A stretch of 64,000 nt of DNA from Litoreibacter arenae DSM 19593 (GTDB lineage Bacteria; Pseudomonadota; Alphaproteobacteria; Rhodobacterales; Rhodobacteraceae). The stretch is from assembly GCF_000442275.2 (NCBI RefSeq), contig NZ_KE557306.1:186001-250000 (forward strand), written 5' to 3'. The translations under genes and the position numbers were made by a program. Below the pieces are notes generated by a model. The model saw nothing but the letters and a program-made list of their open reading frames with translations, made no database searches and was not told the DNA's origin. This document shows positions 1 through 64,000 of this stretch, piece by piece; the stretch's first letter is position 1, and each line of letters begins with the position of its first letter.

Positions 1-453
1 GGTTTGCGGTTCGGCAGGTGTCTGGGCGACTTCTGCTAGCACAACTGGCTTCTTGATGCGCTCGATCGAGTCGTGGAGCGCGCCTTCGGGAAGCGGGTAG
101 GGGACAAAATCGTCCGCGCCCAGTTTTAGCAGCTGGTGTAGCGCGATGGGGGAGACGTCTTCGGCGATGAGGATGACTTTGACGCCGACCTCTTTTGCGC
201 GGCCAATGACGTCGCCAACCAGCGTTAACGCGTCCTCGTCGGAACTGTCCACAGCGACTGCGATGAATTCCAGCTGCGAGGCATCCGGTTGTGACAGGTA
301 CGCATTGGCATCCTCAAAGCTAAGGTCACCCCAAGCTTCGCCGAGCTCCGTTTCCATGTCTTCGATCAAAAGATCGAAGTTCTGCACGTCGCGGGCGACG
401 GTACAGGCGGTGATCGGCGCCGGTTCGGTTTGTAAAGCTACACTGCTCGTCAT
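1..453 (-). CDS. cpaE: Tad pilus assembly protein CpaE, N-terminal part (runs off window)
   Basis: The reading frame opens at an ATG at 453 and stays open to the window edge, giving 151 residues. The visible part is a receiver-like alpha/beta domain with the phrase KVILIAEDVSPIALHQLLK followed by LGADDFVPYPLPEGAL, which resembles the atypical receiver that precedes the MinD/ParA-type ATPase domain in CpaE proteins. CpaE is a cytoplasmic or inner-membrane-associated factor for localising and assembling Tad (Flp) pili. It is the fourth gene of the pilus operon transcribed leftward (flp genes, cpaB, secretin, OmpA-like, cpaE). The ATPase domain lies outside the window, so the assignment depends on this domain and on context. 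A 207-bp gap separates it from the OmpA-like gene, with no clear terminator. Confidence 0.75.
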   Translation of the reverse strand, partial: MTSSVALQTEPAPITACTVARDVQNFDLLIEDMETELGEAWGDLSFEDANAYLSQPDASQLEFIAVAVDSSDEDALTLVGDVIGRAKEVGVKVILIAEDVSPIALHQLLKLGADDFVPYPLPEGALHDSIERIKKPVVLAEVAQTPAEPQT

Positions 454-660
454 GCTTAGAATCCCATTTGGCCAAAACAGGGCCGGGTTCGTGTTAACGA
501 GGGTACCTTTCTTAAGGGTTAGCGCCCCCGCCAACTGTTTGCGGTATTTAAACCAACATGCCGACTTTAAGCGGATTGTGGCTTATCTCATGACAAGGAA
601 TGCTTAAGAAAAGGGGCGAGAATGGGGCTAAATTAGCGAAAAACTGAGGTATTATTTCCG

Positions 661-1308
661 TTATTGAACTATTCTCTCTCTCGCGAGGGTTTCTGCGCTC
701 TTTGCGGTTTGCACATATTCGCGATGCACGAGGATCCCGTATTTGCCGCTGAGCAGCATTGGGTGGTTCTTCACAAAGCCGGTCACCTCGGTCACCGTCC
801 GGCGGTTGCGCCGTTCGCGGTTCTCGGTAAGAACAATCGGGCGCGTTTCGCCGAATGAAGCGACAGCTTCCAAACGCGAACGGCTGATGCCTTGAGAAGT
901 CAGGAACGCGACAACAGCCTGCGCGCGGCGCAATCCTAGTGCTTTGTTCGCCGCATTCGAGCCAACCAGATCCGTGTGGCCGTAAACACGGAACCGCACT
1001 TCAGGGAACTGACTAATCCAGTTTGCCTGCTCAAGCAGGGCAGCACGCGCGTTTGCGTCCAGAGCTGCCGAGTTGAACTCGAAATTCACCTGAGTGTTCA
1101 CATCGGATGCGAAACGGTGACCTAGAGTCTCGGCGACCGCGATTGAGCCGTTGCCGACAAGTGTATTCGTCATGGTGGGGTTGCCGAAGCCGCCCTCATC
1201 AAGACTACCTCCAGCTTCACGGGCAAACGTGTCGCTGGGTCCGGAGCATGCCGATAGGCTAACCGTCATTGCGACGATCATAGCGAGATGAGAAGTAGTT
1301 TTAAGCAT
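661..1308 (-). CDS. OmpA-family lipoprotein of the Tad locus
   Basis: The product has 215 residues. The first 21 residues form a lipoprotein signal peptide ending in the lipobox LSAC, so the mature protein should be lipidated. Residues about 70-180 are an OmpA-type peptidoglycan-binding domain, with VYGHTDLVGSNAANKALGL and a following LRRAQAVVAFL helix. The role is probably to tie the pilus secretin to peptidoglycan, taking the place of CpaD, which is the usual small lipoprotein beside the secretin. That role is inference from position. The start is supported by GGAG ten bases upstream, inside the last codons of the secretin gene, and only six bases separate the two genes, so they are translationally close. 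Confidence 0.85.
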   Translation of the reverse strand: MLKTTSHLAMIVAMTVSLSACSGPSDTFAREAGGSLDEGGFGNPTMTNTLVGNGSIAVAETLGHRFASDVNTQVNFEFNSAALDANARAALLEQANWISQFPEVRFRVYGHTDLVGSNAANKALGLRRAQAVVAFLTSQGISRSRLEAVASFGETRPIVLTENRERRNRRTVTEVTGFVKNHPMLLSGKYGILVHREYVQTAKSAETLARERIVQ

Positions 1309-1314
1309 CTGATA

Positions 1315-2742
1315 TTACTCCAAAACATAGCCGTAGGAGCCAGAGAAGTCCTGGCGGGCCACTTCGCCCGTGGTGGTGCGGCGGGTCCGTACTTCACGTG
1401 CAACTGTTCCGTTGAGGAAGAAGTCACGTTCGGTTGGCGGACGAACACGGTCGGTCGAGACGACGAGTGCGTTGCCACGCGTGGGGGAGACAAGGTGTGC
1501 GGTCACGATCACCACCAGTTCGGACTGGCGACGCTCATAGTTCGCACTGCGGAATAGTGCGCCCAAAACCGGAATGTCACCTAACCAAGGAACCTGGCCC
1601 GCGACGTCGCGGAAATCGTCTTCAAGAAGCCCGGCGATTGCAAAACTCTCGCCGTCACGCATTTCCACGACTGTGGACGATGCCCGTTTCGAGAACGCAT
1701 TTACCGAGAAGCCGTTGTTCTGGACTACGACGGTTGGATCCAAGCCAGATACCGCAGTATCAAGCTTGAGGTTGATGATGTCCTCGTCCAATACGGTCGG
1801 CGTAAATTTCAATTCAACACCAAACGGCTTGTAGCTGATCCGCACCGAGCCGTCGTCCTCGATAGGAATCGGATACTCGCCACCTGCAAGGAACGTGGCC
1901 TCTTGGCCAGAAAGGGCGGTCAGGTTCGGTTCTGCAAGGGTGCGTACCATGCCTTTTTCTTCAAGGGCTTCCAGCACGACCAGCGCGCGGAGCGACCCGC
2001 TGCCGAAGCCGAACGAGAAGACCCCGTTACGCTCACGCGCGGAGTTGACAGTGCCGGGCGTACTTCCGGAGCCAAGGGAGCCAGCTTGGTTACTTGAGTT
2101 TGAAAGAGTGTTTGTAAAGCCGTTTGACCCGAAAGAGCCTCCGGCCGTCTGAAAGCCCAAGCTTGCGGAAAGGTCCTTTGATACAGAGCGGCGCATTTCT
2201 GCGAAGCGCACCTTCAGCATGACTTGCTGTGTGCCACCCACGCTCATCAAGTTGGATACAGCTTCAGGGGCGTAACGCTCAGCTAGGTCCAAGGCGCGAT
2301 CAAGTTTGGCGATGCTGGACACGGTTCCGGAAAGAACGAGCCCGTCATTTGCGGTGCGTACCTCGATCTGCTCACCCGGAAGGATTTCACGAAGGCGTTC
2401 CTTGAATTCCGAAAGGTCCGGAGACACTCGCACCGACACGTTGGTAATCAGGCGCCCATCGGCGCCCAGCAGGGTTAGTGTGGTCCGTCCCGGCGATTTT
2501 CCAAGCACATATATAGTGCGATCGGAGAGGGTGGCGATGTCTGCAATGGCGGGGTTTGCGACCGACAGCTCGGCAAACGGCACATCACTTTCGACCACAA
2601 CCGCGCTATTGATCGCGACATTGAGTTTGCGGGCGGTCGACTGGTTGGTCACCTTCAATTGCTGTGCAAAGCCGGTTTCCGGGACGAAAGTGGTGAGTGC
2701 GAGACCGAACAAGCCTGCGCAGAAATACTGCTTCAATTTCAT
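1315..2742 (-). CDS. cpaC: Tad pilus secretin RcpA/CpaC
   Basis: This is the outer-membrane secretin of the Tad pilus (type II/III secretin family). The ATG at 2742 is chosen over a longer frame because it has AGAGAGGCAGGA just upstream and begins a clear signal peptide (MKLKQYFCAGLFGLAL, ending near FAQQ). The 475-residue protein has an N-terminal pilus-specific domain (PFAELSVANPAIADI, YVLGKSPGRTTLTLL), a BON-like segment (residues about 110-160) and the C-terminal secretin domain with LAEPNLTALSGQEATFLAGG and VPWLGDIPVLGALFRS, both hallmark stretches. It lies between cpaB and the OmpA-like lipoprotein gene. The length is normal for the family. Confidence 0.93.
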   Translation of the reverse strand: MKLKQYFCAGLFGLALTTFVPETGFAQQLKVTNQSTARKLNVAINSAVVVESDVPFAELSVANPAIADIATLSDRTIYVLGKSPGRTTLTLLGADGRLITNVSVRVSPDLSEFKERLREILPGEQIEVRTANDGLVLSGTVSSIAKLDRALDLAERYAPEAVSNLMSVGGTQQVMLKVRFAEMRRSVSKDLSASLGFQTAGGSFGSNGFTNTLSNSSNQAGSLGSGSTPGTVNSARERNGVFSFGFGSGSLRALVVLEALEEKGMVRTLAEPNLTALSGQEATFLAGGEYPIPIEDDGSVRISYKPFGVELKFTPTVLDEDIINLKLDTAVSGLDPTVVVQNNGFSVNAFSKRASSTVVEMRDGESFAIAGLLEDDFRDVAGQVPWLGDIPVLGALFRSANYERRQSELVVIVTAHLVSPTRGNALVVSTDRVRPPTERDFFLNGTVAREVRTRRTTTGEVARQDFSGSYGYVLE

Positions 2743-2904
2743 TGTGATCCTGCCTCTCTGATCACTAAGGGGAACGGGTCTTTTGCCCATTTTCTCCTGA
2801 ACCATGCGCGAATTCTGTTTTTATTGCAAGAATCAGGTGTTTATAGCGTGACGTTTATGTGGGCCTGTCGCAACACAACGCAAATTGTGGTGTTCAACTA
2901 GGCT

Positions 2905-2926
2905 CGGCACCCAATATAGGGTGCCG
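2905..2926 (-). other. Hairpin between cpaB and rcpA
   Basis: A perfect inverted repeat has arms CGGCACCC and GGGTGCCG and a six-base loop. It sits 29 bases past the cpaB stop and 163 bases before the secretin start. There is no clear T run on the minus strand, so it is not a convincing intrinsic terminator. It may stabilise or partly attenuate the transcript between the two genes. Confidence 0.4.
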
Positions 2927-2955
2927 TCTTGAGTTTCGTCAGAGTCATATTATGC

Positions 2956-3789
2956 TTATTCGTTGCAAGCGATCGGGATCTCGACCACTTCGGCACCTTT
3001 GCGCGTTTTGATGGTACAAACCTTTTCGGCTTTCGCCTCTACGGTCTTCTCTTCGAGAATGCCCAAAAGCTGATTCTGGTCAATCTCGACAGAGGCCACC
3101 TCGGTGTCATCACCGGCGCCGACCAAGGACAAGGAAAGACGCCCTGACGACTGGGCTTGCGCAAGTGCGCCGACCTCTGCGGGGGACGCGGCCACGGTTA
3201 CGGTGCGCGCGATCGTAGGAGCCGAGCGATCGCCGTCAGCGATTTGGTCAACGGCCAACAGTTTGAGGCGCGTGTCAATCAATTTGGTGACTTCGCGTCC
3301 TTGGCTAGCACCTGTCCAGTAAACATCCACGTGATCGCCGGGACGCAAGAAGCCGGAAACGCCGGAGGATACGTCCACCCGCAACGCAAAAGCCCGCATA
3401 CCCTTCTCCAGGCGTGACGACACTCCGGCATCTTCACCGGGTTCAGTTACCTTGGAGATCAACACAGCCTCATCTTTTTCCATTACCCGAAGCACGGTGC
3501 GCAGTGCGCCGGTAGGCGGGAACAAATCCTCACCCTTTTGAAACGCGCCTTCTGGAATCGCGTTGTTGGGCCATGAGACGATCTGGACATCTTCCTTGGT
3601 CAGCGTTTCACCGTAAGCGATCTGCCGTTTGACAGTGAACACTGCCTCTAGCGGGACGTTGCTTTTCAGCAGCTTTTCCTGCGCCGCAACCTTCGCCTGA
3701 TACTGATCAAATCTGTTCTTTGCCATATATGCCGCGAAGCCCGCTAGCGCGACCCCGATGACAAGTACCAACCCAAAAACCATTCGCAT
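2956..3789 (-). CDS. cpaB: Flp pilus assembly protein CpaB
   Basis: The 277-residue product begins with one membrane segment (residues about 5-20) and then a periplasmic part. Residues about 45-110 form an SAF-type domain (VFTVKRQIAYGETLTKEDV, with the following IPEGAFQKGEDL), and the RcpC/CpaB core follows (GMRAFALRVDVSSGVSGFL, then RPGDHVDVYWT). CpaB helps assemble or gate the pilus secretin. The start at 3789 has AAGGGG six bases upstream. The protein keeps two Cys near the end (KVCTIKTRKG and IACNE), which could form a disulfide. It follows the four pilin genes and precedes the secretin gene. Confidence 0.92.
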   Translation of the reverse strand: MRMVFGLVLVIGVALAGFAAYMAKNRFDQYQAKVAAQEKLLKSNVPLEAVFTVKRQIAYGETLTKEDVQIVSWPNNAIPEGAFQKGEDLFPPTGALRTVLRVMEKDEAVLISKVTEPGEDAGVSSRLEKGMRAFALRVDVSSGVSGFLRPGDHVDVYWTGASQGREVTKLIDTRLKLLAVDQIADGDRSAPTIARTVTVAASPAEVGALAQAQSSGRLSLSLVGAGDDTEVASVEIDQNQLLGILEEKTVEAKAEKVCTIKTRKGAEVVEIPIACNE

Positions 3790-3928
3790 TTTTTGCCCCT
3801 TGTTTATTCAACACGTCCTGCCGCTCGCGTGGTGCAGGCACACTCGTATGTAGCTTTGATGCAGGGAGATTGCGGCAAAAGGGTGGAGCAGACGTGAATT
3901 TACGACGGCATTGTCCGAAAATCGACGA

Positions 3929-4117
3929 TCAGAATGAGGTGCTGATGGATTGACTGCTAAGAGCGCCCTCGATATCACCGCTCAGGTCGTCCGTTCCGTC
4001 GATGACGACACCCATTGACGCAAGAGCCAAGCCTATGACGCCAGCTGCGAGGATAACCCAATCGATGGTTACAGCCCCGCTCTCATCTTCCCAAACTTTA
4101 TACGCCAAACACGCCAT
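3929..4117 (-). CDS. Flp-like type IVb pilin (62 aa)
   Basis: A short protein with a leader, the segment DESGAVTIDWVILAAGVIGL and a small hydrophilic tail (DGTDDLSGDIEGALSSQS). It has the plan of Flp pilins: cleavage is expected after the Gly in SGAVTIDW, followed by a hydrophobic helix. The usual +5 Glu and next Tyr of Flp pilins are Asp and Trp here. The start could be 4117 (GGAG very close upstream) or 4135. It is the last of four pilin-like genes before cpaB and diverges from the two best-conserved copies. Whether it is a major or minor pilin cannot be told from sequence. Confidence 0.75.
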   Translation of the reverse strand: MACLAYKVWEDESGAVTIDWVILAAGVIGLALASMGVVIDGTDDLSGDIEGALSSQSISTSF

Positions 4118-4347
4118 ACTACTCTCCAGAAGCATAGATCTAAGAAATCTTACCACGATATTATGACATATCGCAGGCAAATAAGGCAAAAATTAGAAAA
4201 ATTAAGGCGCTTGCGCCACATTCCGCCGGGCGCGCGGAAACGAACCGTTTCCCGCTTTGCATAAGCAGTGCGCTAAAGCGCCTAGTATAACCCAGACAGA
4301 CCACGCTGGTGAAAGCGCGGCACAGGGTCTACGTGTTGGTGGCGTAA

Positions 4348-4542
4348 TCAGAATGTGGAGATTTTATCTTGGGCTTCCAACCGGTAGCCTCGCTCTTCTT
4401 CCAGCTCTTCTACGCCGTCGACGATCCCGGCCACTGCGAAGACACCGAAAACCACAAGGACCCCACCCATTGCCATAACTTCGACAGTTATCGCTCCCGC
4501 GTCCTCTCGGAAGAATTTCTTTATGAGTATTTTCAGTGTCAT
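4348..4542 (-). CDS. Divergent Flp-like pilin (64 aa)
   Basis: The ATG at 4542 has GAGG nine bases upstream. The leader MTLKILIKKFFREDAG is nearly the same as in the neighbouring pilins, but the body differs: AITVEVMAMGGVLVVFGVFA replaces the VDWVVLTAAIVGLG core, and the tail is very acidic then basic (DGVEELEEERGYRLEAQ). A Glu is present at the +5 position after the expected Gly cleavage site. The common leader with an altered body suggests a minor pilin or pseudopilin made by the same prepilin peptidase. That role is inference. Confidence 0.7.
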   Translation of the reverse strand: MTLKILIKKFFREDAGAITVEVMAMGGVLVVFGVFAVAGIVDGVEELEEERGYRLEAQDKISTF

Positions 4543-4675
4543 GGTTTGTTCCTCAAGTTTTTTGCTAACAAGATACTGATTTGCGTCGGCTTTCACGTCC
4601 TTCGGAATGCTACCAGCTAAAAAGGCTGTTCTGTTAAGCGGCGATTGACGCTGCTCAGTTCAGATACGCATCCCC

Positions 4676-4873
4676 TTACTGAAACGAGGTCGAAACAGTT
4701 TGGGTCGTTAGCTGGGTTTCAATGTCACCAGACAGGTCTTCCATACCTTCGGAAACGGGGGCCATAACGGCGACACCCAAACCGACAATGGCTGCGGTCA
4801 GCACGACCCAGTCTACGGTCACGGCGCCAGCTTCGTCAGTTGCGAATTTTTTGATTAATGTGTTCAGTGTCAT
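4676..4873 (-). CDS. Flp-family type IVb pilin (65 aa)
   Basis: The ATG at 4873 begins MTLNTLIKKFATDEAG, followed by AVTVDWVVLTAAIVGLGVAV and a tail with EGMEDLSGDIETQLTTQ. It is closely similar to the copy at 5134-5328, so the two are probably recent duplicates. A G-rich stretch (GGATGGGAT) lies upstream of the start. Cleavage by the Tad prepilin peptidase is expected between Gly and Ala, giving a mature pilin of about 50 residues. The residue at +5 is Asp and the next is Trp, as in the sister copy. Confidence 0.85.
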   Translation of the reverse strand: MTLNTLIKKFATDEAGAVTVDWVVLTAAIVGLGVAVMAPVSEGMEDLSGDIETQLTTQTVSTSFQ

Positions 4874-5070
4874 AGTGCATCCCATCCAAGGGTATAAGCT
4901 TAGTTTCTCAGTCACTCGTGAAGCTTGTCCAACGCGTTCAACCTCTGCTCCAGGCTATGTCGCTGTCGTGACTATATTAACCATCCCCTCTGAGAGGACA
5001 GGCGCGAAGACCGGCGGCATGCGAATGCGAATTTTTCTCAAGAATCATTCACGAGTTGCAAGTCGCGTTG

Positions 5071-5100
5071 AAAAGGCCGCGCCCCGAAGAACGCGGCCTC
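5071..5100 (-). terminator. Intrinsic terminator downstream of the first pilin gene
   Basis: A perfect 8-bp stem has arms AGGCCGCG and CGCGGCCT around a ten-base loop. On the minus strand it is followed by TTTTC. It lies 34 bases past the stop of the pilin at 5134-5328. It would let that first pilin be made in excess over the downstream genes, as expected for a major pilin. Confidence 0.75.
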
Positions 5101-5133
5101 ATCTCTGTAGTCGCTAAGTAATGGCAGTTGCGC

Positions 5134-5328
5134 TTAGAACGCGGCTGCAACACCTTGCGTGGTCAGCTGGTTTTCGATGTCGCCGGACAGATCTTCCAGA
5201 CCGTCGGAGACCGAAGCCATAACTGCGATGCCCAGGCCAACGATGGCTGCGGTCAGCACAACCCAGTCAACGGTCACGGCGCCAGATTCGTCAGCTGCGA
5301 AATTCTTGATCAGTGTGTTCAGTTTCAT
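5134..5328 (-). CDS. Flp-family type IVb pilin, likely major pilin (64 aa)
   Basis: The ATG at 5328 has a strong GGAGGG eight bases upstream. The protein reads MKLNTLIKNFAADESG, then AVTVDWVVLTAAIVGLGIAV and a tail DGLEDLSGDIENQLTTQ. It is the first gene of the leftward Tad cluster and has its own terminator at 5071-5100, which suggests a separate abundant transcript. Gly-Ala cleavage by the prepilin peptidase is expected. Calling it the major pilin is inference from gene order, the strong ribosome site and the terminator. Confidence 0.87.
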   Translation of the reverse strand: MKLNTLIKNFAADESGAVTVDWVVLTAAIVGLGIAVMASVSDGLEDLSGDIENQLTTQGVAAAF

Positions 5329-5703
5329 AGTGTATCCCTCCAAGGATGTAAGTTAAGTTCAGTTTCCAAGTTAACCTTGACGCTAGTTCGACCCGGCCAG
5401 CCTCTGTTCTAGACCGTGTCGCCGTCTTGGTATGCAGTATGTATCCCCCTCAATCGGGGCGAGAATTGGGCGCGAATGGTTCCTTTTCAGAGCAGGGCGC
5501 GAAATCTAGCTAAAAATCTATAAGCATATGATTTTTATATAAAATATGTTAATATATTTGATCTCTGGGCGTAAAATTGTTGGAGGATTTGCGTCAATTC
5601 GGGCGCAGCTATCGCGATTGTTGCTTGCATGCAGTAGTATCGGAGCGGCTTTTCTGCCAAGTTCACTAAAAATATATAAGTTAACGACAAGTCGGGCAGG
5701 CGA
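5329..5703. promoter_or_regulatory. AT-rich divergent intergenic region (375 bp)
   Basis: No credible gene is present. The stretch around 5510-5560 is very AT-rich, unlike its surroundings. It must hold the promoter for the leftward pilin operon and for the rightward lytic transglycosylase gene. I do not see a confident -35/-10 pair or a clear operator. Confidence 0.5.
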
Positions 5704-6519
5704 ATGTCGACATTAATCCGCGTACTCATCATCTCGCTATGCGTTAGCATGGCCTACCCGGCAGTTGCAGAGCAGGCGAAACCAGCATTCGGCGGTAACT
5801 TCACTTTCAAAAAGATTGGCCCCCCGAAGCAAGGCGCGAAAAAACTGATCACGATTCAGATCGAGTCGAAGCCTGCGGAAAGTAAAACAGCCAAAGCCCC
5901 CGATGCTGTGACCCCTTCACCTGCACCTTCACAAATAGACTGGTTTTGGCAAGCCGTGTCGCCATCTATCGAGGCGACTGCGCCAGGGCGCTTTACCAAC
6001 GCGGTAGATAGCTTGGGCAAAGCGCCCAAAGGCAAGGGGGTAGCGGCTCCCAGACTGGAGGCCATGCAGTCAATTGCATCCCAGTACGGCACTACGATCC
6101 TTCTGGAGACTTTGAATAAGCGGATATCGCCCGCGTTCGTCCTTGCGCTCATCTCGGTGGAGTCCGGGGGTCGCAGCAGCGCTGAAAGCCACAAGGGCGC
6201 GCAGGGCTTGATGCAGCTTATCCCCGATACGGCAGCGCGCTTCGGGGTGACGGATAGCAATGACCCCGCGCAGAACATTAAAGGCGGGGTGGCTTATCTT
6301 GAGTGGCTGATGGATGAATTCAAAGGCGATCCGATTCTGGCGCTTGCCGGATATAACGCCGGCGAAAATGCCGTGAAGAAACATGGCGGCGTGCCTCCGT
6401 ATGCGGAAACGCGCAACTACGTCCCGAAGGTTCTTGCCGCATGGAAGGTCGCCAAGGGAATGTGCCTCTCGCCGCCCGAATTGGTATCAGACGGCTGCGT
6501 ATTCAGAACGGACGGTTAG
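5704..6519 (+). CDS. Periplasmic lytic transglycosylase (SLT family)
   Basis: The 271-residue protein has a Sec signal peptide (cleavage near VAEQ, residue 23), a Pro/Ala-rich linker, and a C-terminal SLT domain at about 135-250. The catalytic Glu is E153 in ALISVESGG, followed by GAQGLMQLIPDTAARFGV and the ALAGYNAGENAV motif that closes the active site. Such enzymes cleave the glycan strand of peptidoglycan to make 1,6-anhydro ends. It is divergent from the Tad pilin cluster, so it may open the wall for pilus assembly, but this is only suggested by position. The start has AGG four bases upstream. Confidence 0.9.
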   Translation: MSTLIRVLIISLCVSMAYPAVAEQAKPAFGGNFTFKKIGPPKQGAKKLITIQIESKPAESKTAKAPDAVTPSPAPSQIDWFWQAVSPSIEATAPGRFTNAVDSLGKAPKGKGVAAPRLEAMQSIASQYGTTILLETLNKRISPAFVLALISVESGGRSSAESHKGAQGLMQLIPDTAARFGVTDSNDPAQNIKGGVAYLEWLMDEFKGDPILALAGYNAGENAVKKHGGVPPYAETRNYVPKVLAAWKVAKGMCLSPPELVSDGCVFRTDG

Positions 6520-6530
6520 TCCTACCGGTT

Positions 6531-7127
6531 CTATTCAATCCTCAAGAACCGGGAAGTGCCCGAACTGTTGTCGAAGAACGGCACACTTGAAGGTGCCTCC
6601 ATCGTTCGGGCCAGTGCGTCGACTTCGGCCAGAACGACCTCGGTAATGAATGGGAGGTTCAAAGACCGCGCTTCGGTTAACGGCACCCAATGCAGGTGCC
6701 GCAACTCGTCGCTGGCCTGAGAAAAGTCGTCGAGATCAGTTTCGATCATATTGTCGGCATCAGCCAGAAAGAACCGCGCGTCAAAACGACGTGGCCGGGC
6801 AGGGGGGGTGATAGCCCTGAAGAAATATATCAGACCGTTGCATTGCTTGAGCGTGAGCCCGGTTTCTTCCCAAGTCTCGCGCAACGCAGCCGCGAGCAAT
6901 GCCGAACCGTGTCCCCCCAGCCGCGCAAGGCATTTCGGCGAGGGTGCCCCCGGCAGAGCCACCGACGCATCTTCCGGATCCACCGCGCCGCCCGGAAACA
7001 CGAACTTGTCAGGCATGAATGCGGCGTTCTTGCCCCTTTGACCCATAAGCACCTTCGGCGTGCTGTGTGCATCTCGCAAGAGCACCACGCTTGCGGCGTC
7101 CCGGATCGGAGGTTGTGTCATGGACAT
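6531..7127 (-). CDS. Nudix hydrolase
   Basis: The 198-residue product has FVFPGGAVDPED and the core RETWEETGL of the Nudix box, where the Glu residues bind the metal for cleaving nucleoside-diphosphate-linked compounds. The Nudix signature is spread out, with about 30 residues between the GG turn and the REXXEE helix, as in NUDT19/CoA-diphosphatase-like members. The substrate cannot be told. The start has AAAGG nine bases upstream. It converges with the transglycosylase gene (11 bases apart) and is followed on the same strand by no close gene; the DUF983 gene lies upstream of it, 47 bases away, so the two may be cotranscribed. Confidence 0.85.
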   Translation of the reverse strand: MSMTQPPIRDAASVVLLRDAHSTPKVLMGQRGKNAAFMPDKFVFPGGAVDPEDASVALPGAPSPKCLARLGGHGSALLAAALRETWEETGLTLKQCNGLIYFFRAITPPARPRRFDARFFLADADNMIETDLDDFSQASDELRHLHWVPLTEARSLNLPFITEVVLAEVDALARTMEAPSSVPFFDNSSGTSRFLRIE

Positions 7128-7174
7128 GATGCGGACCTTTCATGCGCTGTCATTAAAGAAACAGCCCGTGGCGA

Positions 7175-7561
7175 CTACAATACACTATGCAGTTTGAACC
7201 CGTGCATCCGCTTCGCCCACTGAAGGGCGACGATCGCGCCCTTGAGGCGGGGCAGCAGGTAAAGCGAAAGGGCGACGCATCCGATTGTAAAGATCGTAGC
7301 AACGACGAGCGGATCGGGTTCAAACTTGAAGAACGTCCACAGCAGCAAGGGTGCCATCACGTGTCCGACAATCAAGATCGTCAGGTAGGCCGGGCCGTCA
7401 TCCGCGCGGTGATGGCTCATGTGTTCCTGGCAAACGGCGCATTCGTCCCGCACCTTCAAGTAGCTTGAAAACATCGGGCCTTGCCCGCAATTGGGGCAGC
7501 GGCGGCACCATCCGCGTAGCAATGCGGGCTTGAGTTCGCGTTCAGATTCTTCGGCCACCAT
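7175..7561 (-). CDS. DUF983 small membrane protein with zinc-ribbon-like Cys
   Basis: The 128-residue protein has a CRRCPNCGQG motif and a second Cys pair (ECAVC) near the N terminus, then two membrane segments (about residues 60-80 and 85-105), matching the DUF983 family. The function is unknown. The ATG at 7561 is preferred over a GTG nine bases upstream. It is the first gene of a likely two-gene unit with the Nudix hydrolase. Confidence 0.82.
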   Translation of the reverse strand: MVAEESERELKPALLRGWCRRCPNCGQGPMFSSYLKVRDECAVCQEHMSHHRADDGPAYLTILIVGHVMAPLLLWTFFKFEPDPLVVATIFTIGCVALSLYLLPRLKGAIVALQWAKRMHGFKLHSVL

Positions 7562-7768
7562 GTCTCTCACTATACTTATGCATTTGTCACAGGCGCACAG
7601 TTTAGATTCAGTCGCGCGGTAATGCAGGGTGACAGGATGTCTCGGGGTTCAATCCTTGGTTCACCAGAAAAATTCCGTTTCCAGCGACGGAAGGCAGCTT
7701 CTGCCACGTTAAAGATGTGTATCGGCGGCAATGAGGGCCGAACGACAAAAATATAACGGAGATTTGGA

Positions 7769-8248
7769 ATGTCACTACTCAACGTAAACCTTAAGGCGAA
7801 ACTACTTCTGGCGGGGCTGGGCGTAGCTCTTGCGGTGACGCCAATGATTGCTCAGGCGAAGGGGGCACATAGCCCACGTGCCTCATTCGAGGAATTTGAC
7901 GCCGATGGAGATGGCCGCATTACCGAAGCTGAGATGCTTGCCCATCGTGAGGCTCGCTTCGCCCAAGCTGACAGCGATGGAAACGGGTTGCTGTCACGCG
8001 ATGAGTTGCAAGCCGCTGCCGAGAGCCGTCGAGCACAACGGTTTGACCGCATGATCGAGCGCTTTGATACGGACAAAGATGGGTCACTGAGCCAAGCTGA
8101 AATTGCGGAGATGGGTGGCGAGCGTCGTGGGCGCGGCTTCACGCGTATGGATGCAGACGGCGACGGCGTGATCACGAAGGCGGAGTTCGAGCAGCGCGGC
8201 GGGATGCGGCGTGGTGGCAAGCGCCACGGCGGCAATCACTACAAGTAA
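7769..8248 (+). CDS. Exported EF-hand protein
   Basis: The 159-residue protein has a signal peptide (cleavage near AQAKG, residue 30) and four EF-hand loops: DADGDGRITEAE, DSDGNGLLSRDE, DTDKDGSLSQAE and DADGDGVITKAE. All four have the acidic residues at positions 1, 3, 5 and 12, so each should bind calcium. The tail is rich in Gly, Arg and His. It should act in the periplasm as a calcium sensor or buffer. It lies just before an ECF sigma factor gene and two small membrane protein genes, so it may feed into that regulatory unit; this is inference. The start has GGAG upstream. Confidence 0.88.
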   Translation: MSLLNVNLKAKLLLAGLGVALAVTPMIAQAKGAHSPRASFEEFDADGDGRITEAEMLAHREARFAQADSDGNGLLSRDELQAAAESRRAQRFDRMIERFDTDKDGSLSQAEIAEMGGERRGRGFTRMDADGDGVITKAEFEQRGGMRRGGKRHGGNHYK

Positions 8249-8255
8249 TGTATCA

Positions 8256-8283
8256 CGGGGCGGCGCGCTTTGATGTCGCCCCG
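8256..8283 (+). terminator. Hairpin between the EF-hand and sigma factor genes
   Basis: An inverted repeat with arms CGGGGCG and CGCCCCG and a 14-base loop follows the EF-hand stop by eight bases. There is no T run, so termination would be weak or Rho-assisted. It may uncouple the amount of the EF-hand protein from the sigma factor. Confidence 0.3.
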
Positions 8284-8312
8284 CATACAGCTTTCGGGTA
8301 GCGTGACGCTGG

Positions 8313-8894
8313 ATGGAAATGGCTCTGGATCAATCGGATCAGCTTGATGATGATGCGCTGCTCGTGCTCTTCGCCAATGGTGACAGTGCGGCCGCCGCTA
8401 CGCTGACCATCCGTTTGGCCCCGCAAGCTCTGAGTTTTGCACGGCGTATGCTGGGTGATCTGGCCGAGGCCGAGGATGTGGTTCAGGAAGCGATGTTGAA
8501 ACTTTGGCGCGTAGCACCCGACTGGCGACCCGGTGAAGCACGGGTGTCAACTTGGCTCTACAGAGTGGTCAACAATTTATGCATTGACAGGATCCGCAAA
8601 CGCGAGCGTGCAAACGTTGGGCTGGATGATGTCACGGAGCCTGCGGACCCCACGCCGTCGGTCGAAGCGAAACTAATTCACGCTGACCGCATCGCCGTTT
8701 TGGATGAAGCACTCTCGGAGCTTCCGGACCGGCAACGCCAAGCGGTGGTTCTTAGACATATCGAAGGCTTGGCGAACCCCGAAATTGCCTTGGTCATGGA
8801 AACCAGCGTCGAGGCCGTCGAAAGCCTGACCGCGCGCGGAAGACGGGCGCTTGCAGTTATACTTGCCCCACAGAAGAAAGAGTTGTCGCTATGA
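8313..8894 (+). CDS. ECF-type RNA polymerase sigma factor
   Basis: The 193-residue protein has sigma region 2 (residues about 30-95: AEDVVQEAMLKLWRVAPDW and STWLYRVVNNLCIDRIRKR) and region 4 (about 125-180: LSELPDRQRQAVVLRHIEGL, with SVEAVESLTARGRRAL as recognition helix). There is no region 1 or 3, so it belongs to the ECF group. It overlaps the next gene by four bases (ATGA), so the two are translationally coupled, which is typical of a sigma/anti-sigma pair. Targets are not known. The start is placed at the first of two nearby ATG codons. Confidence 0.9.
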   Translation: MEMALDQSDQLDDDALLVLFANGDSAAAATLTIRLAPQALSFARRMLGDLAEAEDVVQEAMLKLWRVAPDWRPGEARVSTWLYRVVNNLCIDRIRKRERANVGLDDVTEPADPTPSVEAKLIHADRIAVLDEALSELPDRQRQAVVLRHIEGLANPEIALVMETSVEAVESLTARGRRALAVILAPQKKELSL

Positions 8895-9280
8895 AAAAAG
8901 ATGCTGATTTGGTTGAAGGTGTCGAGAGTGATGTCGATGTTTATTTTGCTCAAGCACGTAGCGAAGCGCCGCTGCCCTCAGCGGCTTTGTTGGCGCGCAT
9001 AGTTGAGGACGCGAGGCTGGCACAAGCGGAAATACTGGACGCGAGTCAGCCGAACCCAGAGGTGAGATTGCCTTGGTGGAGGCAGTTTCTTAACGATATC
9101 GGTGGTGTGCCTGCCGCGGGCGGATTGGTGGCTTCTGCATGCGTCGGGATTTATTTGGGTTTCCTTAACCCTGATTTTGCTCTCGGTCCGGGCGAGGCAA
9201 GTATCAACGAAGCATTGGAAACGGACGTAGTGATGAGCGCTGCGTTGCTTGGTGATCTATATTGGATTGAGGAAGGGTGA
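8891..9280 (+). CDS. Small membrane protein, candidate anti-sigma factor
   Basis: I do not recognise a named family. The 129-residue protein has an acidic, helical N-terminal part and one hydrophobic stretch at about 73-95 (PAAGGLVASACVGIYLGFL) followed by a short tail. The gene starts inside the end of the sigma gene and its end overlaps the next gene. This position and shape (soluble part, then one membrane pass) fit an anti-sigma factor. No zinc-binding HxxxCxxC motif is present, so it would not be a classical ZAS anti-sigma. The role is inference. Confidence 0.7.
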   Translation: MKKDADLVEGVESDVDVYFAQARSEAPLPSAALLARIVEDARLAQAEILDASQPNPEVRLPWWRQFLNDIGGVPAAGGLVASACVGIYLGFLNPDFALGPGEASINEALETDVVMSAALLGDLYWIEEG

Positions 9281-9777
9281 CGCGGATGAGTGAGAACCCG
9301 GGGGGCACTCCCCGCCGTGTAAAAGTGGTGCTGGTCGTATCGTTGGCATTGAACCTGCTGGTTCTGGGCGCGGTTGTCGGTGCCGTTTGGCTTGGCGGAG
9401 AGCGGGGGCATCGAGCCAATTCGGTGCGATCCGCAGACGCGAGAGCGGTTGGCATATACGGTCATGCCCTTGATAGGGCCGATCGCCGCGAGATTGGACA
9501 GCGACTGCGAACTGTGCGTCAGTCTGCGGGCCGTGAAACGCGGACCGAATTGCGCGGTCTCGCATTGGAAGCGGCTGATGTGCTACGGCGTACGCCCTTT
9601 GATAAAGGTGCATTTGCAGACATTCTTGACCGCCAACAAACTGTAATCAATGGTCGATCCGAGATTATGCGGATCGCTTTGACTGAGCACGTCGCGCTGA
9701 TGAGCCAAGCCGACCGGGTCGCCTATGCGAACCGACTTATGGAAATATTGGAGCGCGGCGAAAGTAGGGCAAGGTGA
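9277..9777 (+). CDS. Periplasmic heavy-metal-sensor-like protein (ZraP/CpxP type)
   Basis: The 166-residue protein has one N-terminal membrane anchor (VVLVVSLALNLLVLGAVVGA, ending near residue 40) and a helical periplasmic part rich in Arg and Glu, with a shape like the heavy-metal-resistance/ZraP family. The start is either a GTG at 9277 that overlaps the previous stop or an ATG at 9286. The sigma factor, the small membrane protein and this protein are one operon. It may sense envelope stress or metal and act through the sigma pair. There are few His or Cys residues, so direct metal binding is not obvious. Confidence 0.75.
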   Translation: MTRMSENPGGTPRRVKVVLVVSLALNLLVLGAVVGAVWLGGERGHRANSVRSADARAVGIYGHALDRADRREIGQRLRTVRQSAGRETRTELRGLALEAADVLRRTPFDKGAFADILDRQQTVINGRSEIMRIALTEHVALMSQADRVAYANRLMEILERGESRAR

Positions 9778-9795
9778 TGACGTAGAACGCTGGAA

Positions 9796-11208
9796 CTACG
9801 CAGCAGCGGCCACCGCCACGGCATTGCGCCCGCGAGCCTTGGCAAGATAGAGCCCGCGATCTGCCTGTTCGAGCATGTCGGAAATTGCCATTTGGCCGTT
9901 CTGCACCGACAGCCCCACACTTACTGTGACGCGCAGCTTTACGTCATTTTTATGGACTTGGATGTCGAGCTCACCTACGGCCTTGCGAAGCCTGTTTGCA
10001 GTCGCCGTCGCCTCTTCGTCATTTGTCTTTGGCAATGCTACAAGGAACTCTTCACCGCCCGTGCGGCAAATCAAGTCGTCGTCGCGCAGATTTCTTTTTA
10101 GCGTGTCCGCAAGCGTTGTCAGAACAGCGTCACCTATTGCGTGACCATGCCGGTCGTTAACCTCTTTAAAATGATCAACGTCAAAGGCGAGAACGGCGAA
10201 ACGCTCACCCGATGCCAGGCTATCAGCTTTCATTTGCGCAAGTTTGGTCGCTGCAAAACGCCTGTTATAAAGACCCGTCAGCGGGTCGGTGACGGCCTGC
10301 AACAGGCTGTCGTGCACGACTTGCTTCGTTCGCTGGATTGCGCCTTGAACGAAACATTGCTTGTTGATGCGGCTTACAAGTTCCAAAGGTGTGACATCTT
10401 GCGAGACGACATCATGGGCACCAAGATCAAACGCGCGGGCAACCTGCGCTGCTCTGGGCTCCTTTAGCATCAAAATGACGCGAACGTCGCGCATGCGTGA
10501 CCGCGACCGCATTTGTGACATGATCGAGAGCGCTCTCTCGGCTGCGCCGGTTTCGGCGACAAGAAGTACAATATCTGGCTCCCGCGCAATTGCGTCAGCC
10601 TGAGTGAGGACCGATAAACTCGCGGCTTCTGCGTAAAAGGTTTGCTGGCATAATTCGTTCCATTGATCCAATCGATTTTGGGCGTCGGAAATCAAATCGT
10701 ACTGAGAGCTCTGACCCACCTGTGCAACGACGACCTTGGCGGTCGAAGACCGCGATGTGTTCTCCTTTCGGGTATCGCAGCTATTTGGTAGGTTTAGCCC
10801 ATTGATTTCGCTGATTACCGCATTTTCACGCATGAGATTTCTTAAGCGTGCAAGCAACACCTCTTCCGAAAATGGGCGGATCAACACATCATCGGCGCCA
10901 GCGTCTAGGCACCGCTGCAAATCAACGATGCCGTGTTCGTCTGAGCGACCATCCTGCATGAACACTACCGTGCTACGCACAACCGCTTCGGCACGCGTTT
11001 CTCGCAACCACTTCAGTACGCATCCAGCGGGCTTTGACAATAGGGCGGTGGAGATCAGTACCGCCTCAAAAATTTGCGTTTTGGCCATGCTGCGGGCCTG
11101 TTCGACGTTGTCTGCGACACATACATCATAGTGGGCGTGTCCCAGTTTTGCTTTCAAAACCATACGATTGGTCGGAACAGGGTCCAATATGAGTACGCGG
11201 CCGGCCAT
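9796..11208 (-). CDS. pleD: PleD-type diguanylate cyclase with degenerate receivers
   Basis: The 470-residue protein has the PleD plan: two receiver-like domains (about 1-120 and 160-275) and a C-terminal GGDEF domain (about 300-465). The active-site loop is GGEEF at 384-388, and the inhibitory I-site RDDD sits at 375-378, the standard five residues before it, so it should make c-di-GMP and be feedback inhibited. The first receiver has Ser at position 53 (LISTALLSK), where the phosphoacceptor Asp is expected, and the second receiver is also atypical. AGGAGA upstream supports the start. It is divergent from a DUF3572 gene, a neighbour commonly found beside pleD in alphaproteobacteria. Confidence 0.9.
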   Translation of the reverse strand: MAGRVLILDPVPTNRMVLKAKLGHAHYDVCVADNVEQARSMAKTQIFEAVLISTALLSKPAGCVLKWLRETRAEAVVRSTVVFMQDGRSDEHGIVDLQRCLDAGADDVLIRPFSEEVLLARLRNLMRENAVISEINGLNLPNSCDTRKENTSRSSTAKVVVAQVGQSSQYDLISDAQNRLDQWNELCQQTFYAEAASLSVLTQADAIAREPDIVLLVAETGAAERALSIMSQMRSRSRMRDVRVILMLKEPRAAQVARAFDLGAHDVVSQDVTPLELVSRINKQCFVQGAIQRTKQVVHDSLLQAVTDPLTGLYNRRFAATKLAQMKADSLASGERFAVLAFDVDHFKEVNDRHGHAIGDAVLTTLADTLKRNLRDDDLICRTGGEEFLVALPKTNDEEATATANRLRKAVGELDIQVHKNDVKLRVTVSVGLSVQNGQMAISDMLEQADRGLYLAKARGRNAVAVAAAA

Positions 11209-11302
11209 TTATGGGAGTTCTCCTGTTTGCGGGGAATCGCCTATTGATGAACAGCAGTTTCATCTGCCAAGAGTTAAGAAACATTTACTTCACTGGAGCC
11301 AC

Positions 11303-11584
11303 ATGATGACACCGCAGACAGCCGAAGCACTCGCACTCTCCGCACTCGGCTGGATCGCGGCATCCGACGACCTGATCGGCGTATTCATGGGGGCTACGGG
11401 GTCGTCATTAGATACGATGCGGGCTCAGGCGGCAGACCCTGCCTTCTTGGGTTCGGTTCTAGATTTTCTGCTGATGGATGACAGCTGGGTCGTGGCATTC
11501 TGCGACTCAAACGACTTGGACTATCGCCAGCCTATGATCGCACGGCAGCTTCTGCCGGGAGGGGAGATTCCAAACTGGACCTAA
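11303..11584 (+). CDS. DUF3572 protein
   Basis: The 93-residue protein (MMTPQTAEALALSALGWIAA, then LMDDSWVVAFCDSNDLD) matches the small DUF3572 family of alphaproteobacteria, whose function is unknown. GGAG four to seven bases before two adjacent ATG codons sets the start. Its position beside pleD is a conserved arrangement. The gene ends only 55 bases before the tRNA-Cys remnant that marks the left edge of the proposed island. Confidence 0.82.
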   Translation: MMTPQTAEALALSALGWIAASDDLIGVFMGATGSSLDTMRAQAADPAFLGSVLDFLLMDDSWVVAFCDSNDLDYRQPMIARQLLPGGEIPNWT

Positions 11585-11638
11585 TCGACAGGCTCCGGAT
11601 CCTATCCGTTTGAAGAAATACGTTGGATTGAAAAGTTC

Positions 11639-11683
11639 TGGAGGCGAGTGGAAGAATCGAACGCCCGAACACGAATTTGAAAT
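11639..11683 (-). repeat. Degenerate tRNA-Cys 3' half (possible att site)
   Basis: On the minus strand this 45-base stretch can be aligned without gaps to the 3' half of the tRNA-Cys gene at 19070-19143, with 34 of 45 positions identical by my count. The anticodon-loop end (CAAAT), the T loop (GTTCGATTC) and the last ten bases (CTCGCCTCCA) are kept, while the T stem no longer pairs well. It lies in the same orientation as the intact tRNA and 7.4 kb on its 3' side, as expected for the far attachment site of an element that integrated at that tRNA. Confidence 0.65.
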
Positions 11684-11751
11684 TCAGTTTATTTATACAT
11701 AAGAACAGAATCTTATAGTGGAAACGTATCAGGATATTTGGCGAGCAAGAA

Positions 11752-12240
11752 GTGAACCTGATTTCGTCGCTTTTGCAGGCTCAAAACCATGAACGGCACG
11801 GCATTGATGTGGCTGCGAACGTCAAAGGATTGAAGCCCGCTGCCAATATCGTGCTGATCCAGCTGGTGGATTTCCACGACAAAGAATCCGGCCAATGTAA
11901 TCCAAGTGCGAAGCGGTTGGCCGATGAATTCGAAATGACGTGTGCAATGCTGTTTTGGCATATGATGAAGTTAGCGGAATGTGGCCTTGTCACGCGTCAT
12001 GCCCGTTGGGATGCGATGGCAGATGCGGTCCAACCATTATGAATTGCAACTCGATGTCAATCTTGGCCCCGGTGCGTGTCCGAAGGGTGGGGACAGCGGT
12101 CCGAACGGGGTTGTGTCGCAAAATGAGACAGGCGGAAACGTCTCAAAAAACAGAGGGAGCGTCCCAGCGTTGAGACAGGGTTATTCTCAGGCGGATACAC
12201 GAACCTTACCATTGAACCTGAAAAAACCTCCTTGGCGCAG
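11752..12240 (+). pseudogene. Frameshifted replication-type helix-turn-helix gene
   Basis: From 11752 the frame encodes a winged-helix type sequence (IVLIQLVDFHDKESGQCNPS, then AKRLADEFEMT and MMKLAECGLVTRHAR) like the HTH_36 proteins found in plasmids and phages. It stops at 12042, but the next frame continues with SNHYELQLDV and a low-complexity stretch of NETGGNVSKNRG type, which is what these proteins have after the wing. A +1 shift near 12025 restores the join. It therefore looks like a broken replication-initiator-like or phage gene and a relic of a mobile element. The exact end is uncertain. Confidence 0.55.
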
Positions 12241-12383
12241 GTCTGGTTGGCTACCTTGTGGCGGACAAGGTGCTGGCCGACAAAGCACCAATTCGCTGCG
12301 GCTGCACCGAGGTCGGCAATTGGCACCTCGCGAAGACCTAACGTGCTCCAAATTCAATCGGTTATCCAAGAGCATTGATACTG

Positions 12384-13067
12384 CTAGCTGTTAGAATAGG
12401 CTCCGATTTTCGACGTGCTAAGTTTGTTGTTCACCAAGGCCTCAGCAAATGTAACCCCAGCAGCCACTCCATCTATGACGGGTAAACCGAATTCGTCGCT
12501 TAACTTCGCCATCAGGTCAGCCATTCCTGCGCAGCCAAGAACGATTGCCTCTGAGTGGTCCTGTTCGATGGACGCACGGATTTCAGATCGGATCCTGTCC
12601 AGAGTCGCCGGGTCTCCCTCTTCCAGCTTCAGGACCGGGATTTCAGTTGCTCGAACACGCGCGCATTTCTGAGCAAGCCCATACCGCTGAAGGTTGTTTT
12701 CCAAGCCTGGCACCGAACGAGACAGGGTTGTGATCACGCTGAACTTATTCGCGATCATGCTGGCTGCATGATACGCAGCCTCTCCGATGCCCAGAACAGG
12801 CAAAGACGAAAGTGTACGTACCGCGTCGACGCCGGTGTCATCGAAGCAGGCAACGACGATGGCATCAACATCCGTGTGACGACCCACTTCTTCCAACAAG
12901 CCGGGCACGCAATTGGCGACATCCAAAAACCCCTGGATGCTTGCCGGACCGTTCCGAGAATTGGTCGCCACGATCTCGGTGTCGGGTCGGGCAACCGCGC
13001 GCGCCGCCGCCCCGATTTTGGTGGTCATTGACGTGGTGGTGTTTGGATTCACGACGAGGATTTTCAT
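12384..13067 (-). CDS. Asp/Glu/hydantoin racemase family protein
   Basis: The 227-residue protein begins MKILVVNPNTT and has the two catalytic Cys expected for the cofactor-independent racemases: C74 in VVACFDDTGVDAV and C179 in IVLGCAGMADL. The closest fit is hydantoin racemase (HyuE type), which interconverts D and L 5-substituted hydantoins, but related members act on other amides. It is the last gene of the ABC transporter operon and starts directly at the end of the livF-like stop (TAAATG), with GGGAGGTGA upstream. No hydantoinase gene is in the window. Confidence 0.85.
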   Translation of the reverse strand: MKILVVNPNTTTSMTTKIGAAARAVARPDTEIVATNSRNGPASIQGFLDVANCVPGLLEEVGRHTDVDAIVVACFDDTGVDAVRTLSSLPVLGIGEAAYHAASMIANKFSVITTLSRSVPGLENNLQRYGLAQKCARVRATEIPVLKLEEGDPATLDRIRSEIRASIEQDHSEAIVLGCAGMADLMAKLSDEFGLPVIDGVAAGVTFAEALVNNKLSTSKIGAYSNS

Positions 13068-13790
13068 TTAGACATCACCTCCCAGGTAGGCGGCCTTGAT
13101 GCGGTCGTCATGCAGCAGCTCTTTCGAGTTGCCTTCGATTACCACATTGCCGGTTGCCATGGCATATGCGCGGTTAGAAATGCTGAGCGCCATGCGGGAG
13201 TTTTGTTCGACCAGCAAAACGGATACGCCTTCGTCTCGGTTGATGGCAACGATGGACCGCGCAATGTCCTGCACCAGCTTTGGCGCGATCCCCAAACTTG
13301 GTTCGTCCAGCAGCAACAGCTTGGGCTTGGCCATCAATGCGCGGCCGATCACCATCATCTGCTGCTCGCCACCGGACAGCGTTCCCGACGCTTGGCTGTA
13401 GCGTTCTTTCAGCCGTGGAAAACGGGTCAGGATGCTGTCGAGCGTATCCTGAATCTCGCCCTTGTTGCTGCGGGTGAAGGCCCCCATCATCAGGTTGTCC
13501 TTGACCGACATATAGGGGAATACACGGCGGCCTTCGGGAACCATTGCAATCCCCCGCCCGACGATGCTTGAGGGGTCGGTGCCGTCGACACGTGTGCCCT
13601 CGAAGGTGACGGACCCTTTCACCGGTTTCGCAAGGCCCGTAATCGCACGCAAGATTGACGTCTTGCCTGCCCCATTGGCCCCGATCAGGGCAACTGTTTC
13701 TCCCTCATTTACCGTCAGCGACACCCCTTTCAGGGCGTAGACGTGATCGTAGTAAAGTTCGACATCTTTGAAATCCAACATAACCGTCAT
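13068..13790 (-). CDS. Branched-chain-type ABC transporter ATP-binding protein (LivF-like)
   Basis: The 240-residue ATPase has Walker A GANGAGKTS, the signature LSGGEQQMMVIGRAL and Walker B LLLLDEPSLGIAPKLV. It powers uptake together with the LivG-like subunit and the two permeases upstream. It is three bases past the livG-like stop. The last genes of the operon are this and the racemase, so the transported compound may be a racemase substrate. Confidence 0.9.
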   Translation of the reverse strand: MTVMLDFKDVELYYDHVYALKGVSLTVNEGETVALIGANGAGKTSILRAITGLAKPVKGSVTFEGTRVDGTDPSSIVGRGIAMVPEGRRVFPYMSVKDNLMMGAFTRSNKGEIQDTLDSILTRFPRLKERYSQASGTLSGGEQQMMVIGRALMAKPKLLLLDEPSLGIAPKLVQDIARSIVAINRDEGVSVLLVEQNSRMALSISNRAYAMATGNVVIEGNSKELLHDDRIKAAYLGGDV

Positions 13791-13793
13791 GGC

Positions 13794-14576
13794 TTACATC
13801 CCAATTTCGTCGTCGGCGCTGCCCAGATAGGCCTCTATGACTTTTTCGTTGTTCTGGATTTCAGACGGCGTGCCTTCGGCGATCTTTTCGCCAAAGTTCA
13901 AGACCACGATCCTGTCAGAGATTTTCATCACGGCAGGCATGTCATGTTCCACCAGCATGACGGTCACGCCGCGCTCGTCCCGGACGGACCGCACCAGATC
14001 CACCATGCGCATGGTCTCGTCATGGTTCATGCCCGCAAAAGGCTCGTCCAGCAAAAGCACCTTGGGGTCTGTCGCCAGCCCGATTGCGATGCCAAGTGCA
14101 CGCAGGTTGCCCTGCGGCAGATTACTTGCCAGCTCGTCGGAAATGGCGGTCATGCCCAAGAACGCGAGTAGCTCATCGGCGTATCGCCCAAAGGAATCCA
14201 CATCCTGTTGCGCTGTTTTTGAGCCCCAGAAATATCCTGCCAGCGACGCCTTGGCGCGCAAGTGCTGCGCGACGACCACGCTTTCCCGGACGGTCATGCT
14301 TTTGAAGATCGTCGTTTCCTGAAACGTGCGCACGACGCCTTTTCGGGCCACCATGTGCGGTTTCAGGTTGGAGATCCGTTCCCCGCGATACAGCACTTCG
14401 CCGGATGTCGTCGGTACAAATGAGGAGATCATCTTGAACAAAGTGGATTTGCCCGCTCCGTTTGGCCCGATCACTGACAGGATTTCATTTTCGGAGACGT
14501 CAAAGCTGATGTCGTTGTTTGCGGTGAGGCCACCGTATTTCTTGGTGACATTCTTGACTTGAAGAAGGGGGCTCAT
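13794..14576 (-). CDS. Branched-chain-type ABC transporter ATP-binding protein (LivG-like)
   Basis: The 260-residue ATPase has Walker A GPNGAGKSTLF, signature LPQGNLRALGIAIGL (a diverged LSGGQ) and Walker B VLLLDEPFAGMNHDE, followed by VMLVEHDM. The LPQGNLR signature is the form usual for LivG. The gene overlaps the end of the LivM-like permease gene by four bases. Confidence 0.9.
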   Translation of the reverse strand: MSPLLQVKNVTKKYGGLTANNDISFDVSENEILSVIGPNGAGKSTLFKMISSFVPTTSGEVLYRGERISNLKPHMVARKGVVRTFQETTIFKSMTVRESVVVAQHLRAKASLAGYFWGSKTAQQDVDSFGRYADELLAFLGMTAISDELASNLPQGNLRALGIAIGLATDPKVLLLDEPFAGMNHDETMRMVDLVRSVRDERGVTVMLVEHDMPAVMKISDRIVVLNFGEKIAEGTPSEIQNNEKVIEAYLGSADDEIGM

Positions 14577-15553
14577 TTTTTGCCCCCCTTGCTGAAGCGA
14601 ATACTCAGCAAACCGTCAGGCAAGAAGCGGATCACAACGATCAGGATGATCGAATAGATCAACAATTGGTATTTGCCGAACTCGAAAAGCAGGTCCCAGC
14701 CAAAGTAGATCACCAGCGTGCCCAGCATTGGGCCGAAGACGTATCCCAGCCCTCCGAGGAAGCAGTTCAGCATGAAATCCACGGAATCCTTGACGACAAA
14801 GGTTGCCGGATAGACCGATTGCGAGATGGACCCGAACATGGCACCGCCAATCCCGCCGAAGAAGCTCGAGATTGAGAAGATCAGGATACGGATATAAGTG
14901 ATGTTCACCCCGATAGAGCTCGCAAGCTCTTCGTTCTGCTGCATCGAGCGGCACAGATGCCCAAGCCGCGAATTCACCAAACGGTAGAGCGTGGCATATG
15001 TGATGACCATCAAAATACAGGCGGTGAAGTAGAACGCCATACGCGCGTTTTCAATCTCACCAAAGTCGGGGATCAGAGTTATTCCAAAGAGAGACACTCC
15101 GGAAGGAAGCGGGATGTTCGTGATACCCTTGGCCCCGTTGGTGATGGGCAACGCCAGTGCAGTCAGCGTCGCAACCTGCGTGAAAACAAGGGTGATCATG
15201 GCAAAGTAGACACCACGCAGGCGCAAGATCGGCAGGCCCAACAATGCGGCAACCAGAGCCGCGAATAGCCCCGCTGCCGGAAGGGAGAGCCAGAAGGACC
15301 AGCCCGCCTTGACCACAAGAATGGCCGAGACGTAGGCACCGACCAACGCAAAGGCACCCTGTCCGATATTGATCCGACCGATGTAAAAGGTGAGCCACAC
15401 CCCGGCACTCGCGATGGCCAGCAGCGCCACTGAGGTAAGTGTGAAGTAGAAGTCCCAGCGTCCTGTCGCGGCGATAAAGAGCGGCACCCCAACAAAAATC
15501 ACGAGCAGAAATATGGCAACGCCAAGGACATGTTTTGCGGAAAGGTTCATCAT
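14573..15553 (-). CDS. Branched-chain-type ABC transporter permease (LivM-like)
   Basis: The 326-residue membrane protein has about nine hydrophobic segments and the family pieces GRINIGQGAFALVGAYVSA and SSFFGGIGGAMFGSI. It pairs with the LivH-like permease to form the inner-membrane channel. It starts at an ATG four bases after the livH-like stop. Confidence 0.9.
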   Translation of the reverse strand: MMNLSAKHVLGVAIFLLVIFVGVPLFIAATGRWDFYFTLTSVALLAIASAGVWLTFYIGRINIGQGAFALVGAYVSAILVVKAGWSFWLSLPAAGLFAALVAALLGLPILRLRGVYFAMITLVFTQVATLTALALPITNGAKGITNIPLPSGVSLFGITLIPDFGEIENARMAFYFTACILMVITYATLYRLVNSRLGHLCRSMQQNEELASSIGVNITYIRILIFSISSFFGGIGGAMFGSISQSVYPATFVVKDSVDFMLNCFLGGLGYVFGPMLGTLVIYFGWDLLFEFGKYQLLIYSIILIVVIRFLPDGLLSIRFSKGGKK

Positions 15554-15557
15554 TGGT

Positions 15558-16427
15558 TCAGCCCCACGGTTTGCCCATCAGGCCCTGCGGCCGGATTGCT
15601 AGAAAGATCATGAGCGAGACAAAGATCAGCAGGTATGTGATGTCGCCGTATTGCGACAGGTAGGCCAGTCCAAACGCCTCGAGGAAACCAAGGATGAACC
15701 CGCCCCAGATGGCACCGGAAATCACACCTGCGCCGCCGATCATGACCATCATGAAGGCCTTGATGGATGTCGGACCACCCATGCCAAGATTGATGCCGGT
15801 GATGGTGACAAGCAGGCCACCCACAAGGCCGGCCAACAGCGCACCCAGGGCGAAGCCAATCATCGAATAGCGGTCGACGTTGACACCCATCAGTTGGGCG
15901 GCCGTCCGGTCCTGCGCCAGTGCGCGCAGCGCGCGTCCTGTCTTGGTGTATTGCATCAGGGCGATAAAAGCGACGATCGACAGGATCGCCAGAACACAGA
16001 TCAGGATCCTGTCATACGGCATAATCACCCGGAAATCCCAGTTGAAGACACCGTCCACGATCTTGGGCACACCGCGCTGCTTTTCGCCGAAGACCAGCAG
16101 GATCAGCGCATCGAGCAAAAAGGCGATCCCTGCGGCCAGCAACATGGTGCTCTCCTCGCGGGATGACCCTTTGATGACAGGCGCGAACAGATATTTTTCA
16201 ATCAATGCCCCAATGATCGCAAGCGTTATGCAGGACATGAGTAGCGCCAGAACAAAGGGAATGCCCCATTGCCCGTAGAGCGTGTAGGTGACGAAGCCGC
16301 CGATGACATACATCTGCCCGTGGGCAAAGTTCAGGACGTTCATCAACGCAAATATCAGGGTCAATCCCAAGGCGATCATCGCATATTGGGACCCCAGATA
16401 GACCCCATTGGCCAGTATCTGTTCCAT
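15558..16427 (-). CDS. Branched-chain-type ABC transporter permease (LivH-like)
   Basis: The 289-residue membrane protein has the family pieces LNFAHGQMYVIGGF, RALAQDRTAAQLMGVNVDR and ALGALLAGLVGGLLV. It is the first permease gene after the substrate-binding protein gene. The 91-base gap to that gene allows for a processing or attenuation site, but none is clear. GAAAG lies upstream of the start. Confidence 0.9.
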   Translation of the reverse strand: MEQILANGVYLGSQYAMIALGLTLIFALMNVLNFAHGQMYVIGGFVTYTLYGQWGIPFVLALLMSCITLAIIGALIEKYLFAPVIKGSSREESTMLLAAGIAFLLDALILLVFGEKQRGVPKIVDGVFNWDFRVIMPYDRILICVLAILSIVAFIALMQYTKTGRALRALAQDRTAAQLMGVNVDRYSMIGFALGALLAGLVGGLLVTITGINLGMGGPTSIKAFMMVMIGGAGVISGAIWGGFILGFLEAFGLAYLSQYGDITYLLIFVSLMIFLAIRPQGLMGKPWG

Positions 16428-16518
16428 GAGCTTTTACTTTCTTTGGCAAACCCGGTCTGTGCCGCCGGAGTAAACTGCCCCCGGACGCATCCGGAAGCAG
16501 TCAGTCACATTGTTGGGT

Positions 16519-17706
16519 TTAGTCGACGCGCGCGATGAACATCGTTTCGAATGCGCCGTCTTGATAGACATTGACCACCAAAGGCACCGCGATCTGGCGC
16601 TTTTGGCCAAACGACGTCATGCCCACATAGGTCAGCTGCTCGTCGCCGTTCATGTAGGGGTTCGGTGCGGAAAAGCTATCCATCGATGCTTTGAATGCCG
16701 AAACATCGTCGATGGCTTCGGGCGTAGCTTTCAGCGTTTCAAGGATATACTCCAGCGCGTAGACCTTGGTGTTGGATTCGTCGTTATACTCGCCAAACAT
16801 TTTGGTATAGCGATCGACAAATTCGTTCATCATCGGCGAGGCCAGCTCGGGTGTGGACGCGCCACCGACCGAGATAAACCCGTTGGCCAGATCACCGGCA
16901 CCTTCTGCCAGAACACCGGCGTCCTGGGCCGTCTCGGTCGAGATCAGACCCTCAAAGCCCAGTTCGCGTGCAGAGCGGATCAACTGAGGCGCATTTGCAG
17001 GTGACACACCGGACAGGACCAGAAGGTCAGGACGGGAGCGCAGGATCGGTGTCAAGACAGGCGTGAAGTCTGTTGTGTCGACCTGATATGTGACCGAGTC
17101 AGACACAACGTCGAGGCCCAGTTCCTTGGCTGCGGCAACACCGCCGTCGCGCTGGCTCAACGGATCAGATTCGTTGGCAGCAATAAACGCAACCGTCTTG
17201 ACACCTTCGTTTTCCATCAGGTGTTTGTAGATCGCGGGACCGGACTGGTAGTTTGCGATCATGCCCAGGACAGCATTGGAGGCCGGTGCGGTATACAGCT
17301 CCTTCGGGAACGCGTATGGGAAGTACATGATGTCGCTGGCCTCGGCCACGGGGCGCACAGCCGCCGCACCGTCATCGACGTTCGGCCCGACGACGTAGTG
17401 GATGCCTTCCTGCGCCATCTTCTCCATACCCGCAATTGCGCGCTTGGGGTCTTTCTGGTCGTCGAAAGACACGATCTCGATGTCATAGGTGGTACCGCCG
17501 ATTTCGTATCCGCCGGTTTCGTTGATCCATGCGGCGCGGGTTTCCATTGAACGCTGGTTGGAAATGCCCCAGGCCGCTGCGGGGCCACTGGTCACACCAA
17601 CAAAGCCAATTTTCAGAACCGGATTTTCTGCAAGTGCCGTTGTTGTTTGAAGGGCGGTCAGGGTCACGGCCGTCAAAGCCGCTTTCATAAGTGTTCTACG
17701 TTGCAT
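16519..17706 (-). CDS. ABC transporter substrate-binding protein (Peripla_BP_6 type)
   Basis: The 395-residue protein starts with a signal peptide (MQRRTLMKAALTAVTLTAL, cleavage near ALAEN) that carries a twin Arg, so Tat export is possible. The mature part has two lobes of the type seen in amide, urea and branched-chain amino acid binders (LKIGFVGVTSGPAAAWG, and GPNVDDGAAAVRPVAEAS). The ligand cannot be read from sequence. GGGAG eight bases before the ATG gives a good start. It is the first gene of the operon and is divergent from the GntR regulator gene. Confidence 0.88.
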   Translation of the reverse strand: MQRRTLMKAALTAVTLTALQTTTALAENPVLKIGFVGVTSGPAAAWGISNQRSMETRAAWINETGGYEIGGTTYDIEIVSFDDQKDPKRAIAGMEKMAQEGIHYVVGPNVDDGAAAVRPVAEASDIMYFPYAFPKELYTAPASNAVLGMIANYQSGPAIYKHLMENEGVKTVAFIAANESDPLSQRDGGVAAAKELGLDVVSDSVTYQVDTTDFTPVLTPILRSRPDLLVLSGVSPANAPQLIRSARELGFEGLISTETAQDAGVLAEGAGDLANGFISVGGASTPELASPMMNEFVDRYTKMFGEYNDESNTKVYALEYILETLKATPEAIDDVSAFKASMDSFSAPNPYMNGDEQLTYVGMTSFGQKRQIAVPLVVNVYQDGAFETMFIARVD

Positions 17707-17801
17707 TCTTAACTCCCGTTGAATTCAATTTCGACGCATGTTGCGCCATTCTTGGCGGGCAGTTTGATGGGGTCTCCATGCTTGCCGCTAGGTAACTTGA
17801 C

Positions 17802-17847
17802 GATTGTTAACAATCTTTGTCAACATATTTGGTATTTTGGTCGACAA
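17802..17847. promoter_or_regulatory. Three candidate GntR operators in the divergent promoter
   Basis: Three related ten-base sites of the form TKGT-NN-ACAW lie here: TTGTTAACAA (17804-17813, the core of the 14-base palindrome GATTGTTAACAATC), TTGTCAACAT (17817-17826) and TGGTCGACAA (17838-17847). FCD-type GntR proteins often bind short TNGT/ACNA palindromes. They lie between the substrate-binding protein gene and the gntR gene, so they could control both. That the neighbouring GntR binds them is inference. Confidence 0.6.
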
Positions 17848-17934
17848 ATCCGAGAGCTTGGCCTTAAACTGATTGAAGGTTAAGTGTTCCCTGCCAGCAA
17901 AGCCGCATAAATAACCCATCTTGAAAGCACTCTC

Positions 17935-18654
17935 GTGTCCTCAATTCCTCAGAAAAACAGTACAGGAAAGTCGGACCCGAAACCGGAATCAGATGAAAGT
18001 TTCATTGTCGAGCGCATCTACAAGGCGGTCATGGAACAACGTTTGGCACCCAATACCAAATTGAGTGAAGCGCGGCTGTGCGAGACCTTTGGTGTTGGCC
18101 GTATGAGGGTTCGAAGGGCACTTCTACTACTCTCGAGCCAAGGGTTGATTGAGCTCCAGTCAAATCGCGGTGCTTATGTCGCTTGTCCTGACAAGTCCGA
18201 GGCCAACGATGTATTTGCGGCTCGGATGCTCATTGAACCACCGCTTGTTCGGCAATTGGCTCAAAGCTCTAGTGATATAGATTTGACGGTTCTCGTTGAT
18301 CACATTGCCCTTGAAGACGCCGCTCGCATACAAAATGAACGCACTGAAATCATTCGGTTATCTGGAGAATTTCACACAAAACTCGCTCAGGCATCGGGGA
18401 ACAAATTCGTCTTTAGAATGATGCGCGAGTTGGTCACACGGACATCGCTAATCGTGGGCCTCTTCGGGTCGTCACAAAACGCGAGTTGTCCAGATGATGA
18501 ACACAACAACATCCTGAAGGCGATCCAGACAAAAAACGCAGAGTTGGCCGAACAGCTTCTCATATCCCACCTGAACCACATTCAGAGCGGCCTTGATATG
18601 GAATCTCGGCAGGAACCTCAGGATGATCTGGCCGCTATACTTGGTATGGATTGA
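17935..18654 (+). CDS. GntR-family regulator with FCD domain
   Basis: The 239-residue protein has an N-terminal winged helix (residues about 25-90: LSEARLCETFGVGRMRVRRA and SQGLIELQSNRGAYVACP) and a C-terminal helical ligand domain of FCD type (EFHTKLAQASGN, DDEHNNILKAI and a later LLISHLNHIQSGL). It starts with GTG. It most likely controls the divergent ABC transporter-racemase operon in response to its substrate. The stop codon coincides with the left end of an IS3-type remnant; the C-terminal sequence looks naturally ended. Confidence 0.88.
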   Translation: MSSIPQKNSTGKSDPKPESDESFIVERIYKAVMEQRLAPNTKLSEARLCETFGVGRMRVRRALLLLSSQGLIELQSNRGAYVACPDKSEANDVFAARMLIEPPLVRQLAQSSSDIDLTVLVDHIALEDAARIQNERTEIIRLSGEFHTKLAQASGNKFVFRMMRELVTRTSLIVGLFGSSQNASCPDDEHNNILKAIQTKNAELAEQLLISHLNHIQSGLDMESRQEPQDDLAAILGMD

Positions 18655-18857
18655 TCTGACTGATTAGCCCCCGGTGCTGTAAACGCCTTCTTCCCCGATT
18701 TTGAGGGAAAGAAGCCGTCATGTGGAAGCCGGATTCCAGTGAAGATTTCAAGCGATATGCGGTGCATCACATCGCATCTCGCGGGTATGCCGTTCAAGAG
18801 ATGTCTGAGCGGTTGGGCGTCAGCAGCTATTCTTTGTACAAATGGATGAAGCTGTAT
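18652..18857 (+). mobile_element. IS3-family insertion sequence remnant (OrfA 5' part)
   Basis: The start at about 18652 (TGATCTGACTGATTAGCCCCC) looks like an IS3-type end. From 18720 the frame encodes EDFKRYAVHHIASRGYAVQE and ERLGVSSYSLYKWMK, the N-terminal helix-turn-helix of IS3 OrfA. The rest of OrfA, OrfB and the right end are missing. The frame then runs without a break into integrase sequence at about 18858, so a deletion joined the two. Confidence 0.7.
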
Positions 18858-19010
18858 GCGGGCTGCGATGACGATGAGATCGCCAGCTACTCCGGCCACA
18901 TGTCGAAGTCCATGATCCTGAAGTACGCGGGTGAGGCGCGGCAAGAGATGCGAGCCAAGCGTGCAAATGAGAAGCGCTCACGCTCGGAACGGAACGAGAC
19001 CAAATCATGA
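18858..19010 (+). pseudogene. C-terminal end of a tyrosine recombinase (integrase remnant)
   Basis: About 50 residues remain. The phrases CDDDEIASYSGH and MILKYAGEARQ fit the last part of a phage-type tyrosine integrase, with the active-site His in SGH and the nucleophile Tyr in KYAGEARQ; a basic tail follows. The N-terminal and core domains are gone and the frame is fused to an IS3 OrfA fragment. It ends 60 bases from the 3' end of tRNA-Cys and reads toward it, which is the usual place for the integrase of a tRNA-targeting island. Confidence 0.65.
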
Positions 19011-19069
19011 AACTGATACCAGGAGTGATACCCCAATGAGACGCCAAAGAAGCAACCCATTGATTTTAT

Positions 19070-19143
19070 TGGAGGCGAGTACCGGAATCGAACCGGTGTA
19101 CACGGATTTGCAATCCGCTGCGTCACCACTCCGCCAACTCGCC
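19070..19143 (-). tRNA. tRNA-Cys (anticodon GCA)
   Basis: On the minus strand the acceptor stem pairs GGCGAGT with ACTCGCC, the anticodon loop is TTGCAAA (anticodon GCA) and the T loop is GTTCGATTC. The 3' end is followed by an encoded CCA. The length with CCA is 74. Its 3' side faces the integrase remnant and the 7.4-kb region ending in a degenerate copy of its 3' half. Confidence 0.95.
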
Positions 19144-19395
19144 GTATGGTGTTGGGGTTCTCTAGACCAAGCCTTTGAGCCTTGCAAGGGCCTTGCTGGC
19201 GTCTTTGCCGGTCGGCTGGCACATGTCCAAAAAGAGACATGCTTTGCACGTGCGAAGCGCCTAATCTGGAAACTGAAGGCCGCAATCGGCGAAACGATTG
19301 CCGGGATTGCAAGGCGTCGCGGCAACTTGGTCGTTGCCGAGACGGGTGAGATATGACAAACACGAGATAACTGAAACTAGACTGATGAGTTTAGT

Positions 19396-20049
19396 ATGTA
19401 CGACAATGCTGCGAACCGGGTAATGATGGTGGACACTCAGGTGCGACCGTCAGATGTTACGAAGTTCCCTATTATAGATGCGATGCTGAGAGTGCGGCGT
19501 GAGGCGTTTGTGCCCGAGAACAAGCGCATCGTGGCTTACGCTGACGCAAATATTGATCTCGGCGGTAACCGCGTCGTTTTGGAGCCGCGCAGTTTTGCAA
19601 AAATGCTTGATGCTCTCGATATCCAGCGCAGTGACGTCGTCCTCGATATCGGATGTGGACTTGGGTATTCGGCGGCTATTCTGGCGCATATGGCTGATGC
19701 TGTCGTCGCGGTTGAGGAGATTGAAACCCTCGCTCGTGACGCTGAGGCCGCTCTGGCGGACCAGGGAATCGACAACGCGGTGGTGATTGCCGGACCGTTG
19801 GCTAAGGGTGCGGCGAAGCATGGACCCTACGACGTGATATGCGTCGAAGGCGCGGTCGAGCAAATGCCGGATGAGATCTTGGCGCAACTCAAGGAAGACG
19901 GGCGCATCTTGGCGATTTTCGCGCAGGGAGCCGTCGGCGAGGCGCGTTTGGGTCGCATGGTTGACGGCAAGGTGAGTTGGAACGCAATGTTCAACGCCGG
20001 GGCTCCGGTCCTTCCTGGCTTTGAGACCGAGCGGCAATTTGCTCTGTAA
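19396..20049 (+). CDS. Protein-L-isoaspartate O-methyltransferase family protein
   Basis: The 217-residue protein has a SAM-binding core VVLDIGCGLGYSAAILAHMA and an N-terminal part VDTQVRPSDVTKFPIIDAML typical of the alphaproteobacterial Pcm-like proteins found before tolC. True PCMT repairs isoaspartyl residues; whether this subgroup keeps that activity is unknown. It precedes tolC by 73 bases, probably in one transcript. Confidence 0.85.
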   Translation: MYDNAANRVMMVDTQVRPSDVTKFPIIDAMLRVRREAFVPENKRIVAYADANIDLGGNRVVLEPRSFAKMLDALDIQRSDVVLDIGCGLGYSAAILAHMADAVVAVEEIETLARDAEAALADQGIDNAVVIAGPLAKGAAKHGPYDVICVEGAVEQMPDEILAQLKEDGRILAIFAQGAVGEARLGRMVDGKVSWNAMFNAGAPVLPGFETERQFAL

Positions 20050-20122
20050 GGGATAGTAGGCAGGGCAACCTGCTTCGGTGCAAAGTCCGCTCTTCAGAGC
20101 TTCAAGGAGTTGGTAAGTTCGC

Positions 20123-21484
20123 ATGAAACGACGTTATCTCGGCATTGTCTTTATAGTTGCAGGTCTGTCCTTGGTCCCATTGAAGACGACGGCGGAAACG
20201 CTCGCCAGTGCGCTGACTGCGGCTTACAACAACTCCAACCTGCTGGAACAAAACCGGGCTCTGTTGCGCGCGGAGGACGAGGATGTCGCGATCGCACTCT
20301 CGTCGCTGCTACCTAACATCAACGCGGGGTCCAGCATCAATTATACCGACCCGGCGCAGGCACGGGACAACCTAACCGCCACGGTCTCCCTTACTCTTGA
20401 GCTTCTTTTGTGGGATTTTGGGCGCTCGGCATTGGCGGTGGAATCCGCCAAAGAAACCGTTCTCGCGGCGCGAGCCGACCTGACGCAGCAGGAACAAAAT
20501 GTGTTGCTGGATGCGGTGACTGCTTATGTGCAGGTGTTGCGGGACCAACGTGTCGTGCAACTTCGCGAAAGCAATCTGCGTTTGATTACGCAGGAGTTGC
20601 GGGCTGCCCGTGACCGTTTCGAAGTGGGCGAGGTCACGCGGACCGATGTCGCGCAGGCGGAAGCCAGACTGGCCCAAGCGCGCGGTGCACTGGTGGAAGC
20701 ACAGGGCAATCTCCAGATCAGCCGTGAACTCTATAAGGTGGCAGTTGGTCGCGCCCCATCCAATTTGCAGGCAATCTCGCAACTGCCTTCCTTGCCGAAG
20801 TCGCTTAACGCAGCGCAGGCGACGGCCAAACGGATAAGCCCCCTGATCAATCAGGTGCAGCACCAGATCAAAGCTAATGAGTTGAACTACGCCGCTGCCA
20901 AAGCTGCGACGCGCCCCCGCATCAGTCTAAGCGGTAGCCTTTCCCATTCTTCGGTGACCGATAACAACTCGAGCGTCGGCCTGCAAATGAACGTCCCGAT
21001 CTACCAGGGTGGTCAGTTGTCTGCATTGGTCCGCAAATCGCTTGCCGGGGTTCATGCCTCGAAAGCAGTCCTGAATCAAACGGCGCTCGTAGTAGATCAG
21101 AATGTCGCGAACGCTTGGTCACGCTTGGCGGTCGCCAATGCTCAGGTCACTTCATCGGATCGTCAGATACGCGCCGCGCAAATCGCTTTTGACGGTGTGC
21201 GCGAGGAGGCCAAATTGGGTGCGCGGACCACGTTGGATGTGCTTGATGCCGAGCAGGTTCTCTTTGACGCGAGAACGACACGCGTCGTATCAGAGACGCA
21301 AGTTTATTCGGCGGCCTATGGACTTTTGGCCGCCATGGGGTTGCTGACCACAGACGCTCTCAAACTCAACGTCGAGCGCTACGATCCTTCCGAGTATTAC
21401 AATGCCGTGAAAAACGCGCCTGTTCCGATTTCCAAGTCGGGTAAGAAGCTGGATCGCATTCTCGAGCGTTATCAAAAGAACTGA
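20123..21484 (+). CDS. tolC: TolC-family outer membrane channel
   Basis: The 453-residue protein has a signal peptide (cleavage near TTAET, residue 25) and two repeats of the outer-membrane-efflux type, with ETLASALTAAYNNSNLLEQN at the mature N terminus, RDRFEVGEVTRTDVAQAEAR in the first repeat and AKLGARTTLDVLDAEQVLF in the second. It forms the trimeric exit duct for type I secretion and drug efflux. Its partners are not in the window. AAGGAG lies 12 bases before the ATG. Confidence 0.92.
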   Translation: MKRRYLGIVFIVAGLSLVPLKTTAETLASALTAAYNNSNLLEQNRALLRAEDEDVAIALSSLLPNINAGSSINYTDPAQARDNLTATVSLTLELLLWDFGRSALAVESAKETVLAARADLTQQEQNVLLDAVTAYVQVLRDQRVVQLRESNLRLITQELRAARDRFEVGEVTRTDVAQAEARLAQARGALVEAQGNLQISRELYKVAVGRAPSNLQAISQLPSLPKSLNAAQATAKRISPLINQVQHQIKANELNYAAAKAATRPRISLSGSLSHSSVTDNNSSVGLQMNVPIYQGGQLSALVRKSLAGVHASKAVLNQTALVVDQNVANAWSRLAVANAQVTSSDRQIRAAQIAFDGVREEAKLGARTTLDVLDAEQVLFDARTTRVVSETQVYSAAYGLLAAMGLLTTDALKLNVERYDPSEYYNAVKNAPVPISKSGKKLDRILERYQKN

Positions 21485-21555
21485 GCAGTTTAACGATCTG
21501 TTGTCACGTCGGCGCACGGCCGTTATCTTACCTGTAAAATGTAGAGGCTGAGCAT

Positions 21556-22518
21556 ATGTCCGATCCGGTATCCAACGCAGATGTGGAAGACGTTCTGTCG
21601 TCGATTCGCAGGCTTGTATCGTCGGATTCCAGCTCTGACGATGGTGCTACGGAAGAAGGGGAAGACACCTGTGAAGGCAGGCCTAGCGCGTCCGACAGCG
21701 ACGATGACAAAAAAACCAAGCCAGCGGATGCCTTGATCCTCACGTCAGCACTGCGGGTAAATCAACCAGTAGAAGAACCCAAGCCGGAATTCCGTCATAC
21801 AGAGATGTCGAATTTCCGCAGTGTTCTGACCACGGACGACGCGGAGCAATCTGAAGGGGCATTGACCAATCGGTCCGACTGGCGGTCACCCGTAGATGAC
21901 GAGTACTACGAGGATGAAGAGCAGCCCCCCGAAACACCTGTCATAGATTTCGTTAGGCACAACCGCAGGGCTGAGGTCACTAAGGTCACCGAGTTCGCGG
22001 ACGAGCAGACGTCATGGCAGCCTCAGATGGACGAGGTTGATGAGAAGACGCAGCCTGTGGACGCTCAGGCTAAGACCGTGGAGGATGAAGGTCAGCTACA
22101 ACAGCGGGTTGACGACGAAGACAATGAACCAGAAGCGCATCCCGACGAAGCCCTTGAGTTGGAAGCCGAAGCATCGTTAGAGTCTTGGACGGTGCCCCCC
22201 TCCGACACAAGTGTCGACGACGAAGACTTCGACTCTGAAGAAGTCCAAACCGACGTATTCGAGCAAGAAACTATATTCGCGACTGCCGCAGCAGCCTCTG
22301 TTGGCGAAACATCTATTGATGATGCGGAGCCGGCTGAAAAAGTTGATCTTGGTGATCTGGACGACGGCACGATTGATGAAGATGTCTTGCGCGATTTGGT
22401 TGCAGAGATCGTGCGGCAGGAACTGACAGGGGAGCTGGGCGAACGCATCACACGCAACGTCCGCAAACTCGTGCGCCGCGAAATCCATCGCGCTTTGGTG
22501 ACCCGCGAATTCGAGTAG
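21556..22518 (+). CDS. PopZ-like polar organising protein (DUF2497-like)
   Basis: The 320-residue protein has a short N-terminal helix (ADVEDVLSSIRRLVSSD) and a C-terminal helical block (DEDVLRDLVAEIVRQELTG and RNVRKLVRREIHRAL), joined by a long, very acidic, low-complexity stretch. This three-part layout is that of PopZ, which self-assembles at cell poles and tethers the chromosome origin. The position after pcm and tolC is also where PopZ-like genes occur in alphaproteobacteria. Sequence identity in the helices is modest, so the assignment rests on layout and context. AGAGG is eight bases before the start. Confidence 0.65.
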   Translation: MSDPVSNADVEDVLSSIRRLVSSDSSSDDGATEEGEDTCEGRPSASDSDDDKKTKPADALILTSALRVNQPVEEPKPEFRHTEMSNFRSVLTTDDAEQSEGALTNRSDWRSPVDDEYYEDEEQPPETPVIDFVRHNRRAEVTKVTEFADEQTSWQPQMDEVDEKTQPVDAQAKTVEDEGQLQQRVDDEDNEPEAHPDEALELEAEASLESWTVPPSDTSVDDEDFDSEEVQTDVFEQETIFATAAAASVGETSIDDAEPAEKVDLGDLDDGTIDEDVLRDLVAEIVRQELTGELGERITRNVRKLVRREIHRALVTREFE

Positions 22519-22521
22519 CGG

Positions 22522-23982
22522 CTAGCGCACATCTTGCGCTAGATCCAGCAGTGCATCCACGTCCAGATTAGCCTCAAGATGGTCAGCCAGACTGTCCAAT
22601 GCCGCTTGGACCGAGCCGGAATAATCGCTGACCTGAGACCTGCCACCCAAGCGTTCCAGATAACCGCGTCGAAAAGTGTCCGAGGTGAACAACCCGTGGA
22701 TATAGCAGCCTTCAACCCTGCCATCGGGAGAGGCAGCGCCGGTCATCTCGCCGTCCATTTGCAACCATGGACGGGCGGCGTCGGGTCCGTCCGTCACTCC
22801 GATATGGATTTCATAGCCGGATACCATCGCGCCAGTTGCGGGGTGTGACCCTGTCACCTCTGCAAGCCGCTTCAGCGGCGCCATCGTGGTTTCCACGTCC
22901 AGCAACCCTAAACCTGCGACCGAGCCCGCCACACCTTCGATGGCATCCGGATCGGAGATCACCCGACCCAGCATCTGATACCCGCCGCAGATACCCAACA
23001 CATGCCCGCCCCGTCGCACATGCGCGAAAAGGTCAATATCCCAGCCCTGCGCGCGGAAGAACGCCAGATCGCCGATAGTGGATTTCGTACCGGGGATCAG
23101 CACCAAGTCCGCGTCGCCGGGCAGGGGGTGCCCGGGTTCGATGATTTCTACGGAGACGTCCGGCTCCATCGCCAACGGGTCGAGATCGTCGAAATTTGCA
23201 ATGCGCGACAGCTTCGGTACCGCAATTTTCAGAACCTCGCCCGCCCGAGCGGTCGAGGTGATGTCCATCACGTCCTCCGCCGGTAGTTTCCACGCCTCCG
23301 GAAACCACGGCAACACGCCGAGCGAGAGCCAGTCCGTGCGCTTGGCAATCTCAGCCAGACCATCGTCAAACAGGCTGACGTCACCGCGAAACTTGTTGAT
23401 CATGAAAGCATTGATGCGGTCCCGATCTTCGGCGTCCAACACTGCATGGGTTCCTACGATCTGCGCGATAACCCCACCGCGATCAATGTCACCCACCAGC
23501 ACCACCGGCACGTTTGCGGCCTCGGCAAACCCCATATTCGCAATATCGCCCGCCCTCAGGTTGATCTCGGCCGGGCTGCCTGCTCCTTCGACAATCACCA
23601 GATCCGCGCTGCCCGACAGCCTGTGAAAACTCTCCAGCGTTTTAGCCAAGAGCGTCGGCTTTGCCTTCGCATAGTCCCGTGCCTTCAGCGTCGCAAACCG
23701 CTGCCCCTGCACAATCACCTGTGCCCCCACATCGCTTTCCGGTTTCAGCAGGACAGGGTTCATGTCTGTATGTGGAGCCACGCCACAGGCCAACGCTTGC
23801 AAGGCCTGCGCACGCCCGATTTCGCCGCCATCAGAGGTCACGGCCGCGTTGTTCGACATATTTTGCGGCTTGAACGGGCGCACTGTCAGGCCGCGCCGCG
23901 CATACAGGCGGCACAATCCGGCGACGACCATCGACTTGCCCACGTTAGAGCCCGCGCCCTGTATCATAATCGCCTTGGTCAT
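22522..23982 (-). CDS. cobQ: Cobyric acid synthase CobQ
   Basis: The 486-residue protein has an N-terminal dethiobiotin-synthetase-like ATPase ([20 protein letters not shown], later [15 protein letters not shown]) and a C-terminal glutamine amidotransferase domain with the nucleophile Cys in [14 protein letters not shown]. It amidates cobyrinic acid a,c-diamide at four side chains in vitamin B12 synthesis. The ATG at 23982 has GGAGAG upstream and is preferred over one six codons earlier. No other cobalamin gene and no B12 riboswitch is seen here. A small hairpin overlaps its last codons and converges on the PopZ-like gene. Confidence 0.93.
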
Positions 23983-24046
23983 CGTCTCTCCGTTCACCAC
24001 GCCCTGCCGAGGTGCCGCGAAAGGCGCGCGAAGTAAAGGGCGATGC

Positions 24047-24502
24047 TCAGATCGCCTCTTCCTTTACCGCTTCCATCACCACATGGGTTGAGGTGTGGGC
24101 CACATGGGGCAGGGCGCTGACGCGCTCGCCCAGAATCTGGCGATAGGTCTGCATATCGGAGGTGCGCACTTTTAGCAGATAGTCGAACTTGCCCGCGATC
24201 ATGTGGCATTGCTCGATCTCGGGCACCAGAAGCACCGCTTCGTTGAATGACTTGAGAGCCTTTTCGCGAGTATCGTCCAGCTTGACCTCAACGAACGCGA
24301 TGTGCGCCAGCCCAAGTTTGATCGGGTTCAACTGCGCCGTGTAGCCGCGAATATATCCGGCTTTTTCCAGCCTTCGAAGCCGCGTTTGCGTCGGGGATTT
24401 GGAAAGGTTGATCCGCTCGGCGAGGTCGGTCACCGTGATCCGCCCGTTGGCGGAAACCGCTTTCAGGATGGCGGTGTCATAGGTGTCTAGCTCGTCAGTC
24501 AT
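24047..24502 (-). CDS. putR: Lrp/AsnC-family regulator, probable PutR
   Basis: The 151-residue protein has an N-terminal helix-turn-helix ([20 protein letters not shown] and [19 protein letters not shown]) and a C-terminal RAM ligand domain ([19 protein letters not shown]). It is divergent from putA with 117 bases between, and in alphaproteobacteria such an Lrp-type PutR activates putA in response to proline. The putA product here lacks its own DNA-binding domain, which fits. Confidence 0.88.
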
Positions 24503-24619
24503 TTTGCCCGATATTTCTCGAATCTACGGGAAGGAATCTGCTGCAAATCTGAACCACAGGCTTCAATTTGGCAATGGGGCGAGTACAGTGGTATAATGTC
24601 CTGCATACTGGAGCCTGCC

Positions 24620-27600
24620 ATGACCCGTGAAACCGCTATCGACCTGCGCGAGGAAATGCGCGCCCATATGCTTCCTAACGAACGCGACGTGCTGGACCAG
24701 TTGATAGCCACGGCCAACCTGTCCGCCGAGGACCGCCAGCGTATTGCCGATGCGGGTGCCGCACTGGTCAAGCAAATCCGCAGCTCCGCCAAACCCGGTT
24801 TGATGGAGGTATTCCTCGCCGAATACGGCCTGTCCACCGACGAGGGCGTCGCGCTGATGTGCTTGGCCGAAGCTTTGCTGCGTGTGCCAGACGCCGACAC
24901 GATGGACGCGCTGATCGAGGATAAGATCGCGCCGTCCGACTGGGGCCGCCATTTAGGCCATTCGGCGTCCTCCTTGGTTAACGCGTCCACATGGGCGCTG
25001 ATGCTGACCGGCAAGGTTCTTGAGGAGGAGTCGCGCGGTATCGCAGGGCAGGTGCGCGGCATGGTCAAGCGGTTGGGCGAGCCGGTGATCCGAACCGCCG
25101 TAGCCCGTGCGATGAAGGAGATGGGTCGCCAGTTTGTACTGGGCGAGACGATCGCCAAAGCGATGTCGCGCGCCGAAAACCGCGAGGGGGAGGGCTACAC
25201 CTATTCCTACGACATGCTCGGCGAAGCCGCACGCACCGACGCCGACGCACGGGGCTATTTCGACGCCTATCGCAACGCGATTGACGCGATCACCAAGGCT
25301 GCGACCCATGGCGACATCCGTTCCAACCCCGGCATTTCTGTCAAGCTGTCCGCGCTCTACCCACGCTATGAGTCACCGCACAAAGGCGGGGTGATGGATG
25401 TGCTGGTCCCCCGTCTGTCGCAGCTTTGCCACATGGCCGCCGAAGGTGGAGTCGGCCTCAACATCGACGCTGAGGAGGCCGACCGCCTTGATTTGTCGCT
25501 AGACGTGATCGAAGCGGCGTTGTCCGATGACACATTGAAAGGTTGGGACGGTTTTGGCGTCGTGGTGCAAGCCTACGGGCCCCGCGCCAGCTTTGTCATC
25601 GACTGGCTTTATGCACTCGCCAGCCGCCTTGATCGCCGCATTATGGTGCGCCTCGTGAAAGGCGCGTACTGGGACACTGAAATCAAACGTGCGCAGGTCA
25701 TGGGTCTCAGCGGTTTTCCCGTCTTCACCCATAAGCAAGCGACCGACGTGTCCTACATCGCCAACGCCCGCAAGCTGTTGGGTCTGACCGACCGCATCTA
25801 TCCACAATTTGCGACGCACAACGCCCATACGGTCGCCGCGATCCTTGATATGGCCACCGATTACGATGCGTTCGAGTTCCAGCGTCTGCATGGAATGGGT
25901 GAGCGGCTTCATGACATCGTCTTGCGCCGCGAAAAGACCCGCTGCCGGATATATGCCCCCGTGGGTGCGCATCGTGACTTGCTGGCCTATCTGGTGCGCC
26001 GTTTGCTCGAGAACGGTGCGAACAGCTCCTTCGTCAACCAGATCGTGGACGAGGACGTGCCTGCCTCCAAAGTGGCATCCGACCCGTTTGCTGAGCTCGA
26101 AGGGTTGAGCTTTCCCGCTGTGACGCTGCCTGCCAACATCTTCCCGGGCCGCAAGAACTCCCAAGGTTGGGACTGGACCGACCCGCGCGACATGGGCGCA
26201 ATCGACGCCGTCCGCGACAAATTCCGCGACGGCCAGACCGAGGTTGCGCCTTTGATCGTGTCGGCAAAGTCAGGCACCGACCAACGCAAGCTGCATGCCC
26301 CCGCCACGCCGGATGATCACGTGGGCACCGTGCACCTCGCCTCCACCGAAGACGCTGCCGCAGCGGTGAAAGCGGCGCAGCCATGGAGTGCGACCGCGTC
26401 GGAGCGCTCCAAGGTGTTGCTCAAAGCCGCCGACCTCTACGAGGCCAACATTGGCCCCATCTTCGCCCTGCTGGCCCGCGAAGCCGGCAAAACCATGCCC
26501 GATTGTATTGGTGAGGTCCGCGAGGCGGTCGACTTCCTGCGCTATTATGCGGGCGAGGCGGGCAAACTCACTGGCGCGCCGCGAGGGCGCTTCGTCTGCA
26601 TCTCGCCATGGAACTTCCCGCTGGCGATTTTTACTGGCCAGATTGCGGCAGCCTTGGCCGCAGGCAATGCGGTCCTCGCCAAGCCTGCCGAGCAAACCCC
26701 GCTTATCGCGCACTTGGCGACCTCGCTGCTACACGAGGCAGGGGTGCCGCTCGCGTCCCTGCAACTCCTTCCCGGCGGCGGCGAGGTGGGCGCGGCCTTG
26801 ACCGCGCAACCAGACGTGGATGGTGTCTGCTTCACCGGCTCAACGGCCACCGCCATGCGCGTTCACCGAAGCCTTGCGGAGGATGGCAACGCCACCGCAC
26901 CGCTGATTGCGGAAACCGGCGGCCTCAACGCCATGATCGTCGACAGCACCGCGCTGCCCGAACAGGCGACGCGCGACATCGTCGCCTCCGCCTTCCAGTC
27001 CGCAGGCCAGCGTTGCTCCGCTCTGCGCTGCCTATATGTGCAGGAAGACGTGGCCGAAGGTCTGATCGAGATGATCAAAGGTGCGATGGACGCGCTCAAT
27101 GTCGGTGACCCGTGGCACGTCAGCACGGATGTCGGCCCGATCATCGACGCCGCCGCCCGCGACAAGATTGCGGCCTATATCGACATCGCCCGCGCCGAGG
27201 GCAGGGTGATCCACGAGCTTCAGACCCCGAAATCCGGCACCTTCATCGCGCCGACCATGTTGCGCGTCGACAGCATCGCCCAGATGAAGGAGGAGATATT
27301 CGGCCCCGTCCTCCATGTCGCAACCTTTAAGTCGCACCAGCTTGAGCAGGTCATCGACCAGATCAACGCCACCGGCTACGGGCTGACCTTCGGCCTGCAC
27401 TCGCGCATTGACGACCGGGTGCAAGAGGTCGTTGACCGCGTCCACGCGGGCAACATCTATGTCAACCGCAACCAGATCGGCGCGGTCGTCGGCTCTCAAC
27501 CTTTTGGTGGTGAAGGGCTTTCGGGCACCGGCCCCAAGGCGGGCGGGCCGCTTTATCTGACCAAGTTCACCCAAAGCAACGGCGCGCCTGTGATGCCGGA

Positions 27601-27967
27601 GGTGCAGGACATGCCCGGACCAACCGGGGAGACAAACCGTTTGTCCACCCATTCCCGCGCGCCGTTCCTGTGTCTTGGGCCCGACCCCGCTGCCCAAATC
27701 GCGGCTGTGCAGGCCGCAGGCGGCACCGCACGCGAAGGCATGATCGAGGAGGTCGCGACCACGCCCGACATCTCGGGGGTGCTCTGGTTTGGAGACGCGG
27801 ACACCGCCCGCCGCATCCGGCAGGACTTGGCAAGCCGCGACGGCCCGATCTTGCAGCTAATCACCGAAGCCCCGCGCCCCTGCGATACGCTGGCCGAGCG
27901 GCACGTTTGCATCGACACCACTGCGTCGGGTGGCAACGCGGCTTTGTTGGCGGAGGTGGGCGCTTGA
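24620..27967 (+). CDS. putA: Bifunctional proline dehydrogenase / P5C dehydrogenase PutA
   Basis: The 1115-residue enzyme oxidises proline to glutamate. The N-terminal half is the FAD-dependent proline dehydrogenase (GISVKLSALYPRYE, RLVKGAYWDTEIKRAQ and FEFQRLHGMGERL). The C-terminal half is an aldehyde dehydrogenase with CISPWNFPLAIFTGQIAAAL, VCFTGSTATAM and the catalytic Cys in SAGQRCSALRC, then EIFGPVLHV. It starts MTRETAIDLREEMRAHML, so the ribbon-helix-helix DNA-binding domain of some PutA proteins is absent. The start at 24620 has GGAG upstream. Partial overlap between substrate channel and C-terminal tail is typical. It is divergent from the Lrp-type regulator. Confidence 0.96.
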   Translation: MTRETAIDLREEMRAHMLPNERDVLDQLIATANLSAEDRQRIADAGAALVKQIRSSAKPGLMEVFLAEYGLSTDEGVALMCLAEALLRVPDADTMDALIEDKIAPSDWGRHLGHSASSLVNASTWALMLTGKVLEEESRGIAGQVRGMVKRLGEPVIRTAVARAMKEMGRQFVLGETIAKAMSRAENREGEGYTYSYDMLGEAARTDADARGYFDAYRNAIDAITKAATHGDIRSNPGISVKLSALYPRYESPHKGGVMDVLVPRLSQLCHMAAEGGVGLNIDAEEADRLDLSLDVIEAALSDDTLKGWDGFGVVVQAYGPRASFVIDWLYALASRLDRRIMVRLVKGAYWDTEIKRAQVMGLSGFPVFTHKQATDVSYIANARKLLGLTDRIYPQFATHNAHTVAAILDMATDYDAFEFQRLHGMGERLHDIVLRREKTRCRIYAPVGAHRDLLAYLVRRLLENGANSSFVNQIVDEDVPASKVASDPFAELEGLSFPAVTLPANIFPGRKNSQGWDWTDPRDMGAIDAVRDKFRDGQTEVAPLIVSAKSGTDQRKLHAPATPDDHVGTVHLASTEDAAAAVKAAQPWSATASERSKVLLKAADLYEANIGPIFALLAREAGKTMPDCIGEVREAVDFLRYYAGEAGKLTGAPRGRFVCISPWNFPLAIFTGQIAAALAAGNAVLAKPAEQTPLIAHLATSLLHEAGVPLASLQLLPGGGEVGAALTAQPDVDGVCFTGSTATAMRVHRSLAEDGNATAPLIAETGGLNAMIVDSTALPEQATRDIVASAFQSAGQRCSALRCLYVQEDVAEGLIEMIKGAMDALNVGDPWHVSTDVGPIIDAAARDKIAAYIDIARAEGRVIHELQTPKSGTFIAPTMLRVDSIAQMKEEIFGPVLHVATFKSHQLEQVIDQINATGYGLTFGLHSRIDDRVQEVVDRVHAGNIYVNRNQIGAVVGSQPFGGEGLSGTGPKAGGPLYLTKFTQSNGAPVMPEVQDMPGPTGETNRLSTHSRAPFLCLGPDPAAQIAAVQAAGGTAREGMIEEVATTPDISGVLWFGDADTARRIRQDLASRDGPILQLITEAPRPCDTLAERHVCIDTTASGGNAALLAEVGA

Positions 27968-27998
27968 CCCCCTTCGCTCAATCGGTCAGCGTCGCGCC

Positions 27999-28739
27999 AT
28001 GTTTCCAATCCGCGACCACAACCCGTCCGAGCGCACGCCCTATGTGACCTACGCACTGATCGCGCTGAATGTCGTGATCTTCGTCAGCTACTGGCCATTG
28101 TTCGACAACGAACGCGCCCTGGCCGCGTTCTTCAACATATGGGCCATGCGCCCGGTCGAGGTAAGCTCGGGCGCGCAGACTTACACGCTCGTCACCTCCA
28201 TGTTTTTGCATGGCGGCCTGATGCACTTAGCTGGGAACATGCTGTTTTTGTGGATTTTCGGCGACAATCTGGAAGACCAGATGGGTCATGTCGGCTTCGC
28301 CTTGTTCTATCTTGCTGCTGGCGTTGGTGCGGATCTGGTGCAACTTCTGGCAGATCCCTACAGTCCGGTTCCCGTAGTGGGCGCGTCAGGAGCGATAGCG
28401 GGCGTCATGGGCGGCTACCTATTGCTCTTCCCGCGCGCCAAGGTCGATATCATTTTCATTTTCGTGATCTTTTTCAAAATATTCCCGGTGCCTGCATGGG
28501 CCATGCTAGGCATCTGGTTTGGCCTGCAAGTGTTCAACGGCGTCGCAAACTTCGGTGCGGATGGCGTCGGCGTCGCCTACTGGGCGCATGCAGGCGGTTT
28601 CGTGATCGGGCTGCTGTTGTGCCTGCCGCTATGGCTTAAACGCGGCGGCGCGCGTTACTGGAAGGTGACCGACGGACATCCGCCACACCCCGAGGCAAAA
28701 TACCGCTCCTCCATTCCTTCCGTGCGGAGACGCAAATGA
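27999..28739 (+). CDS. Rhomboid-family intramembrane serine protease
   Basis: The 246-residue protein has six to seven membrane segments, the loop motif SMFLHGGLMHLAGNMLFLW, the catalytic Ser in VVGASGAIAGVMGGY and a His in AYWAHAGGFVIGLLL. These match the GxSG and His of rhomboids, so it should cut membrane proteins within the bilayer. The ATG at 27999 is chosen because it begins the typical FPIRDHNPSERTPYVTY start. It follows putA by 31 bases and overlaps the GT10 gene by four bases. Confidence 0.92.
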   Translation: MFPIRDHNPSERTPYVTYALIALNVVIFVSYWPLFDNERALAAFFNIWAMRPVEVSSGAQTYTLVTSMFLHGGLMHLAGNMLFLWIFGDNLEDQMGHVGFALFYLAAGVGADLVQLLADPYSPVPVVGASGAIAGVMGGYLLLFPRAKVDIIFIFVIFFKIFPVPAWAMLGIWFGLQVFNGVANFGADGVGVAYWAHAGGFVIGLLLCLPLWLKRGGARYWKVTDGHPPHPEAKYRSSIPSVRRRK

Positions 28740-29614
28740 ACGACAATCCTGCCTATGCCGTCGTCCCCTATAACAGCTGGCCCGCGGTCGGTATGGCGAA
28801 CACGCCACTCGATAGTCTGCATTGGCCGCTGGGGCGGCCCGAGCGGTTGGCGCGCGGTACCGTGCGGGACATGGGGCCTCAAGATCACCTGATTGCCTAT
28901 CCCAACTCAGAGTTGTTCTACGCGCCCTGGTTGGGCATTCGGGCTCAGGTTTCAGTGATGATCGTAGAGCCCGATGCGGTTCACGCAAAAAACCTGAAAC
29001 GCGCTTACCGATGGCGTAAATCATTTCGTTCGATTTTAACCAAATCGGAGAGTTTGCTGGCACAGATCGACAATGGAATTTTCTTCTATTTTGGTTCTAC
29101 GTTCATTGACGATATTTCCGGCATCAACCCCGAAAAGTCCCGCCATATGTCACTGATTGCGTCAGGTAAACGTGACCTTGAGGGGCATCAACTTCGCCAC
29201 CGTATGATTGATTTCGTGCGGGAAAAAGGGCTGGATGTCGATGTCATGGGACGCGGCTACAAGCCGTTCGAGCGCAAGGCCGATGGATTGGAGAGCTATC
29301 GTTTCTCACTGATCATCGAGAATGTTCGCGAACGGCATTACTTCACCGAAAAGATCGTCGATGCCGCGTTGTGCAGAACTGTACCGATTTACTGGGGATG
29401 TCCTAATATCGGTGATTATTTCGATACGGACGGCATTCTGATCTGCGAAACCGAGGAGCAGGTCCGCGACGCTTTGCAGCGCGTCAATGCTGAGGACTAC
29501 GCCGCCCGCAGCATCGCCATCGAGGAAAACGCCCGGCGGGCGAAATTCTATGCCGACTACCTAGAACGTGCCGCCCTGACGGTCCAAAGCGGTAAAGCCT
29601 GCCACTACGCCTGA
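28736..29614 (+). CDS. Glycosyltransferase family 10 (alpha-fucosyltransferase-like)
   Basis: The 292-residue protein has the GT10 C-terminal signature: the region YRFSLIIENVRERHYFTEKI, followed by VDAALCRTVPIYWGCPNI. GT10 enzymes move fucose from GDP-fucose to an alpha-1,3 or alpha-1,4 position. There is no signal peptide or membrane segment, so it acts in the cytoplasm. It has GGAG six bases before the start and is translationally coupled to the rhomboid gene. The acceptor glycan is unknown. Confidence 0.85.
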   Translation: MNDNPAYAVVPYNSWPAVGMANTPLDSLHWPLGRPERLARGTVRDMGPQDHLIAYPNSELFYAPWLGIRAQVSVMIVEPDAVHAKNLKRAYRWRKSFRSILTKSESLLAQIDNGIFFYFGSTFIDDISGINPEKSRHMSLIASGKRDLEGHQLRHRMIDFVREKGLDVDVMGRGYKPFERKADGLESYRFSLIIENVRERHYFTEKIVDAALCRTVPIYWGCPNIGDYFDTDGILICETEEQVRDALQRVNAEDYAARSIAIEENARRAKFYADYLERAALTVQSGKACHYA

Positions 29615-29875
29615 GAGCGGTGCCATTCTTCTTAGACGAACCGGTAACACCACGCCTCTTGGTGAGCCTTCACCAAATCGCTCCGCTCGCTGTCGGGTAG
29701 CGTCCCGTCTTTTGGTGAAACTGCGTCTGAACGATCTCCAACCAAGCAAAATCGATCGAGCCCGGTCCGCTTGACGGAAATTTACAATTCAGGTCCGCTC
29801 AGATCTGAGCTATTGGGGCGCATAATTTGGAAAACGCGGTGGAGCAGTGCAAGCTTTGCGGCCATGGGGCAGGAC

Positions 29876-30733
29876 ATGATCTACAGCAGAATTTTCGGCG
29901 GTTTGGGCAACCAACTGTTCCAATATGCCACGGCCCGTGCCGTATCGCTTCGGCAAGGCGTCGAGTTGGTCTTGGATACACGCCTTGCGCCTCCGGGCTC
30001 GCATTGGGCGTTTGGACTCGATCACTTCAATATCTCCGCGCGTATCGCCGAGCCGTCCGAGTTGCCGCCTTCCAAGGACAATTTCTTCAAGTATGTGATG
30101 TGGCGGGCTTTCGGGCATGATCCGGCCTTCATGCGCGAAAGGGGGCTCGGTTATCAGAGCCGCATCGCACAGGCACCTGACGGCACCTATCTGCACGGCT
30201 ACTTCCAATCCGAGCGCTACTTCGCAGATGTGCTTGACCATCTTGAAAACGAGCTGCGTATCGTCACGCCCCCGGATACACGAAACGCTGAATACGCGGA
30301 CCGGATTGCCAGCGCAGGGCACACCGTATCGCTGCATGTGCGGCGGGGGGACTATGTGGAGACGTCAAAGTCCAACTCCACCCACGCGACATGTGATGAG
30401 GCGTATTATCTGCGCGCGTTAGCGCGGTTATCCGAGGGCAAAAGCGACCTCAAGGTCTTCGTCTTCTCGGACGATCCCGAATGGGTGCGCGACAACCTGA
30501 AGCTGCCATATGACACCACGCCAGTTGGTCATAACGGACCCGACAAGCCTCACGAGGACTTGCGGCTTATGTCATGTTGTTCGGATCACGTAATCGCCAA
30601 TTCCACGTTTTCGTGGTGGGGCGGCTGGCTTGACCGCAGGCCCGAGGCGCGGGTGGTCGGGCCTGCGAAATGGTTCAACAACCCGAAATTGGTTAATCCA
30701 GATATCCTGCCCGAGCGCTGGATCGCCATCTAG
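29876..30733 (+). CDS. Glycosyltransferase family 11 (alpha-1,2-fucosyltransferase-like)
   Basis: The 285-residue protein has the GT11 start IYSRIFGGLGNQLFQYATA, the GDP-fucose motif SLHVRRGDYVE and ANSTFSWWGGWLD, all expected of alpha-1,2-fucosyltransferases. An ATG at 29864 is also possible, but 29876 starts at the conserved block and has AGGAC just upstream. It follows the GT10 gene by 261 bases. With that gene it suggests a doubly fucosylated surface glycan. No GDP-fucose synthesis gene is in the window. Confidence 0.88.
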   Translation: MIYSRIFGGLGNQLFQYATARAVSLRQGVELVLDTRLAPPGSHWAFGLDHFNISARIAEPSELPPSKDNFFKYVMWRAFGHDPAFMRERGLGYQSRIAQAPDGTYLHGYFQSERYFADVLDHLENELRIVTPPDTRNAEYADRIASAGHTVSLHVRRGDYVETSKSNSTHATCDEAYYLRALARLSEGKSDLKVFVFSDDPEWVRDNLKLPYDTTPVGHNGPDKPHEDLRLMSCCSDHVIANSTFSWWGGWLDRRPEARVVGPAKWFNNPKLVNPDILPERWIAI

Positions 30734-30737
30734 GTGT

Positions 30738-31301
30738 TTAAGCCCGCTCCGAATATTCCATCGACTCGGTGTCGACGATGATGTCTTCGTCAACGCCCAC
30801 AAACGGCGGCACCATGATGCGCACGCCGTTGTCCAGAACCGCAGGCTTGAAGCTCTTGGAGGCTGTCTGACCTTTGATCACAGGTTCGGTTTCCACCACC
30901 TTGCAGACAACCTTCTGAGGCAATGTGGCGTTCAACGCTTCGGATTCGTGGAACTCTACCACCGCGACCATACCGTCTTGCAGGAAGGGGCGGCGGTCGC
31001 CCAGTAGGTCAGCTGGTAGTTCGATCTGCTCATAGGTCTCGGTGTCCATGAAGGTCAGCATGCCATCTGTTTCATAAAGAAATTGTTGGTCTTTTTGTTC
31101 CAGACGAACGCGCTCAACCTTGTCGGCACTGCGGAAACGCTCGTTCAGTTTTGAGCCGTTGCGCAGGTTTTTCATCTCGACCTGAGCAAACGCGCCGCCC
31201 TTTCCGGGCTTCACGTGGTCCACTTTCACCGCGACCCAGAGGCCGCCGTTATGTTCCAGAACATTGCCACCGCGGATTTCGTTTCCGTTGATTTTAGGCA
31301 T
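30738..31301 (-). CDS. efp: Elongation factor P
   Basis: The 187-residue protein has the normal length and begins [20 protein letters not shown]. The modification site is Lys34 in VKPGKGGAF, and the OB domains follow ([20 protein letters not shown]). EF-P helps ribosomes through runs of proline. The ATG at 31301 is the family start; the frame is open further upstream but that part is not family-like. It converges with the GT11 gene, four bases apart. Confidence 0.95.
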
Positions 31302-31517
31302 TGTGGCGATTCCTTGACAAAAGGTTGATACAAGTTGGAACAATCCTATATCTGGGGAGTTATGGGGAGGCAAGAAGACTAGATACGGTTAATGGTGATG
31401 TAGAGTTATGCGCCTGTCGCATGGGTGGTATTCCTAATACGCAATGACGAATCGGAAAATATCTGTCACAACCGTGCTTACGCCCGAAGATACAAGAGCA
31501 AAAACAAAGGAAACGAA

Positions 31518-31832
31518 ATGGCTGCTGATTTCGTTGATGGCAACGCTTTCAACTTTGAACAAGGTCAACGCGCACGCAAACTGTTTGCCGCCGTGGTCTT
31601 GGCCGCACTCGATGACGCGATTGCGGATGACAAAAAATATGGCAATGGCCCCGAGCAGATCGCTCGCTGGGCGCGCTCCCGCGATGGCCGCGAAGTGCTG
31701 AGTTGTGCTGGCATCGACCCGAACGAACGTGTCGTATCGGGGTTGATGGCATTTGTCGGCAACGGCGTACGGACCTCTGTCGCCCTGTCTCGCGAAGAAA
31801 GCGAACGCCGCAGCCAGGCCGAAGCCGCATAA
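31518..31832 (+). CDS. DUF6280 small protein
   Basis: The 104-residue protein (ADFVDGNAFNFEQGQRARKL, then YGNGPEQIARWARSRDGRE) is a small soluble protein of a family I know only from Rhodobacterales. The function is unknown. AAAGGAAAC is seven bases before the ATG, and an intrinsic terminator follows at 31859. Confidence 0.8.
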   Translation: MAADFVDGNAFNFEQGQRARKLFAAVVLAALDDAIADDKKYGNGPEQIARWARSRDGREVLSCAGIDPNERVVSGLMAFVGNGVRTSVALSREESERRSQAEAA

Positions 31833-31858
31833 GGTCGGACCCAAGAGAAATTTTGAAG

Positions 31859-31885
31859 CGCGTCCCATCTGGGGCGCGTTTTTTT
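31859..31885 (+). terminator. Intrinsic terminator after the DUF6280 gene
   Basis: An 8-bp stem with arms CGCGTCCC and GGGGCGCG (one G-T pair) and a four-base loop is followed by seven T. It is 26 bases past the DUF6280 stop. Confidence 0.9.
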
Positions 31886-31909
31886 ATGGCAGATCAAGCG
31901 TCAGGAAGA

Positions 31910-31995
31910 TGGTACCCGCGGCCGGACTTGAACCGGCACGACCGTAAGGTCCAGGGATTTTAAGTCCCATGTGTCTACCATTCCACCACGCGGGC
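31910..31995 (-). tRNA. tRNA-Leu (anticodon UAA)
   Basis: On the minus strand the acceptor stem pairs GCCCGCG with CGCGGGT, the anticodon loop is CTTAAAA and the variable arm is long, as in Leu tRNAs. The encoded 3' end is ACCA. The full length is 86 with CCA. It lies between two convergent gene ends and shows no integrase beside it. Confidence 0.95.
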
Positions 31996-32034
31996 ACGAG
32001 GGGTGGGCGGACCATAACGGTGTGCCGCTCGGGC

Positions 32035-32340
32035 TTAAAGATCAAAGGTCGGTCTCGGACGCGTTTTCTTGGGGGAGAGCAACGGCGTCACGCGGTTGCG
32101 TTCCGGCAACCACGGGTTCGACATCAACGCCAAGGCCCGCCCGACGATTGCGCGGATATGATCCGGCGTCAGGGCAACCGCACGGTCCAAACACTTCGGC
32201 GCGGCCTTATAGTCCTCACGGATAAAACTCACGAAGCTGCGTCGATTGTAACCCTCGGCGTAGTCGGGGCAATTTGCGAGCGCAGAAGACGAAGCTATCA
32301 GGGCAAGAACGAGCAACATGTGCATTGCCGAGCGGTGCAC
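32035..32340 (-). CDS. Small exported TPR-like protein
   Basis: The 101-residue frame has a signal peptide ([19 protein letters not shown], mature start near Cys) and one or two TPR-like helices ([20 protein letters not shown], then [20 protein letters not shown]). Its length is short for a TPR protein, and the last 25 residues are basic and Pro-rich with no TPR features, so it may be a truncated gene. The start is uncertain among a GTG at 32340 and ATG codons at 32325 and 32319. It lies directly upstream (5') of tRNA-Leu on the same strand. Confidence 0.5.
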
Positions 32341-32432
32341 CTTTGACAGCGCAGGTCAAGCACATCTGCTGTATTCGCGGAAATGCAGTGGCCGCTCTCC
32401 ACATCCGTACGCAGGGGTGATAGCGATTGCCC

Positions 32433-33509
32433 ATGTTTACCCTGCCCACTTTACCTGCCCTCTGGCTTTCGCTGCTCTCGCTTGCCGTGGGCGGTGTCGG
32501 GGCGGCCTTGGGATATGTCGTGAACCTGCCGCTTTATATGCTGACTGGTCCTGCGGTTCTGGTGTCGGTGCTGTCGCTATGTGGCTTGCGCCTTGGCATC
32601 GCGCCATTCCTTCGCGACATCGCATTTCTGTTTATCGGTATCGGCATCGGGGCCGGCGTGAATGCGGAGGCTGCGGCGGCAATGCTGCGTTGGCCGTTGG
32701 CCTTCGTCGCGCTGGCTATGATGCTGGTCGTGGCCATGGTTTTATGCCGCGCCTTGCTGATCAGAGTATTCGGTTTCGACCGACGCAGCGCGGTACTGGC
32801 ATCCGCCCCCGGTCATCTGAGCTTTGTTATTGCGTTGGGTGAGACCTACGGCGTGAACCTGACCCGCGTGACCGTCGCCCAATCTGTGCGCGTGTTGCTG
32901 CTGACTTTAACGGTCCCCGCGATAGCGGCCCTCATGGGGTTGGACATGTCGCAAGGGCTGGCACCGCAGGGCTCTGTATTGGGCCTCGGGCATATCGCGG
33001 TTCTGGTCGTGCTGGCGATCCTTGCGGGGTGGCTGCTGGAGAAGCTCCGCGTGCCGGCGCCGTTGCTGATTGGTGCGATGCTGGTGTCAGGAGCGGGCCA
33101 CTTGTCAGACCTCGCCCCCGGTGTTTTGGAGCCCAAGGTGACCATGGCCTGCCTCGTGGCCATGGGGACGCTTATCGGCTCTCGTTTCAGCGGCACCAGC
33201 CCTGCCATGATGTTTCGCTATGCAGGCGGTGGGGTGGCGATCACCGCATTGACCACGGTACTCGCCATCAGTTTCGCCGTGCCGGTGTCCATGCTTTTGG
33301 AGATGCCGCTGCCCCATGTCCTTGTCGCCTTCGCGCCGGGTGGGCTGGAGACGATGATCGTCATGGGCGCGGTGTTGGGGGCCAATCCCGGTTTCGTTGC
33401 CGCCTGCCATGTGGGCCGGTTGCTGGTTTTGAGCGTGCTGATACCGATCATGGCCGCGCGGGCGGGCGAGCCAGTTTTGACCGCGAGCGACATGCGGGAT
33501 GACGTGTGA
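32433..33509 (+). CDS. AbrB-family membrane protein (putative transporter)
   Basis: The 358-residue protein has about ten membrane segments in two halves that repeat the same motif: LYMLTGPAVLVSVLSLCGL in the first and APLLIGAMLVSGAGHLSDL in the second, and AFAPGGLETMIVMGAVLGAN. This is the so-called AbrB/ammonia-monooxygenase-like membrane family. The name does not imply DNA binding. Its substrate is not known. It overlaps the YqaA-like gene by four bases. The start is an ATG two codons after a TTG. Confidence 0.85.
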   Translation: MFTLPTLPALWLSLLSLAVGGVGAALGYVVNLPLYMLTGPAVLVSVLSLCGLRLGIAPFLRDIAFLFIGIGIGAGVNAEAAAAMLRWPLAFVALAMMLVVAMVLCRALLIRVFGFDRRSAVLASAPGHLSFVIALGETYGVNLTRVTVAQSVRVLLLTLTVPAIAALMGLDMSQGLAPQGSVLGLGHIAVLVVLAILAGWLLEKLRVPAPLLIGAMLVSGAGHLSDLAPGVLEPKVTMACLVAMGTLIGSRFSGTSPAMMFRYAGGGVAITALTTVLAISFAVPVSMLLEMPLPHVLVAFAPGGLETMIVMGAVLGANPGFVAACHVGRLLVLSVLIPIMAARAGEPVLTASDMRDDV

Positions 33510-33934
33510 TTGCTTATCTGGGTTTGTTCGCCTCGGCTTTGATTGCGGCGACAATCCTGCCGATGCAGTCCGAGGCGGTTCTGGTTGGCCTTCTGGCCAC
33601 TGGCAACTACTCGGTGGCGCTGCTCCTGCTGGTCGCAACCGTCGGCAATGTGTTAGGTGCCGTCATCAACTGGGGGTTGGGGCGCTTCCTGCTCCGGTTT
33701 CGCGACCGTCGCTGGTTTCCTGCCTCCGACAGACAACTTGCCCGCGCCGAGGGCTGGTACAGCCACTATGGACGCTGGTCGCTGCTCGGAAGCTGGTTGC
33801 CTGTCATCGGCGATCCGCTGACGGTTGTCGCCGGGGTTTTGCGTGAACCGCTCGGCCCGTTCCTATTGCTGGTGACCGTGGCGAAGCTTGGGCGCTACCT
33901 TGTGCTGGCTATGGCAACGCTCGCGTGGATTTAG
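33506..33934 (+). CDS. YqaA-like small membrane protein (VTT/DedA relative)
   Basis: The 142-residue protein has four hydrophobic segments and the motif LVATVGNVLGAVINWGLGR with LGSWLPVIGDPLTVVAGVL, as in YqaA members of the SNARE-associated/DedA superfamily. These may move lipids or ions; the function is not firm. It starts with GTG within the end of the AbrB gene. Confidence 0.85.
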   Translation: MIAYLGLFASALIAATILPMQSEAVLVGLLATGNYSVALLLLVATVGNVLGAVINWGLGRFLLRFRDRRWFPASDRQLARAEGWYSHYGRWSLLGSWLPVIGDPLTVVAGVLREPLGPFLLLVTVAKLGRYLVLAMATLAWI

Positions 33935-33937
33935 TGC

Positions 33938-35656
33938 TTAGCTGCGCACGCCTGAGAATTTTTCTGCCCATTCTTCGCGTTGATCGTCGCTGATCTTGGC
34001 AAACAAAACCTCCGGCACGGTGAACTCATGCCCCACAGGCAAAACACCAAGGGCCGCTTCGACGTCATCCGGCCAGCTCATATCCAGCGTGTTCATGCCC
34101 GACAACATTTGCGCGGACGCGGTCGGGATAAACGGCGCGGATAGCACGGCGTAGACGCGGATCAGGTTCAGCGCCAACCGGATTTGCGCGGCGGCCTGTT
34201 CGGGGTTTTCCTTAAATGTGGTCCAAGGGGCCACATCCTGAAGATACTCGTTCCCCGCCACCCAGATGGACCGCAACTCCGCCGCCGACTTGCGCACGTC
34301 CATTGCCGCCATGTGGTTTTCATAGGCGCGGATTTTCGTCGTGAGGTCCACGATCAACGCTTGTTCCCGTTCGCCATATGCGCCGCCTTCCGGCACCGCA
34401 GGCCCGAACTTGGAGTTGCAGAACTTGGTGACGCGGGACACGAAATTGCCCAGCACATCGGCCAGATCCTTATTGACCGAGCTTTGAAAATTCTCCCACG
34501 TGAATTCGCTGTCCGATGTTTCGGGCGCGTGGCTGAGCAACCACCAGCGCCAGTAATCGGCAGGCAGGATATCAAGCGCCTGATCCATAAACACGCCGCG
34601 CCCTTGGCTGGTCGAGAACTGCCCGCCGTCATAGTTGAGGTAGTTGAACGATTTGATGTAGTCGACCAGCTTCCACGGCTCGCCAGAGCCCATGATCGTG
34701 GCGGGGAAGCTCAACGTGTGGAAGGGCACATTGTCTTTGCCCATGAATTGCACATAGCGCACGTCGTCCGCGCCTTTGTCGGTGCGCCACCAGCGTTCCC
34801 AAGCGCTGTCGTCCAGCCCGCGTGCGTCGGCCCATTCTTTGGTGGCCGCGATGTATTCAATAGGGGCGTCGAACCAGACATAGAATACCTTGCCCTCCAT
34901 CCCGGGCCAGTCATTCTCGCCGTCCTTGACCGGCACGCCCCAATCCAGATCGCGGGTGATCCCGCGGTCTCTCAGCCCGTCGCCGTCATGCAGCCACTTC
35001 TTGGCAATCGAGGTGGTCAACACAGGCCAGTCGGTCTTGGAGTTGATCCAGTCGTCCAGCTGATCCTTCAGTTTGGACTGACGCAGATACAGATGCTTGG
35101 TTTCGCGCACCTCCAGATCGGTGGAGCCGGAGATCGCCGAGCGCGGCTCGATCAGATCGGTCGGGTCCAGCTGCTTGGTGCAGTTCTCGCACTGGTCGCC
35201 ACGGGCTTTGTCATAGCCGCAATTGGGGCAGGTGCCTTCGATATAGCGGTCGGGCAGAAAGCGACCGTCGGCGTTGGAATAGACCTGCTTTTCCGAAACT
35301 TCCTCGATATAGCCTTCCGCCTTCAAGCGCCCTGCGAAATGCTGGGTCAGCTTATGGTTTTGCGGGCTGGACGATCGGCCAAAGTGATCGAACGACAGCC
35401 CGAACCGCTTGGCGATGTCCGCCTGAATCTCATACATTTCGGCGCAAAACTCCGCCACCGGTTTACCCGCTTTCGCGGCGGCCAGTTCGGCGGGGGTGCC
35501 GTGCTCGTCGGTGGCGCAGATGAACATCACCTCGGCCCCGCGCGCACGTTGGTAGCGGGCGTAGAGGTCCGCAGGCAGCTGCGAGCCGACGAGGTTTCCA
35601 AGATGCTTGATCCCGTTGATATACGGAATGGCAGAGGTGATGAGGATACGGGTCAT
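33938..35656 (-). CDS. metG: Methionyl-tRNA synthetase
   Basis: The 572-residue class I synthetase has the HIGH-like site [15 protein letters not shown], the zinc cluster [17 protein letters not shown] and the KMSKS-like loop QFSTSQGRG. It charges tRNA-Met. The start has AAGGA seven bases upstream. The gene converges with the YqaA-like gene, three bases apart. The KMSKS loop is a known variant with Ser-Thr-Ser. Confidence 0.96.
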
Positions 35657-35724
35657 TAGATCGTCCTTGGCAGGTGCTGCGTTGGTTTAGCCTAAGGCTG
35701 CGCGTCCTGCCAGTGACGGATTTT

Positions 35725-35746
35725 GAATATTTTTGCCAAGATGAAG
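35725..35746. repeat. Short dispersed repeat, copy 1
   Basis: The 22-base sequence containing ATATTTTTGCCAAGATGAA occurs here and, with one or two changes, at 38809-38830. Both are between genes. I recall this kind of motif as common at gene ends in roseobacters, but cannot check that here. Confidence 0.5.
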
Positions 35747-35748
35747 AC

Positions 35749-36972
35749 CTATTTGCGCTCCCTTTTCCGTCGAAGCAGCCGCCCGATCAGGAACGAGGTG
35801 CGAGGCGCGTAGACATAGGATGTGCGTTTTCTCGGGGTGGCACGGGCGCGCATCCGCGTGAGGCCGAAAATAACCAGAACCGCATGACCGATGGCCATCA
35901 GCATGAATAAAGCGGTGGGGCCGAAGCCCTCCATCAGCTTCGATGCGCCGAGCGGCGAGGCAATGGCACCGACTGCGTACCAGAACATCAGTGCGGCAGA
36001 CAGCTCCACGCGCTCCTCGGACGATGCGAAGTCATGCGCATGGGCGGCGGCGACAGAATATATGGGGAAGGTGGTGAAGCCGAACACCGCGGCACCTGTC
36101 ATCACCATGGTGGTGCCGCCAGAGGCCGATAGAACGGTGAACATGCTTGAGACGATCGCGGCGACCGAGAGCCAGATCAGCACCCAGCGGCGGTCATATT
36201 TGTCCGCCAGCCAGCCGGACGGGAACTGCGCCAACGCGCCCCCCGCGACGAAAGCGGCCAGAAACAGGCCGATTTGATCTGGGCGTAACCCGACCTCTTG
36301 GCCATAGACTGGACCGATCATCCGGAAGGCCGCGCTGTTCAGGCCCGCCACGATCACGCCCGCCGCCGCGAGGGGCGAGCGTGTCACGGCAAGCATCGGC
36401 CGCAAGCGCGGCGCGGAGGGGGTCTCGGGCGGGCGGGCCGTGGTCAGGGTCAGCGGCAGGATCGCTGCGCAACACAGCAAAGCCAGCAGGTTGTAGGAGA
36501 CGTAGGACGCAGGCTCCAGCACGCCGATCAGCAGTTGCGCGACCAATGACGCGCCCATGTCCACGCCGCGATAGGTGCCCATGGCGCGGCCCCGCGTCTC
36601 GTTGGTGACCTTGGCTTGCAGCCATGCCTCAATCACCGTGTAGCAACCGGCAACGCACAGGCCTGTTGCAACCCGCATCAGCGCCCAGGCGTAAGGGTTG
36701 ACGATCAGCATATGCGCCAGCAAGCCGATGGCTCCGGTGGCGGTGAATGCCGCGAAGGCGCGGGAATGGCCGACCGACCCCATCGCGCGCGGTGCCCACC
36801 AGCAGCCGATGAAAAATCCCATAAAATGCGCCGAGCCCAGCAAGCCGACTTCTGCCGTGCTGAAATCGAGCGCCAATCCGGACAATGCGTCCAGCGGGCC
36901 GACGCCGCCGGAGGACAACTGCAATAGAACGACCGAAAGGAACAGGGCCGCGAAGGAAATCATGAGACGCAT
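35749..36972 (-). CDS. Major facilitator superfamily transporter
   Basis: The 407-residue protein has 12 hydrophobic segments and MFS signs such as GWLADKYDRRWVLIW between segments 6 and 7, a long first half with HFMGFFIGCWWAPR, and RGRAMGTYRGVDMGASL. It resembles the YcaD-like or sugar-efflux type exporters. The substrate is unknown. AAAGGG is eight bases before the start. The C-terminal tail is basic (RRKRERK). Confidence 0.9.
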   Translation of the reverse strand: MRLMISFAALFLSVVLLQLSSGGVGPLDALSGLALDFSTAEVGLLGSAHFMGFFIGCWWAPRAMGSVGHSRAFAAFTATGAIGLLAHMLIVNPYAWALMRVATGLCVAGCYTVIEAWLQAKVTNETRGRAMGTYRGVDMGASLVAQLLIGVLEPASYVSYNLLALLCCAAILPLTLTTARPPETPSAPRLRPMLAVTRSPLAAAGVIVAGLNSAAFRMIGPVYGQEVGLRPDQIGLFLAAFVAGGALAQFPSGWLADKYDRRWVLIWLSVAAIVSSMFTVLSASGGTTMVMTGAAVFGFTTFPIYSVAAAHAHDFASSEERVELSAALMFWYAVGAIASPLGASKLMEGFGPTALFMLMAIGHAVLVIFGLTRMRARATPRKRTSYVYAPRTSFLIGRLLRRKRERK

Positions 36973-37132
36973 AAATCGACCCTTTAGGTTGTTTCACGCT
37001 CGCCTCAACCGTAATGGGCTGCAAGCCGTTTTGCGTCAGTCCGCGTCGCATGCGGAGCAAATTCGCTGGATTCGGGGGACGGGATCGGAAATACTCGCAG
37101 CATTGATTAACAAAATTTCCAAGAGGTCGATT

Positions 37133-37651
37133 ATGATTACCGCACGGCAATATGGCGCGATGATGCGCCAACAGGGCGTTCTTTGGCCCGCCCCCGCAAT
37201 CGGCACCGCAGATATAAAGCAACCCGAAGTCTCCATCTATCAGATCGGCGGGCGCAGCGTGTCCAATACATTCGTGCTGGTGCGCAAGAAATGGGCCACG
37301 GTGTACGTGAATCCCGCCTATACCGGTTACCGCGCCGCATTTGACGACGTGATGCCGCGCACTTCGGACGGGCAGGATGTGGACCACCTGCTGCCGCGCT
37401 CGAAAGGCGTGGGGGCAGATTTTCTTGCGCTTGGCCGGATAGGCGGCACGTCGAACCGTGGCTGGAACGATGACGAGTCCCATCAGGCCATGGCCCAGAA
37501 GGTGCGCAACATGCCGACGGCGTCGCCGCATTCCTTCACCTCTTTCCTGACCGACATGGAGCGCGGCTGGGCCGTGGTGACCTGCTACATCCGCCCGTTC
37601 CGCGAGTTGAACCAGACGATTCTGTCGAAGGTCGATACCAAGAATATCTGA
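37133..37651 (+). CDS. Hypothetical protein with HNH-like motif
   Basis: I do not recognise a named family. The 172-residue protein has no signal peptide or membrane segment. A central stretch reads GQDVDHLLPRSKGVGADFLA followed by GGTSNRGWND, which resembles an HNH nuclease core (DH, Pro-Arg-Ser, later Asn). The upstream part (QIGGRSVSNTFVLVRKKWATV) is unlike common HNH genes. AGAGG seven bases before the ATG is a good ribosome site. It stands alone, divergent from the MFS gene by 160 bases. It could be a nuclease, toxin or structural relic. Confidence 0.7.
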   Translation: MITARQYGAMMRQQGVLWPAPAIGTADIKQPEVSIYQIGGRSVSNTFVLVRKKWATVYVNPAYTGYRAAFDDVMPRTSDGQDVDHLLPRSKGVGADFLALGRIGGTSNRGWNDDESHQAMAQKVRNMPTASPHSFTSFLTDMERGWAVVTCYIRPFRELNQTILSKVDTKNI

Positions 37652-37743
37652 TGGGATCGCGGTTCGGAGGGATTGGTTTTGAGGTTGCCCTCGCTGGCTC
37701 CACCGTTAGTCTCGCGAGAGTTTAAATGCGAGAGACCCAGACA

Positions 37744-38784
37744 ATGAAAACAGTTCGCCTTGGCCGCACCGAATTGATGGTATCGCAGCTTTGCCTTGGC
37801 TCCATGACATGGGGTACCCAGACTTCTGAGGCCGACGCGCACGCCCAGATCGATGCCAGCCTTGAGGCCGGTATCAACTTCATCGACACCGCCGAAGCCT
37901 ATCCGGTCAACCCGATGACCAAGGAGGGCGCAGGCCGCACCGAGCAAATCATCGGCAATTGGATCGCGAAGACCGGACGCCGCGACGATGTGGTGCTGGC
38001 CACCAAGGTGGCAGGCAAGGGCAACTACATCCGCGATGGCGAGGAGATTTCCGCCAAGACCATCCGCGAAGCTGTCGAGGGCTCGCTTCAGCGGCTGCAA
38101 ACGGACGTGATCGACCTGTACCAGCTGCACTGGCCCAATCGTGGCAGCTACATGTTTCGCCAGAACTGGACCTATGATCCGTCCTCGCAGGATCGCGCGG
38201 CGACCGTTGCGCATATGGAGGAGGTGCTGGCGGCCCTGAAGGCGTTGGTGCAGGAAGGCAAAATTCGCCATTTCGGCCTGAGCAATGAAAGCGCTTGGGG
38301 CACCATGATGTGGCTGCAAATCGCGGAGCAGATGGGCGGGCCGCGGGTGGAGAGCATCCAGAACGAATACTCGCTGCTTTGCCGTCTCTACGATACCGAT
38401 CTGGCCGAGCTGGGTCATAACGAGGATATCTCGCTGCTGGCCTTTTCGCCGTTGGCCGTGGGGTTCCTGACCGGCAAATATCAGGGTGGAAAAATCCCCG
38501 AAGGATCGCGCATGTCAATCAACGACAAGATGGGTGGGCGCAATTCCGATCGCGTTCTGGAGGCGGCGCAGGCCTATCTGGATATCGCCGCCAAGCATGG
38601 GCTCGACCCGGTGCATATGTCACTGGCATGGTGCTGCCAACGGCCGTTTCCGGTGATCCCGATCTTCGGCGCGACGACGATGACGCAGCTTGAGCACATT
38701 ATCGCAGGCAAGGATCTGGTGTTGGGGCAAGAGGTGCTGGACGATATCACCGCCGCGCACAAATCGTATCCGATGCCGTATTAG
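37744..38784 (+). CDS. Aldo/keto reductase (Tas-like)
   Basis: The 346-residue protein has the family active site: Asp and Tyr in INFIDTAEAYPVNPMT, a Lys in VLATKVAGKG and His in LYQLHWPNR, and a C-terminal NADPH site PIFGATTMTQLE. It has the length of Tas-type AKRs, longer than the short AKRs. Substrate unknown. An ATG six codons upstream is also possible; GAGAGA lies before 37744. Confidence 0.9.
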   Translation: MKTVRLGRTELMVSQLCLGSMTWGTQTSEADAHAQIDASLEAGINFIDTAEAYPVNPMTKEGAGRTEQIIGNWIAKTGRRDDVVLATKVAGKGNYIRDGEEISAKTIREAVEGSLQRLQTDVIDLYQLHWPNRGSYMFRQNWTYDPSSQDRAATVAHMEEVLAALKALVQEGKIRHFGLSNESAWGTMMWLQIAEQMGGPRVESIQNEYSLLCRLYDTDLAELGHNEDISLLAFSPLAVGFLTGKYQGGKIPEGSRMSINDKMGGRNSDRVLEAAQAYLDIAAKHGLDPVHMSLAWCCQRPFPVIPIFGATTMTQLEHIIAGKDLVLGQEVLDDITAAHKSYPMPY

Positions 38785-38808
38785 GTGAAAGGTCGGAGCC
38801 TCCGGCGG

Positions 38809-38830
38809 GAATATTTCTGCCAAGATGAAA
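38809..38830. repeat. Short dispersed repeat, copy 2
   Basis: The sequence containing ATATTTCTGCCAAGATGAA is a second copy of the motif at 35725-35746. It is preceded by GCCTCCGGCGGG. It lies 25 bases past the aldo/keto reductase stop. Confidence 0.5.
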
Positions 38831-38919
38831 CTATGACGTATTCAGGCTATATCCGCGCGTAAACAGGATTGCCAAAGCCTGCCAAGATGCAGTCCGCTGC
38901 ACGAAAAAGGGAGAATATC

Positions 38920-39828
38920 ATGCCGCTGGAAATGAACCGTGAGGTGTTTATCACCTGCGCCGTAACGGGCTCCGGCTCGACGCAGGACAAAAGCCCGCAT
39001 GTGCCGCGCTCGCCCAAGCAGATCGCAGACAGCGCGATTGCGGCAGCCAAGGCGGGCGCGGCGGTGGTCCACTGCCACGTGCGAGACCCGGAGACGGGTG
39101 CGCCCTCGCGTGATTTGAAGCTCTACCGCGAGGTCACCGACCGCATCCGCGCCGCCGATGTGGATGTTGTGCTGAACCTGACCGCGGGCATGGGTGGCGA
39201 CATCGTTTTCGGCGCTCCAAACCCGCTGCCCACCCAACCCGGCACCGACATGATCAGCGCTGAAGAACGTGTGGCGCATGTCGCAGAATGCCTGCCGGAA
39301 ATTTGCACGCTCGATTGCGGCACCATGAACTTTGCCGAGGCCGACTACGTCATGACCAACACCCCCGGCATGTTGACCGCAATGGGTCGGATGATGACAG
39401 ACCTAGGCGTGAAGCCGGAGATAGAGGCGTTTGACACCGGACACCTTTGGTATGCCAAGCAGTTGGTCAAAGACGGCGTGCTGGAGTCTCCGGCCCTAGT
39501 GCAGCTGTGTATGGGCGTGCCATGGGGCGCGCCGGACGATCTGAACACCTTCATGGCGATGGTTAACAACGTGCCCGACGACTGGACGTTCTCGGCCTTC
39601 GGGCTGGGTCGGAACCAGATGCCGCTGGCTGCCGCGAGCATCCTTGCAGGCGGAAACGTGCGGGTTGGCCTGGAGGACAACCTGATGCTGGATCGCGGTG
39701 TGCTGGCCACCAACGAGGCGCTGGTCACCCGCGCGGTAGAAATCACCGAGCGCTTGGGCGCAAAGGTGATCGGGCCGGACGCGGTGCGCGAAAAGCTGGG
39801 GCTGACGAAGCGGGCACCACGCGGGTGA
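38920..39828 (+). CDS. BKACE-family beta-keto acid cleavage enzyme, probable dehydrocarnitine cleavage
   Basis: The 302-residue protein is of the DUF849/3-keto-5-aminohexanoate cleavage family (REVFITCAVTGSG, HCHVRDPETGAPSRDLKLYR and the C-terminal NVRVGLEDNLMLDRG). The His pair HCH and Glu in the last motif should bind zinc. In the next genes a carnitine dehydrogenase and a thioesterase follow, so the likely reaction is 3-dehydrocarnitine plus acetyl-CoA giving betainyl-CoA plus acetoacetate. GGGAG seven bases before the ATG supports the start. The gene overlaps the next by four bases. The exact keto acid is inferred from context. Confidence 0.85.
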   Translation: MPLEMNREVFITCAVTGSGSTQDKSPHVPRSPKQIADSAIAAAKAGAAVVHCHVRDPETGAPSRDLKLYREVTDRIRAADVDVVLNLTAGMGGDIVFGAPNPLPTQPGTDMISAEERVAHVAECLPEICTLDCGTMNFAEADYVMTNTPGMLTAMGRMMTDLGVKPEIEAFDTGHLWYAKQLVKDGVLESPALVQLCMGVPWGAPDDLNTFMAMVNNVPDDWTFSAFGLGRNQMPLAAASILAGGNVRVGLEDNLMLDRGVLATNEALVTRAVEITERLGAKVIGPDAVREKLGLTKRAPRG

Positions 39829-40346
39829 AGACTTGGCTGGGTGCATTGGTGCTGATGGGGCTGGCCGCTTGCGAGCCAAAGCCCGCGTTTGTTGCAGACG
39901 GGTTTCGCGATACCAATGTAGTAATCACATCGTCCACCCGGTTTGATTTCATGCGTTTTGCGGGGGACTGGATGGTGATCGAAAGCTTCGAGCAAACCCC
40001 GCGTGAAGTCACGGTAAGCCGTTTGACCTTCAAGCCGGAGGCAGGCGGATACCGCTACATTTCAAAAGCCGCCATTTCGCCTCTTGCAGCAGATGCGGAG
40101 GGGGGCGATTGGCCTTTTTTAACTGTAGGTCAGTTCGGCAGACTGTCACCCGAAGTGGGTGACCCCGTCTGGGTGATTTGGGTGGATGAAGATCACCGCA
40201 CCGCGGCACTGGGAACGCCCTCGGGTCGCTTCGGTATGATTGTGAACCGCACGAAAAGCCTCCGCCCGGACCGCTTGAAGGCGGCCCGCGAAATTCTGGC
40301 CTTCAACGGCTACGACATCACCAAACTCAGAAAGGTGTCCCCATGA
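39825..40346 (+). CDS. Lipocalin-like lipoprotein in the carnitine operon
   Basis: The 173-residue product has a lipoprotein signal with the lipobox LAAC (residue 16) and a small beta-rich domain. The phrases RFAGDWMVIESF, VIWVDEDHRTAALG and the C-terminal RLKAAREILAFNGYDITKL resemble bacterial lipocalins (Blc type). It starts at GTG inside the end of the BKACE gene and ends inside the dehydrogenase gene, so it is a full member of the operon. A lipocalin may help handle a lipid or acyl-carnitine at the outer membrane; that is a guess. Confidence 0.75.
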   Translation: MKTWLGALVLMGLAACEPKPAFVADGFRDTNVVITSSTRFDFMRFAGDWMVIESFEQTPREVTVSRLTFKPEAGGYRYISKAAISPLAADAEGGDWPFLTVGQFGRLSPEVGDPVWVIWVDEDHRTAALGTPSGRFGMIVNRTKSLRPDRLKAAREILAFNGYDITKLRKVSP

Positions 40347-41785
40347 CCCAAGTAGCAGCAATTCTTGGCGGCGGCGTGATCGGCGGCGGATGGGCCGCGC
40401 GGTTTCTGCTCATGGGGTGGGACGTGCGGGTGTTCGACCCCGACCCCGAGGCTGAACGCAAGATTAACGAAGTTCTCGCCAACGCGCGGCGCTCGTTGCC
40501 GGGCCTGTCAGACACCGCTATGCCCGAAGAGGGCCGCCTGAGTTTCCACGCTGATCTGGACGAGGCCGTCGGCCCCGCCGATTGGATACAGGAAAGCGTG
40601 CCGGAGCGGCTGGAGATCAAGCACAAGGTCTTCGCCCAAGTGCAGGCCGCGTGCCGCAAAGACGCGATCATCGGCTCGTCGACCTCCGGCTTCAAGCCGT
40701 CCGAGTTGCAGGAAAGCGCACTCCGCCCTGCGCAGATCGTGGTAACGCACCCGTTCAACCCCGTCTACCTGCTGCCGCTGATCGAACTGGTGCCGAGCCC
40801 TGTGAACGATTCCGCCACGGTGCAAAAGGCCAAGGATATCCTGACCTCCATCGGGTGCTTCCCGCTGCATGTCCGCAAGGAAATCGACGCCCATATCGCC
40901 GACCGTTTCCTTGAAGCCGTCTGGCGCGAGGCTTTGTGGCTTATAAAGGACGGCATCGCCACCACCGAAGAAATCGACGAGGCGATCCGCATGGGGTTTG
41001 GCCTGCGTTGGGCGCAGATGGGGCTGTTCGAGACTTACCGCATTGCGGGCGGCGAGGCTGGGATGAAGCACTTTATCGAGCAGTTCGGCCCCTGCCTCTC
41101 GTGGCCATGGACCAAGTTGATGGACGTGCCGGAGCTGACCGACGAGCTGGTCGACCAGATCGCCAGCCAGTCTGACGCGCAATCGGGCATGCACTCGATC
41201 CGCGAGTTGGAGCGCATCCGCGACACCAACCTCGTGGCCATGATGCGCGCGCTCAAGGCGCAGGATTGGGGGGCAGGCGCGGTGTTGAACCGTGCGCAGC
41301 CCGCCAAGCCGGAACTGGAGGACAGCGCGCTGCCCATCGTCACTGTGCAACGCGCGGTGCCTTTGGACTGGACCGACTATAACGGTCACATGAACGAGGC
41401 GCGGTATTTGCAGGCATTCGGCGACGCCACCGACCGCTTCATGGAGATGGTCGGCTGTGACGCGGATTACATCGCGTCGGGCGGCAGCTACTTCACCGCC
41501 GAGACCCATATACGCCACCTTGACGAGGTCCATGCAGGCGCAAGCATCCGCGTCGAGACGCAAGTGCTCTTGGGTCAGGGCAAGAAGATGCACCTGTTCC
41601 ACCGCATGTACGAAGGTGGCCGGCTATTGGCGACGGGAGAGCATATGCTGATCCACGTCTCGCTGGAGACCCGCCGCGCGTCGGAGCCATCGGACGCTAT
41701 CGCTGCGAAGCTGGGCGAGATCGCGGCGGCTCATGCGTCATTGCCCGCACCAGAAGGTGCGGGCGCTGCCATAGGTAAGCGGTGA
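40343..41785 (+). CDS. Carnitine 3-dehydrogenase fused to a betainyl-CoA thioesterase-like domain
   Basis: The 480-residue protein has two parts. Residues 1-315 are a 3-hydroxyacyl-CoA-dehydrogenase-type enzyme with the NAD site AILGGGVIGGGWAARFLL and the phrase VVTHPFNPVYLLPLIELVP. Residues about 330-470 are a hot-dog thioesterase (DWTDYNGHMNEARYLQAFGD and THIRHLDEVHAGASIRV). L-carnitine dehydrogenase belongs to the first family, and in some bacteria the thioesterase (CdhB type) is a separate gene. The fusion carries out steps 1 and 3 around the BKACE step 2, ending in glycine betaine. It overlaps its neighbours at both ends. Confidence 0.85.
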   Translation: MTQVAAILGGGVIGGGWAARFLLMGWDVRVFDPDPEAERKINEVLANARRSLPGLSDTAMPEEGRLSFHADLDEAVGPADWIQESVPERLEIKHKVFAQVQAACRKDAIIGSSTSGFKPSELQESALRPAQIVVTHPFNPVYLLPLIELVPSPVNDSATVQKAKDILTSIGCFPLHVRKEIDAHIADRFLEAVWREALWLIKDGIATTEEIDEAIRMGFGLRWAQMGLFETYRIAGGEAGMKHFIEQFGPCLSWPWTKLMDVPELTDELVDQIASQSDAQSGMHSIRELERIRDTNLVAMMRALKAQDWGAGAVLNRAQPAKPELEDSALPIVTVQRAVPLDWTDYNGHMNEARYLQAFGDATDRFMEMVGCDADYIASGGSYFTAETHIRHLDEVHAGASIRVETQVLLGQGKKMHLFHRMYEGGRLLATGEHMLIHVSLETRRASEPSDAIAAKLGEIAAAHASLPAPEGAGAAIGKR

Positions 41786-42528
41786 GGGTTCTGATCACGG
41801 CAGGCGGCTCGGGCATCGGGTTCGCCATGGGGCAGGCTTTTGCCGAAGCGGGGGCGCAGGTCTGGGTCACGGATCTGGACGTCAGATCGGTGCCTGATGG
41901 TTGGCGCTCCAGCACTGTGGAAGTTAGCAGCGAGAGCGCCATGGCGGCACTGTTCCAAGAGGTAGAAACCACATGGGGCGGGCTCGACGTGCTCTGCGCC
42001 AACGCAGGTATCGCGGGGCCGACGGCGGCAGTTGAAGACGTGGCGCTAGAGGACTGGAAAGCTTGCGTTTCGGTGAACCTCGAAGGCGCGTTTCTGGCGG
42101 CAAAATATGCGGCGCCGCTGATGAAGCGGCAGGGCTCCGGCGCGATTGTGCTGACCTCGTCCACCGCAGGCATTTATGGCTACCCCAACCGCGCACCCTA
42201 TGCGGCGGCGAAGTGGGGGGTCATCGGGTTGATGAAAACCTTGGCTATGGAGCTTGGCCCGCACGGTATCCGCGCCAACGCGATCTGTCCGGGCGCGGTC
42301 GAAGGTTCACGGATGGAGGGCGTGTTGGCACGTGAAGCGGCAGCCAAAGGGATGACCCGCGATCAGGTCTATGAGGGATACGCCAAGGGCACCTCGATGC
42401 GATCCTTTGTCGAGGCGCGGGACGTGGCGAACATGGCGGTGTTCCTCGGCTCAGACGCTGCGCGGCTGGTGTCAGGGCAGGTCATTGCGGTGGATGGTCA
42501 TACCGAGAATCCAGATCCGAAGCTTTGA
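41782..42528 (+). CDS. Short-chain dehydrogenase/reductase
   Basis: The 248-residue protein has the NAD site ITAGGSGIGFAMGQAF, the catalytic Ser in VLTSSTAGIYGY and Tyr-Lys in PYAAAKWGVIGL. GTG start overlaps the previous stop. As the last gene of the operon it may act on an oxidised intermediate of carnitine or a related choline-type compound; no direct evidence. Confidence 0.88.
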   Translation: MRVLITAGGSGIGFAMGQAFAEAGAQVWVTDLDVRSVPDGWRSSTVEVSSESAMAALFQEVETTWGGLDVLCANAGIAGPTAAVEDVALEDWKACVSVNLEGAFLAAKYAAPLMKRQGSGAIVLTSSTAGIYGYPNRAPYAAAKWGVIGLMKTLAMELGPHGIRANAICPGAVEGSRMEGVLAREAAAKGMTRDQVYEGYAKGTSMRSFVEARDVANMAVFLGSDAARLVSGQVIAVDGHTENPDPKL

Positions 42529-42603
42529 CGTCATTTGCGCCGTAGCGTGCAGGTTGATTCATGTCTTTAAATCTGAATTTTATCAGTGTCTTGAAGCTTT
42601 TTC

Positions 42604-43464
42604 CTAATCCATCACTTCAATCAGTTTTTGAAGCAAGTCTGGCATCTCCCGCGAAGATAACTCGGCCTCTCTGACCAGCCCGTCAAAGTGCAACGTAATG
42701 GCCTGCACCCGTTCACGGTCGCGGAATGCAAGGTAGTTGCGGCCCAGATAGATCACCGCCAGCTTGGGCCCGAAGATCGTTATCGGCGCGGAATAAAGCT
42801 TGCGGGCGTCAAAAGCATGCAGCCGGAGCGTGGGGTAAAGCTGGTCATGCAACTCCAGAAAACGGGTCAGTTGAGCGCGGCGGATATCAGGCGGCAAGCC
42901 CTCGTAATATCCGTGCCCCTTGGCTACGGCGTGCAACTCGTGCAGCGGCACGGCGATCTCGTAGTCGGAGCCCGCGCCGCGCATCCATGCCAGCCGGTCC
43001 TCAGATGCGCCGATGGCCTGTGCCGTAGTGCGGCCCAGATGCGGCGTATATTCCCATTCCAGCAACTCGCGGGTTTTTAGCATGTCAGGCAGACCCGCTG
43101 GAACATGGCGGATCTTGTAGCCTGCGGCTTCGCGGTGCCAATTGAAAATCTGCTCGTCGACCAGTGCGCGCGGGGCTTCGGTGAAAGTCAGAGCGGAGGC
43201 CATGAGGTCGGCGGCCAGTTCCGGCCGGTCCGTCAGGCCCAGCAGCCAGTCTGCCGAGACGCCCAGCACGCGGGCGCATTCGCCGACGACCTGCGCATTG
43301 GGCAGGCGGGCGGTTTCCTGTTTGAGCAGTTGCGACACTGTCGAGCGGTCCACGCCGATGGCGCGGGCAAGGGCGCTTTGGGTGACGTCGCCAGCGTCCA
43401 TTGCAGTGGCCAGTCGAGTGCGGAACAGCTCTGCGCGGTCTCGTTTGTCAAGAATTTCCATCAT
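42604..43464 (-). CDS. XRE-type helix-turn-helix regulator
   Basis: The 286-residue protein has an N-terminal XRE helix-turn-helix (VTQSALARAIGVDRSTVSQL, residues about 25-60) and a C-terminal domain of about 180 residues of unknown ligand. It is divergent from the fatty acid desaturase gene, and the intergenic region holds a perfect inverted repeat adjoining its start codon, so it may regulate both. It begins with two ATG codons. Confidence 0.82.
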   Translation of the reverse strand: MMEILDKRDRAELFRTRLATAMDAGDVTQSALARAIGVDRSTVSQLLKQETARLPNAQVVGECARVLGVSADWLLGLTDRPELAADLMASALTFTEAPRALVDEQIFNWHREAAGYKIRHVPAGLPDMLKTRELLEWEYTPHLGRTTAQAIGASEDRLAWMRGAGSDYEIAVPLHELHAVAKGHGYYEGLPPDIRRAQLTRFLELHDQLYPTLRLHAFDARKLYSAPITIFGPKLAVIYLGRNYLAFRDRERVQAITLHFDGLVREAELSSREMPDLLQKLIEVMD

Positions 43465-43484
43465 TTGGTGACTTCTATCACCAA
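43465..43484. promoter_or_regulatory. Inverted repeat at the XRE start, candidate operator
   Basis: The repeat has arms TTGGTGA and TCACCAA with a six-base gap (CTTCTA). It abuts the XRE start codon and lies 80 bases before the desaturase ATG. It is a natural candidate for autoregulation and for control of the desaturase. Confidence 0.55.
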
Positions 43485-43564
43485 TGCTGGAAAATGTGAA
43501 CTATCCACAGGCTGCCCTGACGTCTGCAAGCGGGTTAATCTTTCCGCAGGGGAAGGGTGCATAT

Positions 43565-44476
43565 ATGAAATCAAACACATGGTGGGTCGAGTGGCCTACG
43601 CTGGTTTTACTGGTCGCAACCTACGCGGTATGGGGCGGGGCGGTGTTTTGGCTTGCAAGCTGGTCTGTACTGCTAGCCGTTATCGTTGCGGCATTGGCTA
43701 TCGCGCAGCAGTCGTCTTTGCAGCACGAGGTCTTGCACGGCCATCCGCTGCGCTGGCAGTGGCTGAACGAGGCGATGGTGCGGCCCTCGCTGAACCTAGC
43801 CGTTCCTTATGGCCGGTTCCGCGACACACATCTGGCGCATCACCGCGACGTGAACTTGACGGACCCCTATGATGACCCCGAAAGCAACTTTCTGGCAGGG
43901 CGTGACTGGGCCGCGCTGCCAAGCTGGGCAAAGCTGGTCTACCGCATGAACAATACGTTGGCAGGGCGAATGTTGCTTGGCCCGGCGATAGGGCAATGGG
44001 CGTTTATGCGCGGCGATATAAAGGCTCCTAGCCGTCGGATCGTGATGAGCTGGCTGGCGCATGGGATCACAACGGTGCCGGTGATCTGGCTGGTGATCCA
44101 ATCGCCCATGCCACTATGGGCATATCTGGTCGCGGCCTATACTGGACTGTCACTGTTGAAAATCCGCACCTTTTTGGAGCACCGTGCGCATGAACAAAGC
44201 CGCGCGCGCTCGGTAATCGTCGAGGATCGTGGCCCATTGGCTTTTCTGTTTCTGAACAACAACCTGCACGTCGTTCATCACATGCACCCGCAGGTGCCGT
44301 GGTATGACCTCCCGATGCTCTATCGTAGCGGGAAGGACAGGTTTCTGGCCTGCAATGACAGCTATATTTATCCCTCCTACGGAGCGATCTTTGCGCGACA
44401 TCTGGTGCGGGCGAAAGACCCCGTGGAACACCCCCTGTTGCACCGCATGCTGGACGACCGTATGCCGCCCGCGTAG
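43565..44476 (+). CDS. Fatty acid desaturase family protein
   Basis: The 303-residue membrane protein has the three His boxes of membrane desaturases/hydroxylases: HEVLHG, HLAHHRD and VHHMHP. The segments around them are hydrophobic. It may desaturate an acyl chain or hydroxylate a sterol-like or carotenoid-like substrate; the type cannot be fixed. GGGAAGGG is seven bases before the ATG. It is followed within 30 bases by the DMT exporter gene. Confidence 0.88.
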   Translation: MKSNTWWVEWPTLVLLVATYAVWGGAVFWLASWSVLLAVIVAALAIAQQSSLQHEVLHGHPLRWQWLNEAMVRPSLNLAVPYGRFRDTHLAHHRDVNLTDPYDDPESNFLAGRDWAALPSWAKLVYRMNNTLAGRMLLGPAIGQWAFMRGDIKAPSRRIVMSWLAHGITTVPVIWLVIQSPMPLWAYLVAAYTGLSLLKIRTFLEHRAHEQSRARSVIVEDRGPLAFLFLNNNLHVVHHMHPQVPWYDLPMLYRSGKDRFLACNDSYIYPSYGAIFARHLVRAKDPVEHPLLHRMLDDRMPPA

Positions 44477-44506
44477 ACACGCCTTGCGTCGCAACTGGAG
44501 AGACCT

Positions 44507-45397
44507 ATGGCCCTGTGGATATACGTCTCGATCTTCGCGGCCTTCATGCAGAACCTGCGGTTCATGCTGCAAAAGCATCTCAAGGCGACGAAGCTGTCGA
44601 CCGGCGGGGCGACGTTCTCGCGGTTTCTGTTTTCCAGCCCGTTGGTGGCGCTTGGCATTTGGGCTTATATGAGCGTCACGCAAGCGCCGGTCCCGGCACT
44701 GAGCGGAGCGTTCTGGGTCTATGCCATGTCTGGGGGTGTCGCGCAGATACTGGCGACGGCCTGCGTCGTCGCCCTGTTCGCGGAGCGCAACTTCGCCGTG
44801 GGGATCGTGTTCAAGAAAACCGAAGTGGTGCTGACCGCCCTGATCGGGCTGGTGGTGCTGGGCGAGGGCGTGTCGACACTTGGCGTGGTGGCGATTGCCA
44901 TCGGGTTTGCCGGCGTTGTGTTGCTGTCCGACCCGCCCAAAGGTGGCGCGCGGTTCTTCAACAAGGCGGCAGGGTTCGGGCTGGGCTCGGGACTGCTGTT
45001 CGGGGTGTCGGCGGTGGGCTACCGCGGCGCGGCGTTACAGATCGACAGCCCGGACGTGATTGTGCGGGCAGGCGTCAGTCTGGCCGTGGCGACTGCTTTC
45101 CAGACGCTTATCATGGCCGCATGGCTGGCTTGGCGCGACAAGGGCGAGATCGGCCGCGTGATCGCCTCGTGGCGGGTGTCGTCACTGGTGGGGGTGACAT
45201 CCATGTGCGGCTCGTTCGGGTGGTTCGTGGCGTTTGCGTTGCAGAACGCAGCCTATGTGAAAGCCGTGGGCCAGGTGGAATTGGTGTTCACCTTTCTGGC
45301 GTCCTACTTCATCTTCAAGGAACGCAGCACACCGAAAGAGCTGGCCGGGATCGCGTTGATCGTTGTCAGCATCCTGGTGCTGGTCGCGGCATTGTAA
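44507..45397 (+). CDS. DMT-superfamily (EamA) transporter
   Basis: The 296-residue protein has ten hydrophobic segments in two EamA halves. The second half carries LGEGVSTLGVVAIAIGFAGV and the C-terminal FKERSTPKELAGIALIVVSI, typical of drug/metabolite exporters. Substrate unknown. GGAGAG gives a good start. Confidence 0.9.
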   Translation: MALWIYVSIFAAFMQNLRFMLQKHLKATKLSTGGATFSRFLFSSPLVALGIWAYMSVTQAPVPALSGAFWVYAMSGGVAQILATACVVALFAERNFAVGIVFKKTEVVLTALIGLVVLGEGVSTLGVVAIAIGFAGVVLLSDPPKGGARFFNKAAGFGLGSGLLFGVSAVGYRGAALQIDSPDVIVRAGVSLAVATAFQTLIMAAWLAWRDKGEIGRVIASWRVSSLVGVTSMCGSFGWFVAFALQNAAYVKAVGQVELVFTFLASYFIFKERSTPKELAGIALIVVSILVLVAAL

Positions 45398-45410
45398 GGG
45401 AGGCACGGCA

Positions 45411-45797
45411 ATGACTTTGAAGGTTACGGCGGCACAGCTGGTGGGACGTGCACGGGCGCGGATCGAAGAGGTCGAGACCGTCGACGCGATTGCGATGGTG
45501 GAGGACCCGAACGTGGTGATCGTGGACCTGCGCGACGTGCGGGAACGGCAGCGCAGCGGCTATATTCCGGGCAGTTTCCACTGCCCGCGCGGCATGGCCG
45601 AATTCTGGGTGGACCCCGACAGCCCCTATTTCAAAGAGGTCTTCGGGCAGGACAAGAAGTTCGTGTTCCACTGCGCGTCCGGCTGGCGGTCGGCGCTGAC
45701 AGTGGCGGCTTTGAACGACATGGGGTTTGAGGCTGCTCATCTGCGTGAAGGGTTCTCGACTTGGGAGGCTTACGGCGGGCCGGTAGAACGGGGTTGA
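45411..45797 (+). CDS. Rhodanese-like sulfurtransferase
   Basis: The 128-residue single-domain protein has DLRDVRERQRSGYIPGS and the active-site Cys in VFHCASGWRSALTVAALNDM. It should move sulfane sulfur. GGGAGG lies before the ATG, 13 bases past the DMT gene stop. Confidence 0.9.
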   Translation: MTLKVTAAQLVGRARARIEEVETVDAIAMVEDPNVVIVDLRDVRERQRSGYIPGSFHCPRGMAEFWVDPDSPYFKEVFGQDKKFVFHCASGWRSALTVAALNDMGFEAAHLREGFSTWEAYGGPVERG

Positions 45798-45893
45798 TTT
45801 GCAACCTTCCGCTTGTGCCGCTTTCCCTGACTTGACGCTGCGGCGTTCCGCCCATATCTGAACCGAGCAGTTCATTTTGACGGAGGCGCAGCG

Positions 45894-46793
45894 ATGGGCA
45901 AGTCCGATACTCCCCTTTGGCCTAAGCCGACCGCCATGCCCGAGACGCCGCCGGTGCTGTCTCGCACTACTTCGGACGGTGTTCTGCGCTTTGAGTGCCG
46001 CGAAGAAGCGCCGGCCTCCGTCGCGCCACAAAAAAGCGCTCATTTCAGTTTCATCATTTCCGCACAGGATGACCCAATCCGGCTCATCGCCGACCGCGAT
46101 GGGCACACCGAGCGGTTTACACTGAGTCCCGACGACATCGCGGTGGCTGTGGCGGGGGGCTTGACCGGCTGGCAGTGGCTGGACCCAGCCAAGGTCATGA
46201 TTGTGCATGTCAATCCGGCAATGATGAAACGGTTCGTGCAAACAGAGTTGAAGATCGTGCCTGACGCTCCCAACCATTTTGCCAAGACGTTTCTTTTTCA
46301 AGACGACGACGTGAAGGCGCTCATCGCGCAAATGGGGCAGACCCTAACGGCGGCGGAAGTAGGGGCGGAGGTAATGTTCGAGGCGCTGGCGCGGATGTTT
46401 TTGGTGCTGATGTTCAAACGATATGGCCGCCTGCAGCGCACGGAAGTCGCGTTCGATCATAGCTTCGGGGCGGATCAATACGGTCGTGTGGTCGACTATA
46501 TCGAAGCGCATCTGGACAAGAAAATCAGCCCCGCGCAGCTGGCAGAAGAGCTGGGCATGAGCGAGGCCGCCTTTTCGCGCAAGTTCAAGGCGCGGGTGGG
46601 CGAAACACCGATGCGCTTTGTGGCGCAGGTTCGGCTGGAAGCCGCAAGCAGGTTGCTGGGGCAGGGTGTTTTGTCACTGGCGCAGATCGCCGCCCGTTGC
46701 GGGTTTGCCGATCAGGCGCATATGTCGCGCAGCTTCAAGCAGCAGCTGGGGGTTTCTCCCAGCCAGTTTCGCAAGGCTCGTCTCGACACATGA
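45894..46793 (+). CDS. AraC-family transcriptional regulator
   Basis: The 299-residue protein has an N-terminal domain with no clear cupin match and a C-terminal double helix-turn-helix (residues about 200-298: SPAQLAEELGMSEAAFSRKF and SLAQIAARCGFADQAHMSRS, then FKQQLGVSPSQFRK). AraC proteins often bind direct repeats about 21 bases apart; such repeats occur 0.45 kb downstream. GGAGG before the ATG supports the start. Confidence 0.9.
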   Translation: MGKSDTPLWPKPTAMPETPPVLSRTTSDGVLRFECREEAPASVAPQKSAHFSFIISAQDDPIRLIADRDGHTERFTLSPDDIAVAVAGGLTGWQWLDPAKVMIVHVNPAMMKRFVQTELKIVPDAPNHFAKTFLFQDDDVKALIAQMGQTLTAAEVGAEVMFEALARMFLVLMFKRYGRLQRTEVAFDHSFGADQYGRVVDYIEAHLDKKISPAQLAEELGMSEAAFSRKFKARVGETPMRFVAQVRLEAASRLLGQGVLSLAQIAARCGFADQAHMSRSFKQQLGVSPSQFRKARLDT

Positions 46794-46826
46794 AAAAGCC
46801 CCGGCGGGCTGATGCCTGCCGGGGCT
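46793..46826 (-). terminator. Intrinsic terminator of the small secreted protein gene
   Basis: The arms AGCCCCGGC and GCCGGGGCT make a strong stem, followed on the minus strand by TTTTT. It lies 32 bases past the stop at 46858 and overlaps the araC stop, so it may act on both strands. Confidence 0.85.
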
Positions 46827-46857
46827 GCGACTAACCGACCAACTGGGGAACAAGGGG

Positions 46858-47157
46858 TCAGTCGTGTGCTTTGATGAACATGTGAGCAAGCTCGGCGGTA
46901 GAGTAGGCGTCAGCCGAGACACCCAGATCACGCGCCAGTTGTTGGTGACCTTGCGAATTGCGGCTGACCTGCGCGTTCTCGATCACGACGATGCGGCTGT
47001 CGGTGTCATCGCCGGACAGTTTTTCGATGGCGGTGGCCTGGGCTGCGGCGGAAGCGCCGTTGCCTGCATGGATCAAGCCGAATTCCTCGGCAGGAGAGCC
47101 TGCCAGTACGGGTGCGGCGGCAAGGGCGAGAGCGGTTGTGAGTGTGAGAAGTTTCAT
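46858..47157 (-). CDS. Small secreted protein (99 aa)
   Basis: The product begins with a signal peptide (MKLLTLTTALALAAAPVLAG) and a mature part of about 80 residues, rich in Ala, Asp and Ser (GNGASAAAQATAIEKLSGDD, and later QVSRNSQGHQQLARDLGVSA). I do not recognise a family. It has AAAGGAA upstream and is preceded by three 21-base-spaced repeats, with an AraC gene on the other side. It may be a periplasmic stress or signalling protein; unknown. Confidence 0.75.
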   Translation of the reverse strand: MKLLTLTTALALAAAPVLAGSPAEEFGLIHAGNGASAAAQATAIEKLSGDDTDSRIVVIENAQVSRNSQGHQQLARDLGVSADAYSTAELAHMFIKAHD

Positions 47158-47679
47158 GGGTTGGTTCCTTTCTCTAAATGCGCGGCGGGAGGGGCCGCTG
47201 GTGATGATTTGAAGATAAGGAATGTCTGCCGTCCTGCCTTGAACGAGGGCCGCAAGGATTTGAACGAGAGCGGCAAGTAGTTGAAGTTGCGCCAAAATTC
47301 GATCACGGATGCGTGAGAAGGTGCCAGTCTTCGTGCCGAGTATGCCCATAGTGGCAAGAGTGACGGGTGGCGACCCAGCCTGTTATCCGGCTCAGGCCGA
47401 ATTCAGCCTTGCTCAGGAACACCCCGTCCGCTGTCAACATGGTTTCAACCGGATGGAGTTGCGTCCGCAAACCACCCAGCTACCTGCGAGGTAGCCCGGT
47501 TGCGGTCGGGCTGATGCTTCGAGCTCCAGCCAGCTTTTCACGATCAAGACGCCATCGGAGGTTTGCTGGCAAAGCGTGATCCTGTTTAACTGTAACTTTT
47601 TGAGGCTCGGAGGCCTGATAATCCTTCGACCGTTACAAAGATTCGTCTGGCTAACAATAAGCGACGATGGGCTCTCCCA
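47158..47679. other. Long non-coding region upstream of the secreted protein gene
   Basis: No credible gene is present in these 522 bases. It holds the 21-base repeats at 47239-47285, a perfect 7-bp hairpin at 47479-47495 (GCTACCT / AGGTAGC), and no T-run terminator that I can see for the hydrolase gene that ends at 47680. Some promoter must lie here for the secreted protein gene. Confidence 0.5.
47239..47285. repeat. Three TTGAA repeats at 21-base spacing
   Basis: TTGAACGAG begins at 47239 and again at 47260, and TTGAAG begins at 47281, so the period is 21 throughout. The first two units also share CCGCAAG or CGGCAAG at the same offset. Two helical turns of spacing fits an AraC-type binding array. 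Confidence 0.65.
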
Positions 47680-48786
47680 TCAGAGCAAGAACGCCTCCAG
47701 GTCAGTGAGAAACTCGCTGTGCATGCGGGCCAGACGCTCGGAGGGTTGGCGGAGTTGAAAGGTTTCGCCAAGCGGGTCTTCGGCCCTGATCGCGCTGCCG
47801 GAGAGTTGTTGCAGGACGTTGTGACCGCAGAAGGGGACGTAGACCTCGGAATAGCCGCCCTCATGGACCAGCACCAGCCGGTCGTCGCACAGGTCCGACG
47901 CGGCCTCCATGACCAGTTCCGTCATGGCGCGGAAGGTCTCGGCGGTGGCCATCATGCGCGACAACGGGTCAATGGCTGCCGCGTCGTAGCCGCAGGCCAC
48001 GATGATGACGTCAGGGCGGTAGTCAGTGAGCGCTGGGAGGACGAGGCGTTCCATTGCCTCCATATACAGTGCGTGACCGCCGCCGGGTGGCAGCGGGATG
48101 TTCATGTTGAACCCTTCGCCCGCGCCCACGCCGCGATCTTCGGCATCGCCGGTGTCCATGGGGTAGTTGCGTTCCTGATGCAGGGAGATGGTCAGCACGT
48201 CGTCGCGGTCAAAGAAAATCGCCTCGGTGCCGTTGCCGTGATGCACGTCCCAGTCGATCACTGCGACACGGTCGGTCAGGCGATGCTCCAGCGCGGCCTC
48301 GACTGCGATGGCGATGTTGGCGAGCAGGCAAAAGCCGTTGGGATAATCCGGCAGGCAGTGATGGCCCGGCGGGCGCGACAGGGCGTAGGCGTTGGTCATG
48401 TCGCCTTGCAGCACGGAAAACAGCGCCCCCTTCGCGAGTCCGGCAGAGAGCGTCGCAATCTCGAAACCACCTTGGGCAAAGGGTGTGCGCAGGCCCATTG
48501 TGCCGCCGCCTGCATCGGACATCTCCTTGAATTTGCGCAAGAACGTCTCTGGATGGACGCGTAGCAGGTCATCCCAAGTTACATGCGGGGCGGAGCTGTT
48601 GTGCAGTTCGTTGGTGAGGCCGGTAACATCGAGCAGGTTCTTCAGGCGCCGCTTGGTTTCTGGGTTTTCCGGCAAGCCGCCCGCTGCCAAAGGCTGAACC
48701 AGACCGCCGATGGGAACGGTGAAGGCAAAGTCGCCGCCCGCATGCCAAAAACACTGCTCGTCCCAGAAAAAGCCTGTTTTACTCAT
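47680..48786 (-). CDS. Histone deacetylase family hydrolase (class II type)
   Basis: The 368-residue protein has the zinc site DWDVHHGNGTEAIFF and an Asp in VACGYDAAAIDPLSRM, plus RPPGHHCLPDYPNGFC. Bacterial members remove acetyl groups from polyamines or other small amines (AphA type) or protein lysines. There is no signal peptide, so it is cytoplasmic. GGAGGGGA gives a strong start. It overlaps a small gene upstream by four bases. Confidence 0.92.
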   Translation of the reverse strand: MSKTGFFWDEQCFWHAGGDFAFTVPIGGLVQPLAAGGLPENPETKRRLKNLLDVTGLTNELHNSSAPHVTWDDLLRVHPETFLRKFKEMSDAGGGTMGLRTPFAQGGFEIATLSAGLAKGALFSVLQGDMTNAYALSRPPGHHCLPDYPNGFCLLANIAIAVEAALEHRLTDRVAVIDWDVHHGNGTEAIFFDRDDVLTISLHQERNYPMDTGDAEDRGVGAGEGFNMNIPLPPGGGHALYMEAMERLVLPALTDYRPDVIIVACGYDAAAIDPLSRMMATAETFRAMTELVMEAASDLCDDRLVLVHEGGYSEVYVPFCGHNVLQQLSGSAIRAEDPLGETFQLRQPSERLARMHSEFLTDLEAFLL

Positions 48787-49019
48787 GGCTTCCCCTCCAG
48801 CCGGTAGCTGCCCTCTGGCAGGTCAAGCGCGGCCGCCAGGTCGCGGATCTGCTGTAGGGAAAAGGTGATCTTCTGCACGTGGTCTGTACGCGGGTCGAGT
48901 TGTTCGACGGTGACGCAATCCTCAAACGCGTTGATTGACACGTCGCCTTGCAGATGTGTGCCGCCCTCGTCGATCAGGGTGATCAGGGTGGCGTCGAATT
49001 CGTGCTCGATGGTGAACAT
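48783..49019 (-). CDS. Small protein coupled to the deacetylase-family gene
   Basis: The 78-residue product (FTIEHEFDATLITLIDEGGT, then ITFSLQQIRDLAAALDLPEG) is soluble, acidic and of no named family. GGAG sits before the ATG at 49019, and its stop overlaps the hydrolase start by four bases, so the two are translationally coupled. It may be a partner or regulator of the hydrolase. Confidence 0.75.
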   Translation of the reverse strand: MFTIEHEFDATLITLIDEGGTHLQGDVSINAFEDCVTVEQLDPRTDHVQKITFSLQQIRDLAAALDLPEGSYRLEGKP

Positions 49020-49151
49020 GGGGTCTCCGTCAGCGTGTCGTCTGGTGACCACCGTAGGGCCGGTCAGCGCAAAATTGCAAATGCTCATCTGTGGGCTTGG
49101 CGGGGCGGGGCGGGACGGCTACATTCCGACAAAATGAAATGAGGATTATCG

Positions 49152-49859
49152 ATGCGAATTCTGCTTCCCTTCCTTGCCGCCGCAGCCCTTGGGGCTTGCA
49201 CGGTCGAGACGGCCAACACGCCTGCCTCCCAACCTGCGCCTTCTGCGGTAAAGAAATCCGAGCCACCCAAAGTGTCGTCGCGCACGGCGGTGGCGAATTT
49301 CCAGGCTGTGGTCCGTCAGGTCGAGCCTGTGGCAGAGCGCGAGTGCCGCGCCCGTGCGCCTGATTTGAACTGTGATTTCAAGATCGTAGTGGACGAGCGC
49401 ACCAACCAGCCGCCCAATGCGTTCCAGACGCTGGACCGCTCGGGGCGGCCCATTCTGGGCTTCACCATCGCGTTGATCGCGGATGCCCGCAACCGCGACG
49501 AGATCGCGTTTGTGATGGGGCACGAGGCGGCGCATCACATTGAAAAACACCTTTCCAAGCAGCAGCAAACCGCCATGGGCGGGGCCATTCTGGGCGGAAT
49601 TATCGCCGCGTCGGTGGGTCTTGACGTGAATGCAGGCCAGCAGCTGGGCGGCACTGTCGGGGCTCGGGCTTACTCTAAAAACAACGAGTTAGAGGCTGAT
49701 GCGCTGGGGACGGTAATTGCCAAGCGGGCGGGGTATGATCCGGTGCGGGGGGCTGCGTTCTTTACGCGTATTCCTGATCCGGGCGACCGGTTCCTTGGGA
49801 CGCATCCGCCCAACGCCAGCCGCATCGACACGGTGCGTCGGGTGAATTCCCAGCTTTAA
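49152..49859 (+). CDS. M48-family metallopeptidase lipoprotein
   Basis: The 235-residue protein has a lipoprotein signal with lipobox LGAC (residue 15) and a peptidase domain with the zinc motif in FVMGHEAAHHIEKHL and the third ligand in NELEADALGTV. It resembles the periplasmic BepA/LoiP type of outer-membrane quality control proteases, but is shorter and has no TPR. GAGG is seven bases before the ATG. Confidence 0.9.
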   Translation: MRILLPFLAAAALGACTVETANTPASQPAPSAVKKSEPPKVSSRTAVANFQAVVRQVEPVAERECRARAPDLNCDFKIVVDERTNQPPNAFQTLDRSGRPILGFTIALIADARNRDEIAFVMGHEAAHHIEKHLSKQQQTAMGGAILGGIIAASVGLDVNAGQQLGGTVGARAYSKNNELEADALGTVIAKRAGYDPVRGAAFFTRIPDPGDRFLGTHPPNASRIDTVRRVNSQL

Positions 49860-49892
49860 CACGGTTTCGTTTGGTGCTTCGGGGGCGCGGGT

Positions 49893-50249
49893 ATGATCCA
49901 GCTTGAGGGCATCCTGAGCGACCGAGGCTCCAAATACGCGGTGTCCGGCGGGGCGGTGGCCACGCGCGAGGACGCGGCGGCATTTGTTAAGGCTTTGTGT
50001 CGCAACAAGAAATACGCCAAGGCCACGCATAATACGTGGGCCGTGATCCTGCCTGACGGCACGCCGGTCAAAAACGATGACGGCGAGGCCGGGGCGGGGA
50101 TGGTGATCTTGCGGATGCTCGAGCGTGAGGAAATCGTGGGCGAGGTCGTCGTGGTCACGCGCTGGTTTGGCGGGGTCAAACTGGGCGGGGACCGGTTCCG
50201 GCGGGTGCAGGATTGCGTGCGGATGTATCTGGACGCGCGAAAGGGTTAA
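49893..50249 (+). CDS. IMPACT/YigZ-family protein (short form)
   Basis: The 118-residue protein has the N-terminal IMPACT fold (DRGSKYAVSGGAVATREDAA, NNTWA-type THNTWAVILPDG and the conserved DDGEAGAGMVILRML, VTRWFGGVKLGGD). The usual C-terminal domain of YigZ is missing, so the protein is about half size. Function in bacteria is unclear. The next gene runs the other way. Confidence 0.85.
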   Translation: MIQLEGILSDRGSKYAVSGGAVATREDAAAFVKALCRNKKYAKATHNTWAVILPDGTPVKNDDGEAGAGMVILRMLEREEIVGEVVVVTRWFGGVKLGGDRFRRVQDCVRMYLDARKG

Positions 50250-50345
50250 TGCGCCGTTCGGAGGGTCGGCAAAGCGTCTGCGAAGTGTCGGCTTTTTGTC
50301 GGGCAGGGTTTCGGATTGTTCGGGGGCATTAAGGTTTGCGGGTGT

Positions 50346-50367
50346 GGCGGGGTGAACCCCGCCCTAC
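50346..50367. repeat. Palindromic repeat, copy 1
   Basis: The arms GGCGGGG and CCCCGCC flank TGAA and are followed by CTAC. Two further copies lie at 50808 and 51096. All three are at the 3' ends of minus-strand genes. Confidence 0.75.
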
Positions 50368-50371
50368 CGTC

Positions 50372-50419
50372 TATGCGCGCCAGTCGGCGACGGTGTTTTA
50401 TGCGCGCCAGTCGGCGACG
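50372..50419. repeat. 27-base direct repeat at the end of the ABM-like gene
   Basis: TATGCGCGCCAGTCGGCGAC occurs at 50372 and again at 50399, so the period is 27. The second copy includes the stop and last codons of the minus-strand gene, so the first looks like a small tandem duplication of the gene end. Confidence 0.7.
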
Positions 50420-50688
50420 ACGTCATAGCTGTGGGCCGTGGGCTGCTCCACCAAAAACTCCGAGAACGCGCCCCAGAGGGCTTTGATCTTCTCGGCGGTC
50501 TCGGGCGCGACTTCCTCGTTCTCCGTGGTGGAGATCACATAGCCGGTGCCGTCTTCGTCGTTGGAGACATTTAGAAAGCTTTGCTGGCCTTCCAGCGCCA
50601 TGATCTTGTCCTTGAGGGCATTCATGACCTTGGTCGCGGCGGCCTGCGAGCCGGGCTTCATTTTGTACGGGGTAATACGTGCATACAT
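50398..50688 (-). CDS. ABM-like small protein (96 aa)
   Basis: The protein (YARITPYKMKPGSQAAATKV, then EVAPETAEKIKALWGAFSEF) has the layout of the small antibiotic-biosynthesis-monooxygenase-like dimeric alpha/beta barrel proteins. Its substrate is unknown and it lacks obvious catalytic residues. AAGGAAG lies before the ATG. The gene end is tandemly duplicated just beyond the stop. Confidence 0.7.
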   Translation of the reverse strand: MYARITPYKMKPGSQAAATKVMNALKDKIMALEGQQSFLNVSNDEDGTGYVISTTENEEVAPETAEKIKALWGAFSEFLVEQPTAHSYDVVADWRA

Positions 50689-50807
50689 ATTGTCTTCCTT
50701 TGTCATGCGAATGAACAATAGAGACGTCTGCCCCGCGAGCATGAAGGCGCGAGGGCTGGGGGAGTATAGCACGGAATTGGGGTTCGGTGTGTGAGTTCGG
50801 CGGTGGC

Positions 50808-50829
50808 GGCGGGGTGAACCCCGCCCTAC
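50808..50829. repeat. Palindromic repeat, copy 2
   Basis: It has the same arms and CTAC end as the copy at 50346. It overlaps the stop codon of the CDGSH gene. Confidence 0.75.
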
Positions 50830-51065
50830 AGCTTGTTGTGGGTGCCGTCGCAGGTGACGGGAGCGGCGGAATGTTTGCAGCCGCAGAAGAAGATTTTCTT
50901 GGATTCCGTGGCCTCGAATTTCACCGGAGTGAACTCGGAGCCTTTGTGCGAGCCGTCACAAAACGGTTGCTTGGCGGACTGGCCACAGGCGCACCAGAAA
51001 TAGGATTTGCCAGCCTCGACCTCGACGGGGAAGGGGGCTTTTTGGGCGATGGTTGGGGGCGGCAT
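50826..51065 (-). CDS. CDGSH iron-sulfur domain protein
   Basis: The 79-residue protein has two CDGSH-type clusters: WCACGQSAKQPFCDGSH and FCGCKHSAAPVTCDGTH. Each should bind one [2Fe-2S]. It is soluble, cytoplasmic and probably an electron carrier or redox sensor. The ATG at 51065 has AAAGGAG eight bases upstream. Confidence 0.9.
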   Translation of the reverse strand: MPPPTIAQKAPFPVEVEAGKSYFWCACGQSAKQPFCDGSHKGSEFTPVKFEATESKKIFFCGCKHSAAPVTCDGTHNKL

Positions 51066-51095
51066 GTGGGGTGCTCCTTTGTGGTGAGGTGGGAT

Positions 51096-51118
51096 GGTGG
51101 GTGAATCACCCACCCTAC
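51096..51118. repeat. Palindromic repeat, copy 3
   Basis: The arms GGTGGGTGA and TCACCCACC flank one base and are followed by CTAC. It is a diverged copy that keeps the palindrome by paired changes relative to copies 1 and 2. Confidence 0.7.
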
Positions 51119-51125
51119 GGGGTTG

Positions 51126-51943
51126 CTATGCATCTAAGTTTTCAATCTTTTCCCATTTCGCGATCAGCATTCCTCCATAGGACAAGAAGCCACCTTCCTG
51201 GGCAGGACCGGCCTCTTCCGGAGACCAGACTACTCCGAAATCACCTCCGAGTGTTTCAACCACAGCCCAATGGTAATCCGGTCCGGAAAAGGCTGAATTT
51301 GCCGTTCCACAGGTTTTGACCGAACCTACCCCGAAACCAAGGGGCGAAGTTTGCCCTTGCTCATCCGGAAACATGCCCGATGGCATGAATGACGTGGAGC
51401 CAAGGGTCAGTTGGTCGTCATCGCTGTTCTCTTGGGTGGCTGTACTCGCCCAATATTCATCCTCCGTGTTGAAATATGCGACCTCATAAGCAAATACAGC
51501 AATCCGCGCTTGCATAGTTTTGCCAGTGAAACCGGTTAAGGGGGCTGATGTCTGTTTGGTGCGCCCAAACCAGCCTTTTTTCTCGTCGACGGAGCGAGAC
51601 CCGAGATTGACCATCAAGGCCTGCATGCGCGTGACGACTTCCTCGTCCTCCATTACGGAAAGATGCACATCGCATTCAAAGAATGCATACGGGTCGTGAC
51701 CATCCAAAACGACGTCCAGTGTTATTGTAAAGAGACTGCCCTTACAAAACATGGGATTAGCGGTGAGAACGGAGCCGCGACCATCATCTCCAAACCAGAC
51801 TTCCTCGCAATTGGGGCCTGTGAAGACATTATACCATTTTGCAACTCCCATAACCTGGCTATGAGTCAGATTGGGATTGTTTTCTGGATCAATACCTTTT
51901 TCGATGTCGGAATATAGCAACCCGATCCGGTCAAAATTGCTTA
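51126..51943 (-). pseudogene. Unknown gene split by an IS5-family insertion
   Basis: The open frame encodes at least 264 residues of a protein I do not recognise. It is acidic, with no signal peptide, and has phrases such as VMGVAKWYNVFTGPNCEEVW and YDGHDPYAFFECD-like VVLDGHDPYAFFECDVHLS. The IS at 51944-52775 lies right before it on its 5' side. If the IS and one TA are removed, the frame continues to a TTG at 52787 with GGAG eight bases before it, giving PKLSNFDRIG as extra N terminus. The insertion is therefore about four codons in. A TTG at 51920 could still start translation, so the gene may be crippled or may survive in shorter form. Confidence 0.65.
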
Positions 51944-52775
51944 GGGTCAGGACCCATTGATTTCCGCTTGGCTGCGTGATTCACGGTTCGAAAAACGAGC
52001 GGTGAACATGTCTGATCTATTCTGGCTAACAGATGCGCAGATGGCGCGTCTTGAGCCCTTCTTCCCCAAGTCGCACGGCAAACCCCGCGTCGATGATCGG
52101 CGTGTGTTGAGTGGGATTATCTTTATCAATCGCAATGGCTTGCGGTGGCGCGACGCGCCCGCGGATTACGGGCCGCACAAGACGCTGTACAACCGTTGGA
52201 AGCGGTGGAGCGACAAGGGTATCTTCGCCCGGATGATGGCAGGCCTGGCCGCAGACCACGGCGAAAAGAAGACTGTGATGATCGACGCCACGTACCTGAA
52301 GGCACACCGCACAGCGACCAGTCTGGGCGTCAAAAAGGGGGGCGTGGACGCCTGATTGGCCGGACCAAGGGTGGCATGAACACCAAGCTGCACGCCATCT
52401 GCGACAGCCAAGGACGCCCGTTGAACCTGTTCGTCACCGCCGGTCAGGTCAGCGATTACATCGGTGCCCGTGCATTGATGAGCAGTTTGCCCAAGGTGGA
52501 CTGGCTACTTGGAGATCGTGGCTATGACGCCGATTGGTTCCGAGAAGCGTTAAAAGACAAAGGGATACGCGCCTGCATCCCTGGCCGGAAACAGCGGAAG
52601 AAGCCGGTGAAGTACGACAAGCGTCGCTACAAACGGCGCAACCGGATTGAGATCATGTTCGGCAGATTGAAGGATTGGCGGCGTGTGGCAACCCGTTACG
52701 ATAGATGCCCAAAGGTCTTCCTGTCAGCAATCGCCCTCGCCGCACTCGTCATTTACTGGTTATGAGTCCTGACCC
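51944..52775 (+). mobile_element. IS5-family insertion sequence (832 bp)
   Basis: The ends are inverted repeats: GGGTCAGGACCCAT on the left and, inverted, GGGTCAGGACTCAT on the right, so 13 of 14 positions match. The flanks are TA on both sides, the target duplication of the IS427-type group. The element carries one transposase in two frames. It is complete and looks recent. Confidence 0.9.
52008..52765 (+). CDS. IS5-family transposase in two frames (probable -1 frameshift)
   Basis: The first frame (52008-52355) encodes the N-terminal part: LFWLTDAQMARLEPFFPKS, RWRDAPADYGPHKTLYNRW and the first acidic site in VMIDATYLKAHRT. The second frame begins near 52330 and ends at 52765, with GMNTKLHAICDSQGRPLN, LLGDRGYDADWFREAL and RNRIEIMFGRLKDWRRVATR. 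The shift from the first to the second frame is -1. The junction has AAAAAGGGGGG, a plausible slippery site. The DDE residues are all present across the two frames. Confidence 0.88.
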
Positions 52776-52838
52776 TAGTTTTGGCAATGTTCTTTCTCCA
52801 ATTTGTTTTGCGTCTGTGTTTGGGAGGTCAATCTTCTT

Positions 52839-54221
52839 CTATTTCGCGATCTCTCCCCACAAGTCATACTCCCCAGCCTCGTCCACCAGCACGTCTACCA
52901 TATCGCCAGCCTTCAGCCCCTCGAACCCTTCGTCGATGAACAAATTCCCGTCGATCTCTGGCGCGTCCGCCGTTGTGCGGCAGGTGGCTCCGTCGTCTTC
53001 CACCTCGTCCACGATCACCTGTAGCGTCGTGCCGACTTTGGCGGCCAGCTTGGCCTCGGATATTGCTTGCGCCTTCTCCATGAAGCGGTCCCAGCGGTCT
53101 TGTTTGACTTCGGGTGCCACATGGTCGGACAGGGCGTTGGAGCGGGCGCCGTCGACGTTTTCGTATTGGAAGCAGCCGACGCGGTCCAACTGGGCCTCGT
53201 CCAGCCAGTCGAGGAGGTGCTGGAACTCGGCCTCCGTCTCGCCGGGGTAGCCGACGATGAAGGTGCTGCGCAGCGTGATGTCGGGGCACTCAGATCGCCA
53301 TGCGCGGATCTCGTCCAGCGTGCGGGACGCGGCGGCGGGGCGGGCCATGCGTTTGAGCGTCTCGGGATGGGCGTGCTGGAACGGGATGTCGAGATAGGGG
53401 AGGATCGCGTTCGCGGGATCGGCCATCAGCGGGATCAGCTCGCGCACATGGGGGTAGGGGTAGACGTAGTGCAGCCGGACCCACAGGTCCTTTTGCGCGC
53501 CTAGCTGGCCGAGTTCGCGGGCCAGATCGAGGATGGGCACCTTGGAGGGGCGGTCGGCCCAGTCGGTGCCATAGGCGGAGGTGTCCTGGCTGATGACGAG
53601 GAGTTCCCTGACGCCGGCGAGCGCGAGCTTTTCGGCCTCGCGGATCACCGCCTTTTGCGGGCGGCTCGCAAGCCTGCCACGCATGTCGGGGATGATGCAG
53701 AACTTGCACTTGTGGTTACAGCCCTCGGAGATTTTGAGGTAGCTGTAGTGGCGCGGCGTGAGGCTGACGCCGGTGGCGGGCAGCAGGTCGATGAAGGGAT
53801 CGGGGGCGGGCGGCACGGCGTTGTGGACGGCGTCGAGGACTTGCTCGTACTGGTGCGGGCCGGTGACGGCGAGGATGGCGGGGTGGTGCTCGCGGATGTA
53901 GTCGGGCTCGGCGCCGAGGCAGCCGGTGACGATGACCTTGCCGTTTTCCTTGAGGGCCTCGCCGATGGCGTCGAGGGATTCCGCCTTGGCGCTGTCGAGG
54001 AAGCCGCAGGTGTTGACGATCACCGCCTCCGCGCCCGCGTAGTCGGGGGAGATGGCGTAGCCTTCGGCGCGGAGCCTTGTGAGGATGCGCTCGCTATCCA
54101 CCAGCGCCTTGGGGCAGCCCAGCGAGACCATGCCGATTTTCGGCTGGTTATCGCGGGAGGGCTCGCGCAGCTGGAGTTTCGGCGCAAGGTCGGGGCGGAG
54201 GTTTGGGGGGTTCTGGGCCAT
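52839..54221 (-). CDS. rimO: Ribosomal protein S12 methylthiotransferase RimO
   Basis: The 460-residue radical SAM enzyme adds a methylthio group to an Asp of S12. It has the N-terminal UPF0004 domain ([37 protein letters not shown]), the radical SAM Cys triplet in [18 protein letters not shown], and a C-terminal TRAM domain. The start has a weak ribosome site. It ends in the same frame as the split gene at 51126-52787, with only the stop TAG and about 15 codons between. Confidence 0.95.
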
Positions 54222-54507
54222 GACGGGGCGTATACGACGGACTGGGGGTGGGGGGAAGTGGGGGAGGCGGTTTAGGTTGCGTCCTTTTCGGCTTCTTCAG
54301 AGGGTTCACTTCTTTCTAGCGAACGTTCACTTGTTTTTAGGCAGGGGCAGCGAAGGTCCGTTTCGAGCCTGACTTGGTGCATGCAGTGATTTGCATTAAC
54401 GGCAGCTATGCGCAAGAATCCGTCGTTACGAAGGGTCGGACTGGGGTCGACGATGCTCCTCTTCTCTGGCACTATTTGATTCAAATTTTTTTTGAAGAAG
54501 GTTGCGA

Positions 54508-55863
54508 ATGAAATTATTTCCGCAAGATAGTGATGTAGTCTTATATGAAACTGGGTTCGAAGACGATATTCTTGAGCGAACGTCCATTTCAAAACAGCTG
54601 TCCGAGCTTGTTGAGCGAATTGAAGACCCAGTTGTCTTAGCGCTCGACGACAAGTGGGGATCTGGAAAGACATTTTTCCTTAAAAGGTGGGTTGCAGCCC
54701 ACACTGAAGAAAACAAAGGTACGGCTACAACCATCTATTTTGATGCATTTGAAAACGATTATCTTACCGATCCTCTCGTTTCCATCATCAGTGCGGTGAG
54801 TGCACGCCTTCCAGACAAACAAGAATCAACAGTCAGGGAATGGAAAACGGTTGCTGCAAAACTGGCAAAGCCAGCATTTGGGATTGCTCTTTCGGTTGCG
54901 ACCTTTGGTGCGAAGCAGCATTTGAATGAATTCGGAGATGTAATCGCGGATGTAGCGAGTGGCGAAGCGAAAGATGCGGTTCAAGACCTTTGGGATGTTG
55001 AAAAAGATAGAAAAGAAGCAGTGCACGATTTTAGAAACCTACTGTCGGAATTAACGCAAAAATCGGCGACACCAATTGTCATTGTGGTCGACGAACTAGA
55101 CCGCTGTCGACCAGACTATGCCCTGACAGTGCTGGAAGTAATTAAGCATTTTTTCTCGGTTCCAAGAGTTCACTTCATACTCGGCGTCAACGGAAAAGCA
55201 TTAGAGAACAGCGTCAAAGCAAGGTACGGTGCCGACATTGACGCAGAAAGCTACCTCCGAAAATTTATAAACGTCTCGTTCTCGCTTCCTCGTGCGATCG
55301 GTGGGCGCAATGAAGCTAATGTAATCACCAAGTATGCGGCCAAGCTAATTTCTGACATGGACCTTCCTGAGCGTGTTTCAGAACGTTGCGTAAGCCTGCT
55401 CAAATGCGTTGCTAAAGGTCGTGATGTCTCACTTAGAGATGTCGGGAAGGTCCTGTCCAAAGTTGCATTGTTGCCCGATGTGGTTCACGAGAAAAATTAT
55501 ATGGATGGATATGTCGACATACTCTGCGCACTTCTTGTCACTTCGGTCGTAGCTCCTCGGCTTCACACGAAACTTGTCTCTGGAGACGCTCAGACATTAG
55601 AGCTTCGAGAATACCTCGTCGCGCCGAAGGAAAAAACTTCGGAAACAATCGGCGATGATTACAATTCTGACTATGATCATGAGGTTACGATTTGGCTCAC
55701 GGCACTAATTTTTTGTTGTGGGGCTGAAGAGATAAAAGATGTTGAAAACTTACCTTCTTGGTCCGAAAAACTTGGAGAGCGGTTTAATCGTTTTGGAGTG
55801 CGGGATAGAAAATCCATAGCAGCCGGAATCCAGAAGGACTGGGTTGAATTATTTAGAATTTAG
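54508..55863 (+). CDS. KAP-family P-loop NTPase
   Basis: The 451-residue protein has Walker A in LALDDKWGSGKTFFLKRW (residues about 47-60) and Walker B in IVIVVDELDRCRPDYALTVL (about 193-210), then the KAP phrase HFFSVPRVHFILGVNGKALE. A weakly hydrophobic stretch at about 118-135 may associate with membrane, as in this family. The gene is rich in AT compared with the high-GC genes on both sides. KAP NTPases occur in phage exclusion (PifA type) and in other conflict systems. There is no partner gene. AAGG is seven bases before the ATG. Confidence 0.85.
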   Translation: MKLFPQDSDVVLYETGFEDDILERTSISKQLSELVERIEDPVVLALDDKWGSGKTFFLKRWVAAHTEENKGTATTIYFDAFENDYLTDPLVSIISAVSARLPDKQESTVREWKTVAAKLAKPAFGIALSVATFGAKQHLNEFGDVIADVASGEAKDAVQDLWDVEKDRKEAVHDFRNLLSELTQKSATPIVIVVDELDRCRPDYALTVLEVIKHFFSVPRVHFILGVNGKALENSVKARYGADIDAESYLRKFINVSFSLPRAIGGRNEANVITKYAAKLISDMDLPERVSERCVSLLKCVAKGRDVSLRDVGKVLSKVALLPDVVHEKNYMDGYVDILCALLVTSVVAPRLHTKLVSGDAQTLELREYLVAPKEKTSETIGDDYNSDYDHEVTIWLTALIFCCGAEEIKDVENLPSWSEKLGERFNRFGVRDRKSIAAGIQKDWVELFRI

Positions 55864-56111
55864 ATTTTGTAAGTGGTGTAGCCTTGCCCGCATGGTCTGC
55901 CCCTTTTGTGGTGCTACCATTTTTCGCTGGTACGTGAACTTGCATGTCTAATTCGGGTTGAAAGCCGTCGTCGAACACACAGAGGTTGAAGTTCGTTTGT
56001 ACCACAAAGCAGCCCTTGGCCTGCGTCAGCGGTTCCGCCTACGCTAAACCGTTGTAGCCCGCCCCGTGACGTCTTACGCTGCGCCAAAAGCCCATAAGAG
56101 GAGCAGGCCCC

Positions 56112-58112
56112 ATGCGTTGGATTGTCCGGATTGCGGTTACGTTGATCACCCTCATCGTGCTCGCCGTGGCGGGGCTGTTTCTGGTCCCCACGGCCAAGAT
56201 CGCGCGGTTTGCGGAAGGGCAGTTCGAGAAGAACACGGGCCGCGGGCTCAGCATTGCGGGGGATGTGTCGCCGCAGATATTTCCGCGCTTGGGCGTGAAG
56301 CTGGAGGACGTGGCGATCTCCAACGCGGAGTGGTCGGGCAAGGGGCCGATGCTGGAAGCCGCGTCGATGGAGATGGGCGTGGGGTTCTCGGCCCTTTTGG
56401 GCGGCGACATTGTGGTGGAAGCGTTCGACATCCAGTCGCCGGTAATCCGGCTGGAGAAGCACAAGGACGGCCGCGCCAACTGGGATTTCGTGACAGAGTT
56501 GGGCGGCGGGGACGATGACGGCGGCGGCTCGGCGGATGTGTCGCTGCCTTTGGCGCAGATCACCAACGGCTCGGTCGAGTTTGTGGACGCGCAGGCGGGG
56601 CAGTCCTACGCGCTGACCGCGCTGGACGCGACGTTGAAGCTGGTGGACCTGAAAGGCGCGGGACGGGTGGAGATGTCGGCGCTGTATAAGGGGCAGCCGG
56701 TGAAGGTTGCGGGCGTGGTCAATGGCGTGCAGCAACTGCTCGATGGCGGCGTGCAGGGCGTGGATGTGACCGCGAGCGCGGGCGGGAATAGCGTGAGTTT
56801 TGAAGGCAGCGCGGGGCTGGAGCCGGTGCAGGCGAAGGGGATGGTGAGCGGCGCTGTCACCGACCAGACGGCGCTGTTCGGGCTGATGGATCAGGTGCCG
56901 CCGCGTATTCCAGAGGGGATGGGGCAGACGGTGAAACTGTCGGGGGAGCTAACGCTGACCGCCGACAATCAGGTGTTCTTGCGCGACGCGACGGTCGATC
57001 TGGACCAGAACCGGCTGACCGGCGCGGTGGATGTGGCGTTGAAGGACACGCCTTACGTGACGGCGCGGCTGGTGGCGGGGGATCTGGACTTCTCGGCCAT
57101 GAGCACCGACGAGACCGAGGATGATGGTGCTGCGAATGCGGGCGCGGGCGGCTGGTCCGACGCGCGGCTGGACGTGTCGGGGCTGTCGGGCGTGAACGGG
57201 GAGTTCTCGCTGCGGGCGAATTCGATTGATCTGGGGTCCATCCAGCTGGAGGGCACCGACATGAAAGGCACGCTGGACCAGTCGCGGCTGGTGCTTGATC
57301 TGACCAATGTGGGCGTGTTCGACGGAGCCGTGTCGGGCCAGTTCGTGGTGAACGGGCGCGGCGGGCTGTCGGTGGGCGGCGACTTGCGGGCGTCGAACGT
57401 GGCGATGCAGGAAGTCCTGACGGATTTCGCGGGGTTCGACCGGCTGGTGGGGGATGCCTCCATGTCGCTGAAGTTTCTGGGTGTGGGCGGCACGATGAAC
57501 GAGATCATGAACGGGCTGCAAGGGTCCGGCCGGATGGATGTGGGCAGCGGAGAATTGCTGGGCTTGGACATTGCGGGGATGATCAAGAATTTCGATGCGT
57601 CCTATGAGGGCGAGGGGTCGAAGACGGTGTTCGACAGTATCACCGCGAGTTACACGATTGACGGCGGCGTGCTGCGCAACTCGGACCTGAATTTCGTGGC
57701 GGAACTGCTGACCGCGTCAGGGGAGGGCGAGGTTGATCTGGGCGGGCAGACGATTGAATACCGGCTGGTGCCTGTGGCTTTGGCGGGGCGGCTGAAAGAC
57801 GGCATCCGCGTGCCGGTGATCATTGAGGGGCCGTGGAGCGACATCCGCTTCCGCCCTGACCTGAAGGCGTTGATCGACACGGAGCTTGAAGCGGAGAAAG
57901 AGAAGCTGAAGGCGGAGGCGAAGGCGCGCGAGGACGAGCTGCGCGCAAAGGCGAAGGCGCGAGAAGACGAGCTTAAGGCCAAGGCGGATGCCAAGCTGGC
58001 GGACGAGCTGGGCGTTACGCGCAGGGAGGATCAGAGCGTCGAGGATGCGTTGAAGGAAGGTCTTGAGAACAAGGCCAAGGATGCGCTGCGCGGGTTGTTC
58101 GGCGGGAATTGA
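56112..58112 (+). CDS. AsmA-family protein
   Basis: The 666-residue protein has one N-terminal membrane segment (RIAVTLITLIVLAVAGLFLV) and the AsmA start region GRGLSIAGDVSPQIFPRLGV, a long beta-rich middle, and a typical C-terminal block (NEIMNGLQGSGRMDVGSGEL and YTIDGGVLRNSDLNFVAELL). AsmA-like proteins may bridge the periplasm to move phospholipid. The last 80 residues hold a charged repeat based on AKAREDELRAK, seen at least twice in tandem, that is unusual. AGAGGAG is before the ATG. Confidence 0.9.
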   Translation: MRWIVRIAVTLITLIVLAVAGLFLVPTAKIARFAEGQFEKNTGRGLSIAGDVSPQIFPRLGVKLEDVAISNAEWSGKGPMLEAASMEMGVGFSALLGGDIVVEAFDIQSPVIRLEKHKDGRANWDFVTELGGGDDDGGGSADVSLPLAQITNGSVEFVDAQAGQSYALTALDATLKLVDLKGAGRVEMSALYKGQPVKVAGVVNGVQQLLDGGVQGVDVTASAGGNSVSFEGSAGLEPVQAKGMVSGAVTDQTALFGLMDQVPPRIPEGMGQTVKLSGELTLTADNQVFLRDATVDLDQNRLTGAVDVALKDTPYVTARLVAGDLDFSAMSTDETEDDGAANAGAGGWSDARLDVSGLSGVNGEFSLRANSIDLGSIQLEGTDMKGTLDQSRLVLDLTNVGVFDGAVSGQFVVNGRGGLSVGGDLRASNVAMQEVLTDFAGFDRLVGDASMSLKFLGVGGTMNEIMNGLQGSGRMDVGSGELLGLDIAGMIKNFDASYEGEGSKTVFDSITASYTIDGGVLRNSDLNFVAELLTASGEGEVDLGGQTIEYRLVPVALAGRLKDGIRVPVIIEGPWSDIRFRPDLKALIDTELEAEKEKLKAEAKAREDELRAKAKAREDELKAKADAKLADELGVTRREDQSVEDALKEGLENKAKDALRGLFGGN

Positions 58113-58114
58113 GG

Positions 58115-58852
58115 CTAGCGGCGCTGGTTGCCGACATTCGTGGCGAAGACCAGAAACTCCCCCAGCACCATGTAGCGTGCGGGCGGGACCCATGGTTTCG
58201 GCGGGCCGTATTTCGCGGCGCCGATCGAGGCCGGTTTGGTCTTGATATGGCCGTCCCAGGGCTGGGGGCCGACGAAGGCGCGGCGGGAATCTGACTTGAC
58301 GTCCGGGCGGTAGAGGTCGTCGATGGATTTGGCGCCGTCCTTGATGTAGGCATCATAGAAGAACGCCTGCCGCATTCCGGTTTCAGGGTTGGGCGTGGGC
58401 ATCATGGAGACGCGCCCGACGATCAGCACGCCGCCATGCTCTTTTATGCCTGCTGCGACGTTGCCCTTCATGTTCTCGATGGCTTTCCACAGCTTGTGGT
58501 TGATCGACATCAGGTGGACGCGTGACATGCCCATCAGCAACACCTCGCCCTTGGCGGCGGATATGCCGCCCCCCACACCGACGCGGCGTTGCAGGCTGGC
58601 CTTGGGGACGGGCGGTTTTGCGAACGGGTTGCGCAGTGGCGCGATCTGGCGATTGATGCGCTTGCCGCGTGGGGCCATGCCGAATTTGGTGTTGGAATCC
58701 GCGCCGGTGGGGCCCTTGGGGTTATAGTCGTAGTCGCCAAAGAACTTGATATCCTCGCCCGGCACGTAGGCCGCCGAGGTCGGGGCCTGAAGCATCGAAT
58801 AATGGATGCCGTCTACTTCTTTCCAACGGGTGGAGACGTGTTCGTTGCCCAT
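58115..58852 (-). CDS. Hypothetical protein (245 aa)
   Basis: I do not recognise this protein. It is basic, with no signal peptide or membrane segment. It contains DIKFFGDYDYNPKGPTGADS, RRVGVGGGISAAKGEVLLMG and PPARYMVLGEFLVFATNVGN. The start has CAGGTGAG before the ATG. The coding strand has normal codon use for this genome, so it looks like a real, resident gene. It converges with the AsmA-like gene, two bases apart. Confidence 0.65.
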   Translation of the reverse strand: MGNEHVSTRWKEVDGIHYSMLQAPTSAAYVPGEDIKFFGDYDYNPKGPTGADSNTKFGMAPRGKRINRQIAPLRNPFAKPPVPKASLQRRVGVGGGISAAKGEVLLMGMSRVHLMSINHKLWKAIENMKGNVAAGIKEHGGVLIVGRVSMMPTPNPETGMRQAFFYDAYIKDGAKSIDDLYRPDVKSDSRRAFVGPQPWDGHIKTKPASIGAAKYGPPKPWVPPARYMVLGEFLVFATNVGNQRR

Positions 58853-58953
58853 GGCTCACCTGAAAAATCATCTAAAACAATAAGGCACGAAAAAAGCGCC
58901 ATGGCGGTGAGGCTATGACGCTTGATTGAGTTTTGCAAGATTTCCGCGCCGAA

Positions 58954-59517
58954 TTAGCGGCGGCGATCCCGGCGGGCGGACATAGGCTGGAAGGCCACGC
59001 CGACATGGGCCTCGCAATAGGGCTTTCCCTGTTGCGCGGGCAGCCCGCAGAACCAGAAATCCTCGGTTGCGGGGTCGCCGACGGGCCATTTGCAGGTGCG
59101 CTCCGTTAGCTCCATCACCGACAGCTTCTTGGCCTTTTTCTCGACCTCGCGGACGGAGGCGAGCGCCTCCGGGCTGATCTCGTTGGCGGAGGGTTGCGGC
59201 GGCAGAGGCTGGCCCGCCGTCACGATCAGTTTCGTACGACCGATGGGCTTGTTGACCGGGGCCGCGGGTTTGGCTTCCGGCTCTGCCGGTTTGGGCTTTT
59301 CGGCGGCTTTGGGCTTGGCCGCTGGCTTGGCCTTCGCGGCAGGTGCCGCTTTCGCGGCGCTGGCCCCGCCGGAGCGGTTGGACAGGCCCAGACGATGCAC
59401 CTTGCCGATCACCGCGTTGCGGGTCACGCCGCCCAGTTCCTTGGCGATCTGCGACGCGGATTTGCCCTCGCCCCACATCTTCTTCAATACTTCGACGCGA
59501 TCATCGGTCCAGGACAT
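58954..59517 (-). CDS. gcrA: Cell-cycle regulator GcrA
   Basis: The 187-residue protein has the GcrA N-terminal helix-turn-helix (SWTDDRVEVLKKMWGEGKSA, then SQIAKELGGVTRNAVIGKVH and RLGLSNRS), an Ala/Lys/Pro-rich linker and a C-terminal Cys-rich sigma70-contact domain (RTCKWPVGDPATEDFWFCG, then YCEAHVGVAFQP). GcrA activates genes by binding sigma70 at methylated GANTC sites in alphaproteobacteria. AAGAGG is upstream of the ATG at 59517. Confidence 0.93.
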   Translation of the reverse strand: MSWTDDRVEVLKKMWGEGKSASQIAKELGGVTRNAVIGKVHRLGLSNRSGGASAAKAAPAAKAKPAAKPKAAEKPKPAEPEAKPAAPVNKPIGRTKLIVTAGQPLPPQPSANEISPEALASVREVEKKAKKLSVMELTERTCKWPVGDPATEDFWFCGLPAQQGKPYCEAHVGVAFQPMSARRDRRR

Positions 59518-59865
59518 GCAGTGTAGCCTCTTCAAACGACAAACCGCGCCCCGAGTTGCCGCGGGGGCGGTGAGTTCTTTTCCAGTTGCTCCTAATTTAG
59601 AGGCCAATGCGTCGGGATACAAGTTTGGATCACTCCATGGCATCTGAGCGGTGCCGATTGGAGAATTATCTGGACAGCAGGTTTGGCTGACGGTAGGTGC
59701 GGTCGCATGATCACGGCCGCATATATCACCACTCTGCGACGCCGACGCTAACCTAGCGTCCGATCAATCGTGCGCCTGGCGCACCCACAATTCCTTCAAT
59801 CAAATTGACTTGCTCCGGAACATCCTGAATATCTGGATTTCCTCTGCGTAAAGGATACCCACGCG
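59518..59865. promoter_or_regulatory. Divergent region between gcrA and argD (348 bp)
   Basis: No gene is seen. It holds a 12-13 base palindrome (TGCGCCTGGCGCA, near 59770-59783) and the candidate promoter at 59805-59833. The gcrA promoter must also lie here, but I cannot place it. Confidence 0.5.
59805..59833 (+). promoter_or_regulatory. Candidate sigma70-type promoter for argD
   Basis: TTGACT at 59805-59810 and AATATC at 59828-59833 are separated by 17 bases, a good fit to sigma70-type spacing. The start codon of argD is 33 bases further. AAAGGA lies about ten bases before the ATG. Confidence 0.45.
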
Positions 59866-61044
59866 ATGATACCTGCCGTACTGCCGACCTATTCACGGGC
59901 GAAAATGAGCTTCGAGACCGGCGAAGGAAGCTGGCTGATAGATCGTGACGGCACCCGATATCTGGACATGGCCGCCGGCATTGCGGTGACCGGCCTAGGC
60001 CATGCGCACCCGACCTTGGTGAAGGTGGTGCAGGATCAGGCGGCGAAGCTGTGGCATACGTCGAACCTGTATCACATCCCGCATCAGGAAGAACTGGCCG
60101 AGAAGCTGCGGGAAGCGACCTTTGCGGACACCATGTTTTTCACCAACTCCGGCGCGGAGGCGATGGAATGCGCGATCAAGATGGCGCGCAAATACTGGTA
60201 CGACAAAGGCCAGCCGGAGCGGGTGAACATCATCACCTTTACGGGCTCGTTCCATGGGCGGACGCTGGCGACGATCTCGGCGGCGGGGTCGGAGAAGCTG
60301 ACCAAAGGGTTCGGGCCACTTTTGCCGGGGTTCATCAACCTTGAGGCTGGCGACCATGACGCGCTGCAAGCAGCGCTGGACGACACGATTGCGGCGGTGA
60401 TTGTGGAGCCGGTGCAGGGCGAGGGCGGGATTATCCCGCTGCCCGACGCCTGTTTGAAGGGCCTGCGTGATATGTGCGACAGCACGGGCGCGTTGCTGAT
60501 TTTCGACGAAATTCAATGCGGTATGGGTCGGACGGGAAAGCTGTTTGCGCATGAGTGGTCCGGTATCAGGCCTGACATCATGGCGGTGGCCAAGGGCATC
60601 GGCAACGGCTTCCCGCTGGGCGCGTGTCTGGCGACCGAGGAGGCGGCAAGCGGGATGACGGCTGGCACCCATGGTTCGACCTATGGGGGCAACCCCTTGG
60701 CCTGTGCTGTGGGGAGTGCGGTGATGGATATCGTCGCAGATCATGATTTTCTGGCCGAGGTGTCGCGTAAATCCGGTCTGTTGCGGCAAAGCCTTGAGGG
60801 GCTGGTGGCGGCGCATCCGACGATTTTCGAGCTGGTGCGGGGCGCGGGCCTGATGATCGGCGTCAAGTGTGTGGTGCCGAATACGGATGTGGTCAGTGCG
60901 GGCTATGAGCAGCACCTGCTGAGCGTTCCGGGCGGCAATAACGTGATCCGGCTATTGCCAGCGATGACCATCTCTGACGACGAAATCAAGGAAGCCGTGG
61001 CGCGTCTGGATCGGGCGGCGACCGCCTTGGAGGGCGCCGCGTGA
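59866..61044 (+). CDS. argD: Acetylornithine aminotransferase
   Basis: The 392-residue PLP enzyme has [20 protein letters not shown], the Asp in [20 protein letters not shown] and the PLP Lys in [18 protein letters not shown]. It makes N-acetylornithine in arginine synthesis. The next gene argF overlaps it by four bases, so the two form an operon. Confidence 0.93.
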
Positions 61045-61946
61045 AGCATTTTCTGGACATCCACAAAACCGACCCTGCCGACCTGCGGAACATCATCGAC
61101 ACCGCGCTTTCGGTGAAAAAATCCCGTGCGGGTCGCCCGAAGGGCGCTTTGGACGACGATCTGCCGCTGAAGGACCACATGGTCGCGCTGATTTTCGAGA
61201 AGCCCTCGACGCGGACGCGTGTGTCGTTCGATGTCGGCGCGCGGCAGATGGGGGGGCAGACGATGGTGCTGTCCGGCTCCGACATGCAGCTGGGCCATGG
61301 CGAGACGATTGCCGACACCGCCCGTGTGCTGTCGCGCTATGTCGACCTGATCATGATGCGGACCTTTGAGGAGGACACGCTACTGGAGATGGCGGAATAC
61401 GCCACGGTTCCGGTGATCAACGGGCTGACCAACCGCACGCATCCCTGCCAGATCATGGCCGATATCCTGACCTTTGAGGAGCATAACGGACCGATCAAAG
61501 GCAAGAAGGTGGTGTGGACCGGCGATGGCAACAATGTCTTTGCAAGCTTCGCCCACGCGGCCAAGCAGTTCGAGTTCGATCTGGTGTTCTCCGGCCCGCC
61601 GCCGCTGGACCCGGAGGCCTCGCTGGACGGCATGTATTCCATCGAGCGCGACCCCCGCACGGCGGTGGAGGGGGCGGATCTGGTGGTGACCGACACGTGG
61701 GTGTCCATGCACGATCCGCAATCTGCGCGGGAGCGGCGACACAACCAGTTGCGCGGCTATCAGGTGAACAAGCAGTTGATGGATCAAGCCAAACCGAACG
61801 CGCTGTTCATGCACTGCCTGCCTGCGCATCGTGACGACGAGGCAACGTCGGAGGTGATGGACGGGCCGAATTCGGTGATCTTCGACGAGGCCGAGAACCG
61901 GCTTCATGCGCAAAAGGCCGTGATGCGGTGGTGTTTGGAAAGCTGA
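61041..61946 (+). CDS. argF: Ornithine carbamoyltransferase
   Basis: The 301-residue enzyme has the carbamoyl phosphate site [31 protein letters not shown] and the ornithine site [13 protein letters not shown]. It converts ornithine to citrulline. It begins at GTG inside the end of argD. No arginine-repressor box is seen. Confidence 0.95.
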
Positions 61947-61990
61947 TCCGGGTGCATGCGCCGAATTTGTTCCTTTGAGAGGAGTGCACC

Positions 61991-62680
61991 ATGATCGAAG
62001 AACCTAAGTCTCTACGGATCGGGCCAGAGGTGGACCGCAGGCCAACGGCTGAACAGATCGCCGCGTTTCGGGGCGTGCCCACGGGGTTCGTAGTGGATGC
62101 GATGTTCGGGGCAGGGGCGATGTGTGCCACCATTTCGCCGCTGGGCGCCGGCAATGCCCGAGTCGCTGGCCCCGCTTTGACGGCGGATAACCGACCGTCG
62201 GATATATTGGCGACCTTGGGCTGCCTGCGATACCTGAAGTCGGGTGACGTCCTGATAGGCGCGGCACAAGGCTGGCAAGGGTGCGCTGCGGCGGGCGACC
62301 GTGTTGCGGGCATGGCGAAAAACGCAGGGGCTGCGGCCTTTGTGACGGATGGCCCAATGCGTGACTATGACGGAATTCTGGAAGTGGGATTGCCGTGCTG
62401 GTGCACGGGGCTTAACCCCGGATCGCCTTACGGGACCGGTCCGGGGCAGATTGGCACGCGCGTGGTTGTCGGCGGCCAAACGGTCGAGACAGGGGACATG
62501 ATCGTGGCCGACCGTGACGGCGTCGTGGTCGTTCCATTTGCCAAGATCGACGACGTCGCCGCGCGGCTCGGGGCAATACGGGACATGGAAATGGAACTAG
62601 ATGCCGAGGTTCGGAAGGGGTTGGTTCTACCTGATGCGATTGCCGAAGTCCTCGACAGTGACAAAACGGAAGTGATGTAG
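61991..62680 (+). CDS. RraA-family protein (aldolase-like)
   Basis: The 229-residue protein has the RraA/HMG-aldolase fold with KSGDVLIGAAQGWQGCAAAG, FVTDGPMRDYDGILEVGLPC and DMIVADRDGVVVVPFAKID. The Arg-Asp pair in the second motif fits the divalent-metal aldolase group (4-carboxy-4-hydroxy-2-oxoadipate aldolase type), while a role as RNase E inhibitor is also possible by name only. GAGAGGAG is before the ATG. It follows argF by 44 bases. Confidence 0.85.
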   Translation: MIEEPKSLRIGPEVDRRPTAEQIAAFRGVPTGFVVDAMFGAGAMCATISPLGAGNARVAGPALTADNRPSDILATLGCLRYLKSGDVLIGAAQGWQGCAAAGDRVAGMAKNAGAAAFVTDGPMRDYDGILEVGLPCWCTGLNPGSPYGTGPGQIGTRVVVGGQTVETGDMIVADRDGVVVVPFAKIDDVAARLGAIRDMEMELDAEVRKGLVLPDAIAEVLDSDKTEVM

Positions 62681-62868
62681 AAGATTGCGGACAGGGCCGA
62701 GATTGGCAAGCCGCTCGCAGCCCTGTCTGCCTCCCTGCTGTGCAGTGGAGTACGCTTTGGATATAGGGCCAAGCGGACCAAAGCGGAAGGCGCACTGGCG
62801 AACAGCCATTGCGCGTATCGGCCTCAAAGGAATTTTACGATAACTCACATCTGCGCGAGTGCGTGGCG

Positions 62869-63357
62869 TTACTTCGGTGTCATGATGATGCAGGTCGTGG
62901 AGCCGGTGGCGTAAAGTTTGCCGTCCTCGACGCCGACGATCCTGCCTGTCGCCACCCCAGTAGAGCGGCCCGCGTGCTCGACCGTGCCGATGGCGTCCAC
63001 CGTCACGCCGGAAGGGATCGGGCGGATGATGTTTACCTTGTATTCCAGTGTCGTGTAGACCGACCCTTTGGGAACGCAGGTCATCACGGCGCAGGCCATG
63101 GCGCTGTCAAGAAGGGTGCCGTACCAGCCGCCGTGAATAGTGCCGCTGGGGTTCATGTGATCGAAACCGGGGGTGCCGCGAAAGATGACCTCAGCCGCCG
63201 CGACGCTTTGGAGGCGGTAGTTCAGCGCCGCCCCTATCGGTGCCATAGGCAGCTCGCCCGCAAGCACCTTTTGCATGAATTCCAACCCGGACATGGACAG
63301 GATTTCATCCGGCCCGGGCAATTGGTCCGCGCGCTCGGGCGTAAATTGTTCGGGCAT
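62869..63357 (-). CDS. PaaI-type hot-dog thioesterase
   Basis: The 162-residue protein has the hot-dog thioesterase signs GTPGFDHMNPSGTIHGGWYG and LDSAMACAVMTCVPKGS. It should hydrolyse an acyl- or phenylacetyl-CoA-type ester. It lies downstream of metF on the same strand, beyond a hairpin. Confidence 0.88.
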   Translation of the reverse strand: MPEQFTPERADQLPGPDEILSMSGLEFMQKVLAGELPMAPIGAALNYRLQSVAAAEVIFRGTPGFDHMNPSGTIHGGWYGTLLDSAMACAVMTCVPKGSVYTTLEYKVNIIRPIPSGVTVDAIGTVEHAGRSTGVATGRIVGVEDGKLYATGSTTCIIMTPK

Positions 63358-63362
63358 AAGGG

Positions 63363-63411
63363 CGGGCCTGTTTCCTAGGGGATGTCGGGGAGACGGTAGG
63401 AGACAGGCCCG
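63363..63411. other. Long inverted repeat between metF and the thioesterase gene
   Basis: The 14-base arms CGGGCCTGTTTCCT and AGGAGACAGGCCCG pair with one G-T and enclose 21 bases. It sits 20 bases past the metF stop and right before the thioesterase start. There is no T run. It may halt or process the transcript, or bind a regulator. Confidence 0.55.
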
Positions 63412-63430
63412 TGAGGTGCAACCGGCAGCG

Positions 63431-64000
63431 TTACGCCACTTGCGCCAAAGCCACTTTCGGGGTCACGCCGAGCGCTGCACAGATGTCGCGGGTCAACTCT
63501 GGGCGGTTCAGGGTGTAGAAGTGCAGGTGGTCCACGCCGCCATCGACGAGGTCGGAGCACAACTCGGTCACCACGGATTGCGCCAACAGGTCGTGGCGGT
63601 CGTCGCGGATGGCAGTGGCGAAGGCCTCGTCCAGCCATGCTGGCACCACGGTGCCGCAGCGTTTTGCGAAGTTGCTGGCGCGGGTCCAGTCCTCGATCGG
63701 GAAGATGCCCGGCAGGATCGGCTTGTCGATACCGGCCTTCACACAGGCGTCACGGAAGCGGAAGAAGGTGTCCGCCTCGAAGAAAAACTGGGTGATCGCA
63801 GCATCTGCGCCCGCATCGAACTTGCGCTTCAGGTAGGCGATGTTGGCCTCCATGGAGCCCGCCTCGGGGTGGCTGTCAGGATAGGCACCGACGCGGATGG
63901 TGGCGTCGGTCTCAGTTTTCAGCGCTTCGATCAACTCGATGGAGGAGGCGAAGCCGTTTTCGGTGGCTTTGAAGTCCTGACCCTTGGGTGCGTCGCCGCG
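63431..64000 (-). CDS. metF: Methylenetetrahydrofolate reductase, C-terminal part (runs off window)
   Basis: The visible 189 residues have GAYPDSHPEAGSMEANIAYL, AGADAAITQFFFEADTFFRF, PILPGIFPIEDW and HLHFYTLNRPELTRDIC, which are the last motifs of MetF. The enzyme reduces methylene-THF to methyl-THF for methionine synthesis. The N-terminal third is outside the window. The start of the gene is not visible. Confidence 0.92.
   Translation of the reverse strand, partial: RGDAPKGQDFKATENGFASSIELIEALKTETDATIRVGAYPDSHPEAGSMEANIAYLKRKFDAGADAAITQFFFEADTFFRFRDACVKAGIDKPILPGIFPIEDWTRASNFAKRCGTVVPAWLDEAFATAIRDDRHDLLAQSVVTELCSDLVDGGVDHLHFYTLNRPELTRDICAALGVTPKVALAQVA

Follow-up and report, generated by a model that had tools for sequence, protein, structure and literature searches.

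A probable broken integrative and mobilizable element in the only tRNA-Cys gene of Litoreibacter arenae, beside an intact racemase/ABC uptake cassette

How did a complete uptake operon come to lie between a tRNA-Cys gene and a faint repeat of that gene's 3' half? This question was posed by a stretch of 64,000 nucleotides from Litoreibacter arenae DSM 19593 (the window), in which an earlier note had proposed a decayed genomic island. Our results indicate that positions 11639–19143 of the window hold an integrative and mobilizable element (IME), now broken, that entered the single tRNA-Cys gene of this genome.

The tRNA-Cys (GCA) gene (19070–19143, minus strand) was identified with ARAGORN and Rfam RF00005 (65.2 bits); it is the sole tRNA-Cys among the 40 tRNA genes of this genome, and its 3' half is of the CCGG type. 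On its 3' side and in the same orientation lies a degenerate copy of that half (11639–11684, minus strand). The earlier count of 34 identities in 45 positions was reproduced over the first 45, with 34 of 46 overall. The runner-up places in the window reached 25/46 on the plus strand and 26/46 on the minus strand, and the maximum in a chance control of 100 windows, each of 64 kb and generated with a first-order Markov model, was 29/46. We interpret the copy as the 3' half of the tRNA-Cys that the host had before, now displaced and decayed, marking the far attachment site.

Comparison of the interval between DUF3572 and pcm in relatives, as the earlier note had suggested, revealed an empty site, with DUF3572, one tRNA-Cys, and pcm adjoining, in 3 of 20 same-genus genomes (G001, G009, and G011). 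These empty sites, and the homology of both ends to one IME family, support the reading of the repeat as an old attachment site. In G002, G016, G013, and G007, the tRNA-Cys site is occupied by tandem att copies; a displaced GGAG copy was sought in these four genomes, and none was found. A LIV-type operon of G002, flanked by DUF3572 and the inner att copy, was considered but rejected as an orthologue of the cassette in our window (27–38% identity).

From the repeat on, the left end aligns with the IME of G015 (77% over 610 bp) and then with its relaxase start, among the matches listed. This end contains the HTH_36 gene of the IME (11752–12232, plus strand; Pfam HTH_36, 7.2e-7), which is cut after about half its length and aligns in two frames, at 51% and 56%, with the HTH gene of G015 (among the matches listed), so that the frameshift already suspected is seen against an intact homologue. 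It is followed by a scrap of the relaxase start (12234–12281, plus strand; about residues 13–28) that is 85% identical to the relaxase gene of G015 along 48 bp, with a blastn E of 5e-10; as protein, 13 of 15 residues are identical, with a weak E of 0.004 (among the matches listed). The mobC gene, intact in G015 and G246, is gone from the window. The HTH gene and the relaxase scrap correspond to the opposite end of the IME family, and on this ground we take the vehicle to be an IME. Next to them, on the racemase side, positions 12282–12383 are sequence without explanation.

At the tRNA end, a tyrosine integrase tail (18855–19010, plus strand) shares 73–76% identity over 41 residues with the integrases of G246 and G015, with an E of about 2e-14 against intact tyrosine integrases (in both cases among the matches listed). 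The earlier claim of such a tail near the tRNA is correct, but the start of the reading frame is an IS3-type OrfA piece and not integrase. The ORF at 18720–19010 reads as a chimera, with the OrfA piece at its start and the integrase tail in frame at its end. The IS piece (18646–18858, plus strand; Pfam HTH_Tnp_1, 4.8e-8) is the cut start of an IS3-family element and is 96% identical to a copy on another contig of this genome (G000:C11:492985-493197). The OrfA start is all that is left, scoring 6.4e-6 with the IS3 model, under the cut-off, and the left end of the piece, near the GntR stop, is uncertain by a few bases. The aligned end of the integrase tail lies 90 bp from the tRNA, the same distance as in G015 (among the matches listed). 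The spacer (19011–19069) contains two TGATACC words common to four intact elements in an alignment of five spacers, and these are possibly integrase binding sites. As in other tRNA-targeting islands, a displaced 3' fragment accompanies an intact tRNA, and relatives have an empty site; the intact integrase gene expected of such islands is missing. We call the element a remnant because its integrase survives as a tail only, behind the IS3 piece.

Integrases of this family were found at 25 loci; in 22, a tRNA-Cys 3' half lies 84–123 bp away. At the tRNA end, the window retains the tail of such an integrase, aligned over 41 residues. The annotated intact members, G015 and G246, carry MobC, relaxase, and phage-defence genes; no intact IME bearing the ABC/racemase cassette was found. 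The limits of the main reading include the 48-bp length of the relaxase scrap, the position of the family integrases of L199 and L200 next to GGAG and CGAG tRNAs, and an integrase in L206 with no tRNA-Cys half within 8 kb downstream. Among the titles listed, none concerns an IME at tRNA-Cys in Rhodobacterales, which is no proof of absence, and the tRNA targets given for Rhodobacteraceae prophages in an excerpt of PMC8224337 do not include Cys.

Integration apparently swapped the T-stem of the host tRNA-Cys, as the displaced copy fits the GGAG allele of the empty sites (38/46) better than today's tRNA (34/46). At six diagnostic columns, the copy has four GGAG and no CCGG states, and a simple independent-sites model gives a likelihood ratio of 1.4e4 favouring GGAG over CCGG origin. 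The high divergence of the repeat, read earlier as the sign of an old event, is therefore decay in part and in part the difference between host and element alleles. All three empty-site congeners have GGAG and are placed around the window's genome in a tree whose support is weak to moderate (splits 52, 79, and 85); this tree gives G012, G023, and G027 default T-stem labels, and its branching alone was used. The same contrast between ends, free of decay, was observed in three intact elements (G015, G246, and L185), and four of seven two-ended elements lack an allele difference. CCGG is the commonest allele in the genus (15 of 21 genomes) and in the family listing, and near the tRNA of six of seven further CCGG congeners fetched, none of the queried integrases turned up; for these reasons CCGG alone is no mark of insertion, and we no longer take every CCGG tRNA as the sign of an occupied site. 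In an excerpt of PMC11476347 on Sinorhizobium meliloti hot spots, corresponding att sites are described as showing no single-base change, which makes the contrast with the apparent swap in our window of interest.

All seven cargo genes are open and have the expected domains, in agreement with the complete uptake operon with its own GntR regulator described before. On the minus strand, an Asp/Glu/hydantoin racemase family gene (12384–13067; Pfam PF01177, 1e-61) matches solved members by sequence, namely a putative hydantoin racemase (PDB 3qvj, 1e-55) and an allantoin racemase (PDB 5lfd, 5e-45). It is joined by a LivF-like ATPase (13068–13790; Pfam ABC_tran, 5.8e-34; LivF model, 2e-70, below the equivalog cut-off), a LivG-like ATPase (13794–14576; LivG model, 4.6e-75, below the equivalog cut-off), a LivM-like permease (14573–15553; LivM model, 1.8e-34, below cut-off), a LivH/UrtB-like permease (15558–16427; Pfam BPD_transp_2, 1.1e-39; UrtB model, 6.4e-45, below cut-off), and a periplasmic substrate-binding protein (16519–17706; Pfam Peripla_BP_6, 1.5e-46). 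The GntR/FCD regulator (17935–18654, plus strand; Pfam FCD, 8.3e-20, and GntR, 1.5e-14) is divergent from the operon. The cassette would most likely serve to take up a hydantoin, a ureide, or an amino-acid-like compound and to racemize it. Two amidohydrolases of the genome, considered for an allantoin pathway, both scored under the allantoinase cut-off.

The distribution of the cassette is patchy. Of 248 family genomes searched, 12, all of other genera, have an orthologue of the binding protein at 81–93% identity, and none of 20 congeners has one; the substrate-binding protein of G145, at 47%, was excluded from the 12. The CobQ of these other-genus genomes is 57–72% identical where found (11 of 13 searched). 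The ABC genes thus do not follow the species tree; had they done so, the earlier note would have counted it against an island. Of 21 gene comparisons, 19 gave a dN/dS of 0.02–0.08 and two were saturated, indicating that the cassette genes are under constraint. The proposed composition test of cargo against flanks (GC and GC3) was uninformative, as only GntR differs.

The ends and the cassette need not share one origin. An IME might have integrated and decayed, with the ABC/racemase cassette entering the remains separately and later, perhaps with the IS3 element; we consider this somewhat doubtful, yet a serious contender. The IS3 piece adjoins the GntR end of the cassette, both annotated intact members have defence genes and no transporters, and the tRNA-Cys half is absent at all 12 cassette loci within the 9.5–20 kb fetched; however, the racemase side showed neither a target-site mark nor a second IS end. 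That the two ends derive from different elements, through tandem insertions and loss of the middle, would fit the tandem att copies at this site in four congeners, as well as the HTH homologues that share the relaxase type and occur with the neighbours of other integrases, e.g. G246 (whose HTH gave no match at 1e-6). This is improbable, as the single G015 element is the best match for both ends among the matches listed.

Two further explanations dispense with the swap or with the element itself. The displaced copy, being short and decayed, could descend from a CCGG half and look GGAG-like by chance, or the tRNA could have changed by ordinary mutation, in keeping with the frequency of CCGG in the genus and family listing. 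The likelihood ratio under the independent-sites model, the GGAG alleles of the three empty-site congeners, and the undecayed contrast in three intact elements make this very improbable. We give practically no credence to an ordinary ancestral operon beside a tRNA, with repeat and integrase tail coincidental: cargo GC and GC3 near those of the flanks (GntR excepted) would suit it, but the empty sites, the homologous ends, and the absence from 20 congeners contradict it.

We therefore return to a single IME integrating with a swap of tRNA halves and later decaying by deletions and an IS3 piece while the cassette stayed intact, a history that we hold to be highly probable as a whole; the order of events, the time of cassette arrival, and the job of the cassette are what we infer. 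The tyrosine integrase would have targeted the tRNA-Cys half from the anticodon to the 3' end, bringing the element in between DUF3572 and pcm. The element's own tRNA half (T-stem ACCGG/CCGGT) would have replaced the GGAG-type half of the host, which would have been displaced to 11639–11684 and then decayed. A later deletion presumably removed mobC together with the terminal part of the HTH gene and the whole relaxase apart from the scrap, and the IS3 piece with a second deletion would have replaced the integrase up to its tail. The remnant would be immobile on its own, its tRNA and seven-gene uptake cassette intact.

The locus thus presents an uptake cassette preserved after the death of the adjoining vehicle. 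It also offers a legible example of an integration that seems to have altered the single tRNA-Cys gene of a host instead of merely restoring it, the old allele being recorded in the displaced fragment. The locus points to tRNA-Cys as a hot spot common to IMEs, some with defence genes, and to a conjugative-looking element, which might aid IME movement. Base pairs 50-64 and 51-63 of tRNA are two of the three that most affect EF-Tu binding, and both are among the pairs changed between the T-stem alleles. It is conceivable, if unlikely, that IMEs of this family, perhaps joined by the 52-kb conjugative-looking element that shares their target, repeatedly change the T-stem in the sole tRNA-Cys gene of Rhodobacterales hosts, so that element traffic and not point mutation alone drives allele turnover and could tune cysteine decoding.

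Among known systems, IMEs such as SGI1 (in an excerpt of PMC2297512) resemble the intact relatives G015 and G246 in having a site-specific tyrosine integrase and mobilization genes, and, as in IMEs, no transfer apparatus lies within the annotated stretch of these relatives. Unlike them, the window copy has lost nearly all of its integrase and relaxase, and its neighbour cassette is metabolic, whereas the two annotated relatives carry defence genes. The intact G015 relaxase is akin to small-plasmid MOB relaxases, such as those from Ruegeria conchae (72% over 93% of the protein) and Neotabrizicola shimadae (61%), likewise with a MobC-family partner; the window retains a scrap only. The cassette is composed of the same gene families as LIV/urea-type (HAAT) ABC importers with a hydantoin/allantoin-type racemase, but its scores lie under the NCBIfam equivalog cut-offs, and the genome has no allantoinase above cut-off. 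Islands mapped by Islander, as an excerpt of PMC4383910 presents them, likewise have an intact tRNA at one end, a same-orientation displaced 3' fragment at the other, and the island between; they differ from our element in that it lacks an intact integrase and its displaced fragment has a T-stem allele different from that of the tRNA. Filters demanding an integrase reading frame may therefore miss it, and the empty-site allele as a query may retrieve remnants that integrase-based finders overlook. The kind of element is already known; the points of interest are its IME family and the apparent T-stem swap.

Of 40 tRNA genes detected in this genome of 14 contigs, the intact one in the window at 19070-19143 (minus strand) is the sole tRNA-Cys gene. 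The degenerate copy of its 3' half reported in the earlier note proved real: it lies at 11639-11684 and agrees with the intact gene at 34 of 46 positions, above both the runner-up matches within the window (25/46 on the plus strand and 26/46 on the minus strand) and the chance maximum of 29/46 reached in 100 first-order Markov windows.

We assessed the occupancy of this site in 20 congeners. The predicted empty site, in which the host genes DUF3572 and pcm adjoin with one tRNA-Cys between them, was found in three (G001, G009, and G011), at a DUF3572-pcm distance of 361-411 bp. The distance was ~10 kb in G007, ~34 kb in G013, ~60 kb in G002, and ~68 kb in G016, and each of these four sites contained an extra copy of the tRNA 3' half (44/46, 45/46, 46/46, and 46/46, respectively). 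The other 13 congeners were left out of the empty-site analysis: G019 gave neither match, and the rest had their DUF3572 and pcm matches on separate contigs or with 100 kb or more between them.

Both ends of the window's element could be matched to an intact integrative and mobilizable element (IME) in G015, a congener, and the right end also to one in G246, another member of the family. Starting at the repeat, the left end aligned with that of the G015 element at 77% over 610 bp, after which the match skips to 48 bp (85%) in the relaxase gene of that element; as protein, this relaxase scrap is a weak match of 15 residues (E 0.004). At the right end, the integrase tail recognized earlier belongs to the G015 type, with 76% identity to the intact integrase of G015 over 41 residues and 73% to that of G246, and the spacer between integrase and tRNA, counted from the aligned end, is 90 bp in the window as in G015. 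The G015 element encodes HTH_36, NikA-like/MobC, and a MobA/VirD2-type relaxase (Pfam 2.3e-5, barely above the cut-off), together with an HNH nuclease and two DNA methyltransferases, and its integrase is intact; a Gp49-like gene fell barely below the cut-off. The layout of the G246 element matches it, as judged by eye, and includes Gabija (GajA 1.9e-243, GajB 1.6e-225; PADLOC) and a type IIG restriction gene. The defense cargo of these relatives lies at 6113-14364 of the G246 locus L150 (Gabija and type IIG) and at 6165-9682 of the G015 locus L148 (HNH nuclease and two methyltransferases). Together, these data support the reading of the region as a decayed island at tRNA-Cys and identify its vehicle through the G015/G246-type element.

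The broken HTH gene described in the earlier note was borne out. At this end, ~0.9 kb of G015 sequence, from the middle of the HTH gene to the relaxase start, is absent from the window. The ORF at 18720-19010 is a chimera of an IS3-type beginning and an integrase remainder; the IS3-type sequence at 18646-18858 matches a longer contig 11 copy at 96% identity. That copy (locus L112, ~4340-5200) lies amid flagellar-type genes by eye, and its second reading frame seems shortened. Positions 12282-12383 (~100 bp, from the relaxase scrap to the racemase stop) had no match in the IME or cassette relatives. The order in which the two ends decayed is putative.

Using the G015 and G246 integrases as queries, we scanned 84,980 species genomes and obtained 25 loci with a family integrase, whose titles name genera that we take to be all Rhodobacterales. 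In 22 loci, the integrase is followed after 84-123 bp by a tRNA-Cys 3' half; L186 and L207 stop too early to show one, and L206 has none in ~8 kb downstream. Homologues of HTH, mobC, and relaxase occur together in 5 of 25 loci (L184, L185, L189, L190, and L192), and G246's own set was located in L150. For many remaining loci, the far end is beyond the stretch examined or without a recognizable homologue.

The tRNA alleles bear on the divergence of the repeat. The T-stem is AGGAG/CTCCT in the three empty-site genomes and ACCGG/CCGGT in the window's genome and the four occupied congeners, altering pairs 50-64, 51-63, and 52-62 (our cloverleaf numbering). EF-Tu binding is, in a passage of PMC8219837, most influenced by pairs 49-65, 50-64, and 51-63. 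At six differing columns, the left copy carries the empty-site allele in four, the present tRNA in none, and neither in two; overall, it matches the empty-site allele at 38/46 and the present tRNA at 34/46, with a likelihood ratio of 1.4e4 for the former as its source under an independent-sites model. The tree places G001/G009 and G011 around the window's genome and G002 (supports 52, 79, and 85). The simplest account would derive the left copy from the former 3' half of the host tRNA and the present 3' half from the element.

A displaced CGAG-type half accompanies a CCGG tRNA in G015 and G246, and a displaced GGAG-type half does so in Oceaniglobus indicus (L185). Among seven two-ended family elements (L184, from G015, and L185, L189, L190, L194, L208, and G246; in L194 and L208, the far copy is assumed to be part of the same element), three show the allele contrast and four carry CCGG at both ends. 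In G018, the sister of G015 (support 100; 89% pcm identity), the tRNA site is CGAG and not a clean empty site, with an other-type integrase ~1 kb away. The swap reading has its limits. CCGG is common, occurring in exact form in 15 of 21 genus genomes, and the queried integrases were not found in the fetched stretch in six of seven further CCGG congeners (G004, G005, G008, G014, G017, and G020; not G006). Family integrases also stand beside a GGAG tRNA (L199) and a CGAG tRNA (L200), and no displaced GGAG copy was found in G002, G016, G013, or G007. A family-wide pattern search gave matches in 216 of 248 genomes. The window's left copy and the displaced copy at L185:1252, both GGAG-type, are 39/46 identical, and the anticodon-stem part of each has the same G-to-A change (CACGAATTTG), which may reflect shared origin or recurrent decay.

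The cargo previously described as an ABC-racemase operon was confirmed as seven genes at 12384-18654, which encode a hydantoin/allantoin-type racemase, two each of ATPases and permeases, a binding protein, and, in divergent orientation, a GntR/FCD regulator. Its substrate would be assigned from the family membership of the genes. No orthologue of the binding protein was detected in the 20 congeners (top matches at most 33% identical; G010, G012, and G019 are incomplete genomes). Among 248 family genomes, own included, it occurs at 81-93% in 12 others and at 47% in one more. The order of all seven genes is kept in 11 of the 12, the contig of G146 stopping inside the operon, and no tRNA-Cys half was found in the 9.5-20 kb fetched at the 12 loci. 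Nucleotide similarity with the six closest cassettes begins at 12393-12396 and ends at 18641-18656. CobQ of cassette-bearing genomes is 57-72% identical (match in 11 of 13 searched), and dN/dS was 0.02-0.08 in 19 of 21 gene comparisons against G283, G117, and G167; dS was saturated in two comparisons and high in the majority. On these data, the cassette looks horizontally acquired and functionally kept.

Other elements share the target. In G002 and G016, 52-kb stretches are bounded by perfect 46-bp tRNA-Cys copies, and in G284, which belongs to another genus, 53 kb separate two exact copies, and the integrase shares 96% identity with that of G002; such stretches thus span three species and two genera (L101-L103, L107-L110, and L152 and L153, respectively). 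Among ten proteins scanned in the G002 region were a relaxase together with a coupling protein of VirD4 type and an ATPase of VirB4 type, and because of these three the region looks like an ICE, which might mobilize the IMEs. HipA and DUF499/DUF1156 proteins are also present in the G002 copy. G013 (L105 and L106, oriented 26534-36301) shows a second IME-like layout, with a far-end integrase-like gene and, by eye, mobC-like and relaxase-like genes. G003 (L151) and G018 (L149) have, near tRNA-Cys, an integrase ~76% identical to that of G007 in opposite orientation.

As a kind, degenerate IMEs in tRNA genes are already known; the identity of the vehicle, the likely cause of the repeat divergence, and the element family are what this analysis adds.
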